Positions 1 through 40,452 of a stretch of DNA of 40,452 nucleotides are shown here, one piece after another. Source of the DNA: Trinickia mobilis (GTDB lineage Bacteria; Pseudomonadota; Gammaproteobacteria; Burkholderiales; Burkholderiaceae); assembly GCF_017315705.1 (NCBI RefSeq), contig NZ_JAFLRF010000027.1, positions 1 through 40,452 on the forward strand, given 5' to 3'. Position numbers and translations under genes: made by a program. Under the pieces are notes generated by a model that saw only the letters and a program-made list of their open reading frames with translations, made no database searches and was not told the origin of the DNA. The first letter of the stretch is position 1. Every line of letters begins with the position of its first letter.

Positions 1-288
1 AAACGAACGTCGGCTGACACGACAAACGCGCACCGACCATCAAATCTGCATTCGGTGTGCTAAAACTAGCGCTTACCGTCATTGAGCACATCGCGAGAAA
101 TAGTTGCTCCCACCGGTAGCTGACCAACGCGCCGCGGCTCTCAGACTAGGCGCCCAATCCGAACGTAAGAGTCGGACAGGGTACGTCCCACTCCTCGTAC
201 GGGGAATCATGCGTTATGTTGTAACGTGATAATCAAGGCGTAAATCTGGCAGCACACTGGACTGGCGCCGAGGAACAGGGGACACGAC

Positions 289-1266
289 GTGCGAAATCAA
301 TCAACCGAATGGTCAAGCAGCGACATCCCAGTTGGTGACCGCACAGACGCCTGGCAGTCAGTGCTCAGTAACAGCTACAGGGCGTGGCAAGTCCCCCGTC
401 GCCTACCTGCTACGTTCTACGCTCACGTCAAACGTCATGATTTCGCAGGAGCCGGGATTGTCGAGACGGTATGCGACCCCTGCATGGGTCAACGCACGCG
501 CGGGCAAGTTCGCCACGATGACGAGCTCTATATTGGAGTGCAACTCACGACGGGCGGGCGCGAACGGTTCAAGATTGGCGATTCAGGAGTAGAGGTCGCG
601 TCTGGCGATGTAGTCGTTTGGACGACCGACCAGTTCATCGAGTTCGAGGTTCTCGAGCGCCTGCATAAGGTGACACTCATGATTCCATGGTCGGTGATGC
701 GGGAACGGTTGCCGGAGCGAAAGCAACCTCCCACCGGTGGAAAAATCGAGAGCCGTACAGGCGTCGGCTCGTTGCTGGCGGTACACCTGCTGGCTCTTTC
801 GAATGAAATCGCGACGCTAGACGAGAGCGTTCAAGGTTCTGTCAGCAGGTCCACGCTCGAGCTGCTGGGTGTCGCACTATCCGGTCAGCAACCGTCCGTG
901 ACGTTTGATGCGGGCGCGGCCATGCTGCGCCGCGTGCAGGACTTCATCCTGCAACATCTGCACGAAGACGACCTGAATCCGACCCGAATTGCCGAGGCAA
1001 ATCACATTTCGCTGCGTTACCTGCACATGCTGTTTCAGCGCAGCGACATGACCGTTTCCGGGTGGGTTCTGGACAGGCGGCTGCACGCCTGCAAGCAGGC
1101 GCTGACGGACCCAGCCTATAACCGGCAACGTATCTCGGAGATAGCGTTCCGCTGGGGTTTCAATACAACCAGCCATTTCTGCCGGGCGTTCAAGGAGAAG
1201 TACGGCGCCTCACCGGGTGATGTTCGCAGGACCGTGGGCGTCGGTCCTTTGGACGAGTTTGCATGA
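289..1266 (+). CDS. AraC-family transcriptional regulator
   Basis: This 325-residue protein has the usual AraC-family layout. An N-terminal AraC-binding-like (cupin-type) effector domain spans about residues 20-200. A C-terminal pair of helix-turn-helix motifs spans about residues 215-315 and ends in the family's typical GxSPxxxRR-like tail (YGASPGDVRR). The chosen start is GTG, preceded at proper distance by AGGGGA. The gene converges on the leftward operon that ends at 1332, with a hairpin terminator between them. It is the only regulator adjacent to that operon, so it is the best candidate for binding the tandem repeat at 4497-4533. The family usually activates catabolic operons when an aromatic or small organic effector binds. 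The effector here is unknown. Confidence 0.9.
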   Translation: MRNQSTEWSSSDIPVGDRTDAWQSVLSNSYRAWQVPRRLPATFYAHVKRHDFAGAGIVETVCDPCMGQRTRGQVRHDDELYIGVQLTTGGRERFKIGDSGVEVASGDVVVWTTDQFIEFEVLERLHKVTLMIPWSVMRERLPERKQPPTGGKIESRTGVGSLLAVHLLALSNEIATLDESVQGSVSRSTLELLGVALSGQQPSVTFDAGAAMLRRVQDFILQHLHEDDLNPTRIAEANHISLRYLHMLFQRSDMTVSGWVLDRRLHACKQALTDPAYNRQRISEIAFRWGFNTTSHFCRAFKEKYGASPGDVRRTVGVGPLDEFA

Positions 1267-1294
1267 CAAAAGCGGACAGGAGCTAGCCTGTCCG
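1267..1294 (-). terminator. Hairpin terminator for the leftward operon
   Basis: An 8-bp perfect stem (CGGACAGG at 1273-1280, CCTGTCCG at 1287-1294) encloses the 6-nt loop AGCTAG. Read leftward it is followed by CTTTTGT, a short T tract. It lies just past the glyoxalase stop codon, between convergent genes. Efficiency is uncertain because the T run is only four bases. Confidence 0.6.
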
Positions 1295-1331
1295 GCCAGT
1301 CCCCGCGCCCGCCGTTGTTGCCTACATGCAC

Positions 1332-1727
1332 TTATACGTAGTGCCCTGAACGCTCCAGAACCTCGATTTTGTAGCCATCCGGGTCCTGAATAAAGAAGAA
1401 CCGGGCGAGCATCTCTTCGCCGCGTTTGAATTCCTTCACAGGCGTCGGATGGACACCGAGCCGCGTCATGCGCTCATGCTCATTTTCAAGCTCTGGAACT
1501 GCCACGGCGATGTGGCCATAGCCGTCGCCGTGCGTGTATGCCGGCTCGCGGCCTTTATTCCAGGTCAACTCAATCTCGAAGTCGTTCTCTTCATTTCGAA
1601 GATAAACAAGCGAGAAGTCCGGAAAATCAAGGCGGTGACTTGTCGACAGCCCGAGCGCGTCCTTGTAGAACTGCAGCGAACGGTCAAGGTCGTGAACCCG
1701 CACCATGGAGTGAATGATTTTCGCCAA
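1332..1727 (-). CDS. gloA: Glyoxalase I (lactoylglutathione lyase)
   Basis: This 131-residue protein of the vicinal-oxygen-chelate fold matches the usual length of bacterial GloA. It isomerises the methylglyoxal-glutathione hemithioacetal to S-lactoylglutathione in the cytosol. The four metal ligands can be placed at His6, Glu53 (IELTWN), His72 (YGHIAV) and Glu122 (YKIEVLE), with the conserved DPDGYKIE segment before the last. The start is TTG at 1727, preceded by AAGGAAG. The open frame continues upstream but would overlap the SDR gene and has no ribosome site. It is the last gene of the leftward operon. Its presence behind a Dke1-like cupin fits methylglyoxal being made by this pathway. Confidence 0.88.
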   Translation of the reverse strand: MAKIIHSMVRVHDLDRSLQFYKDALGLSTSHRLDFPDFSLVYLRNEENDFEIELTWNKGREPAYTHGDGYGHIAVAVPELENEHERMTRLGVHPTPVKEFKRGEEMLARFFFIQDPDGYKIEVLERSGHYV

Positions 1728-1788
1728 TTTGTACTTCCTTGTTGCGTAATGCGCGACGCAGCTGCCACGCTGCGCCGCGAGCATCGAA

Positions 1789-2586
1789 TTAAACCGAGAA
1801 GCGACAAAGCGTCTCGCCGCCATCAATGCGGATGAGGTCACCGTGGATGTAGCTCGACTCGTCCGACGCAAGGAATATCGCGAGATTTGCGATGTCTTCA
1901 ACTTCGCCCCAGCGTTTCAGCGGAATTGCTTCGGTGAACACCTTGTCGAAGTCCTTGTCGTCAAACAGCGCACGAGTCAGGGACGTTTTCGCGTACGTCG
2001 GGCAGATGCCGTTCACCCGGATTTTGTCGCGCCCGTACTCGATTGCGAGGCAGCGCGTGAGATTCGCCGCCGCTCCCTTCGATATGTTGTAGACGGACTG
2101 TTTGGGGTGGCCCTGCAATCCAGCTGTTGAGACAATGTTGACGATATTTCCGCCTCGACCTTGTTTCAGAAACGTCTTGATTGCTTCCTGGCAACCGAAC
2201 CACGTGCCTTTTACGTTCACGTCAAAGCAGGCGTCGAGGTCTTCGACCGAGAACTCGTGGGCCAGTTTTCCGGCCCGATAGATACCGGCGTTATTTACCA
2301 TGACGTCGAGACCGCCGTAGAGCCGGACCGTTTCTTCGACCAGGTTTGCGACCTGGTCCTGTTTGGTCACGTCGCACGCGACATACTGAGCCTTGCCCCC
2401 TGCCTCGTTGATGGCTGCCGCTGTCATCAACTGTGGATTGCCTTCGAAGCCGCCCTGATTCGGCGCTTCGTGTACATCACTGACCACCACGCTAGCGCCT
2501 TCGGCGGCATACGCCATGGCGATGCCACGTCCGAACCCCGAGCTCGCGCCGGTGATAATGGCAACCTTACCTTTGAGCCTATCCAT
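1789..2586 (-). CDS. SDR-family NAD(P)-dependent oxidoreductase (first of two)
   Basis: This 265-residue classical short-chain dehydrogenase has a cofactor loop TGASSGFG (about residues 12-19), NNAG at 98-101, and the catalytic triad Ser153, Tyr166 and Lys170. The start is ATG behind AGGAGG. Between beta-2 and beta-3 it carries a long insertion containing QGGFE, which the neighbouring SDR shares as QGGYE. The two are therefore likely paralogues of one subfamily. It sits 57 bp after the other SDR and 61 bp before gloA in the leftward operon. The substrate is unknown. A reduction or oxidation of a keto or hydroxy intermediate of the diketone pathway is an inference from context. Confidence 0.88.
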   Translation of the reverse strand: MDRLKGKVAIITGASSGFGRGIAMAYAAEGASVVVSDVHEAPNQGGFEGNPQLMTAAAINEAGGKAQYVACDVTKQDQVANLVEETVRLYGGLDVMVNNAGIYRAGKLAHEFSVEDLDACFDVNVKGTWFGCQEAIKTFLKQGRGGNIVNIVSTAGLQGHPKQSVYNISKGAAANLTRCLAIEYGRDKIRVNGICPTYAKTSLTRALFDDKDFDKVFTEAIPLKRWGEVEDIANLAIFLASDESSYIHGDLIRIDGGETLCRFSV

Positions 2587-2643
2587 GAACCCTCCTGTTA
2601 GATGTGGTGGCCGGCCGCAAAAGGCTGGCCAGCCCCGTGGTGC

Positions 2644-3471
2644 TTAGCGAGCCGTGAAGGCACCGTCGACGGTCAGCATCGAGCCCGTCATCCACTCCGC
2701 GTCGTCAGACGCGAGAAACAGCACGGCCTTCGCGACATCCTCTGCAGTGCCGACCCGTGGCCACGGAGTGAGGTCGTGAAGCAGCTTGTTGGTATCGTCG
2801 TTTTCCAGGAACGAGCGCACCATCGCGGTAGCTAGAAATCCTGGACAGACAGCGTTCACGTTGATTCGCTCGGGCGCGAAGTCGAGCGCAAGTTCGCGAG
2901 TCAGATTGACGACCGCTCCCTTTGAAGCACAGTAGGCCGGTTCAAGTGCGAGGCCGACCAGGCCGCCGATAGACGCGATGTTGACGACGCGGCCACGGAC
3001 CTTCGCACCTGTCGACGTCGTCAAGGGCTCTTGCTTCATGAATTGCGTGATAGCGTACTTGCAGCCCAGCCAGACGCCCTTTGCGTTCACGTTCATCGTG
3101 AAGTCGTATTGTTCTTCGGTCTCGTCGATGATGTTGTGCAGGCCGGTGAAGACGCCCGCGTTATTGACGATGATGTCCAGACGGCCAAACGTCGATACCG
3201 CGTGGTCAACGACTTTCTGAACGTCGCTGGCTTTGCTTGCGTCCGCCGCGATGAACGTCGCCTTTCCACCTTCCTGCGTGATGACGGCGTCGGTATCGGT
3301 TTCGATATCTTTCTCGTAGCCACCCTGCAGCGCCGACTTCTTCAGGTCGGTGCAGACGATGTGGGCACCCTCTCGCGCCAGTGCCAGAGCGATGGCGCGT
3401 CCGTTACCAGAACTGGAGCCGGTTACTACAGCGATACGATTCTCAAGTTTCCGTGTCATGACTTTTCTCAT
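2644..3471 (-). CDS. SDR-family NAD(P)-dependent oxidoreductase (second of two)
   Basis: This classical SDR of 275 residues (271 if the second ATG, at 3459, is used) has TGSSSGNG (residues 17-24), NNAG at 103-106, and the triad Ser167, Tyr180 and Lys184. It carries the same QGGYE-containing insertion after beta-2 as the downstream SDR. The start is ambiguous. The first ATG at 3471 has no ribosome site, whereas the ATG at 3459 has GAGAAAAG just ahead. It lies between the SnoaL-like gene and the other SDR, all leftward, which suggests one transcript. The substrate cannot be told from sequence. Confidence 0.87.
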   Translation of the reverse strand: MRKVMTRKLENRIAVVTGSSSGNGRAIALALAREGAHIVCTDLKKSALQGGYEKDIETDTDAVITQEGGKATFIAADASKASDVQKVVDHAVSTFGRLDIIVNNAGVFTGLHNIIDETEEQYDFTMNVNAKGVWLGCKYAITQFMKQEPLTTSTGAKVRGRVVNIASIGGLVGLALEPAYCASKGAVVNLTRELALDFAPERINVNAVCPGFLATAMVRSFLENDDTNKLLHDLTPWPRVGTAEDVAKAVLFLASDDAEWMTGSMLTVDGAFTAR

Positions 3472-3538
3472 TGTATAGTACGTCTAAATAGCATCACGGC
3501 GCCATGTTGTGACTGCGCGTTGTGCTCTGACAGGTCCG

Positions 3539-3895
3539 CTACGCCGAAAACGACGTGAACGTTTGAACCGCTATCTTTCCGTCTTTAACGAACAGCGTGT
3601 CCGTTGCGAGGGTGACCCACGGCTTCGCCTCCCATGCGAGATAGGCGACTTCGCCAGCCGTGCCGCGGCTCGTGATTTTGAACGCCGGCCAGAAGGCGGG
3701 GTCGGCGCCATCCAGGAATGCCTTGAAGAAGCCCGTTATCTCGTCCCGACCACGGAAGGTCTTGTCGGGCGTAATGAGTGTCGAGCCATCGTCATAGTCC
3801 TTGAGAATCTCATCGAGGCCTTGGGCAAATGCACCGAGATGATGGTCGAGGACCTGCTTGGTTGCTGCTTCTGCCTGTTCAGAGGAATTTGACAT
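3539..3895 (-). CDS. SnoaL-like / NTF2-fold protein
   Basis: This 118-residue protein shows the pattern of the SnoaL-like (NTF2) superfamily. It has an N-terminal amphipathic helix, the segment RGRDEITGFFKAFL typical of the cone-forming helices, then beta strands ending in VKDGKIAVQTF. Members are small isomerases, hydratases or ligand binders. No catalytic residue set can be assigned here. It lies between the cupin and the SDR pair in the leftward operon, with 77 bp to the cupin. A role in processing or protecting a reactive carbonyl intermediate is only contextual inference. Confidence 0.75.
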   Translation of the reverse strand: MSNSSEQAEAATKQVLDHHLGAFAQGLDEILKDYDDGSTLITPDKTFRGRDEITGFFKAFLDGADPAFWPAFKITSRGTAGEVAYLAWEAKPWVTLATDTLFVKDGKIAVQTFTSFSA

Positions 3896-3972
3896 GGTGG
3901 TTATCCATCAAGAGTCAGGTGGGAGCCGGCAATGCTGGCCATTGCCGGCGCGTGGCGAGGCCGTGAGCCTGT

Positions 3973-4413
3973 TCACCCAGCGTATGCACGCTGCGCTTCG
4001 TCCCATGTCACAACTACGATTGGCGTCCCGTCTTCCTTGATGAAAGCGAGCGGTCCGAGGAAGGTCATATAGAACTCGCTATCGACCGGGAAGTTGGTCT
4101 TGTCGTGCCGCGCATTGGCGGACTCGTAGCCATATGCCGGCGCAACAACCGTGTCACCGCCCTGTTCGCGACCACCACGAACATCCATTCGCCCCTTCGT
4201 CAGGAGGTATTCGCCCGGCCCGACGTGAAAGTGCGCGTTGAAGGACGAACCGGCAGGGCAATCAAAAATTGCGGTCCAAGCGCCCATTTCGGGGGAGGCG
4301 TGGAGCATCTTCCAGCGAATTCCTCCCTGCGAGAGAGCATCTGGGAAACGCTTCCACGGAATCTCATCGATTTGTACCGCTTCTTCGCGAACCTTTGGCT
4401 TGATTTCCATCAT
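3973..4413 (-). CDS. Acetylacetone dioxygenase-like cupin (Dke1 family)
   Basis: This single-domain cupin of 146 residues starts at one of two tandem ATGs (4413 or 4410) behind AGGAGA. The predicted iron ligands are His61, His63 and His103. They fall one position before the three-His site I recall for Acinetobacter Dke1 (62, 64, 104). Arg79, Glu97 and Thr106 likewise align with Dke1 active-site residues. The segments SWTAIF/AWTAIF, CPAGSSF, GPGEY, LTKGRM and FYMTFLGPL are Dke1-like. Dke1 splits 2,4-pentanedione with O2 into methylglyoxal and acetate. It is the promoter-proximal gene of an operon ending in glyoxalase I, which fits that product. Other beta-dicarbonyl substrates are possible. 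Confidence 0.75.
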   Translation of the reverse strand: MMEIKPKVREEAVQIDEIPWKRFPDALSQGGIRWKMLHASPEMGAWTAIFDCPAGSSFNAHFHVGPGEYLLTKGRMDVRGGREQGGDTVVAPAYGYESANARHDKTNFPVDSEFYMTFLGPLAFIKEDGTPIVVVTWDEAQRAYAG

Positions 4414-4762
4414 CGTCTCCTGATTTCGCCGACCCGAATTCAAGTTCGGCAAGGTTTGTGGATGAAACAACGATATCGCAGGGAGCAGGACGTAGTTTGC
4501 ACGACAGTGCAAATCGAGTTGCATGCCAGTGCATTGGCAGGTTAGCGAGTATGTAGCAGCTGTTTAACGGTAGGCGGCCATCACATCGTGTCTTCTTATC
4601 AACCCATCGAGCAGCGCAGAACTAACGGGATTATTCGCCTCGCCCTAGCAACCCGTCATCAAACATCGCGCGTCAACAGACAATTAGGGCGCTACCCGCC
4701 CGCCGGGGGAACTGCCCTCGCAGGCAATTCGGCGTGCGCTGTAGGGCAACTGCTGCACGCAG
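4414..4762. other. Regulatory region between the diketone operon and the gloB remnant
   Basis: No gene is supported here. The stretch holds the 5' leader and tandem operator of the leftward operon (4497-4533). From about 4560 onward no clear promoter or reading frame could be identified. Confidence 0.6.
4497..4533. promoter_or_regulatory. Tandem direct-repeat operator upstream of the cupin operon
   Basis: TTGCACGACAGTGCA at 4497-4511 recurs as TTGCATGCCAGTGCA at 4519-4533, with 13 of 15 bases equal and a 22-bp period (two helical turns). Each unit is itself a near-palindrome (TGCA...TGCA), and the first extends to TTTGCAC/GTGCAAA. It lies about 85-120 bp upstream of the cupin start. Paired direct repeats of this spacing are typical of AraC-family activators, and an AraC-family gene lies at the far end of the operon. 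Confidence 0.65.
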
Positions 4763-5165
4763 ATGCTGGGCTATCAGTACGTTCCTATTCCCGCATTCCG
4801 CGAAACTACATCTGGCTCGTGACCGACGGGCGTCACGCGCTCGTTGTTGACCCGGGCGATCCTCGCCTGTCAAAGCATATTGTGCTCAGCACGGGTTGTT
4901 GATTACCGCGATCTTGCTCACCCATCACCACGACGACCATGTCGGCGGTGTCGCCGAACTTTTGTCGGACGGTCCTGTAGCGGCCGATGTCGCCGTATAC
5001 GGTCCAGCCAGCGAGCCCATCAAGTATGTGACCGTGACGCTGCATGGCGGTGCCGAGGTCGCAATGAGCGCGCCGAATTTCCACTGTCAGATAAAGGACG
5101 ACCCCGGCCACACCGCCGGACATATCGCGTACTTTGGTCGTCGACTGCGGCGACCCGCACCGGTG
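4763..5165 (+). pseudogene. gloB: Glyoxalase II (hydroxyacylglutathione hydrolase) remnant
   Basis: The beginning of a GloB-type metallo-beta-lactamase can be read across three frames. ATG at 4763 gives YQYVPIPAFRE. After a one-base loss near 4803 come NYIWLVTDGRHA and VVDPGD. A second shift near 4885-4895 restores ITAILLTHHHDDHVGGVAEL, the Zn-binding THxHxDH motif. Then comes DDPGHTAGHIAYFG, and a third shift leaves a VVDCGD-like scrap of the FCGDTLF motif. Everything after about residue 135 of a 260-residue family is missing. It therefore cannot encode an active enzyme. It lies next to a dld fragment, and an intact gloA is close by. Confidence 0.85.
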
Positions 5166-5229
5166 ATTGAGCGTCGATGCGTCGCCGCAGTGTTCACAGA
5201 GTGTAGATTCCAGACGTAGAGGTAAGAAA

Positions 5230-5544
5230 GTGAGTGATGCCGTGCATGATGCAGCGGCGGCAAGGTCGACTGTCCGCACTGACAAACGTGACCTGCTAGC
5301 AAATCTGGTCGCGGTCGTCGGGCGTGCGAACGTGCTTACTGGAGACCGCGCGACCCGTCGCTACCGCACAGGTTTCCGGTTCGGTACGGGTAGCGCTCTC
5401 GCGGTCGTCAAGCCCGGCTCGCTCGTGGAACAGTGGAAAGTATTGCAAGCGTGCATTGCAGCTACCTTTGCATGGATGCCGCGGACCGCGATGATTTCCA
5501 CCTCGCGGTCGGCAAGGAGTGCCTGCGTCGACGGACTGCAATGA
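5230..5544 (+). pseudogene. dld: 5' fragment of quinone-dependent D-lactate dehydrogenase
   Basis: A GTG start behind AGAGGTAAGAAA opens a frame with LVAVVGRANVL, RYRTGFRFGTG, ALAVVKPGSLVEQW and KVLQACIAA. This is the characteristic N-terminus of the Dld family of FAD-linked D-lactate dehydrogenases, just before the FAD-binding glycine-rich loop. Recognisable homology stops near 5465, and the remaining 26 residues do not match. The family is about 570 residues, so more than 85% is lost. With the gloB remnant it would have completed methylglyoxal to pyruvate conversion. Confidence 0.82.
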
Positions 5545-5624
5545 CTTTGAGCGCAGCCGAATCAGCGTAATGATGGCGCCGGACCGTGATTCCTCGAAGC
5601 CCGGCGCATGACGGATTTGGCGCC

Positions 5625-5909
5625 TTATTGGCCGTTCTTCGCAGGGTCCACGGCGTCGTCCGGCGACATCGAGTGTGCGCTGCCCTGGCTCTTGCCCATT
5701 TCGTTTTCCATTTTGCCGGGCATTGTATCCAGCGGGCTTGTGACTGGGTCTCCGTGATAGGTCATTCCGGCAGTCGCCGCGCTATGCGCGTTGCCTCCGC
5801 CACTCCCACCGTTGCCCATTCCACTACCCGCAGCAAAGGCGGCACCCGTCAGACAGATTGCAGCAACGGTGCCGCAGGTCAAGGCGATCTTCAGTGTCAG
5901 GTACTTCAT
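5625..5909 (-). CDS. Small exported protein of unknown function
   Basis: This 94-residue protein begins with a Sec signal peptide (basic MKYLTLK, hydrophobic core to about residue 25, AFA-AG cleavage site). A Gly/Ser/Asn-rich stretch and a hydrophilic, Met-rich tail follow. The start ATG has GGAGACATATC ahead. There are no cysteines, so it is periplasmic or secreted rather than a lipoprotein. Small proteins of this type are common in Burkholderiaceae, but I do not recognise a function. Confidence 0.75.
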   Translation of the reverse strand: MKYLTLKIALTCGTVAAICLTGAAFAAGSGMGNGGSGGGNAHSAATAGMTYHGDPVTSPLDTMPGKMENEMGKSQGSAHSMSPDDAVDPAKNGQ

Positions 5910-6246
5910 GATATGTCTCCTGCAAGTTCGACACGCTTGAGGCGCGCCGGAACCAAATGTGCCGCTGGCGACGGACCGACGATTGCGCAGCGGCGGTACA
6001 CAAACGGCCGATTCAATTCGTATACGCTGAACGCTTGCGGCGTGAGGACCCTAGAAAGTGTTTGTAGTGTACCGCTTCATAAATGAGACGGCCGTCGCCG
6101 GATGCGGGCTGCGACGACGAAAGGTCATCGAATCGCGCTGCCCGACTGCGCTGCGTTTGCTGCATATATACGGCCGAATCGGGCGGTTACTCGAATCAAA
6201 GCGAGCAGCGCTCGTTTTGAACGTCTTATGCCGATGGTCGTCGCTA
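5910..6246. other. Intergenic stretch, nothing recognised
   Basis: Upstream of the exported-protein gene and downstream of the phasin. Short open frames on both strands overlap one another without ribosome sites or family resemblance. I see no RNA gene or repeat. Confidence 0.5.
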
Positions 6247-6723
6247 TCAGGCTTCATTTTTCTCGGCGGCTTCGGCTTCTCCAACGGCCCGTTTGGTCGA
6301 CCTGGACGAGGCGGAAGATGCGGCATTGACATTGCATTCCGTGATTTCCACAGCCCGCTTCGCGGCTTCCTTGGCAGCGCCGTACGCTGAACTGGCCGTC
6401 TCGCTGGCACGCTGGAGAGCGGACTTCCATGCGGAAAACACGGCTTCCCCGCCTGCTGGCACGTTCTTCGCGGGGCTGTCGACAAACGCTTGCGCGTCGT
6501 ACTGCTGGTGCTTGAGCTGCACTTCAGCGGTTGCTGCGAATTCCGCTTGGCTGCCGGACATGATTTCGTAGACGTGTCGCCAGTACGACTGCGTTTTTTC
6601 CACGGCGGGTTGCACTTGGCTCGCCAGCAGCGCGAACGGCTCCTGCGGGTCTTTGGCCGAAACAGCCCTGGCGGTGATGTCCTGGTTTTCGGCGAAGGTC
6701 GATTTGCATCGCTTCAGTCCCAA
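6247..6723 (-). pseudogene. Phasin-family protein, N-terminally truncated
   Basis: The frame contains the core of Burkholderia-type phasins: STFAENQD, AVSAKDPQEPFAL, SQVQPAVEKTQSYWRHVYEI, and an Ala/Lys-rich helical tail. Phasins coat polyhydroxyalkanoate granules. The usual N-terminal helix (about 40 residues before the STFAE segment) is missing. The frame is closed by TAG two codons before the only possible start, a TTG without ribosome site. The protein would be 158 residues instead of about 185-190. I read this as a decayed 5' end, although translation from an internal start cannot be excluded. Confidence 0.65.
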
Positions 6724-6814
6724 CGCCTAGCGCCGTCCTGCTTGGCAGCATTCGCGCTTGTATGGCACCCTGCGGCGGGCTATCTTTAAATGGCTTCTCA
6801 TACAGGAGACGACC

Positions 6815-7111
6815 ATGGAAGGCGCTGCGGTGGGTGCGCACTTCGACAGCGCGCACCTGTTTCTTGACCTGTCCGGCGGCCAGACGGTTGAATTCCCACT
6901 GGACTGGTTTCCTGTCCTGGAAGCAGCGACAGCAGCGGAGCGCGAACACTTCGCCATCTCGATGGACCGCCAGCAACTTTTCTGGCCGGAAATCGATGAG
7001 GACGTGAACGTTCCCGCGCTGCTTTCATACCGGCCCGACGGTGCGTCAATAGCGTCGCTCAACACTACTTCATGTGGGAACCGCTACGACGAGCGATTGA
7101 CGACTACATAA
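6815..7111 (+). CDS. DUF2442 domain protein
   Basis: This 98-residue protein has the DUF2442 pattern of an acidic strand region followed by [14 protein letters not shown], then [28 protein letters not shown]. That matches the family's 'PLxWFPxL...IxWPxLDEDIxVxxLL' layout. The start ATG follows CAGGAGACGACC. The last 20 residues look like an extension beyond the domain. DUF2442 proteins often pair with DUF4160 or relE-like partners, but none is next to it here. It is followed 32 bp later by the cold-shock gene. Function unknown. Confidence 0.8.
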
Positions 7112-7143
7112 ACCCGCCTGTTTCAATTCTGGACACGACTACT

Positions 7144-7347
7144 ATGGCAACCGGCACTGTGAAGTGGTTTAACGATGCGAAGGGCTTTGGCTTCATTACG
7201 CCGGACGATGGCGGCGAAGACCTGTTTGCGCACTTCTCGGAAGTGAAGGCGGAGGGATTTAAATCTCTTCAGGAAGGGCAAAAGGTAACCTTCGAGGTCA
7301 AGCAAGGACCAAAGGGCAAACAGGCGGCGAACATCAAGCCGGCGTAA
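7144..7347 (+). CDS. cspA: Cold-shock protein (CspA family)
   Basis: This complete 67-residue cold-shock domain has RNP1 (KGFGFI at 13-18) and RNP2 (LFAHF, about residues 27-31), plus the starting [10 protein letters not shown]. It binds single-stranded nucleic acids and acts as an RNA chaperone. There is no Shine-Dalgarno sequence in the 15 bp before ATG, and the long AU-rich leader usual for csp genes is absent. A DUF2442 gene ends only 32 bp upstream, so expression may depend on that transcript. The frame is open upstream to an ATG at 7072, so an in-frame extension is possible but unlikely. Confidence 0.93.
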
Positions 7348-7358
7348 GCACAAGGGGC

Positions 7359-7434
7359 TCAAGCGTAGGCCACAGCATGTCATGGTAGTTCTCATCGGCC
7401 ACGCGCTCGCAAGCGGTTCGGCTTGTCGCCACTC
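7359..7434. repeat. Dispersed repeat, copy 1
   Basis: About 76 bp starting TCAAGCGTAGGCCACAGC matches 36074-36151 at roughly 85% identity by eye, with a few small indels. In the other copy the first bases are the 3' end of an XRE-like gene. This copy therefore looks like a leftover tail and downstream flank of a related gene, lying directly behind csp. Confidence 0.7.
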
Positions 7435-7442
7435 ACCCGCAC

Positions 7443-7673
7443 CTAGGTCGGCTCACGTACCTGGCTCCTACCATTGACCGGCATCACGGTCGAAATGGCA
7501 TGTTTGAAAACAAGTTGCACGCCTGGACCAGACTCCAGCAGAACTGCAAACTGGTCAAAGGCGGCCAGTTGACCGCTCAGTCTGATGCCGTTCACGAGGA
7601 ACACATTTACGGCGGTCTGTTCTTTGACCAGTGTCTCTAGAAATTTGTCTTGTACGCAGGGGTCGGCGGTCAT
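7443..7673 (-). CDS. Hfq-like RNA-binding protein (divergent paralogue)
   Basis: This 76-residue Sm-fold protein aligns along Hfq. It has the Sm1 region DKFLETLVKEQTAVNVFLVNGIRLSGQLAAFDQF and the Sm2 core LVFKHAISTV, identical in style to Hfq's YKHAIST. The proximal-face Gln-Asp pair of the N-terminus (QD at 8-9) and the Lys-His of Sm2 are present. Hfq's conserved INLKNT-like segment is replaced by LLESGPG. Burkholderia species are known to carry more than one Hfq. Start ATG at 7673 has no strong ribosome site. It may bind sRNAs such as the candidate at 9159. Confidence 0.85.
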   Translation of the reverse strand: MTADPCVQDKFLETLVKEQTAVNVFLVNGIRLSGQLAAFDQFAVLLESGPGVQLVFKHAISTVMPVNGRSQVREPT

Positions 7674-7750
7674 GATCTATGGTCAATGCGATGGGCCCCT
7701 CGATTGTATCGCCGATACCTGAAGCCACCAGCCGGTCCAGACGGAGTGCG

Positions 7751-7960
7751 TTACTGGGACTCGAGGGCGTCGAGTCGCGCTTGGGCAATCTCGCTCGGGT
7801 GGTGGTCGTGGTACGCGTCGAACAACTGTGAGCACAACTGAGCAAGTGAAGACAGGTCCACCGCCTGGTCTGCGTGTTCGACCTCTCCTGCGTTGAGTAC
7901 GTCATCGAGAACCGGAGCGAGACGGCGCAGTAGCCGGAAAGTGGCGTCGTCAAGTTTCAT
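7751..7960 (-). CDS. Small hypothetical protein
   Basis: This 69-residue acidic, Leu-rich, mostly helical protein has an ATG preceded by AGGAGTTCCAAC, an excellent ribosome site, which argues that it is real. There is no signal peptide or membrane segment, and the family is unrecognised. It is transcribed leftward, 77 bp ahead of the Hfq-like gene and possibly with it. Confidence 0.6.
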   Translation of the reverse strand: MKLDDATFRLLRRLAPVLDDVLNAGEVEHADQAVDLSSLAQLCSQLFDAYHDHHPSEIAQARLDALESQ

Positions 7961-8349
7961 GTTGGAACTCCTGTGGTCAGCGGGCAGAGCGCACCCGACC
8001 GCTGCCAAGCGCATTGTATTCCGTGTCGCGACCGCCCTCGACGTCCCGCAGCCACGGGTGCGATTGACGCCGCCATATGCCCTCCCGAAACCTCGGGTAG
8101 TGGCTTTCATTACGTTACTCCTGTTGCGGTGCACACTGAACCCGAGAAATTACTTGAACACTAGGCAGAAGAGCCTTACAACGCAACGACCCGACAGCAT
8201 GCATGTGGGGTCCTCAATACTCAACGACGGATGCTAGCCGTCACAGAGCCTGGCTCCAATTGTGCGCGGCACCACGAATAACAAGTGTTACATGTTGGTA
8301 AATCACAAAGGGAGGGTATACGCTTAGATAAATTCCCTGTGAGGCGACT
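7961..8349. other. Intergenic stretch between divergent genes
   Basis: This should contain the promoters of the leftward small gene and the rightward Uma2 gene. No strong -35/-10 pair or conserved element stood out, and short frames here lack support. Confidence 0.5.
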
Positions 8350-8883
8350 ATGGATACACCCGTCGTGCTGGACTGCAACGAATTGCTTGCTGCATGGCAT
8401 CGTCTCGTCCCGACATCGGAAGGTGTCATGCGCGACCGGTACGAGTTGAACGCGTTCGGTGAGGTGGTGGTGAATGGTTGCCCGTCGGGCACGCGCCAGT
8501 TGGCCTTCACGGACATCTACTGTCAGTTGGCCGACCAAATGGGTCATCTGGCCGCCATGTCAGTGCCCGTTGTGACGCCGTCATTTGGCATCCGGGTCCC
8601 GGACGTCGTATGGATGCCGCCCGAAAAGTGGGAGGGGCTCGAGCGCGACGACCCGGTGCCGTTTGTCCCCGACCTCTGTGTTGAAGTGCTCCTCGATAGC
8701 GACCCGCCGCGCGAGATGGGCCGTAGAGTCGCGTCGTACCTGGAAGGCGGCGCCAAGGAGGTCATTGTCGTCAGACAGGATGGGGCGATTGAATTTTGGG
8801 GAGCCGAGGGACGGCGTCAAGCCTCCACGTTCGCGATAACGTTGTCGGTTGAGCCCGTCTATTGCCAAGCGAGTGTAGGGTGA
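8350..8883 (+). CDS. Uma2-family (DUF820) putative restriction endonuclease-fold protein
   Basis: This 177-residue protein shows the Uma2/DUF820 core. RYELNAFGEVVV and TRQLAF stand near the N-terminus, then RVPDVVWMPPEKW with the acidic residue of the PD-(D/E)XK-like fold, then PDLCVEVLLDSDPPREMGRRVASYLEGGAKEVIVV. The usual Lys after the EVL segment is an Arg or Met context here, so nuclease activity is uncertain. Start ATG follows GTGAGGCGACT. Uma2 proteins are abundant in cyanobacteria and scattered in other bacteria, with unknown roles. No partner gene is adjacent. Confidence 0.8.
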   Translation: MDTPVVLDCNELLAAWHRLVPTSEGVMRDRYELNAFGEVVVNGCPSGTRQLAFTDIYCQLADQMGHLAAMSVPVVTPSFGIRVPDVVWMPPEKWEGLERDDPVPFVPDLCVEVLLDSDPPREMGRRVASYLEGGAKEVIVVRQDGAIEFWGAEGRRQASTFAITLSVEPVYCQASVG

Positions 8884-9158
8884 GCGCCGTCGATTTATAC
8901 CATCGAGCGGCGGAACGGACTGCAACCGAGGCCCGGGACGCCGAGCGCTGGGTCCCAGTCGAAGCTGAAGCAGGCAACCGCTCACTAGGCCGCCCAACAA
9001 TCGCGCGGCATCAGCCAGACTGATTTTGAGGGATATTTAAAGAGGGGCGGTTCGCAAAGTCTTGTCGGCCTTCAGCCCGCCTACCCCGGTAAACGAAAAC
9101 AACAGCAAAGACATTTTGGCAGGTTGCAGGCGGCGAACATAGGGTTTATACTGATTTC
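8884..9158. other. Spacer with sRNA promoter
   Basis: No gene. Its end holds the promoter TTGCAG (9124-9129), a 17-bp spacer, and TATACT (9147-9152), which drives the candidate small RNA that follows. Confidence 0.6.
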
Positions 9159-9219
9159 GTCTCCTCCATGTCTCCTCCTGATATGGATTCAACCCGCCGC
9201 TTGGCGGGTTTCTTTTTTT
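9159..9219 (+). ncRNA. Candidate trans-acting sRNA with anti-Shine-Dalgarno motifs
   Basis: A consensus-like sigma-70 promoter (TTGCAG, 17 bp, TATACT) predicts a start at about 9159. The transcript would begin GTCTCCTCC. It then folds a 6-bp hairpin (CCATGT 9166-9171 with ATATGG 9181-9186, one G-U pair) whose 9-nt loop is CTCCTCCTG. It ends with a terminator of 8 bp plus a T tract. Both CTCCTCC motifs are complementary to ribosome binding sites, an arrangement seen in other CU-rich, loop-displayed trans-acting sRNAs. Length is about 60 nt, and there is no reading frame. The name and family are unassigned. Confidence 0.72.
9191..9219 (+). terminator. Rho-independent terminator of the sRNA
   Basis: Perfect 8-bp stem AACCCGCC (9191-9198) / GGCGGGTT (9203-9210), loop GCTT, followed by TCTTTTTTT. 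It is the strongest intrinsic terminator in the window. No protein gene runs into it, which supports a short noncoding transcript. Confidence 0.9.
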
Positions 9220-9508
9220 GTGCGCCGAGCATGCGCAACAGCTCGGGGGTTGCGAGTCCCCTGTCCAACCTGATGGTGGTGAAGGACTAGCGAAACGCAA
9301 GGGTGCCGTCGTGAGGCGGCGTCTGAAGGAAGCGTGTAGCAAAGCCACGACCTGACCAACAGAAATCAGAGGCGAGGCCTACCCGGCCGGACGAGCGAGC
9401 AAATGATTGCAGCTGTCGCATTGCTGCTGATTGTGACGAATGCCACACAGACCAGCTTTGTCTCGGTTGTCTCAGCAGTAGTCTGTGCTGCCGGTATGCA
9501 CTGCGCAG

Positions 9509-9850
9509 TCAACGTGCGTGGGTGCTTGACGGTCCGACAGTCGCCAATCGCGTGCCCGCGAAGGGGTCCTGACGCCAGTCAACAGTCGCACGTCCGCTGT
9601 TAGCCGACTTTGATGAGTCCGCGACGGCGAAATGCTCCAACGACTGCCCAGCGCTTATGGCCTGCATAAGCCATTGCGGCATAGCGCCTTTGCCATCCCA
9701 CGTATCCCCGAAAGCGTTGCGATAGCGCACCGATTTCGCTCGCATGCGGTCTTCAGCAAGCGCAGCCGCGAGGTCGGCCACCTTAATGCCAACCTGCGCC
9801 ATGCGGCGGCGCAGATACGCAACCATACTTTCGCGTTTTCGCTCGTCCAT
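9509..9850 (-). CDS. H-NS-like nucleoid-associated protein
   Basis: This 113-residue protein has an N-terminal basic helical segment (MDERKRESMVAYLRRRM) and a central linker. It then has the Burkholderia-type H-NS C-terminal domain with YRNAFGDTWDGKGAMPQWL, equivalent to the H-NS TWSGRGRxPxWL DNA-binding loop, and a SAGQSLEHF extension. Start ATG at 9850 is preceded by AAGGGAAAGCAA. The open frame extends 19 residues further but without a ribosome site. H-NS-like proteins silence AT-rich foreign DNA, which fits a mosaic region. The N-terminal oligomerisation part is short, so it may act as a modulator. Confidence 0.83.
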   Translation of the reverse strand: MDERKRESMVAYLRRRMAQVGIKVADLAAALAEDRMRAKSVRYRNAFGDTWDGKGAMPQWLMQAISAGQSLEHFAVADSSKSANSGRATVDWRQDPFAGTRLATVGPSSTHAR

Positions 9851-10650
9851 TTGCTTTCCCTTCAAGGTTTTTACCTGGCAAAGGTATTGCGCCAATATCG
9901 CAAACACCGTGACGCCATATTGCAGGTCTGTGCAAGGTTCGCGTGTTGGGGGAGCTTCGCAGCCCTCTCGACATCAGCGGCGCGGCTTGCAATACGCGCA
10001 GTATCGTCATCCGAAGGGTCTGCGTCGATATCGAATCCTGAAAACACTGTTCCGGTCGGGATACAGGTCGTGCCGAATGCAGCTTGCCGACGGTTTGCTC
10101 CCTCAGGCTCAACCGACGTTGGCTTCCGCGCGGTCAAGGCGGTACGAAGGGTTATGTGGGAAGGCGACAGACCTAGGACATTCCCTATAAGGAGGCCCAA
10201 GCTTTGTAGGAATCGAATATCCGAAAAACCACTCCTAACGGTAGCCATCGGCCGCAACCCCCCGCTCACGCTGGCGTTGGGAGAATTCCGTGTTCGGAGC
10301 CGCTCTTCTGCGAACACTACACAAACGCCTTGCATTACCAAAGGTATGGGAAAGTGCCCAGAAAATGTAGCTGGGTAGGGCAATTTGACTTGCTACTCTG
10401 CAATCAATGCATCAAGCAACGTTGAACACCAGACACCGGCGCACGATTATTCTGCATTTCGCGCGAGGAATGGGGATTTGTTCGACTTTAATGTCTTGCG
10501 ACGTTTGCTTCCGACTCTTGCATCCGCAGCTCCGAGATGAAACAGGCTGGAGGGCGGCCAAAGCGAACGAGACCTTCATGCGTAGAGGATCTGTAAAGGC
10601 CAATAGGTCGCGCGCTTCAATTTCTTGAACTTGCCAGTTGGGATGACAGA
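9851..10650. other. Long stretch without a convincing gene
   Basis: Overlapping open frames exist on both strands, the longest about 170 codons on the minus strand (9871-10383). None has a ribosome site, family signature or consistent codon bias, and they mirror one another as shadows do. The last 150 bp should carry the promoter of the betaine transporter operon, but no clear -35/-10 was found. Confidence 0.45.
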
Positions 10651-11940
10651 ATGGCCCCACACCTGACGTTCGCGCCAGAAGGCGTAGTCCATCCGGGCGC
10701 AATCAACCCGGAAGATATTTCCGCCGTATCGAAACCCATCGCAGTCTCCGGGACCGAAATTCTTTCGGTCAGGAATCTGTCGAAAATCTTCGGGCCGAAG
10801 CCCGAGCGCGCCGCTGAACTGGTGAGGCGAGGACTTGGCCGGAACGAAATTTTCGAGCAGACCGGCAACATGGTCGCAGTCAATGACGTCAGTCTCAGCG
10901 TTAAGGCAGGTGAGATTTTCGTCGTCATGGGGCTCTCGGGTTCCGGCAAGTCGACGCTTGTCCGTTTGCTCAATCGGCTGATTGAACCGACGTCCGGGCA
11001 GGTCATCCTCGAAGGCCGCGATATTGCTCCCATGTCCACATCGGAATTGCGCGAAGTCCGCCGCAGGAAGATGGCGATGGTATTTCAGTCGTTCGCGCTT
11101 CTGCCGAACCGCACGGTACTCGACAACATTGCCTACGGACTGGAAGTTGCTGGCGAGAAGAAAGCCGAGCGCTACGAAATCGCGCGCTCTGCACTGACGC
11201 GAGTCGGTCTGGGCTCGTATGAAAAGCTGCTTCCCAGCGAGCTGTCGGGCGGTATGCAGCAGCGAGTCGGTCTTGCCCGTGCGCTGGCGGTGAATCCCTC
11301 GGTACTTCTGATGGACGAAGCATTCTCCGCTCTTGACCCTCTGATTCGGTTCGAAATGCAGACCGAACTGCTCCGGTTGCAGAAGGAGGAGCAGCGGACC
11401 ATTGTCTTCATTTCACACGACATCGAAGAAGCTATCAAGATTGGCGGGCGAATCGGCATCATGAAGGATGGTTGCCTGATTCAGGTCGGCACACCTGCGG
11501 AGCTTATCCAGTCACCGGCCGACAAGTACGTGCGGGACTTCTTCCGCAATGTCGACGTGTCCCGCTTTCTCAAGGCTTCCAGCCTCATGACGACGGCAGA
11601 CCGGGGGCTGATTACCTGCGACGTCGGCTCACCCTGTGAGCGTTACCTCAATCAGCTCATCGATAGTGGCGTCGAATGCGGCTATGTATGCGACGAATCA
11701 GGGCACTACCAAGGTTGTGTTACACCGGCATCGCTGCACAAGATGGGCACGCGCCCCCTCCGGGACGCATTGCTCAGGGATGTGAATGCCGTTTCGTTGG
11801 ACGCCGATTTGCATGAACTTGCTTCCATCGCGCTGAGCCAGGAACACGACGTACCCGTCACGGACACGACCGGAAAACTAGCAGGCGTGGTGTCCTGTCG
11901 GACGATACTCAAACAGGTTATGGAACGGAGGGCAGCATGA
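10651..11940 (+). CDS. proV: Glycine betaine/proline-type ABC transporter, ATP-binding subunit
   Basis: This 429-residue protein has the ProV/OpuAA plan. An N-terminal regulatory extension includes FGPKPERAAELVRRG. The ATPase has Walker A GLSGSGKST, Q-loop FQSFALLP, signature LSGGMQQRVGLARAL, Walker B VLLMDEAFSALD and switch His in FISHDIEEA. A C-terminal region of two CBS-type segments spans about residues 300-425. It powers import of quaternary ammonium osmolytes. The start has only a weak GGGATGACAG ahead. Its stop overlaps the permease start by 4 bp (ATGA), so the two are translationally coupled. Confidence 0.95.
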   Translation: MAPHLTFAPEGVVHPGAINPEDISAVSKPIAVSGTEILSVRNLSKIFGPKPERAAELVRRGLGRNEIFEQTGNMVAVNDVSLSVKAGEIFVVMGLSGSGKSTLVRLLNRLIEPTSGQVILEGRDIAPMSTSELREVRRRKMAMVFQSFALLPNRTVLDNIAYGLEVAGEKKAERYEIARSALTRVGLGSYEKLLPSELSGGMQQRVGLARALAVNPSVLLMDEAFSALDPLIRFEMQTELLRLQKEEQRTIVFISHDIEEAIKIGGRIGIMKDGCLIQVGTPAELIQSPADKYVRDFFRNVDVSRFLKASSLMTTADRGLITCDVGSPCERYLNQLIDSGVECGYVCDESGHYQGCVTPASLHKMGTRPLRDALLRDVNAVSLDADLHELASIALSQEHDVPVTDTTGKLAGVVSCRTILKQVMERRAA

Positions 11941-12827
11941 ATTCGTCAATTATCGGCAAGCTGGCAGAAGACGCCGTCAACTTTCTCTTCCAGCATTTCC
12001 GGGGCGGCTTCGACGCTTTCTCTGCCGCGCTAGGTGCGGTGGTCAAGCTGCTAGAGGACGGGCTGGGCGCCACTCCATTCGCCGCCATGCTCGTCATCTT
12101 CGTGACCTTTGCTTTATGGCGGCGTGGCATCGTGTTTTCGGTGTTCGTGGGCGGTGCGCTTCTGGCTATCCATTACATGGGGCTGTGGGCTCAAACCGTC
12201 TCCACGCTCGCGCTCGTTATTGCCGCAACATTCTTCAGTCTGGTTGTTGGTGTGCCACTGGGCATCTGGGGGGCGAGGAACAAGCGGGTGGAAATGATTT
12301 TGCGCTCGCTGCTCGATTTCATGCAGACCATGCCGGCATTTGTTTATCTGATTCCGGCCGTCATCCTGTTCGGATTGGGCCGCGTTCCAGCCGTGATTGC
12401 AACCGTCGTCTTTGCCATGCCGCCCGTCGTACGCCTCACCACCTTGGGTATCCGGCAGGTGCGCGAAGAGTTGCTGGAAGCGGGCCGCTCGTTTGGCAGC
12501 ACAGACCTGCAACTTCTCTGGAAAATACAGTTGCCGAATGCCCTGCCTTCCATCATGGCAGGTGTGAACCAGACCATCATGATGGCGCTTTCGATGGTTG
12601 TAATCGCATCGATGATTGGCGCCGGCGGGCTGGGTGAGTATGTGCTGAGCGGCATCCAGCGGCTCGACATCGGGATTGGCTTCGAAGGTGGGCTGGGCGT
12701 CGTATTGCTTGCCATCGTGCTTGACCGCCTCACGGAAAGCTTCGGCATGAAGGCGAAGAAGGTAAAACGCAGCGTTAGAACCGGCAAGGCTGGCCCAGAC
12801 GCTACCGTGCGCACCCGACGGACATAA
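11937..12827 (+). CDS. proW: Glycine betaine/proline-type ABC transporter, permease
   Basis: This 296-residue inner-membrane permease has several hydrophobic segments and the BPD_transp_1 EAA loop (EELLEAGRSFGSTDLQLLWKIQLP region) that contacts ProV. The SMVVIASMIGAGGLGEYVL motif is typical of ProW/OpuAB. The N-terminus is cytoplasmic and shorter than E. coli ProW's periplasmic extension. The start overlaps proV's stop. A stable hairpin at 12860-12887 separates it from the binding-protein gene. Confidence 0.94.
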   Translation: MNSSIIGKLAEDAVNFLFQHFRGGFDAFSAALGAVVKLLEDGLGATPFAAMLVIFVTFALWRRGIVFSVFVGGALLAIHYMGLWAQTVSTLALVIAATFFSLVVGVPLGIWGARNKRVEMILRSLLDFMQTMPAFVYLIPAVILFGLGRVPAVIATVVFAMPPVVRLTTLGIRQVREELLEAGRSFGSTDLQLLWKIQLPNALPSIMAGVNQTIMMALSMVVIASMIGAGGLGEYVLSGIQRLDIGIGFEGGLGVVLLAIVLDRLTESFGMKAKKVKRSVRTGKAGPDATVRTRRT

Positions 12828-12859
12828 AAGCGACCGCGCAGATAACCGTCAACTAGTGG

Positions 12860-12887
12860 TGATTGCGCCGCAGACGCGGTGCAATCA
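12860..12887 (+). promoter_or_regulatory. Intercistronic hairpin upstream of the binding-protein gene
   Basis: TGATTGCGCCGC (12860-12871) pairs with GCGGTGCAATCA (12876-12887) over 12 bp, with one G-U pair and loop AGAC. No T tract follows, so it is not a simple terminator. It is more likely an mRNA-stability or processing element between proW and proX. Confidence 0.55.
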
Positions 12888-12980
12888 GAAAAAGCAGCAC
12901 AGAGTTTGGAGACCGGAGCCGCTACATTGGCCGAGGCTGGCGAATTTCCAATGATTTTCATATTCAGATAGGAGTGCTAC

Positions 12981-13862
12981 ATGAAAACCAATCTGTTCAA
13001 GTCGCTTGTTGTGAAACTGGCGGTATCGACGGTCGTTGCCATGGGTGTCGGCGTTGGGTCTGCTGTCGCGGCAGAATCTATCAAGATGGCAGTAACTAAC
13101 TGGGCAGACGTTCTGGCCGTTGCTAACGTGGCCAAATACGTGCTCGAGACCAACCTCCAGCAGCCGGTCAAGTTTGTGCAGGCCGATATTGGTATTCAGT
13201 ATCAAGGTGTCGCACGCGGCGACCTTGACATCATGGTGGGCGGGTGGCTGCCGGTTACCCACGCAGCGTACTACGCGAAGTACAAGAACGATATGGATGA
13301 TGTCGGCATCATCTACACCGGCGGCAAGAACGGCTGGGCAGTGCCGGCATACGTTCCCGAGTCAGAACTGTCATCGATTTCCGACCTCAACAAGCCGGAC
13401 GTCAAGAGCAAGTTGAACGGGACCATCGACGGTATCGAGCCGGGAGGCGGTCTGATGCAGGCATCTGAAAAAACCATCAAGGCCTATGACCTGAACGGGT
13501 ACAACCTGCAGTCATCGAGCGAGGCCGGCATGCTCGCAGGCGTTTCGCGAGCTTATCAATCAAAGCAATGGGTTGTTGCCACGGTCTGGAGCCCCCACTG
13601 GCTCTTCCAGAAGTGGCAGATGCGCTACCTCAAGGACCCCAAGGGCACGTTGGGCGGCGAGGAGCAGGTTCATGCCTTTGCATCCAAACAGTTCGCAACC
13701 AAGTTTCCCCGGGCGGACGTTTTCTTCAAGCATTTCAAGCTGACGCTCGCTGACGTCGAGTCCATCGAGTACGAAGGCAACGCCACTAACGATTACGCGA
13801 CAGCAGCGAAGAAATTCGTCGACGCGCATCCGGAAAAGTTAAAGGTCTGGTTGCAGCAATAA
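12981..13862 (+). CDS. proX: Glycine betaine-type ABC transporter substrate-binding protein
   Basis: This 293-residue periplasmic protein has a Sec signal peptide ([13 protein letters not shown], core, AVA-AES cleavage near residue 31) and no lipobox cysteine. The mature part is an OpuAC domain. Trp and Tyr residues at [20 protein letters not shown] and [10 protein letters not shown] are candidates for the aromatic cage around a trimethylammonium or dimethylsulfonium head group. Start ATG follows TAGGAGTGCTAC. It is third in the proVWX order, flanked by hairpins, and probably expressed at higher level than the permease. Confidence 0.94.
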
Positions 13863-13872
13863 GTCGAAGGTG

Positions 13873-13915
13873 GGCTCATTGTGAACGGGTGGGTATTTTT
13901 TGTTCACAGGGAGCC
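13873..13915 (+). promoter_or_regulatory. Extended hairpin after proX
   Basis: GGCTC (13873-13877) and TGTGAAC (13880-13886) pair with GTTCACA (13902-13908) and GAGCC (13911-13915), interrupted by a 2x2 internal loop. The T run lies in the apical loop rather than after the stem, so a processing or stabilising 3' hairpin is more likely than a terminator. Confidence 0.5.
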
Positions 13916-14020
13916 GAGCATCGTCCATTGCCTGAAGGGCAATCGAGAAGCCGGCCCCACATCGATAGATTTTGCAGTCTTGCAAGACATGCTTTACATG
14001 ATTACTTCCGGAGTGACCAC

Positions 14021-15316
14021 TTGAACGAGAACTCGCGCTTTTTTGCTGAAACGCTTCAGAGCCGTGACCCCGTTATCGCATCAGAGATTGCGTTGGAGTT
14101 GCGCCGCCAGCAAACGCAGATTGAACTGATTGCTTCCGAAAACATCGTCTCGGCGGCGGTGATGGAAGCGCAAGGTACCGTGCTGACCAACAAATACGCC
14201 GAGGGGTACCCTTCGAAGCGTTATTACGGCGGTTGCGAGCATGTGGATAGGGTCGAAGCGCTTGCGATTGACCGCGTGAAAGCCCTGTTCGAAGCTGAAT
14301 TCGCCAACGTGCAGCCGCATTCAGGAGCGCAGGCGAACGGCGCAGTGATGCTCGCGCTCTTGAAGCCGGGCGAGACGGTCATGGGAATGGCGCTTGATGC
14401 TGGAGGTCACCTGACGCACGGTGCACGTCCCGCCCTCTCTGGAAAGTGGTTCAACGCTATCCAGTACGGCGTAAGTCCCGAAACGTACCGCATTGACTAC
14501 GAGCAGGTCCGTCGGCTCGCCGAGGAGCATCGTCCCAAGCTCATCATCGCGGGCTATTCGGCCTATCCGCGTGCTCTGGATTTTGCCGCGTTCCGCGACA
14601 TTGCGGATAGCGTAGGTGCCTTGTTGATGGTTGACATGGCACACATCGCGGGCATTGTCGCGGCAGGCAGACACGAGAACCCTGTGCCGTTCGCCGATGT
14701 GGTGACGTCCACCACCCACAAGACGCTTCGTGGCCCACGCGGTGGCTTCATCCTGACCAACAACGGCGACATTGCGAAGAAAATCAATTCGGCCGTGTTC
14801 CCGGGTCTGCAGGGTGGCCCACTCATGCACGTCATCGCTGGTAAAGCGGTTGCATTTGGAGAAGCGCTTCGTCCGGAGTTCACCGTGTATATCGACCAGG
14901 TGCTGCGTAATGCGCAGGCGCTTGGCAACATCCTGAAGTCGGGCGGCTTGAACCTCGTCACTGGCGGCACCGACAACCATCTGCTGCTGGTCGATTTGCG
15001 CTCGAAGCGACTGACCGGTACCCAGGCTGAGAGAGCGCTGGAGCGTGCGGGCATCACCTGCAACAAGAACGGTATCCCGTTCGATACCGAAAACCCAACA
15101 GTGACTTCCGGAATCCGCCTTGGCACTCCCGCAGGAACCACGCGAGGCTTCGGCACCGCTCAGTTCGAGCAGGTTGGACACATGATTCTGGAAGTCCTGT
15201 CTGCGCTCGAAACACAGCCCGACGGCGACGAACAGTTCGAGCGTGCAGTGCGTAGCCGGGTGCGAGACCTCTGCGGCCAGTTCCCGATTTACTCACACGC
15301 GGATGCCCTTGCTTGA
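14021..15316 (+). CDS. glyA: Serine hydroxymethyltransferase
   Basis: This PLP enzyme interconverts glycine plus 5,10-methylene-THF with serine plus THF. The protein is 431 residues, near the family's 415-425, and the start is TTG at 14021 behind CGGAG. The internal aldimine Lys is residue 234 in [48 protein letters not shown] and MVDMAHIAG are all present. A second glyA inside a betaine cluster is expected, because stepwise N-demethylation yields glycine and C1 units that this enzyme recycles. It lies between proX and the DapA-family gene. Confidence 0.95.
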
Positions 15317-15391
15317 ACTACAAGGACGTTTAACGACTACTTCTACGAGTCGTTGAAGAAATTTGGCTTCTTTTATTGAGAGAGAACGACG

Positions 15392-16279
15392 ATGAGCTTC
15401 GAGGGAGTACATACACCGCTGGTCACCCCGTTCAAGCCGGACGGCGAAATTGACCATGATTTGCTGGGCAAGCACGCCGCTAATCTCGCAGGACGTGTTT
15501 CGGGTCTCGGGGTCGGCGGGACCACGGGCGAATACTATGCGCTGAGTTTCGACGAGCGGGTTCAGACGTTTAATACCGTAGCCGAAGCGGCAGGCGGCAA
15601 GACGTATCTTACCGCCGGCATCAATGCGACCACGACGAAAGAAGTGATTCGCCTGGGGCACGAGGCGAAACATGCCGGCCTGTCGGCCTTGCTGGTTGCC
15701 GCTCCGTACTATGCCCAACCCACGCAGGAAGAGCTTCTGACCCATCTGCTGAAGGTGGACGACAACCTCGACATGCCCATCATGCTGTACAACTTCCCGG
15801 CACGCACCGGGACGGAAATCAGTGATGGCGTTCTGGAAAAGCTGCTTGAGCGGCCGAACTTCATTGCGATGAAGGAAAGCACCGGCGACATTTCGCGTCT
15901 GCATCACCTTGCAACACACTTCCGCGACAAGCTGGTGCTGAGCTGCGGGATGGATGACCAGGCGCTCGAGTTCTTCGTGTGGGGTGCAAAGAGCTGGGTC
16001 GGGGGTGCTTCCAACTTCTTGCCGGAAGCGCACACCGCGCTCTTCGATGCGTGCGTCAAGCGAGGTGACTTCGATACCGGCCGCAAGCTGATGGCGCAAC
16101 TGCTGCCAGTGCTCGAACTGCTGGAACGCAGCGGCAAATTCATTCAATACGTCCGGTACGGCTGTGAGCTTGCGGGCACGCCTGTCGGTGTTGCCCGGGC
16201 GCCGCTCGGCACGCTCACTGAAGAAGAGCGCAGCACGTTTGCCAGGCTCGTTCAACCTTTGTTGTGCAACGCGCAGTAA
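15392..16279 (+). CDS. DapA-family (dihydrodipicolinate synthase/N-acetylneuraminate lyase) protein
   Basis: This 295-residue TIM-barrel aldolase has Schiff-base Lys161 (IAMKEST), Tyr133 in YNFPARTG, Arg138, and GGTTGEYYAL for the TT dyad. Numbering equals E. coli DapA. The family condenses or cleaves pyruvate-type 2-oxo acids. A housekeeping DapA is unlikely to sit in a betaine cluster. A catabolic lyase or deaminase, as in hydroxyproline pathways where a DapA-family enzyme precedes an aldehyde dehydrogenase, is a reasonable alternative. Conserved Arg138 argues for an acidic second substrate. Start ATG follows GAGAGAGAACGACG. The next gene begins 5 bp after its stop. Confidence 0.85.
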   Translation: MSFEGVHTPLVTPFKPDGEIDHDLLGKHAANLAGRVSGLGVGGTTGEYYALSFDERVQTFNTVAEAAGGKTYLTAGINATTTKEVIRLGHEAKHAGLSALLVAAPYYAQPTQEELLTHLLKVDDNLDMPIMLYNFPARTGTEISDGVLEKLLERPNFIAMKESTGDISRLHHLATHFRDKLVLSCGMDDQALEFFVWGAKSWVGGASNFLPEAHTALFDACVKRGDFDTGRKLMAQLLPVLELLERSGKFIQYVRYGCELAGTPVGVARAPLGTLTEEERSTFARLVQPLLCNAQ

Positions 16280-16284
16280 CTTGC

Positions 16285-17616
16285 ATGGCCTCGAAACTGG
16301 AATTCGTGCGGTTTCCCGCTCCGGACGGTGTGAACGGATGGTGGGAAACCCTGCCACCGCCTCCGCCCGCCGATATGGTGTCTTCCGAACGACATTATGA
16401 CTGGGTCGTTGTCGGGGGCGGTATTACGGGGCTGTGTGCTGCCCGACGCCTGGCTGAACTTGCACCTGATGCCTCGATAGCACTGGTCGAGGCGGACCGA
16501 ATCGGCCGCACCACAGCCGGACGAAATTCCGGATTCTTTGTCGATTTGCCACACGACATAAGCAGTGAAAGCTACTCGCGCAGTGTGGAAGCGGACAAGG
16601 CAGATGTCCGGTTTCAACGCCACGGCATCGACTACGTGCGTTCAGTGGTAAAGCGGCACAGCATCGACTGCGACTGGCGGGACGACGGCAAGTTTCATGC
16701 TTCGGTGAACAAGAAGGGGCACGCAGGACTTGCTCACTTCGCCGAAGGACTCGCTCGCATCGACGAAGCCTTTGAGTGGCTTGACGAAGCTGCAATCGCG
16801 AATGTCACCGGCACGAGCTTCTATCAGGGCGCGCTCTTTACGCCAGGATGCAGCACGGTCCATCCGGCAGCCCTCATGCGTGGTCTTGCTGCGACCTTGC
16901 CGCAGAATGTGAAGGTCTTCGAGCTTAGCGCGGTAAAGGGAATTGAGGACCAGGGTCCAAACAGGATTCTGACCTTTACTAGCGGCAAGATTGCGGCGAA
17001 GCGCGTGATTCTATGCACAAATGCCTATGCGGCGACATTCGGGGGACATCCGAACGGCCTGCTGCCCGTGTACACGTTTGCATCGATGACCCGCGTGATG
17101 AGTCCGGATGAAGTACGCCGGCTCGGCGGCACGCGGTCGTGGGCACTGATTCCGGCCGACCCGATGGGCTCGACCGTTCGACGTCTGATTACCGACCGCA
17201 TCTGCGTTCGCAACCACTTCGCGTTTCGACCCAGTCTCGAAGTGTCCCAGGCCGACCTGGCGAAGGCAAAGAGTCTGCATCAACGGTCGTTCGACCGACG
17301 CTTTCCGATGCTGAAAGACGTCGAGCTCGAATACACGTGGGGCGGCCCTTTGTGTCTGTCTGTCAACAACGGGGCACTTTTTGGGCGCCGTGACGATGGT
17401 GTGTTTGAAGCCGTCGGATGCAATGGCCTTGGCCTAAGCAGAGGGTCGGCTTCAGGGAAGCTAATCGCTGAATATGCGCTCGGTCACGACAACGACCTCA
17501 TTCGCCAGCTTTTGAGTCAGCCGCATCCACGCTCGCTGCCGGTCCGTCCGATTGCCGACGTCGCTGTGTCTGCGGCTATATGGGTCAAGGAATTTTCGGC
17601 TGGGGCCGAGCTATAA
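16285..17616 (+). CDS. FAD-dependent amine oxidoreductase (DAO family, PuuB-like)
   Basis: This 443-residue protein has an N-terminal extension containing GWWETLPPPPP, followed by an FAD-binding Rossmann fold (VVVGGGITGLCAARRL, residues 41-56). GRTTAGRNSGFF matches the PuuB/DadA-like substrate region, and a C-terminal CNGLGLSRG closes the FAD domain. The family oxidises secondary or primary amines to imines and aldehydes, for example N-methyl amino acids or gamma-glutamylputrescine. ATG at 16285 is chosen because it follows the DapA stop by 5 bp. A GTG at 16264 would overlap. The aldehyde dehydrogenase follows 17 bp later, as PuuB-PuuC pairs do. Confidence 0.85.
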   Translation: MASKLEFVRFPAPDGVNGWWETLPPPPPADMVSSERHYDWVVVGGGITGLCAARRLAELAPDASIALVEADRIGRTTAGRNSGFFVDLPHDISSESYSRSVEADKADVRFQRHGIDYVRSVVKRHSIDCDWRDDGKFHASVNKKGHAGLAHFAEGLARIDEAFEWLDEAAIANVTGTSFYQGALFTPGCSTVHPAALMRGLAATLPQNVKVFELSAVKGIEDQGPNRILTFTSGKIAAKRVILCTNAYAATFGGHPNGLLPVYTFASMTRVMSPDEVRRLGGTRSWALIPADPMGSTVRRLITDRICVRNHFAFRPSLEVSQADLAKAKSLHQRSFDRRFPMLKDVELEYTWGGPLCLSVNNGALFGRRDDGVFEAVGCNGLGLSRGSASGKLIAEYALGHDNDLIRQLLSQPHPRSLPVRPIADVAVSAAIWVKEFSAGAEL

Positions 17617-17633
17617 ATTCGTAAGGACATGAC

Positions 17634-19127
17634 ATGACGACCTATCAAGAATGGAAACACAAAGCAAAAGCCTTGCCACTCGACGGAAGAGCGTTCATCG
17701 CCGGACAACGATGTCCGGCAGCCTCGAACGAGACCTTCCAGACCCTGAATCCTTCGACGGGAAAACTACTGGCAGATATTGCAAAGTGCGATACGAGAGA
17801 CATCGACCGGGCGGTCGTGGCGGCGAGAGATGCGTTCGAGTCCGGTGTATGGTCAAAGGCAGCACCGGCCCAGCGAAAAGCAGTGCTTTTGAGGCTGGCG
17901 CAACTTATTGAGGACAACGCCGAGGAACTGGCGCTCCTCGAAGCGCTCGAGGCGGGCAAGCCAATCAGTGAGTGCATGGCGCTGGACATCCCCGAGTCGG
18001 CGGCCTGTATCCGCTGGCATGCGGAGGTCACCGACAAGCGATACGACGCCCTGTCGCCGTCGGGCGCGAGCGTCGTGAGCATGATTACCCGAGAGCCGAT
18101 TGGTGTCGTGGGCGCAATCCTGCCGTGGAACTTCCCGGCGCTCATGCTTGCCTGGAAAATCGGCCCGGCGCTTTCTGTTGGCAACAGTGTCATTGTGAAA
18201 CCTGCCGAGCAGACGTCGCTTTCGACGCTGCGCATCGCCGACCTGGCAATGGAAGCCGGCGTGCCCGCAGGCGTTTTCAGTGTCGTTACCGGCTATGGGG
18301 AAAGCGCGGGCCAGGCCTTGGGCCGACATTCCGACGTCGACATGGTTGCTTTCACGGGCTCGACGGAAACCGGAAAACGATTCCTCCATTACTCGGCAGA
18401 CACGAACCTGAAGCGGGTCTTGCTGGAATGTGGCGGCAAGAACCCTCAAGTCGTGCTTCCCGACGTCGCGAATCTTGACGCTGTCGCAGAGCAAGCTGTC
18501 GCTGCCGCATTCTGGAACATGGGAGAGAACTGCAGCGCGGGCTCTCGTATTCTGGTCCCCTCGACCACGAAGGATAAGTTGCTCCAAAAGGTTCAGGCAG
18601 TTCTGGAAGGATGGAAAACGGGCGACCCGCTGGACCCTGAGGTCAAGCTCGGTTCTCTGATTGAAGAGAAGCACTTTGAAAAGGTACTCGCCCACATCGA
18701 GAAAGCTAAGGCGGAAGGAGCACGCCTGGTGTGCGGCGGCAAGGCCACGCGCACCGAAACGGGGGGATGGTTTGTCGAGCCGACCATCTTCGACAACGTC
18801 ACCCCGGAGATGAGTATTGCCCGCGAGGAAGTATTTGGTCCTGTCGTCTGCTTTATCGAATACGCCGATGTCGATGAGGCTGTCCGGATTGCCAACGACA
18901 CCTGCTACGGACTGGCCGCATCGCTATGGACTGACAACGTCAATAACGCCCACAAGATCGCCGCCCGAATCCGGGCGGGTACGGTGACGGTGAACTGCTT
19001 CGGCGAGGGCGACCTGACGACGCCGTTCGGCGGCTTCAGGCAATCGGGCTTCGGTGGCCGTGACAAATCGGTCTACGCCCACGACCAGTATTGTGAGCTG
19101 AAGACCACGTGGCTGAAGCTCGACTAA
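17634..19127 (+). CDS. NAD(P)-dependent aldehyde dehydrogenase (PuuC-like)
   Basis: This 497-residue ALDH has catalytic Cys300 (MGENCSAGSR), general-base Glu265 (LLECGGKNP), PWNFPALMLAWK for the cofactor entry, and FTGSTETGK. It most resembles PuuC-type dehydrogenases that oxidise amino-aldehydes. Start ATG at 17634 has AAGGA 8 bp ahead. It is in one transcription unit with the FAD oxidase, so it likely oxidises the aldehyde that enzyme produces. Betaine aldehyde or 2-oxoglutarate semialdehyde substrates cannot be excluded. Confidence 0.92.
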   Translation: MTTYQEWKHKAKALPLDGRAFIAGQRCPAASNETFQTLNPSTGKLLADIAKCDTRDIDRAVVAARDAFESGVWSKAAPAQRKAVLLRLAQLIEDNAEELALLEALEAGKPISECMALDIPESAACIRWHAEVTDKRYDALSPSGASVVSMITREPIGVVGAILPWNFPALMLAWKIGPALSVGNSVIVKPAEQTSLSTLRIADLAMEAGVPAGVFSVVTGYGESAGQALGRHSDVDMVAFTGSTETGKRFLHYSADTNLKRVLLECGGKNPQVVLPDVANLDAVAEQAVAAAFWNMGENCSAGSRILVPSTTKDKLLQKVQAVLEGWKTGDPLDPEVKLGSLIEEKHFEKVLAHIEKAKAEGARLVCGGKATRTETGGWFVEPTIFDNVTPEMSIAREEVFGPVVCFIEYADVDEAVRIANDTCYGLAASLWTDNVNNAHKIAARIRAGTVTVNCFGEGDLTTPFGGFRQSGFGGRDKSVYAHDQYCELKTTWLKLD

Positions 19128-19215
19128 ATAATTCGACCCAATCAGGGGGCGGGCTATTGACCCTTCGGCCGCGGCTCCGCTTGACGATGTCTGCTTTAAT
19201 CACATGTGAGGCCAA

Positions 19216-19986
19216 ATGCGACTTGGATTCATCGGGACCGGCACCATCACGCAGGCAGTCGTTACCGGCTTGCTTCGATTTGGCGTTGCGTTCGACCACA
19301 TTTCACTGTCGCCCCGCAATGCAGAGACTGCCGCTGGGCTCGCTGCTCTTGCCGGACGGGTGCGGGTCTGCTCAAACAATCAGGAAGTGCTGGAGACGTC
19401 CGACATTGTTTGTCTTGCAGTCGTACCGCAATTTGCTACTGACGTTTTGGGCGAGCTTCGTTTTGACTCACGCCATCATGTCATCAGCTTCATCGCGGGG
19501 ATTTCAATAGATGAAGTGCACCGGCTTGTCGGCATAGTAAGCAAGGTCGTTCGCGCCATACCGTTGCCGGCAGTCGCCGAGGGCATGGGAAGTACGGCAA
19601 TTTGTCCTGCAGACCGTGTTGCGAAGTCTCTGTTCTCGGCGTTGGGTGAGGCGGTTGAAGTCGACGACGAGGGCAAGTTCGGCGCACTTTCGGCCGTGAC
19701 CGCGACCATGGCGAGCTTCTTTGCGGTGCTGGAAGCCCAGGCGTCATGGCTCGTCCGGCAAGGGCTCGATTACGATGCCGCCCGCTCATTTCTGTCGGGC
19801 TACTGTGTCGGCCTCGCGCACGAAACGACCAGAACCGGGAAGCCGTTCACAGAGCTGATTGAGCATTGCATGACACCGGGTGGCATCAACGAACAGGTTC
19901 ACGGGGAGCTCTCGAAGCGCGGTACCTATTCACAATTCGGCGACGCCCTCGACCGAGTGTTGATGAGGATTGAAGGTCGCGTGTAG
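19216..19986 (+). CDS. ProC-like pyrroline-5-carboxylate/imine reductase
   Basis: This 256-residue protein has the ProC Rossmann start MRLGFIGTGTIT, then VVPQFATDVL, RAIPLPAVAEG (ProC usually RVMPNTP) and TPGGINEQVH in place of ProC's TPGGTTEA loop. The altered loops suggest a related imine reductase or dehydrogenase rather than housekeeping ProC. Start ATG follows GTGAGGCCAA. The gap to the ALDH gene is 88 bp, so it may still be in the same operon. Reduction of a cyclic imine produced during betaine demethylation is possible. Confidence 0.8.
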   Translation: MRLGFIGTGTITQAVVTGLLRFGVAFDHISLSPRNAETAAGLAALAGRVRVCSNNQEVLETSDIVCLAVVPQFATDVLGELRFDSRHHVISFIAGISIDEVHRLVGIVSKVVRAIPLPAVAEGMGSTAICPADRVAKSLFSALGEAVEVDDEGKFGALSAVTATMASFFAVLEAQASWLVRQGLDYDAARSFLSGYCVGLAHETTRTGKPFTELIEHCMTPGGINEQVHGELSKRGTYSQFGDALDRVLMRIEGRV

Positions 19987-20268
19987 CAGGCGGCGCGGGG
20001 ATGGGCTCGTTAACCTATGCTATTTGGGCCGCGCATCGCTCAGGCAACGGCTGCGGGCACGGCGCTACGCGCCCGCGAGAGGTGGCGGAGGCGACCCGGC
20101 CTCGGGTGAACCTCTCTTGCCAGTGAGCCGCGGGAATCGCAAACTATTTTTGCCTGAGGTGGTCTCGTCTCATGGCGCGACAGCCGCCGCTGCCGAGGGG
20201 TGTGGTTGCGGCGACCGTCAGGTAGTCCTCGGACTGAATCGCACGCTTCCGCCTGAAAGGTGACAACG

Positions 20269-21270
20269 ATGCAAAAGAAGCAGTTATTTGCTGACAGACT
20301 CCTCGCCCAGATGCCGTCGTTAAGGGCGCTGAGATGCTTTGTCACTGCGGCCCGCTACGAAAGCTTCACTCAGGCGGCGGAGGTGCTGTGCGTAACCCAG
20401 GCGGCAATCAGCAGGCAAATCAAGGAACTTGAGGATTCCCTTGATGTAGCCCTATTTGAGCGCACCGGGAGGCACATTGCGCTCACTGACGCTGGGCGCA
20501 TTCTCTACAACGCCTCATACCTCTCGATTATGAATATTGCGGAGGCGGCCGAGGCGGTGCGTCGGTCCGACAAGCATGCGCTGACTATTTGCGTCTCGCA
20601 TACCTTCTCGGCCCTGTGGCTGTCGTTCAGGTTACCGTTGTTTCGGAAGAGGTTTCCGGATATCAGACTGCACGTCATGGTGACGGAGCATTTCATGGAG
20701 TTGGACGAACTTTTGCAACCCGACGTCATCATCACCAAGAATCCGCCGCGCGAGCCGGAGTACGAAATTGAGCCGCTCTTCCACGACGTGGTCTATCCCG
20801 TCTGCAGTCAGTTGTTCTACGAGCGTCATTTCCACGGCAGGTCATTGAAGCCATTGGACCTGCTGTCACACCCCACGCTGAACCTCTCCTTGTTGGGGCG
20901 CGCCCAGGTTTGCGAGCATGTTGATTGGCGAGTGTGGCGAAACTGGTTTCAGCAAGGTGATGGGTCTGACAGACTGGTCGAAAACGAACACCTGGAAAGC
21001 AACGACTATCGACTCCTGGTATCACAGGCCGAAGCGGGTGAAGGGACCTTACTTGGCTGGCATCACCTCGTATATCGCCAGGTCGAACAGGGCCGCCTGG
21101 TTCGACCGGTGCAGGATGCGCTCGAATTCCACGACCGTCACCACTATCTGATAACGCACAAGAACGCAAAGCTTCGACCCGAGTATCTACAGTTCCGTGA
21201 ATGGCTCGGTGAGGAAGTAGGCGCGATGATGCGCGAATGGCGAGGCGTGGAAGCCGAAACGACCAAATGA
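20269..21270 (+). CDS. LysR-family transcriptional regulator
   Basis: This 333-residue protein has an N-terminal winged helix-turn-helix (about residues 15-75: LRALRCFVTAARYESFTQAA, VTQAAISRQIKELE) followed by a two-lobed periplasmic-binding-like effector domain. The GcvA-like VTQAAISRQIK signature is conserved. Start ATG at 20269 follows AAAGGTGACAACG. A GTG 9 bp upstream is in frame but less well placed. It lies between the metabolic genes and the GATase-AraC regulator and probably controls one flanking operon. Confidence 0.9.
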   Translation: MQKKQLFADRLLAQMPSLRALRCFVTAARYESFTQAAEVLCVTQAAISRQIKELEDSLDVALFERTGRHIALTDAGRILYNASYLSIMNIAEAAEAVRRSDKHALTICVSHTFSALWLSFRLPLFRKRFPDIRLHVMVTEHFMELDELLQPDVIITKNPPREPEYEIEPLFHDVVYPVCSQLFYERHFHGRSLKPLDLLSHPTLNLSLLGRAQVCEHVDWRVWRNWFQQGDGSDRLVENEHLESNDYRLLVSQAEAGEGTLLGWHHLVYRQVEQGRLVRPVQDALEFHDRHHYLITHKNAKLRPEYLQFREWLGEEVGAMMREWRGVEAETTK

Positions 21271-21361
21271 TTTTTGCTGTCATCAGTTCGGAGAGCGTGA
21301 GCAGGTCCGTCGAAGGACGCTAGTCCTGGCCGATTCTTAAAGCGTTAATGCAGGTAGTCTC

Positions 21362-22396
21362 ATGTTTAACGACTCCATCTATTCCAAAGCTGGTACCTCC
21401 CGGCAACTCCGCTTTGGAATCGTGCTATTGCCTAACTTCACGTTGACAGCGTTTTCGGGTTTTGTCGACCTCCTCAGGCTGGCAAGCGATGAAGGTGACA
21501 TGAGCAGACCTGTTCGCTGTTCGTGGACCATCGTCGGAGAATCTCTTGTTCCCGTCAGGGCAAGCTGCGGAATTCAGGTTGCGCCATGGAAAACCTTTGA
21601 GGAAGCCGGGTCCTTCGATTACGTGGTGGTCGTCGGCGGCCTCCTGCATTCGGGGCCGTCCGCAAGCAAAGCCACGTTGCAGTTCATTCATGACGCAGCG
21701 AATACGTCTGCCACATTGGTCGGGATTTGCACGGGGGTATTTGCCTTGATGCGGGCCGAAGTGATGGCTGGATATCGCATGTGCGTAAGCTGGTTCCACT
21801 ACTGGGATTTCGTCGAGCGCTTTCCAGGCGTCGACGAACGCAATCTTGTCGCGGACCGGCTGTTCGTCATCGACCGACGCCGGATTACATGCTCAGGCGG
21901 GCGGGCTTCTATTGATGTCGCCGCAGCTATCCTGCTGCGACATTTCGAGGCCACCGTCGTACAAAAAGCGCTTCGTATCATGCTTGTCGATGACGCCCAG
22001 AAGGGGAATGCTCCGCAGCCGTACCCGCCGGGACTTGAACCCGCGACACATCCCAAGGTAAGGCGAGCAATCCTGTTGATGGAGCAGCACATTGGGCAGC
22101 CACTGAGCCTGGCAGAACTGGCGCAACGTCTCGAGATGTCGGTCCGGCAACTTGAGCGCCTCTTTACTGCCGAAACGGGTAAATCGCCGCACGCGTACGG
22201 ACGACAGATTCGTATACGGATGGCGTCCTGGCTGCTTACGAGTTCGGACCGTACCGTCGCTGATATCGCCTCGTCTTGCGGGTTCTCGGACGCTTCTCAT
22301 CTTGGTCGTGAATTCAGGAAGGAGTTTGGCGAATCGCCGAACGCTTATCGCGTGGCGCGACCGCACAGCCAATCACCAGTGTTGGTCGTTACGTAG
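21362..22396 (+). CDS. GATase1-like AraC-family regulator (GbdR/GlxA type)
   Basis: This 344-residue protein has an N-terminal DJ-1/PfpI-like domain (about residues 15-205). Its nucleophile-elbow motif is GICTGVFAL (Cys123), as in GbdR, CdhR and SouR regulators. Two AraC helix-turn-helix motifs follow (about residues 230-335: LSLAELAQRLEMSVRQLERLF; VADIASSCGFSDASHLGREF). Relatives sense glycine betaine, dimethylglycine, carnitine or sarcosine and activate their catabolic genes. That makes it the prime regulator of the Rieske and transporter genes. It is preceded by AGGTAGTCTC. Confidence 0.92.
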   Translation: MFNDSIYSKAGTSRQLRFGIVLLPNFTLTAFSGFVDLLRLASDEGDMSRPVRCSWTIVGESLVPVRASCGIQVAPWKTFEEAGSFDYVVVVGGLLHSGPSASKATLQFIHDAANTSATLVGICTGVFALMRAEVMAGYRMCVSWFHYWDFVERFPGVDERNLVADRLFVIDRRRITCSGGRASIDVAAAILLRHFEATVVQKALRIMLVDDAQKGNAPQPYPPGLEPATHPKVRRAILLMEQHIGQPLSLAELAQRLEMSVRQLERLFTAETGKSPHAYGRQIRIRMASWLLTSSDRTVADIASSCGFSDASHLGREFRKEFGESPNAYRVARPHSQSPVLVVT

Positions 22397-22519
22397 TGGG
22401 CACGCAATTGGCCCATTGGCGTTAAATGTAAGTGCCTCGACGGGGAAAGCGGCAAGTGGCTTGACACGCGACAAACCAAGGGTTTCCTCTTTTTAACTAG
22501 ACAACGGACACGACAGAAA

Positions 22520-22924
22520 ATGGCTGCGGAGCATATGCGCGATGAAATGGTTCTCTTTGGATTGAAGGTCAAGAACGGACGCCGTTGGTATTCGATTGAT
22601 GAGCGCGACTGGCGGCCGATGAGAATTGGGGACACCGAGCTTCCTGGTTTTTTCCGGATTCCAGTTGCCGGTGATGAGAATGGGGCCTGGAGCAGCTACT
22701 GGATGCGTCTGCAACCAGGGGCGCGCTCGTTCGAGCACCAGCATGACTCGACCGAGATGATTCTGATTCTCGAGGGCGTGTTCACCGATGACGATGGTAC
22801 CGATTTCCTTCCGGGACAGACGGTGTCCTACCCAGCCGGCTCGCGGCATAGCACCTCCTCGGAGGAGGGCTGTACGGTACTAGTCGTTGCTCATATCGGG
22901 TCAACGATAGTTTCTCAATCATGA
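22520..22924 (+). CDS. Small cupin protein (ChrR-type)
   Basis: This 134-residue single cupin barrel has metal ligands in EHQHDSTEMILILEG (two His plus Glu) and in YPAGSRHST (third His). This pattern resembles ChrR-like cupins rather than the DddL/DddQ DMSP-lyase cupins. The first ATG lacks a ribosome site. The ATG at 22535 has GGAG close ahead, so the true start may be five codons in. It overlaps or nearly abuts the binding-protein gene. It could be a small-ligand sensor, isomerase or dioxygenase. Confidence 0.75.
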   Translation: MAAEHMRDEMVLFGLKVKNGRRWYSIDERDWRPMRIGDTELPGFFRIPVAGDENGAWSSYWMRLQPGARSFEHQHDSTEMILILEGVFTDDDGTDFLPGQTVSYPAGSRHSTSSEEGCTVLVVAHIGSTIVSQS

Positions 22925-22948
22925 TGGTCACAACCCGGGACCGAACCA

Positions 22949-24097
22949 ATGTTCAACTCTTCACGAAGAATTCTTGCCTTCGGGCTGACTGTCGTCGCGA
23001 TGTCGCTTGCGTGCAACCCCTCCATTGCACAGCAGGTCGTGAAGATTGGGGTGTCGGCCCCCTTGACAGGAGCCGGAGCTGCCAACGGGAAGGACATCGA
23101 GAATGGCGTGCGCCTCGCCATCGAAGAAGCTAACGCCCAACATACCAAGCTGGGCGGGCAGGAGGTACGCTTCGAGTCGGACTCCGTCGATGACCAGGGC
23201 GACCCGCGCATTGGCGTGCAGGTGGCGCAGAAGCTCGTCGACGATGGAGTGGTGGCAGTGGTGGGCTACTACAACTCCGGGGTGGCGTTACCGTCCGAGC
23301 CAATATTTGCCAAAGCTGGCATCCCGTTGATAGACCCCGCTGCAACGAATCCGGCTATAACCCGACAGGGCCTGGATAACGTGTTTCGTATTATCGCTAC
23401 CGACGCACAGAACTCCGGAAATGCAGGGAAGTACGCTGTAACGGTCACCAAAGCGCAACGAATTGCGGTAATGGATGACCGCACGGCATTTGGCCAGGGG
23501 GCCGCAGACGAATTCAAGAAGGCCGTCGTGGCGGCCGGCGGGCACATCGTCGCGTCGGAATACACGAACGACAAGGCCGTCGAATTCAACGCGCAACTTA
23601 CGAATATCAAGTCTGCAAATGCCGACCTTCTGTTCTTTGTCGGCCTTGATAACCAGGCTGCACTTCTGACCAAACGGATGAAGCAACTCGGCATGAAGAC
23701 ACAATTCGTAGGAAGCGGTGGTATCGCCGACAGCATCTTCATAAGCGTCGCGGGCAGTGCTGCTGAAGGCGCAATGGCGTGGGAGTACGGACGGCCTGTC
23801 GAGTCTCTCCCTCAGGGAAAAGCATTCGCGGAAAAGTTCGCGAAGAGATTTGGCACAGACACTTTGACTTTTGCGCCATTTGCGTATGACTGTGCCTGGG
23901 TGGCCATCAATGCGATGAAACAGGCGAAATCGGCAAAGCCGGAGATGTTTATGCCCGCGCTCCGAACCACCCAGTACGACGGCATCACGGGGAAGATTGA
24001 GTTCGATTCGTACGGCGACTTAAAACACCCAACCTCAACGCTCTATCAGGTAAAAGGCGCGAAGTGGGTGCCTATAACGACCATAAGCGCAGAGTAG
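22949..24097 (+). CDS. LivK-type ABC transporter substrate-binding protein (orphan)
   Basis: This 382-residue periplasmic protein has a signal peptide cleaved around residue 27 (SIAQQ). A Peripla_BP_6 domain begins VVKIGVSAPLTGAGAANGKDIENGVRLA. Family landmarks are VVGYYNSGVALPSEPIF and the late FAPFAYDC. It binds amino acids, amides or related compounds. No LivHMGF permease or ATPase genes follow, so it must use a transporter encoded elsewhere or act as a sensor partner. It lies in the same direction between the cupin and a LysR gene. Confidence 0.88.
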   Translation: MFNSSRRILAFGLTVVAMSLACNPSIAQQVVKIGVSAPLTGAGAANGKDIENGVRLAIEEANAQHTKLGGQEVRFESDSVDDQGDPRIGVQVAQKLVDDGVVAVVGYYNSGVALPSEPIFAKAGIPLIDPAATNPAITRQGLDNVFRIIATDAQNSGNAGKYAVTVTKAQRIAVMDDRTAFGQGAADEFKKAVVAAGGHIVASEYTNDKAVEFNAQLTNIKSANADLLFFVGLDNQAALLTKRMKQLGMKTQFVGSGGIADSIFISVAGSAAEGAMAWEYGRPVESLPQGKAFAEKFAKRFGTDTLTFAPFAYDCAWVAINAMKQAKSAKPEMFMPALRTTQYDGITGKIEFDSYGDLKHPTSTLYQVKGAKWVPITTISAE

Positions 24098-24186
24098 CCA
24101 GCTGAGCGGAAATTGTTGAAACCGGTCGTTATGCCATTGGCGGAAATACTCGGCCACCACTGTCCTTTTTTGACCAGAGAGTCGCG

Positions 24187-25116
24187 ATGAAACCGGCAAC
24201 TGGAAGGACTAAGGGGTACCGGCGGCTCATCCCCTCGGTGACCGCCCTCGTCGAATTCGAGGCGGTCGCACGTCACAGCAGTTTTACTCTGGCAGCCGAT
24301 GAGCTCGGGGTCACCCAGGCTGCGGTCAGTCGACAGGTCAAATTCCTCGAGGAGACACTTGGGACTCGGCTCTTCAATCGCCTGCATCGTTCAATCGAAC
24401 TCACTCATGAGGGTGAGGCTCTGTATCTTGTCGTCGCCGAGTCGATGCAGAAAATTGCCGGCGTGTTCGACCAGTTGTCCAGCGGGCCGGTCCAGCAGGA
24501 ACTGGTGCTTGCGGCAACGTCTGCATTCTCACATTTTCGCCTCTTGCCCCGTTTGGCGTCCCTCAAGAAGGCTCAACCGAACCTTCGACTTCGACTCTCC
24601 ACGCAGATGTTCACCGCTGACCTCCGACCCAAGGAGATTGATGTCGCCGTTCGTTTTGGAAACGGACGATGGGGGGATGGCTCTGCAACCCTGCTTTTCG
24701 ACGAGGAAGTATTTCCCGTCTGTTCGCCGGAGTGGGTGAAATCACGGGGCACGCCAGAATCGCTGCAGGAGGTCGCCAACGCCGCTCTCATCGAGTCGGA
24801 TTCGACCTCGGAGAGTTGGATGGGATGGGAAGAATGGTTTCAGGCTGTGGGCCTCAGGCCGGTGCGATTGAACTTTGCCCTGCGCTGCAGCCTTTATACG
24901 GACGCAATTGAGGCTGCACGCTATAGCCAGGGCATCGCCCTTGGCTGGGGAAGACTTGTCCACGGCCTTATCGAGGCCGGCGAACTCGTCCGGCTGCCGG
25001 TCGACTCGTTCAAGGTGAGCGATTCGTATTACGTCATAGTGCCGCACGGACGCACCATCACCCCTGCGATTGAAGGTCTCATCGACTGGCTTCGGCAGGA
25101 TTCCATCGAGACCTGA
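24187..25116 (+). CDS. LysR-family transcriptional regulator (GcvA-like)
   Basis: This 309-residue LysR protein has its HTH at about residues 10-70 (SVTALVEFEAVARHSSFTLAA, VTQAAVSRQVKFLEE), in the GcvA subgroup style, and an effector domain with DVAVRFGNGRWGDG. Start ATG has AGAGAG ahead. It lies directly upstream, in the same direction, of the Rieske demethylase gene and is its likely local regulator, together with the GATase-AraC protein. Confidence 0.9.
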   Translation: MKPATGRTKGYRRLIPSVTALVEFEAVARHSSFTLAADELGVTQAAVSRQVKFLEETLGTRLFNRLHRSIELTHEGEALYLVVAESMQKIAGVFDQLSSGPVQQELVLAATSAFSHFRLLPRLASLKKAQPNLRLRLSTQMFTADLRPKEIDVAVRFGNGRWGDGSATLLFDEEVFPVCSPEWVKSRGTPESLQEVANAALIESDSTSESWMGWEEWFQAVGLRPVRLNFALRCSLYTDAIEAARYSQGIALGWGRLVHGLIEAGELVRLPVDSFKVSDSYYVIVPHGRTITPAIEGLIDWLRQDSIET

Positions 25117-25203
25117 AGCGCCTGCGACGCCCGACATCACCGGTTGGACCCGGTCTGGGCGCTCGCATAATTTAAAGTAATGCCAGACCGAAAATAAAGC
25201 GCG

Positions 25204-25223
25204 TTGACGCTGTTTTTCGTCAA
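25204..25223. promoter_or_regulatory. Inverted repeat upstream of the Rieske gene
   Basis: TTGACG (25204-25209) and CGTCAA (25218-25223), eight bases apart, lie about 65-85 bp upstream of the Rieske start. It is compatible with a LysR-type T-N11-A or other dimer site. The match is short and could be chance. Confidence 0.35.
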
Positions 25224-25288
25224 TCCAATACTCAAGTCATAGCGGGAACAATAGAAGTCCCGAGACCCCTGAACGTTGGAGAACGACG

Positions 25289-26545
25289 ATGTCTGAAGTG
25301 CAAATCAAAACCCATTGTGAGTTGATTCGAAGCCGTCAGCCCGGCCACGGCATGCCCGGCGAGCTCTTTGGCCGCCAGGACGTTTTCGAAACGGACGTCG
25401 AAGTCTTTTTCCAGAAGCATTGGGTTCTGGTCGGGGTTACGGCGGATATTCCCGAGCCAGGCGATGTTTCGACCGTGGACATTGGCAAGGCTTCCATCAT
25501 CATCGTCCGCGACGACGACGAGAACGTCCGGACCTATCGCAACGTCTGTCGCCATAGGGGTGCGCGGCTCAAGGAAGCCGGGAAGTCGACGGTCGGAATG
25601 CTGGTGTGCCCTTACCACCAGTGGACATATGACCTGGACGGAAGCCTGCGTCACACCAAGCACATGGGGAAAGATTTCGACCCGACCTGTCGCAGCCTGA
25701 TTCCGGTGCACACCCGGATTGTCGGCACGCACATCTTCGTTTGTCTCGACGACAACCCGCCATCGGACATCTCCAGGCTGGAAGAGACGATGGCGCCGCG
25801 TTTCGCACCGTTCGACCTGCTAAACACCAAGATTGCCTTCGAGCAGGAAATAATCGAGAACGGCAACTGGAAGCTGGTGATTGAGAACAACCGCGAGTGC
25901 TACCACTGCCAGGGTACCCATCCGGAGCTGACAGCGTCGTTCCTGCCTGAAGACTTCGGCTTCTGTCCTGAGAACCTCAGCGAAGAATCGCTCCACGCCC
26001 TCGAGGACTACAAGGAGCGCAACGCAGCGTGCCAGGCAAGCTGGGAACGGGACGGATTTATTGGAACCACTGTCGAGTATCTTGACGAGGACGCGGTAAC
26101 CCAGTTCAGAACGCAGCAACTAGTCATCGCCGGTGCAGGCGAGTCGCAGACTATCAGCACCAAGGTTGCCAGCACGAAGCTGTTCGGCAATCTCACGCGA
26201 TGTGACCTCGGCGACCAGCATCTTTGGACACACAACTCGTGGACACACGTCATGAGCGACCACGCTGTCATCTCATACATTATTCCGCTTGCCCCGGACA
26301 AGACGCTGGTGCGGTCCAAGTGGCTCGTTCATGCCGATGCGGTCGAAGGCGTGGATTACAACATCAACGATTTGACGGAAGTCTGGATTGCGACCAACAC
26401 GCAGGATAAGCACCTGGTGGAAATCACGCACGAAGGTACGCAGGACCCGGCATATGCGCCGGGCGTGTTCTCGCCGTTCACCGAAGCCTACGTCGACCAG
26501 TTTTCGCGCTGGTATGCGGCCCGGCTGAATGCACATGGCGTCTAA
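25289..26545 (+). CDS. Rieske-type betaine N-demethylase, oxygenase subunit (GbcA/Stc2 family)
   Basis: This 418-residue ring-hydroxylating-type oxygenase has Rieske ligands Cys87, His89, Cys107 and His110 (CRHRGARL, CPYHQWTYDLDG). The mononuclear iron His206 and His211 lie in NNRECYHCQGTHPEL, and the late Asp in TNTQDKHLVE. The NNRECYHC signature with Glu before Cys, and KWLVHADAVEGVDY, mark the GbcA/Stc2 group that hydroxylates an N-methyl group and releases formaldehyde. Length and the DAVTQFRTQ...GESQT region look closer to stachydrine demethylase Stc2 than to Pseudomonas GbcA, judged from memory. The substrate is a betaine. Start ATG follows TTGGAGAACGACG. Confidence 0.88.
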   Translation: MSEVQIKTHCELIRSRQPGHGMPGELFGRQDVFETDVEVFFQKHWVLVGVTADIPEPGDVSTVDIGKASIIIVRDDDENVRTYRNVCRHRGARLKEAGKSTVGMLVCPYHQWTYDLDGSLRHTKHMGKDFDPTCRSLIPVHTRIVGTHIFVCLDDNPPSDISRLEETMAPRFAPFDLLNTKIAFEQEIIENGNWKLVIENNRECYHCQGTHPELTASFLPEDFGFCPENLSEESLHALEDYKERNAACQASWERDGFIGTTVEYLDEDAVTQFRTQQLVIAGAGESQTISTKVASTKLFGNLTRCDLGDQHLWTHNSWTHVMSDHAVISYIIPLAPDKTLVRSKWLVHADAVEGVDYNINDLTEVWIATNTQDKHLVEITHEGTQDPAYAPGVFSPFTEAYVDQFSRWYAARLNAHGV

Positions 26546-26558
26546 GCAGAGGTTGGTC

Positions 26559-27689
26559 ATGAGCGCTGTTGAAACAACTTTTTACCGTCCGCCGGGCGTT
26601 GTCGACCGGCTGACCAGCGCGAGCACGTGGGAAACCGGCGCGCGCCATTGGCCAAGCGGCGAACAGCAAACGCTAACCTGCTGCCGCGTCGTCAATGAAA
26701 CCCACGACGTCAAGACGTTCGAGTTCCGTACTGAAGATGGACTGCCGGTGCGCTTTGAGCCCGGCCAGTTCATGACACTTTCGGCGAATGTGCATGGGCA
26801 ATCGGTCGAGCGCTGCTACACGATTTCGTCGCCGCCGACTCGCCCATACTTGGTGTCCATCACGGTCAAACGTGTGCCTCGCGGGGTCATGTCGAACTGG
26901 CTCCACGAGAACATGAAGTCGGGCAACCAGTTGCGCGCGTATGGCCCGTCAGGCGCCTTCACGTCGACCGCATCCGCAGCGCCGAAGTCACTCTACCTCT
27001 CGGCCGGTTCGGGCGTTACGCCGCTCATGTCCATGACCCGGGCGAGCATTGACCTTGGGCTCGACCGCGACATCGCGTTCGTGCACAGCGCCAGGACGCC
27101 TGCGGACATCATCTTTCGTCAGGAGCTGGAACGGATGGCCACGCTCGCTCCACGGCTGAAAGTCTTCTTTGTGTGCGAAGCAACTGGAGACAAGACAGAC
27201 TGGGTCGGGGCGACGGGGCGCCTGAGTCTCCCGCTTCTGTCAGAGTGGCTGCCGGACTATGTCGACCGGGAAGTGTTCACCTGTGGGCCGGCCGGCTACA
27301 TGAGTGCCGTCAGAGACCTGCTTCGCGAAGGCGGTCACGACCCGGCGCGCTATCACCAGGAAAGCTTCGATATCTCCACCGGAGTAGTGCCGGAGCCCAC
27401 ACCGCCTGCCGATGGAGCGGTGCAGGACACCGTCACGGTCAAGCTTTCCAAGTCCTCAAAGACCTTCACGATGAGCGCCTCTGAGACGGTGCTCTCCGCC
27501 GCGCGGAAAGCGGGCGTTGTGATTCCTTCGTCATGCAGCCAGGGCGTTTGCGGGACATGCAAAACGAAGATTCTCGACGGCACGGTCGACATGAAGCACA
27601 ACGGTGGCATCCGGGACCGTGAAGTCCAGAAGGGCTTCCGGCTCCTGTGCTGCAGCCGCCCGACGTCTGACTTGGTACTCGAGCTGTAG
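26559..27689 (+). CDS. Reductase subunit of the Rieske demethylase (GbcB type)
   Basis: This 376-residue flavin-iron-sulfur electron transfer protein has, in order, an FAD-binding domain (ERCYTISSPP), an NAD-binding domain (SLYLSAGSGVTPLMS; FTCGPAGYM) and a C-terminal plant-type [2Fe-2S] ferredoxin. The ferredoxin has Cys326, Cys331 and Cys334 (CSQGVCGTC) and a last ligand at Cys364 or Cys365. It passes electrons from NAD(P)H to the Rieske oxygenase. ATG at 26559 has AGAGG before it. ATGs at 26529 and 26535 would overlap the oxygenase gene and lack a site. Confidence 0.9.
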   Translation: MSAVETTFYRPPGVVDRLTSASTWETGARHWPSGEQQTLTCCRVVNETHDVKTFEFRTEDGLPVRFEPGQFMTLSANVHGQSVERCYTISSPPTRPYLVSITVKRVPRGVMSNWLHENMKSGNQLRAYGPSGAFTSTASAAPKSLYLSAGSGVTPLMSMTRASIDLGLDRDIAFVHSARTPADIIFRQELERMATLAPRLKVFFVCEATGDKTDWVGATGRLSLPLLSEWLPDYVDREVFTCGPAGYMSAVRDLLREGGHDPARYHQESFDISTGVVPEPTPPADGAVQDTVTVKLSKSSKTFTMSASETVLSAARKAGVVIPSSCSQGVCGTCKTKILDGTVDMKHNGGIRDREVQKGFRLLCCSRPTSDLVLEL

Positions 27690-27831
27690 TAGCAATACAT
27701 ACCCTGAAAGCTGCGTCTGCTCGCTGGCCACGGACGCATCCTCGCAAATCCCATTCTTGAAGGGGCGGGCGAGGGATGCGCACGTCCGCGAAGAAGACAA
27801 AAGAAGCGCATAAATTCCCCGGAGGGATTGC

Positions 27832-29061
27832 ATGGCTGGCGGCAACCAATTCGACGCGCACAATGTTACTTCTCTGAAGAGAACGGAGCACACCCTACCT
27901 GACGTTCGCGCATACCGCTTGTCCCGGGTGCAAGAGATTTTGCAGAAAAACAATTGTTCTGCGATTCTGTTGTACGACCCGGTAAATATCCGGTACGCGA
28001 CGGATACTTCCAACATGCAGATTTGGACGGGACGCAACCCGTCGCGGTACGTCGTGGTGTTTGCCGACGGTCGAGTCGTTGGTTGGGAGCTTCATAGCTG
28101 CGAGCACGTTTGGGACGGGTTGGACCTGGACTTCGAACTACGCAGCGCCGTGGCCTGGACATTCTTTAGCGCAGGTACCGAGGCGGAACGACGAGCTGAC
28201 ATTTGGGGGGCAGAAATTGTTGACGTCATGCAGCGCCGCGCGCCGGGCGAGTTACGCCTTGCGGTCGACCGTTTGGACCCCGTCGGTGCAGCATACTTTG
28301 TGAAAAATGGCGTGACGCTCCTTGACGGACAGGCCATGATGGAGATGGCACGCACTGTCAAGTCCGCCGGCGAGCTCGTCCTGATGAATGAATCGCTCCG
28401 TGCTTGCGAGAGGGGCATTGAGCGCATGCGCCGCGAATTGCGTCCAGGAATCACCGAGCAGGACCTCTGGGCGAACCTTCATCACGAAAATATCAAACAC
28501 GGAGGCGAGTGGATAGAGACACGTCTTCTTGCATCCGGTGACAGAACGAACCCGTGGATGCATGAGTGCTCGTCCCGAGTGCTGCAGCAAGGTGAACTGC
28601 TGGCTTTCGATACTGACTTGGTGGGGCCGAACGGCTACTGCTCCGATATTTCGCGCACCTGGACGGTCGGCGACACGCGGCCTTCGGATGAGCAGCGCCA
28701 TCTGTACGAACAGGCTTACTCCCAAATTCACTTCAATATGGATTTGTTGCGTCCTGGGATGTCATTCCGCGAGTTCACAGAGAAAGCTTGGAAGATTCCT
28801 GAGATTTACCTGAAGAACCGGTATAGCTGTGTCGTGCACGGTATCGGCATGGTTGACGAATATCCCTCAGTTGCGCACCAGGTTGATTGGGATAGCGGTG
28901 GCTATGACGGTGTTTTCGAGCCCGGCATGACGCTATGCGTGGAAAGCTATATCGGAGCCGAAGCGGGGACCCAAGGCGTGAAGCTTGAACAGCAGGTGGT
29001 GCTGATAGAGAGCGGGTGCGTGCCGCTCACCTCATGCAGCTTTGAAACTGATTGGCTGTGA
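27832..29061 (+). CDS. dddP: M24-fold enzyme of the DMSP lyase DddP type
   Basis: This 409-residue protein has a creatinase/aminopeptidase-P fold. Putative di-metal ligands Asp260, Asp262, Asp272, His336, Glu371 and Glu386 have exactly the spacing I recall for DddP (295, 297, 307, 371, 406, 421). The DddP catalytic Asp and Tyr equivalents are Asp342 and Tyr331. IRYATDTSNMQIW, NIKHGGEWIETRLLASG and RTNPW also resemble DddP strongly. DddP cleaves dimethylsulfoniopropionate to DMS and acrylate. Start ATG follows CGGAGGGATTGC. It sits behind betaine demethylase genes, and betaine importers commonly also carry DMSP. A peptidase or creatinase-like role on another substrate remains possible. Confidence 0.75.
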   Translation: MAGGNQFDAHNVTSLKRTEHTLPDVRAYRLSRVQEILQKNNCSAILLYDPVNIRYATDTSNMQIWTGRNPSRYVVVFADGRVVGWELHSCEHVWDGLDLDFELRSAVAWTFFSAGTEAERRADIWGAEIVDVMQRRAPGELRLAVDRLDPVGAAYFVKNGVTLLDGQAMMEMARTVKSAGELVLMNESLRACERGIERMRRELRPGITEQDLWANLHHENIKHGGEWIETRLLASGDRTNPWMHECSSRVLQQGELLAFDTDLVGPNGYCSDISRTWTVGDTRPSDEQRHLYEQAYSQIHFNMDLLRPGMSFREFTEKAWKIPEIYLKNRYSCVVHGIGMVDEYPSVAHQVDWDSGGYDGVFEPGMTLCVESYIGAEAGTQGVKLEQQVVLIESGCVPLTSCSFETDWL

Positions 29062-29453
29062 GGTAGCCGCCAGGATAGCTGCAATCCGTCCGCAGAGAAA
29101 CAGAACCCGGAAACATCTGCGCCACCTTCATTCAATCGAATGACACAGCGGGCCGAGCCGTTCGTTTTCGTGGCGACAGGCATTGGCCAGCTTATCCCAG
29201 CTCCGTGTCGCAATCCTTCACCGTGTCCCCACATATCTCAAATGGAATCGGTTCGTATCGAGGCCGCGCCATTTCTTGCAGCGAGGTTCTGCGAGGCTTC
29301 GCTCAATGGAGGCAGCGCGACAGGCATCGTCTTACCGTTACGCGCCTGACGAAACGATTCTCCCTCCGAGGCGCATCTGTTCTATCGAGCGACGAGCTAC
29401 TGCTATTGAATGGAGGTACGGTTATCCGGCGACGACTAGGAGAAGTGTGCACG
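29062..29453. other. Stretch without a supported gene
   Basis: Several overlapping frames lack start signals and family resemblance. No hairpin with a T tract marks the end of the preceding gene. This is where the ordered betaine cluster stops and the remnant-rich region begins. Confidence 0.5.
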
Positions 29454-29768
29454 ATGAGGTCCGTACAGTATGTATGCGCGTCGAGCAGCAGGAAAATCGA
29501 TGGAAGGCTCGACGAGAACACAGTCTGGTTCGAATTCCGTCAGGTTGCCCATCTATTCGGCATGAATCTCGAACAGGCAGCCAAGTTACTCCGGCAAGCG
29601 TGCGCGACCGGCGACATTAAGCCTGCAAAAGACGTCAGGTCGTCCGACCGCTGCAAATGTCTGTTGAGTCACCGGGCAGTCGTCGCGGTCGGATACCAGG
29701 TCAACTATGGTCGGGCGACAGCCTTCCGTCACTGGTGCGCCTCGGGCCTGACTGTCTTGTTCCGTTAA
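29454..29768 (+). CDS. RhuM-like N-terminal domain protein, probably truncated
   Basis: A 104-residue frame with AGGAGAAG upstream of the ATG. The pattern TVWFEFRQVAHLFGMNLEQ, followed after a variable loop by VAVGYQVNYGRATAFRHWC, matches the RhuM domain (usual form: VGYRVNSxRATQFRIWA). RhuM proteins are about 330 residues, so only the N-terminal third is present. RhuM genes often travel with restriction and other mobile defence loci. This copy is either a stand-alone DNA-binding-like domain or, more likely, a remnant. Confidence 0.55.
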   Translation: MRSVQYVCASSSRKIDGRLDENTVWFEFRQVAHLFGMNLEQAAKLLRQACATGDIKPAKDVRSSDRCKCLLSHRAVVAVGYQVNYGRATAFRHWCASGLTVLFR

Positions 29769-30199
29769 ATCTTCTTCTTACTGACAGTTCGATAAATCCC
29801 GTTGAACGCGTACTCAGTCGCACGGCTGAGATGCGTGGGCTGTGCCCGTCAGCACCGGGCAGCGCTTCTGTTCGCAGCCGTCGTCTGTTGCCGGTGTCGC
29901 GTGTCGACGGAGCGATTGTTGCGGCTTACCGCTACCGACCCGCAATGAGTGCAGGCGGCCGGCGCATTTTGGGATCGAACCACCACGCTTGTAGGTCTGT
30001 GCCGCTTTTGTGCTGTCAGGCAGCATCGCCGGGAGCACTCTTACACGTCCAGCTACCTCGGCGAGACAGCGTGCAATCAGACACGACGATTTTGCCGAAA
30101 CGCGGCTAAGCTGCAATGCTTGCACGCGAGGCTGGCCCAATTCAGCCACCAGCGCGCACAAGAGCGAAATGCCGTGGTCCGTGAGCAGCGACCGTGTGC
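29769..30199. other. Stretch without a supported gene
   Basis: Frames on both strands (one of 129 codons on the minus strand, 29814-30203) lack ribosome sites and recognisable features. Its base composition is similar to its neighbours. Nothing is assigned. Confidence 0.45.
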
Positions 30200-30853
30200 T
30201 CACCAGCCCGCCGGAGATATGAGCTCACCTATTTGAGCATGCGACACAGGCGGCAAGGGACCCAGGGTATTGGCGAACAGAGACGATGAGACCGTCGCAA
30301 CGCCATAGTCCCTAGCATAGCGGTTAGTAGACCCGCCAACTTGGTTTCTCGAAGGGCCGAAATCACGATACTCCGTAACCGGCCCTACAAGAGATAGAGT
30401 CAGCTGAAACGTTAGAGTGTCCGTGCCATTGCCGCTAGCGGTGGAATAGACATGCAGTGGAATCTGGCCGGATGCCGAGACAGACTGTGGCAAGTGACGG
30501 CCGTTGGCAGAACGCACTGCGGAGAACGTTATGTTTTGCGCGGAACCATAGGCGGCCGTGGAGATGTGTCGACACCAGTTAGCGCGGTAGATAGATGCAT
30601 AGGCGACATTATTCGCGGCGTTATTGAGGATAGTTCCGTGTTCGGCGACGGTAACGAATACATGGGAATAACTGCACGCGTCGTAAGCAATCCCGAAAAC
30701 TTCTCCCGAAGCTCCGCTCAACGAATATTGCCCTGGCTCTGCATTTGCGCCTACGGATGACGCGACGAGGGCTAACGCGGCGACGGAAGCAACCCCACTT
30801 GTGGCCTTGAGGCGGCCGCGACGGGAAGGCAAAAGAGAATGAGCGTGCTTCAT
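30200..30853 (-). CDS. Exported protein of unknown function
   Basis: This 217-residue protein has a long signal peptide, with a basic, Arg-rich N-region, a hydrophobic core and an ANA-EP cleavage site near residue 40. The mature part is Ser/Ala/Gly-rich and predicted mostly beta. It has two cysteines (YDACSYS and NWCRHIS) about 40 residues apart that could form a disulfide in the periplasm. Start ATG at 30853 follows GGAGGTCCCC. An ATG five codons upstream has no such site. I do not recognise the family. Confidence 0.7.
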   Translation of the reverse strand: MKHAHSLLPSRRGRLKATSGVASVAALALVASSVGANAEPGQYSLSGASGEVFGIAYDACSYSHVFVTVAEHGTILNNAANNVAYASIYRANWCRHISTAAYGSAQNITFSAVRSANGRHLPQSVSASGQIPLHVYSTASGNGTDTLTFQLTLSLVGPVTEYRDFGPSRNQVGGSTNRYARDYGVATVSSSLFANTLGPLPPVSHAQIGELISPAGW

Positions 30854-31362
30854 GGGGACCTCCAACATGCCAAAGCGTGTTCTGGGGGAGGTCCGGAGCT
30901 GCGTGGACGATGTTCGATGAGCCTACGGACAACGGCCGACGCGGTGCCGGGCGGTGGCGGCGCAAAAGTTGGCCGAAAGCATTGCTGGACTACGTAAATT
31001 CGGACAAGACAACTTGGAACCATCGCGCTGCCGCGTCAAAGTGAGCGGACCACGTGCGGTGTTAGAGTAATGCGTGGTGTGATGTCGACAATGGTAAGTG
31101 ACGAGTGCTCTGAAGCAATAATGGCATGCAGTATAGGTCGAGTGTGTTATCAAAAATTTATTTTTGATTTTTTGCCGATACGCACGGTGTTATGGCGGGG
31201 CATTGTTATCCATGCTGTCTACGATTACTAGTTGGTCCGACTCGCGGTCGAGCCACCAGCGTGCCGCGACCATTGGAGCCGGACTGGGGCGGCCGCTTCC
31301 AATTGAAAAGATGGTAGTCGGCGGCTCTTCGACTCGCGGCTGAAACGGCTGCTATTGGAACC
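30854..31362. other. Intergenic stretch with an AT-rich hairpin
   Basis: No gene is supported. At 31150-31167 TCAAAAA and TTTTTGA pair around TTTA and are followed by a T run, an AT-only hairpin. It is locally the most AT-rich spot of the window. Confidence 0.45.
31150..31174 (+). terminator. AT-rich hairpin with T run
   Basis: Stem TCAAAAA/TTTTTGA (7 bp, loop TTTA) followed by seven T. Without GC pairs it would be a weak terminator at best. It may instead be a curved or H-NS-binding AT tract. Confidence 0.3.
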
Positions 31363-31572
31363 TAAAGCCTTGCCACCGAGAGCGGCACACGACCGTCGCC
31401 TGCCGAAGCGGTTTCGGTGATTCGAATTGGCATGCCTTGCGTCTTGGCATGCGCGTCGAAGCCATAGAGAGCAATACCCGTCCTACGGGCAATGAAGTCG
31501 TGTGCCCGAGTTAGTCCGGAAAGGCGTGGCTGCGCAATCGATTCGCCGGCGGCGGGAGGCTTAACGGGGTAA
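31363..31572 (-). pseudogene. Startless gene remnant related to 35131-35182
   Basis: An open minus-strand frame without a start codon encodes a C-terminal fragment containing IALYGFDAHAKTQGM and PIRITETASAGDGRV, and ends at TAG. The GFDA-AxTQGM part recurs in degraded form at 35131-35182, with a stop codon within. The family is unrecognised. It is likely the tail of a Burkholderiaceae hypothetical gene present as two decayed copies. Confidence 0.45.
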
Positions 31573-31809
31573 CTCCGTCATAATGCCGATGCGCAAGCGG
31601 CTCGTTTCTCGTGACGAGCCGCTTAAACTCATCGTCCGGGAGCGACCGTGCAACAGGCAAAGCAAAAAGTGCTGCGGCATGTCCTTGCGTGCGAAATGAA
31701 GCCCTGTTCGCGTCAAGGAACGCCGCATCGTTGATATCGGTCGATTCATCGCTATCGATGTGATTTCCTCAAAAACGAGGAATTTCTGTGCGCGACGGTA
31801 TCTCAACTA

Positions 31810-31992
31810 ATGCCTTTAACAAAGTCGACTTCAGTGCATTTGCAGCGGGAAGCGCGACGACTGCTACGTGCGCAGATTGCCCTGAAGGACGTGCGCTACA
31901 AGGAACTGGCCCACGCGCTCGAGCGTATCGGCGTGTTTGAGGAGCCGAAAGCGCTCACAAATAAAATCAATCGCGGCACCCCGCTTGACTGA
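31810..31992 (+). pseudogene. DUF6471 protein, C-terminally truncated
   Basis: A 60-residue frame with REARRLLRAQIALKDVRYKELAHALERIG and EPKALTNKINRGT matches the start of DUF6471, a small XRE-like family of about 75-90 residues that normally continues after the NKIxRG segment. Here a stop arrives at once (PLD). There is no clear ribosome site. It is probably non-functional or a minimal version. Confidence 0.55.
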
Positions 31993-32231
31993 AGCGCTAC
32001 TCGCGCCCGGCGCTGTGCGCGCGGCGCAGAACCGCCACACGTACAACTCACATCCGCGTACCCGCTTCTTGCGCGTAGGCTGCAAGGTGGTTCACCGTTA
32101 AAATACTCAGCCGGCTCAAATACCCTTTCCGGGGCGCTCGATGAAACGCTGTATCAGCAAAAGAAGTTGAAAGAGGGATATATGCCGATGACGAGGTTTG
32201 CGCGGGCTTTGCTTGTGCGCCCCGCCCTGGG

Positions 32232-32684
32232 GTAGACGTCGATAACTTCAAGGACTTCAATGGCCACTACGGGCACGTTACGGGAGACAGTGCGCTCAGA
32301 ACGGTCGCACAATGCATTCTTGAGAACATCCGTCGGCCAGGAGACATCGCTGGGCGCTACGGCGGCGAGGAGTTCTGTGTGCTGCTTCCCAATACCGAAC
32401 TGGCCGGCGCCGTTCAGGTGGCTGAAACGATTCGCTCTGCGGTCCTGGCGACAGGGCGGCCGCACGTCACCAGTCCAGTAGGAATATTGAGCGTCAGCAT
32501 CGGCGTCGGTGCATTTGACGGGGATGCCGTGTCCGCTGTCACCGCTGAGCAGTTGGTTCATCGTGCCGACCAGCGGCTCTATGAGGCAAAGGCCGCCGGC
32601 CGCAATACAGTGATGCCGCAGCAACCTCGCCCGCAGTCGGTTGCGCCACCAGACTTGTCTTCAAGGCTAACCGTAATCGAATAG
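32232..32684 (+). pseudogene. Diguanylate cyclase GGDEF-domain fragment
   Basis: In one frame from 32232 the sequence gives VDVDNFKDFNGHYGHVTGD, an inhibitory-site RPGD five residues before GGEEF, then AGAVQVAETIRSAV, LSVSIGVGAF and RADQRLYEAKAAGRNTV. That is the C-terminal two thirds of a GGDEF domain, with active-site and I-site residues intact. The start of the domain (the DxLTxLxNR region) and any sensor domain are missing, and no start codon fits. It therefore appears to be a decayed c-di-GMP cyclase gene. Confidence 0.8.
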
Positions 32685-32736
32685 CGCGGCCACGGTAACT
32701 GCACGCCGTCGCGCCTAGTGTCTCCGGACGAAACCG

Positions 32737-32991
32737 TCATGGTGCCTCGTGTCGCAGGGCATGGCAGCGGGAGCTAAGTCCGTGGTTGCGACCGGCGTTC
32801 ACCGAAGCGTCAACCTGCATGTCGATTAACGGTGTCGCAGTAACTGCAACGGCTACGCCCCCTGATGCGGGCAGCAGACCGGCAAATGCTGCGATGCCGA
32901 TCCCGCACACGGCCGCAAGCGAGATAGCAGCGACGGCGACGAGTGAATAACGAGTTGGGTTGGATTTGGCCACGCCCAGCAAGATGCTCAT
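32737..32991 (-). CDS. Small membrane or exported protein
   Basis: This 84-residue protein has a hydrophobic Ala/Gly/Val-rich segment at about residues 16-48 that could be a membrane anchor or uncleaved signal. Start ATG has AGGAGGTTGCCGTC ahead, one of the best ribosome sites here. No family recognised. Confidence 0.6.
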   Translation of the reverse strand: MSILLGVAKSNPTRYSLVAVAAISLAAVCGIGIAAFAGLLPASGGVAVAVTATPLIDMQVDASVNAGRNHGLSSRCHALRHEAP

Positions 32992-33311
32992 GACGGCAAC
33001 CTCCTGTTGACGCAGCTATCAGTTGCAAGGGCCGTGCCGATGGAGATAGTCCTTACCCCCCGGCCATGTGGCTAGGGGCTGGACGCGGGGCTGCCTCAGT
33101 TGCGCCCACCGTGCGGTGAACGGAAGAACGACGCGATGTTGGATTCAGACGAACACTTCACCGCATTCGCTCTGCCCAAAGCCAACACGTGCACTCCGCA
33201 CGCGTTGGCAGATGTCCACGACAGGGGCGCAAAGACATTTACACCTGGGGCGGTCAGGCTGAATCCCGGCTCGGGCCGCCCCATAGACCCCAGACTTGGC
33301 CGGTCGAGTAG

Positions 33312-33497
33312 CTGAAACTCACGAAGTTTGTAGAGGCCGAACCGCACTTAAATCGGCGGATTGACGGGTTCGGCGTCGACGTGCATCGGTATCTGACCGC
33401 CTTGTTTACAGCGCTCCCTCATGCGCCCGGCGCGGACTGCTACGAGGCGTTACGACCCTGGAAGCTGGGTAATCGCGAATTCGCTGCCACGCCCTGA
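33312..33497 (+). mobile_element. Possible IS66-type transposase tail
   Basis: An in-frame stretch without a start codon, DVHRYLTALFTALPHAPG...YEALRPWKLG, resembles the very C-terminus of IS66-family TnpC (YLxxVLxxLPxxxxxxYEALLPWNL). Only about 60 codons remain, and a TAG immediately precedes them. No inverted repeats or other IS66 genes were found nearby. Confidence 0.4.
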
Positions 33498-33548
33498 TTC
33501 AAGCCGGCGCGCAAGGGCGCGCTCAATTGACCGCATACGGCCCAAGCA

Positions 33549-33911
33549 ATGTCAGACAACCTCGACCGCGCACTCGCAGAGGCGCGCGCGGCTACCGAAG
33601 TCACTCACAATCACCCGATTGCCCTGAAGGCGGTCGACACGTACGCGAAGGCGCTTTGGGCTGCGATTCACGGCGATGGGCATGAAGCCGTCTGCTACAT
33701 TATGGAAGCCTCGGGTACATCAGTACACGGCGTGGAGAAAGCGCACGAACACTACCCGCCGCGAATTCGCGCCGACGAGACTCTCGAAGACGTGCTGTCG
33801 TGTCTCAAGAATTCCGACAGCTTCGAATCGTTGATGCGGGAATGTCTTTTTCATGGCGGTGACACGGACACCATTTGTGCAGTGGCCGGTTTGCTTGGAG
33901 AGGCGCTATAG
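33549..33911 (+). pseudogene. ADP-ribosylglycohydrolase (DraG-like) C-terminal fragment
   Basis: This 120-residue frame contains ATEVTHNHPIALKA and ends with GGDTDTICAVAGLLGEAL. These are the metal-binding landmarks of the ADP-ribosylglycohydrolase family, where the GGDTDT aspartates bind Mg2+. The full family is about 300 residues with an N-terminal GDALG motif, which is absent. There is no ribosome site before the ATG. It is either a truncated gene or, less likely, a short stand-alone variant. Confidence 0.7.
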
Positions 33912-34146
33912 GGCATTCGGCTTCCACTGCTTGAGGAAGCCCTAACCCACGTACCGGCGCGGCTAACAGCAGTTCTAGCTCGAGAAATACGACCGGCTCT
34001 CGCAAATACATCCGCGTCTGGGCTAATGCATTCGACTCCCGTTTTCGGGTCGCGATACGAGGGCAGCTTGCCATGTCTGCAAGTAATCCACGTTATCTGC
34101 ATACTCCTGCAACGTTGATGGCTATAGCAGTGATTTGTTGTGGCGG

Positions 34147-34410
34147 TTAGTCAGTGATGCCAGCAAAGGTGATTTCGCGCCGCATGCGGAACCTCCGCGC
34201 GTCAGCCGCCGGCGGAAACACACGCCAGCAACCATCGTCGTGCCGAAAGAAGAACAATGCGCGAGACCCGGCCGGCTGCCGGGTCTCAATGCATACGTAG
34301 CGTCCTCCGCCCAAGTGGGTGCGGCCGAATGCGGTCACGTGCACTTGTGTTGTAGGGGTGAGCCATTTTTCCACTTGGTACCGTAGGGACTGCACCTTCG
34401 TGTTGTTCAT
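34147..34410 (-). CDS. Small hypothetical protein
   Basis: This 87-residue basic, soluble protein has aromatic-rich strands (VHVTAFGRTHLGGGRYVCIE; ALFFFRHDDGCWRVFPP). Start ATG at 34410 follows GGGGGAGCAG. The open frame extends upstream, but without a better site. A 10-bp perfect hairpin (34263-34287) lies within the coding sequence. Function not recognised. Confidence 0.6.
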   Translation of the reverse strand: MNNTKVQSLRYQVEKWLTPTTQVHVTAFGRTHLGGGRYVCIETRQPAGSRALFFFRHDDGCWRVFPPAADARRFRMRREITFAGITD

Positions 34411-34835
34411 CTGCTCCCCCTCGGACCGATTCTTGTTCGCAGCCAATTCGCCGGATATGGCACAAGCGCCACGCACGCAGCAGCCGCGTTCGATGCTCGA
34501 CCCCATTTTCCCGCGCTGCATTGATGGCTTCACAAACTACTTCAACTCTAGCGCCAGAACGCAGCAACGGCGCACGCTTAGGCAAAATAGAAACAGAAAA
34601 AGTTTAGTGCGGAAAGTGCGGTTTGGCGGGTCTGAGTGGCGATAGTTGGTGCGCCGCACCACACAACCTGGGCGATGGGCGGCGAACCTAGTTCGTTCCC
34701 CCGCCGGCGGCCATTAGGCGAAGAAAGTTTCTCTGCCGGTCCTGCTATGCAGGATGGCTTTCGGTGCTGGATGTGAAGCCGTTGAAAGAGTATCTTGTCT
34801 TTTACTCTCCGCCATTGACCGGCTTGGAGGTTACC
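34411..34835. other. Stretch without a supported gene
   Basis: It must contain the promoters of the leftward small gene and the rightward 38-residue peptide gene. No consensus promoter or repeat was identified. Confidence 0.45.
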
Positions 34836-34952
34836 GTGAAGAAGTTCCTTTGCTTGCTTGTTGTCGCGTGCGCGACGCTGGCTATCAGCGCGCCGACCAG
34901 TTATGGCTGTGACGAAGGTAGTTACAGCAACCAGAGTGGTACCGGAAAATAG
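34836..34952 (+). CDS. 38-residue exported peptide
   Basis: GTG at 34836 is preceded by GGAGGTTACC, a strong site. The product is a signal peptide (KK, hydrophobic core, YG-C region near residue 24) followed by only about 14 hydrophilic residues. A Cys after SYG might suit lipidation but the lipobox is poor. A tiny secreted or lipoprotein peptide is plausible. It could also be the surviving 5' end of a longer gene. Confidence 0.5.
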   Translation: MKKFLCLLVVACATLAISAPTSYGCDEGSYSNQSGTGK

Positions 34953-35792
34953 CCACATCCAAGTCTCCCCTGGTGCTTCGTGCGCCGGACACGCCTTTTC
35001 ACATGCTCACGCGCGGGTGGCGTCCGAGTTGCCGCGATGCTAAACGCGCAGACGCCGTCGGCGCTCGAATCGATTGAACTTGCGGTAGCACGCGACGCTG
35101 AGACGTATCGGAACGATGTCGGAGAACTACGGATTCCCATGCCCTGCGTGTTGGCTCGCGCGTCGAAGCCTTAAGAAGCAATGGCGGTACGATTGGCGGT
35201 CGCGTCGGCAACGATGACCAGGTGATGAAGCGCGTCGTCGGGAAATCACCGTGTCGGCGTCTGCAGGCGTATTGGTCTCATCGCGATTGTCTCCCCAGCT
35301 TCCGCAGCGTTGGGCTGCGCGATGGTGCTCTCCGGGCGTCGACAGATGTAAGGGCTGCAAAACCACGAAGATTCGATTACAGGACGGTGGTGGTTGGGAA
35401 ACCAATTGAATCGGCCTATCACGGCGTGAAGAAGCGTTTTTCTTCGCAGCGACCCGCTGGATTCGTCTGCGTCTCTCATTGCGATGACGCTTTCGCTCGA
35501 CGGTCATCATCGCGATGTGTGACGAAGTCGTGGAACAGTACGCCCCTCTGTTTCCCGACAAGTCCGTATTCTCACAGTGGAACTTCCTCGACCCGTTGGC
35601 GACAAAAGCGGGTAACGGCAAACAGGAGCGGACCTTCGAGCAAGTGTTCCGACAAACTCGTCGTCGGATGACGAGTTTCGACGCACTCCAGCTCACACGC
35701 GAACGACCTGCGAGCACTAGCTTTCGACCGCAGGCATCAGCTTCCGTGCCGCGTAAAACATTCGTAGCTTGAAACACATACGCTTGGTCGAG
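34953..35792. other. Long remnant-rich stretch
   Basis: No intact gene. It contains the degraded copy (35131-35182) of the element at 31419-31474. Long overlapping frames on both strands lack ribosome sites and domain patterns. Confidence 0.45.
35131..35182 (-). repeat. Degraded copy of the 31.4-kb remnant
   Basis: Read leftward, GGCTTCGACGCGC and GGCATG blocks align with 31419-31474 at roughly 75% identity. A TAA replaces the Leu-Tyr codons, so this copy is broken. Confidence 0.5.
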
Positions 35793-36083
35793 ATGGAGTC
35801 ACGCGGAGCATTGCACGCCATGAATCGTCGTCAGAAGTTAGATGCACATCTGCAGGGCAGTCACAATAACAACGGCTCCAGGCGAGCCTTCGCAGCACGC
35901 CTTGACATGACTATCAAGCGCGCAAAGGTCACTTCCAGTCGGGTGGCCAAGTCGCTCGGCGAACCGGAAGGTGACGTGACTCTTTGGCGCGCCGGAGTTA
36001 CCGTTCCGAAGAGTACGGATTGTGAGCGTCTTTCTGAACTTCTCGACGTGGACGTCGCGTGGCTATGCGCAGGTCAAGCGTAG
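35793..36083 (+). CDS. XRE-like helix-turn-helix protein
   Basis: A frame of 96 residues from ATG 35793 (87 from ATG 35820; neither has a strong site). The C-terminal half, VTSSRVAKSLGEPEGDVTLWRAGVTVPKS followed by LSELLDVDVAWLCAGQA, follows the lambda-repressor/XRE pattern (RxAKxLGxxxxxVxxWxxG...P...LxxLLxVxxxWLxxG). It is probably a small DNA-binding regulator. Its stop codon lies in the dispersed repeat shared with 7359-7434. Confidence 0.6.
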   Translation: MESRGALHAMNRRQKLDAHLQGSHNNNGSRRAFAARLDMTIKRAKVTSSRVAKSLGEPEGDVTLWRAGVTVPKSTDCERLSELLDVDVAWLCAGQA

Positions 36084-36151
36084 GCTACAGCGATGTCATC
36101 GCAGTTCTCATCGGACGCGAGCTCGCAAGTGGTTCGGGTTGTCGCGACTCA
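36074..36151. repeat. Dispersed repeat, copy 2
   Basis: Matches 7359-7434 over about 76 bp with roughly 85% identity. It begins inside the last codons of the XRE-like gene and runs past its stop. Confidence 0.7.
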
Positions 36152-36511
36152 TCGGGCGTCCGCTCGGGTCGCGTATCGGCCCCCTGCCTTGTAGTCACGT
36201 CGTGTGCGGGCGGGGGCGCTGCGTCCCGCGCTCGAACCCATATACCTTGAAGAAGGTGCATCCTCCAGTCGAGCCGCTCACTGTCTGAGGCGTGCCATTC
36301 CGATAACGAACGTACGCAGGGCACCAAAGTTGGCTTGACGTGGCGGCTTGTCCTGTGACTGCCAGAGCTTCTCGGTCACCCGAATTTCTTGACGCAACTT
36401 AGCGGCGACGTATGCTATAAGCCGCAAGCGGAAAAATGGCACATTGTAATGCCGCGAATTGGCAGGGGGCGACTGCCTGCGGGCACTAATTCCATTGGTA
36501 AGGGGACTGCA
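36152..36511. other. Stretch without a supported gene
   Basis: A minus-strand frame (36278-36544, 88 codons) has no ribosome site and no recognised family. Otherwise nothing is seen, except that the end provides the AAGGGGACTGCA site of the next gene. Confidence 0.45.
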
Positions 36512-36841
36512 ATGATTGAGGTCACCAATACGTACGACCTGCAACTGGGCGTGAATCTCGAGTCTTACGCTGAATGGGCGAGGAAGACAGCGGAAACGAT
36601 TCGGCAGCAGCCTGGTCTGCTCGAGCTTCGGGCGAACCGCAATTTGTTAGGAAGCCCGCAGATTCGAACGACCAGTTGCTGGAAGTCCATGTCTGACTGG
36701 GCAGCGTTCGCGGACGGACCATGGCACACCTTGGAGCAGGAACTGCGAACATTTGCGACCAATCTCAAGGTTGAAGTTTGGGGGCCGTCGCCGCTACTAC
36801 CGACGCCACTACGTCCGGACCATGGTGTGGTGTTGGACTGA
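36512..36841 (+). CDS. ABM-domain (antibiotic biosynthesis monooxygenase-like) protein
   Basis: This 109-residue protein has a ferredoxin-like-fold pattern typical of small ABM-domain proteins: YAEWARKTAETIRQQPGLLELRANR, then TTSCWKSMSDWAAFADGPWHTLEQEL. Such proteins act as dimeric monooxygenases, often on quinols or haem, or have no known role. The start ATG is preceded by AAGGGGACTGC. No partner genes are adjacent. Confidence 0.65.
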   Translation: MIEVTNTYDLQLGVNLESYAEWARKTAETIRQQPGLLELRANRNLLGSPQIRTTSCWKSMSDWAAFADGPWHTLEQELRTFATNLKVEVWGPSPLLPTPLRPDHGVVLD

Positions 36842-36930
36842 CTGCAATTCGAGAACGGTTTCTGCAGATATCGTTGCTGGTGCCATTAGGACATTGGCGA
36901 CTTGAGCCTGCCCGCTAGGTGTCGCGCCTG

Positions 36931-37011
36931 CTACAGGAGGGGCAAAAGGTGACCTTCGAGGTCAAGCGGGGACCAAAGGGCAAACAGACGGCAAACATCA
37001 TGCCGCTGTAA
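36931..37011 (+). pseudogene. 3' remnant of a cold-shock gene
   Basis: The last 26 codons of a csp gene remain ([17 protein letters not shown], then KQTANIMPL and a stop). They are nearly identical to the end of the intact protein at 7144-7347. A weak hairpin (37012-37027) and CTTT follow, as often behind csp genes. The first 40 codons are gone. Confidence 0.85.
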
Positions 37012-37068
37012 CCGGCCCGAACGCCGGCTTTCCCGTAGCCATTGGCACGCCCGCGCGGGCCAATGGCT
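37012..37068 (+). terminator. Two hairpins behind the csp remnant
   Basis: CCGGC (37012-37016)/GCCGG (37023-37027) is followed by CTTT. Then AGCCATTGGC (37037-37046)/GCCAATGGCT (37059-37068) forms a perfect 10-bp stem. The second has no proper T tract. They look like the original csp terminator region, kept after the gene was lost. Confidence 0.45.
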
Positions 37069-37315
37069 TCTCCATGCGCTGTCGCTGGCTGACAACTTCG
37101 CCGCCGAACGCTCGGCGCGGGGCGGGAGGCCACTTGCCTCTCATCGCCGGGCTGAAAAAGTGTTGACCAGGAGCGCGGGAAATTGCGGCAGCGAAAATCT
37201 ACGAGGGGGGCTGTACGCCGGGCAGGACGCAACCGCACGGCACGCACGCGCCGAGGAATGCCGTTGGCGGTGGCGCCTCACTGTCGACCGAAAGATGCAC
37301 GGCGCGTCCTCGGTA

Positions 37316-38014
37316 CTAGAACTTCTCTACCCATGGCCGTAATTCAACTTCCCAGGTCCAGGCGCTGCGATGCTGACGATGGGCGTGAAGGTATTCACGT
37401 GCTATGGCATCCGGGTCTAGCCACTTGTCCTCTGAGCCCGTATCGCCAGGCTGTGACCAACTGCTGGCGATGCCGCCGTCTATGACGAAGTGAGCAACAT
37501 GAACGTTACGAGGAGCGAGTTCCCTCGCAAGACACTGCGCCATACCCCTCAGTGCGAATTTGCCCATTGCGAACGGTGTCGAACCGGGAAGCCCCTTCAC
37601 GCTGGCAGTAGCGCTGGTGAGCAGGATGGTGCCGTGCCCGCGGGCGAGCATCCTGACGGCCGCTGCCTGCGCCACGAGGAATCCCCCGAAAGCAGTAACG
37701 CGCAGCGCAGACTCAAGTTGGTCTGCCTCGATGCTTTCAATCGGGGCACGGTAGCGCCCGCTCGCGTTGTACACGACGAGGTCTGGAACACCTAAGGTAC
37801 GTTCTACTTGGTCAAAAAGTGCAGCGACATCGGCGGGCTGACTCGCATCGCAGCGCACCGCGATGGCACGTGTCTCACGCGCGAGCTCGTCGAGCTTATC
37901 CGCGTTTCGTGCAGCCAGCGCGACTTGCATTCCTTCTTCAGCGAACAGTCGTGCCAAGGACGCACTCAATCCCTTCCCAGAACCAACGATTAAGGCTGTT
38001 TCAGTTTGGCTCAC
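37316..38014 (-). CDS. SDR-family protein lacking the catalytic tyrosine
   Basis: This 232-residue Rossmann-fold protein has a GTG start at 38014 behind GGAGGAGCC. The cofactor loop is IVGSGKGLSASL rather than TGxxxGxG, and VYNASG stands for NNAG. Ser is present (TSATAS), but the YxxxK motif reads FAMGK, with Phe for the catalytic Tyr. Such variants form a recognisable SDR subgroup that may bind nucleotides without classic dehydrogenase chemistry. It is transcribed leftward, with no operon partner. Confidence 0.8.
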   Translation of the reverse strand: MSQTETALIVGSGKGLSASLARLFAEEGMQVALAARNADKLDELARETRAIAVRCDASQPADVAALFDQVERTLGVPDLVVYNASGRYRAPIESIEADQLESALRVTAFGGFLVAQAAAVRMLARGHGTILLTSATASVKGLPGSTPFAMGKFALRGMAQCLARELAPRNVHVAHFVIDGGIASSWSQPGDTGSEDKWLDPDAIAREYLHAHRQHRSAWTWEVELRPWVEKF

Positions 38015-38690
38015 GGCTCCTCCACAATGGTATGGCCTTATTAGACTACTCCGAAAATGGAGGCGTGGCAGGCCGTGTATTCGAGCGACGAACTGGAATT
38101 TCTACAAAGCGACATCGCTGCTTGCCCAATAGTGTCGAGACGCTTACGTTGTCAACTGCATCTATGATTAGCGTTCCAACTTCTAACCGCGACGAGCGTT
38201 GACTTCGAGGTTGAAGTCGCCGTCGACCAGCGCTGGCTGCAAAGACGGGGCTGACCGTCCGGCTTGCAGCTACTGCGCATCGGCATCACGAAGCTAGCCT
38301 TGGAGATGAATTCGGGCGAGACGAAGGTCTCGCCCGTTGATGGCGACATTTACCGCAGTATGTAACGCGAGAACTCAGGCGGAGGTTGGCACGCCTGTGG
38401 CCTCGGTCGCGGCACCGGGCGCCGCCTTCTTTGCCGTCATTTTCTTGGTTGCAGCCTTTCTCCAGGGAGTGGGTTTTTGCGCCGTCCGGTTCGACCGCTC
38501 CACGCCCATTCTTCTGAAGCTGTTCGACAGTCCGCGAAGACTGTGACTATGGCTCAACGCTGCATGACAAGAGGAGCACAACCAGGTACGAGATAAGTCG
38601 GCGCGGCCCGCCATCTTGCATTGCAAGTGATGTTGCTGCGCGGTCCGGTCCTTTGCCTGACCGCGCTAGCCATTCTTCACAATCGAAGCG
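38015..38690. other. Stretch with a hairpin but no supported gene
   Basis: Contains a perfect 9-bp hairpin (38314-38335, loop GAAG) without a T tract. A minus-strand frame ending at 38375 has a Lys/Ala-rich histone-H1-like tail (ATKKMTAKKAAPG) but no credible start. Confidence 0.45.
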
Positions 38691-39011
38691 TCACGGCGCA
38701 CTCGCCGGTTTCTGACCGGTGGCCTTCTGCTGGGCCTTTTGCTGGGCATTCTGCAGATTCTGCGGATAGTCGATTTGGTTTCCCGCTGGGTTGTACCCGT
38801 TCTGTTCCAACGTCTTCAGCTCGGCGTTCTTCTTTGCGCGACGCGCCTTGCGCTCGGCCTTCTTCTGCGCTTTCAACTCCTGCTTTGACGTGGCTGCATC
38901 TGAAGCACCGGCGCCGGTCGTCGCCGCGTGAGCGGACAGTGCCGAGACCGAGAGGAGACTCGAAGCCATAATTGCCGAGACAGCAAAGACAGACAGTTGC
39001 TTGACCTTCAT
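38691..39011 (-). CDS. Exported basic coiled-coil protein
   Basis: This 106-residue protein has a signal peptide cleaved at SAHA-AT near residue 29. A Lys/Ala/Glu-rich helical segment (KQELKAQKKAERKARRAKK) and a Gln/Lys-rich tail follow. Start ATG follows CGGAGATACGC. It is highly charged and without cysteines, so probably a free periplasmic protein. Small proteins like this are common in Burkholderia. Function unknown. Confidence 0.7.
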   Translation of the reverse strand: MKVKQLSVFAVSAIMASSLLSVSALSAHAATTGAGASDAATSKQELKAQKKAERKARRAKKNAELKTLEQNGYNPAGNQIDYPQNLQNAQQKAQQKATGQKPASAP

Positions 39012-39542
39012 GCGTATCTCCGTATGGATGCGTTAGGCGACGTGAGAATGCTCACAGACCGTTTGGACTGGTTCCTGGGAAGAGCGTGTTTCTTCGAGTT
39101 GGAACGCCCGAACCGTAATCGATGGGACGCCGAAAGCGATACGGGGGTTAACCGCGAGGAAGTGAGACAGCATAACGCCGAAAGGCTTTTGCACGCTTGC
39201 TTTAAGGTGCATTTTCCCTGATTCCGCGAAAGAGATTCCCCTTTTTGCTCTTCGCCGGAGCGAATGGGGAATATACACTCCGGCAAAAATACACAGGAGC
39301 AGTTCAGGAGGCGCGCCTCACGGAAATTATCGCCTTCCGCATGAGCCACCCTCTTGTGCTTGCTTTGGCTTCCCACTTTCCGCCCGCTAGCGTTTGCGGG
39401 ACTCAACGTTGTCAGTCAAGTTGCTCAATGAGAAGGTGGGTGCTCGCCACGGCGACTTCAAGCGTCTTCGATTGAGCGAAAACATTGTGCGCACGCGAGA
39501 GCACGTCAATTACGTAGTATAACTACATTAATGGAGACAACG
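39012..39542. other. Intergenic stretch
   Basis: No gene supported. Just before the porin remnant lies GTAGTATAACTAC (39514-39526), a short palindrome that may belong to its former promoter or operator. Confidence 0.45.
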
Positions 39543-39756
39543 ATGAAGAAACTTCTGTCCGGCGTAGTCGCATTGTCGGCGACGGCTACCGCGAAGGCTC
39601 AAAGCAGCGTCACGTTATACGGCATCGTGGACAACGGTATCGTGTACGAGACGAATCTGCCGAAGGGACCCCGTCAACGGCAGCGCGTCCAGCACCAACC
39701 CCAACTATGGCACGAGCCAGTTCGGCGTCATTGCGGGGCTGGCGACGAGGTTCTAA
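39543..39756 (+). pseudogene. Gram-negative porin gene with large internal deletion
   Basis: ATG at 39543, preceded by GGAGACAACG, encodes a porin signal peptide (MKKLLSGVVALSATATAKAQ) and the first strand SSVTLYGIVDNGIVYETN. The sequence then jumps, with a frame change near 39662, to NGSASSTNPNYGTSQF and GVIAGLATRF, the C-terminal strand ending in the obligatory Phe plus TAA. About 300 codons between are missing. The two ends show what the gene was, but the product cannot form a barrel. Confidence 0.85.
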
Positions 39757-39856
39757 TGCTTTCCAGGGCCAGGAATTGCAGCGCTCTTTCGTGCCCCTCA
39801 GGTGGCGCAACCAACCTCAACCGAACTCGAAGGGAAAGCGCGTGTGAGCAGTCGAA

Positions 39857-40452
39857 TCAATCGCGGAAACGACTGGCAATGTAATCCGGAATATTTTCTG
39901 GCGTCACGACCATGACCGAAGACGATGGCGCGACGGACGATGCTGGCAAGAGCTTGTGGTAGTGCATGACGTGATGACACGCTGAGCGCATATCTTGTCG
40001 GAGGTCGTGGTGCAAGATTGCCTGTATCCGGCCTTCTCGTAGAAGCTGCACGTTATCCCGGTCCAGGTCGTGTCCGATAAAGACGAGAGGCGTTTTCTGG
40101 TGGGCCTCAAGTGCGCGGAGAATCGCGACGTTACCTCCGCCCATGGAGTACACCGCAGCGATGCCCGTGTCGTCGTTGAGAACGCTGCGGACCCGTTCTT
40201 CTGTTGGCAAATCGAGACCCTGTCCACCGCTCGCATCAATCAGTTTGAGTTGAGGGTGGTGTTTGCGCAATGCCCGACGAAAGCTTATCTCGCGCTCTTC
40301 CTCGCCCCGGAAGTGCTCGTCGCTCATCGTTATCAACACGTTTGCCGGCTTTGGTCCCAACCACAGGCCTAGAAGGTAAGCGGCCGTGGCGCCAGCGACA
40401 CGATTGTCGAGCCCTGCGTAGGCGATGCGGCCGGACAGCGGTATGTCGGTGA
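39857..40452 (-). CDS. LacI-family regulator, C-terminal part (5' end beyond the window)
   Basis: Reading leftward from the window edge, 198 codons encode the effector-binding core of a LacI/GalR or periplasmic-binding-like protein. IAYAGLDNRVAGATAAYLL, VLITMSDEH, YSMGGGNVAILRALE, PLVFIGHDLDRDN and HHDLRQDM are type-I periplasmic-binding landmarks. The DNA-binding N-terminus would lie past 40452. The stop is TGA at 39857. The sugar or other ligand is unknown. A signal-peptide-bearing sugar-binding protein is the alternative. Confidence 0.8.
   Translation of the reverse strand, partial: TDIPLSGRIAYAGLDNRVAGATAAYLLGLWLGPKPANVLITMSDEHFRGEEEREISFRRALRKHHPQLKLIDASGGQGLDLPTEERVRSVLNDDTGIAAVYSMGGGNVAILRALEAHQKTPLVFIGHDLDRDNVQLLREGRIQAILHHDLRQDMRSACHHVMHYHKLLPASSVAPSSSVMVVTPENIPDYIASRFRD

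Follow-up and report, generated by a model that had tools for sequence, protein, structure and literature searches.

Dke1 of Acinetobacter johnsonii (EC 1.13.11.50, PDB 3bal) cleaves acetylacetone into acetate and methylglyoxal, and the methylglyoxal is converted to lactate by glyoxalase (PMC7226712). Acetylacetone cleavage has also been stated for 'a homologous Burkhoderia xenovorans protein' (PMC4019311); when run in the synthetic (reverse) direction, P_Dke1 of LB400 yielded no product (PMC7226712). A glyoxalase I gene inside a carbonyl-induced operon is known from Pseudomonas aeruginosa, where arqI-gloA2 consists of two genes, involves an ABM-domain protein and is specific to glyoxal (PMC12274486). 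The locus described here, from Trinickia mobilis, likewise has a glyoxalase I-like gene in an operon, and it resembles A. johnsonii Dke1, compared by enzyme and reactions, in its cupin (58% identity, the same metal and pocket residues and the same predicted reactions). It differs in that the cupin gene is embedded in an operon and putative regulon with short-chain dehydrogenases (SDRs), a SnoaL-like protein, an AraC-type regulator and an operator. In the literature searched, with subscription journals largely outside it, we found no description of such an operon or regulon, which is weak evidence of absence; the statement of the first-pass annotation that no operon of this content had been described holds to that extent, although the reaction chain was already known biochemically in Acinetobacter (PMC7226712).

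The window, i.e. the whole stretch of 40,452 nucleotides analysed (NZ_JAFLRF010000027.1, coordinates on the forward strand), contains a leftward operon of five genes, those of a Dke1-like cupin, predicted to be an Fe(II) three-histidine beta-diketone dioxygenase (3973–4413, minus strand), a SnoaL-like protein with an NTF2/ketosteroid-isomerase (KSI) fold (3539–3895, minus), two SDRs sharing 38% identity and both matching adh_short_C2 (SDR1, 2644–3471, minus; SDR2, 1789–2586, minus) and a GloA-like VOC protein (1332–1727, minus, with a TTG start taken from the alignment with relatives). The gene of the presumed regulator, an AraC-type protein with AraC_binding_2 and HTH_18 domains (289–1266, plus), adjoins the operon and is convergent with it. 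Across the promoter, opposite the operon, there are truncated relics of gloB (glyoxalase II; 4763–5135, plus, frameshifted) and of dld (FAD D-lactate dehydrogenase; 5224–5490, plus, N-terminal part only). Open reading frames and domains thus confirmed the gene order and orientation first read from the DNA, with the cupin at the start of the leftward operon and glyoxalase I at its end, and bore out the two SDRs and the SnoaL-like protein, the latter by a SnoaL_2 match below its cut-off (E 5.7e-4).

The cupin belongs to the family expected of a Dke1-type enzyme (Cupin_7, PF12973, E 1.5e-30), aligns with Dke1 at E 3.3e-54 and is 72% identical to PDB 2o1q. Eleven positions in the active-site region are identical in all 89 rows of the alignment, Dke1 included, and the invariant positions comprise His61, His63, His103, Glu97, Arg79, Tyr69, Phe58, Phe114, Phe118 and Thr106, residues of the metal site and pocket. 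The three-histidine metal site and the pocket residues of the Dke1 type are present in the window cupin, for which O2-dependent cleavage of acetylacetone is predicted. The cupin is 97% identical to a P. xenovorans LB400 protein (locus L009), apparently the B. xenovorans protein that was assayed. The LB400 locus is similar to that of the window also in SnoaL (76% identity), SDR1 (93%), SDR2 (94%) and AraC (90%), and has the operator, but differs in that no gloA, gloB or dld was found within the 16.4 kb inspected.

The last gene of the operon encodes a protein matching Pfam Glyoxalase (E 4.3e-16), which scores under both curated glyoxalase I cut-offs (134.3 against 165 for NF050074, 84.0 against 120 for TIGR00068), as do the only two other short GloA proteins scanned (L035 and L038); for this reason we call it GloA-like. 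Its residues His6, Glu53, His72 and Glu122, aligned with PDB 4mtq and with the known metal ligands of glyoxalase I, are invariant in all 19 short GloA proteins of at least 120 residues, so that the alignment gives the window protein the His/Glu/His/Glu ligand set of a glyoxalase I, and we infer glyoxalase activity for it.

In 32 of the 87 loci compared, an intact or broken glyoxalase I gene is found no more than 4 kb from the cupin gene (of 143 cupin loci in a wider listing, 63 lie outside the analysis). These matches number 34, two loci giving two pieces each, against none in 571 kb farther off, and they are of two types, a short GloA (22 loci) and a long one (10 loci), the six long proteins scanned all passing TIGR00068. 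The other 55 loci, some of whose stretches are cut short at contig ends, showed no glyoxalase I within that distance; 44 of these also have no SnoaL gene, and many fall in two large clades. Among the 25 Burkholderiaceae loci gloA is open and full-length in 14, broken in three (L003, L017 and L023) and absent from eight; consistent lack of gloA in homologous loci, which would have counted against the initial proposal, was thus not observed.

The relics across the promoter match the GSH_gloB model (E 4.3e-19, 4896–5216) and a D-lactate dehydrogenase model (E 5e-20, 5167–5541), as the remnants of these enzymes noted there at the outset should. The gloB relic is spread over three frames and stops at about residue 129 of 271. 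Of the roughly 600 residues of D-lactate dehydrogenase, only about 16–104 are covered by the dld relic, and the window holds fragments only, with no intact copy of either gene. Their ancestry appears mixed. At the DNA level each relic scores best against its housekeeping counterpart, gloB or dld, in the same genome; at the protein level, by contrast, the operator-linked dld of P. rhynchosiae outscores the housekeeping gene against the dld relic (94.0 against 86.3 bits). In the comparison of cupin neighbourhoods in other Burkholderiaceae, complete sets (cupin, SnoaL, SDR1, SDR2, gloA, gloB, dld and AraC) were found on one island in P. phenoliruptrix pSYM (L004) and in P. rhynchosiae (L025). A locus of Marinobacter salinexigens has long gloA, gloB, AraC, cupin, SnoaL and SDR2. 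The two complete sets support the claim that a single island once encoded the route from diketone to pyruvate, a claim qualified by the mixed ancestry of the relics. The content of the island differs between loci, any of the SDRs, gloA, gloB and dld being present in some and missing from others, and IS elements sit in L004.

We identified a putative operator, a 37-bp direct repeat of two 15-bp half-sites, TGCRCTNNCNKNCAA, with a 22-bp period, located 83 bp upstream of the cupin start codon (4497–4533, minus strand). It is present upstream of the cupin in all 25 Burkholderiaceae loci, with scores of 19–22 of 22, the motif having been derived from these same upstream regions. Upstream regions of 11 further cupin genes were scored, and nine of them lack it (13–17), among them that of L029, a Burkholderiales bin whose cupin belongs to the same clade as those of the Burkholderiaceae loci. 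A second copy in the window, with one mismatch (4713–4749, plus), precedes the gloB relic, as does a copy in L014, and further copies were found before gloB and gloB2 (L004), gloB (L025), dld (L004 and L025), the AraC gene (L130 and L008) and tautomerase-like genes (six loci), all these non-cupin sites scoring 18–20. The housekeeping gloA, gloB and dld of the same genome score 12–13 and so lack it. The pattern gave 32 matches against two control matches in 18 cupin-containing genomes or records, and perfect matches occur in two of 150 family genomes, of which only that of T. mobilis has the cupin. One operator thus seems to precede separate transcription units while sparing the housekeeping copies, and this distribution, over cupin, gloB, dld, regulator and tautomerase-like genes, leads us to read the system as a beta-diketone catabolic regulon. 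XylS-type sites have the form TGCA-N6-GGNTA; no match was found in the upstream regions, and the direct repeat seen there was taken instead. Four matches far from any cupin, among the 18 genomes or records, were put aside as probable chance or unexplained: L167 and L168, before a long reading frame taken by eye for glycogen phosphorylase, L169, before another gene, and one at G398:C1:3618940.

The window regulator matches the FeaR model below its cut-off, and 23 of the 25 Burkholderiaceae stretches contain a close relative of it, which in L021 and L022 lies more than 6 kb away; the stretches of L015 and L018 carry the operator and lack a regulator of this kind. Upstream of the window AraC gene, where 288 bp are available, no good operator was seen (best score 15 of 22). 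The nearest solved structures of SDR1 and SDR2 are a mixed set of SDRs and point to no substrate. For the tautomerase-like protein, one of the two members scanned reached 20.3 bits in Pfam Tautomerase (cut-off 22) and the other had no match; these results, with an NCBIfam E of 0.0044, a PDB E of 0.74 and a low-confidence fold model (pLDDT 60.9), warrant only that name. For another operator-linked protein (361/385 residues), neither Pfam nor NCBIfam gave a match at the thresholds applied.

We consider it likely, with good confidence, that this locus serves as a cassette for beta-diketone catabolism. The coupling of diketone cleavage to the glyoxalase pathway, proposed in the first-pass annotation, is backed by the intact versions in L004 and L025, the two linked glyoxalase I types and the shared operator. 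Several observations count against the cassette: the sub-threshold scores of the short GloA proteins, the lack of gloA at the LB400 locus, the 55 loci with no glyoxalase I nearby, the loss of intact gloB and dld from the window, the derivation of the motif from the regions on which it was counted together with its absence from nine other cupin upstream regions, the poor operator score before the window AraC gene, the missing or distant AraC in four loci, and the failure of P_Dke1 in the synthetic direction. The cupin, with Fe(II) held by three histidines, would use O2 to split a beta-diketone, yielding a carboxylate together with an alpha-ketoaldehyde; from acetylacetone, a possible natural substrate, these would be acetate and methylglyoxal. 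The GloA-like enzyme would dispose of the toxic ketoaldehyde as a glutathione thioester, and GloB and D-lactate dehydrogenase, whose genes formerly lay on the other side of the promoter, would complete the route to pyruvate, the housekeeping gloB and dld presumably substituting for the relics in this genome. The SDRs most likely oxidize hydroxyketones or diols to the diketone (for SDR2, hydroxyketone or alcohol oxidation is presumed), the SnoaL-like protein most likely acts on the enol form of the substrate, and the AraC-type regulator, probably induced by substrate or product, may activate the route through the direct-repeat operator. It is a more daring suggestion, and a rather doubtful one, that a KSI-fold or tautomerase-like protein provides the enol(ate) needed by the dioxygenase. 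Beyond the window, it is reasonably probable that Paraburkholderia, Caballeronia and relatives share a dedicated, horizontally shuffled beta-diketone regulon. In it, AraC and the 22-bp-period operator together would govern the cleavage of the diketone, both glyoxalases (I and II), D-lactate dehydrogenase, and SnoaL/KSI-fold and tautomerase-like accessories. Such joint control would wire diketone use to the removal of the methylglyoxal it produces.

The same genes could be those of a 2-oxoaldehyde stress operon, whose regulator would sense glyoxal or methylglyoxal, with gloA, gloB and dld serving detoxification and the cupin and SDRs acting on other reactive carbonyls instead of supporting growth on a diketone. 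PDB 4mtq, which we take to be P. aeruginosa GloA2, is among the structural-database relatives of the window GloA, and dld and gloB are among the operator-linked genes, both in favour of such a role, as is the glyoxal induction of arqI-gloA2 (PMC12274486). We find it unlikely, since a cupin producing methylglyoxal from acetylacetone would have a pure detoxification operon make its own toxin, and since SnoaL adjoins the cupin in all 25 Burkholderiaceae loci, gloA being dispensed with in eight. The variability of SDRs, gloA, gloB and dld, the IS elements of L004 and the presence of the cupin in only 13 of 398 family genomes might instead suggest that unrelated genes came together by chance on a mobile island; with two types of glyoxalase I beside the cupin and a single operator shared by the cupin, gloB, dld and regulator genes, this reading is already disfavoured and appears very improbable.

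The catabolic reading is compatible with a refinement to which we give slightly less than an even chance, namely that the substrate is a longer or aryl beta-diketone, of plant or microbial origin, rather than acetylacetone. Cleavage would then yield a larger 2-oxoaldehyde, to which the VOC protein, as a diverged glyoxalase, would be adapted. The divergence of the window GloA from both curated models speaks for it, as does the wide variety of beta-diketones accepted by Dke1 (PMC4019311), whereas the presence of usual-type dld and gloB in L004 and L025 suits D-lactate, and thereby methylglyoxal, and argues against a larger aldehyde.

If the catabolic reading is true, Dke1, so far a curiosity known as a lone enzyme and mainly studied for its iron chemistry, would acquire a genetically defined catabolic route with regulator and operator. 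Such a route would clearly exemplify a pathway tied to the removal of the toxic compound that it generates. It would also offer concrete, testable functions for the SnoaL-like family and for GloA-like proteins under current cut-offs, and possibly a diketone- or ketoaldehyde-responsive switch. A second copy of the locus lies on another contig of the same genome (C80), with cupin (90% identity), SnoaL (79%), AraC and a frameshifted gloA, and without SDRs.

On the minus strand of the window, which is contig C44 (1-40452) of an 8.0 Mb genome, we identified a putative beta-diketone-cleaving cassette composed of a Dke1-like cupin (4413-3973), a SnoaL-like protein (3895-3539), two short-chain dehydrogenases (SDR1, 3471-2644; SDR2, 2586-1789) and a GloA-like VOC protein (1727-1332), with an AraC-type regulator (289-1266) convergent with this operon. 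The cupin shares 58% identity with Dke1 (3bal) and 72% with 2o1q, and its three metal histidines and eight more pocket-region positions are invariant in all 89 rows of the alignment; the roles we give these residues are partly assumed. The closest row (97%) is the cupin of Paraburkholderia xenovorans LB400, encoded on chromosome NC_007951.1 (L009). Acetylacetone cleavage was demonstrated for a homologous B. xenovorans protein, according to a review citing FEBS J 276:5983 (PMC4019311), and the LB400 gene on NC_007951.1 was named as an acetylacetone-cleaving enzyme in a 2020 paper, although in the reverse direction the enzyme yielded no product there (PMC7226712). The cupin is present in 13 of 398 family genomes, including the genome carrying the window.

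The first-pass annotation placed remnants of gloB and dld across the promoter, and these were borne out: on the plus strand we found gloB pieces spread over three frames (about 4763-5135), together with an N-terminal fragment of dld (about 5224-5490). Intact housekeeping gloB and dld are located on contigs C2 and C1 of the same genome and, among the five loci compared, are the nearest to the relics by DNA score (72% over 155 bp for gloB and 77% over 115 bp for dld). By protein score the own gloB is again the nearest (56% versus 39-47%), while the dld relic scores higher with the dld of P. rhynchosiae (94.0 bits) than with the own dld (86.3). Contig C80 of this genome contains a second copy of the cassette (L003:9772-12268), with a cupin 90% identical, SnoaL, AraC and the operator described below; its gloA is split by a frameshift and the SDRs are absent. 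A third cupin was not found in a search of the genome.

Linkage of the cupin to glyoxalase I was investigated in 87 loci (the best 80 of 143 cupin loci, the window, L003, L004, L005, L008, L128 and L130). In 32 of these, a complete or broken glyoxalase I gene is found no more than 4 kb from the cupin; 22 loci have a short GloA and 10 a long type (all six of the long ones scanned are above the TIGR00068 cut-off), and on the starred branches of the cupin tree each kind requires at least five label changes. We observed 34 matches in 641 kb near the cupin versus none in 571 kb farther off (binomial p 4e-10, a value that ignores shared ancestry). No glyoxalase I was found within 4 kb in 55 of the 87, an upper figure because contig ends cut some stretches, and SnoaL is also missing in 44 of these 55.

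Within the 25 Burkholderiaceae loci (the window, L003, L004, L008-L028 and L130) SnoaL is always present, and gloA is open and full-length in 14, broken in three (L003, L017 and L023) and absent from eight, the LB400 locus among them. The proposed search for the cupin beside gloA, gloB and dld in other Burkholderiaceae yielded full sets in P. phenoliruptrix plasmid pSYM (L004), typed conjugative, and in P. rhynchosiae (L025). The former contains dld, gloB, AraC, gloA, both SDRs, SnoaL, cupin, a third SDR and a second gloB; the latter has the same gene set, but a single gloB. Marinobacter salinexigens carries a long gloA, gloB (GloB scoring 179.9 against a cut-off of 200.8), AraC, cupin, SnoaL and SDR2.

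A predicted operator, modelled from the regions 5' of the cupin, is formed by two 15-bp half-sites TGCRCTNNCNKNCAA with a 22-bp period (21 in L014); the window copies are at 4497-4533 and 4713-4749. It scores 19-22 of 22 in all 25 Burkholderiaceae loci and, since the motif was derived from these same regions, the tests that count lie elsewhere. Only 0.28% of 720 base shuffles (20 x 36 regions) reach 17, with a maximum of 18. Eleven other cupin upstream regions score 20 (Azospirillum, L061), 18 (Pacificispira, L031) and 13-17 (the remaining nine, including L029, a Burkholderiales bin of the same cupin clade), and L128, a family genome scanned apart, scores 19. The operator also precedes both gloB genes of pSYM and the gloB of P. 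rhynchosiae, dld in these two loci, the gloB relics of the window and L014, AraC in L130 and L008, and, in six of the loci that carry it, a 167-aa tautomerase-like gene (L014:11369-11872; also in L008, L015, L019, L021, L022, L026 and L029, in the last directly before the cupin). Another copy precedes a gene for a 361/385-aa protein without Pfam match in L004 (13922-15079) and L025 (5705-6790). The own housekeeping gloB, dld and gloA lack the operator (13, 13 and 12). A score of 13 was obtained for the LysR-side dld of L023 and one of 15 for the 288 bp available upstream of the window AraC. In L015 and L018 the operator is present and a close AraC relative was not found in the stretch.

Three sites reach 18 in the 733 kb of loci L033-L088. 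Allowing one mismatch, the pattern has 32 matches in 18 cupin-bearing genomes or records versus two for the reversed control, 28 of the 32 within 8 kb of the cupin by reading of coordinates; the own genome has three such places, each at one of the two cassettes, and zero-mismatch matches occur in two of 150 family genomes. The second of these genomes is a congener without cupin, in which a 99-bp operator/promoter (L172:5092-5190) is 86% identical to that of L003, with no route genes found in the surrounding 11 kb; this bare operator is the scar of a lost cassette.

We propose that, in the presence of the substrate or the ketoaldehyde, the AraC-type regulator would activate all operator-linked units, the cupin would cleave the diketone, and GloA, GloB and Dld would convert methylglyoxal to pyruvate. 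The SDRs would act earlier, probably producing the diketone from hydroxyketones. Relatives of SDR1-SDR2 (63-72% identity) occur paired on B. multivorans and Rhodococcus plasmids (L006, L007). In B. multivorans the pair adjoins genes for a flavin oxidoreductase and an alpha/beta hydrolase; in R. jostii RHA1 such genes lie about 6 kb away (within about 7 kb). The SnoaL-like protein was confidently modelled with an NTF2 fold (pLDDT 94.8); its structural neighbours have the ketosteroid-isomerase fold, the top match being a SnoaL-like protein without assigned function, and 26 columns are invariant among 21 sequences. An enol-handling role is our guess.

The aldehyde may differ from methylglyoxal, since the window GloA falls below both curated cut-offs and a glyoxal-specific GloA2 operon exists (PMC12274486). 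The absence of gloA from the LB400 locus and of a close AraC from the L015 and L018 stretches also counts against the proposed scheme. Acetylacetone is described as not naturally occurring (PMC7226712); in nature, the cassette is therefore likely to act on a different beta-diketone, or else it serves a synthetic one. The same paper indicates that the diketone-to-glyoxalase reactions were already known from Acinetobacter; a description of the operon, its spread or its operator was not found in the literature searched.

Four cupin-bearing metagenome bins (L054, L071, L073 and L078) are titled Klebsiella pneumoniae or Rickettsia typhi and their cupins group in the tree with rows of very different origin; these titles are probably wrong. 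Elsewhere in the window (10651-29061) we noticed by eye apparent genes for an ABC transporter, serine hydroxymethyltransferase, a Rieske dioxygenase, a reductase and an aldehyde dehydrogenase, together resembling a locus for the catabolism of betaine or proline betaine.
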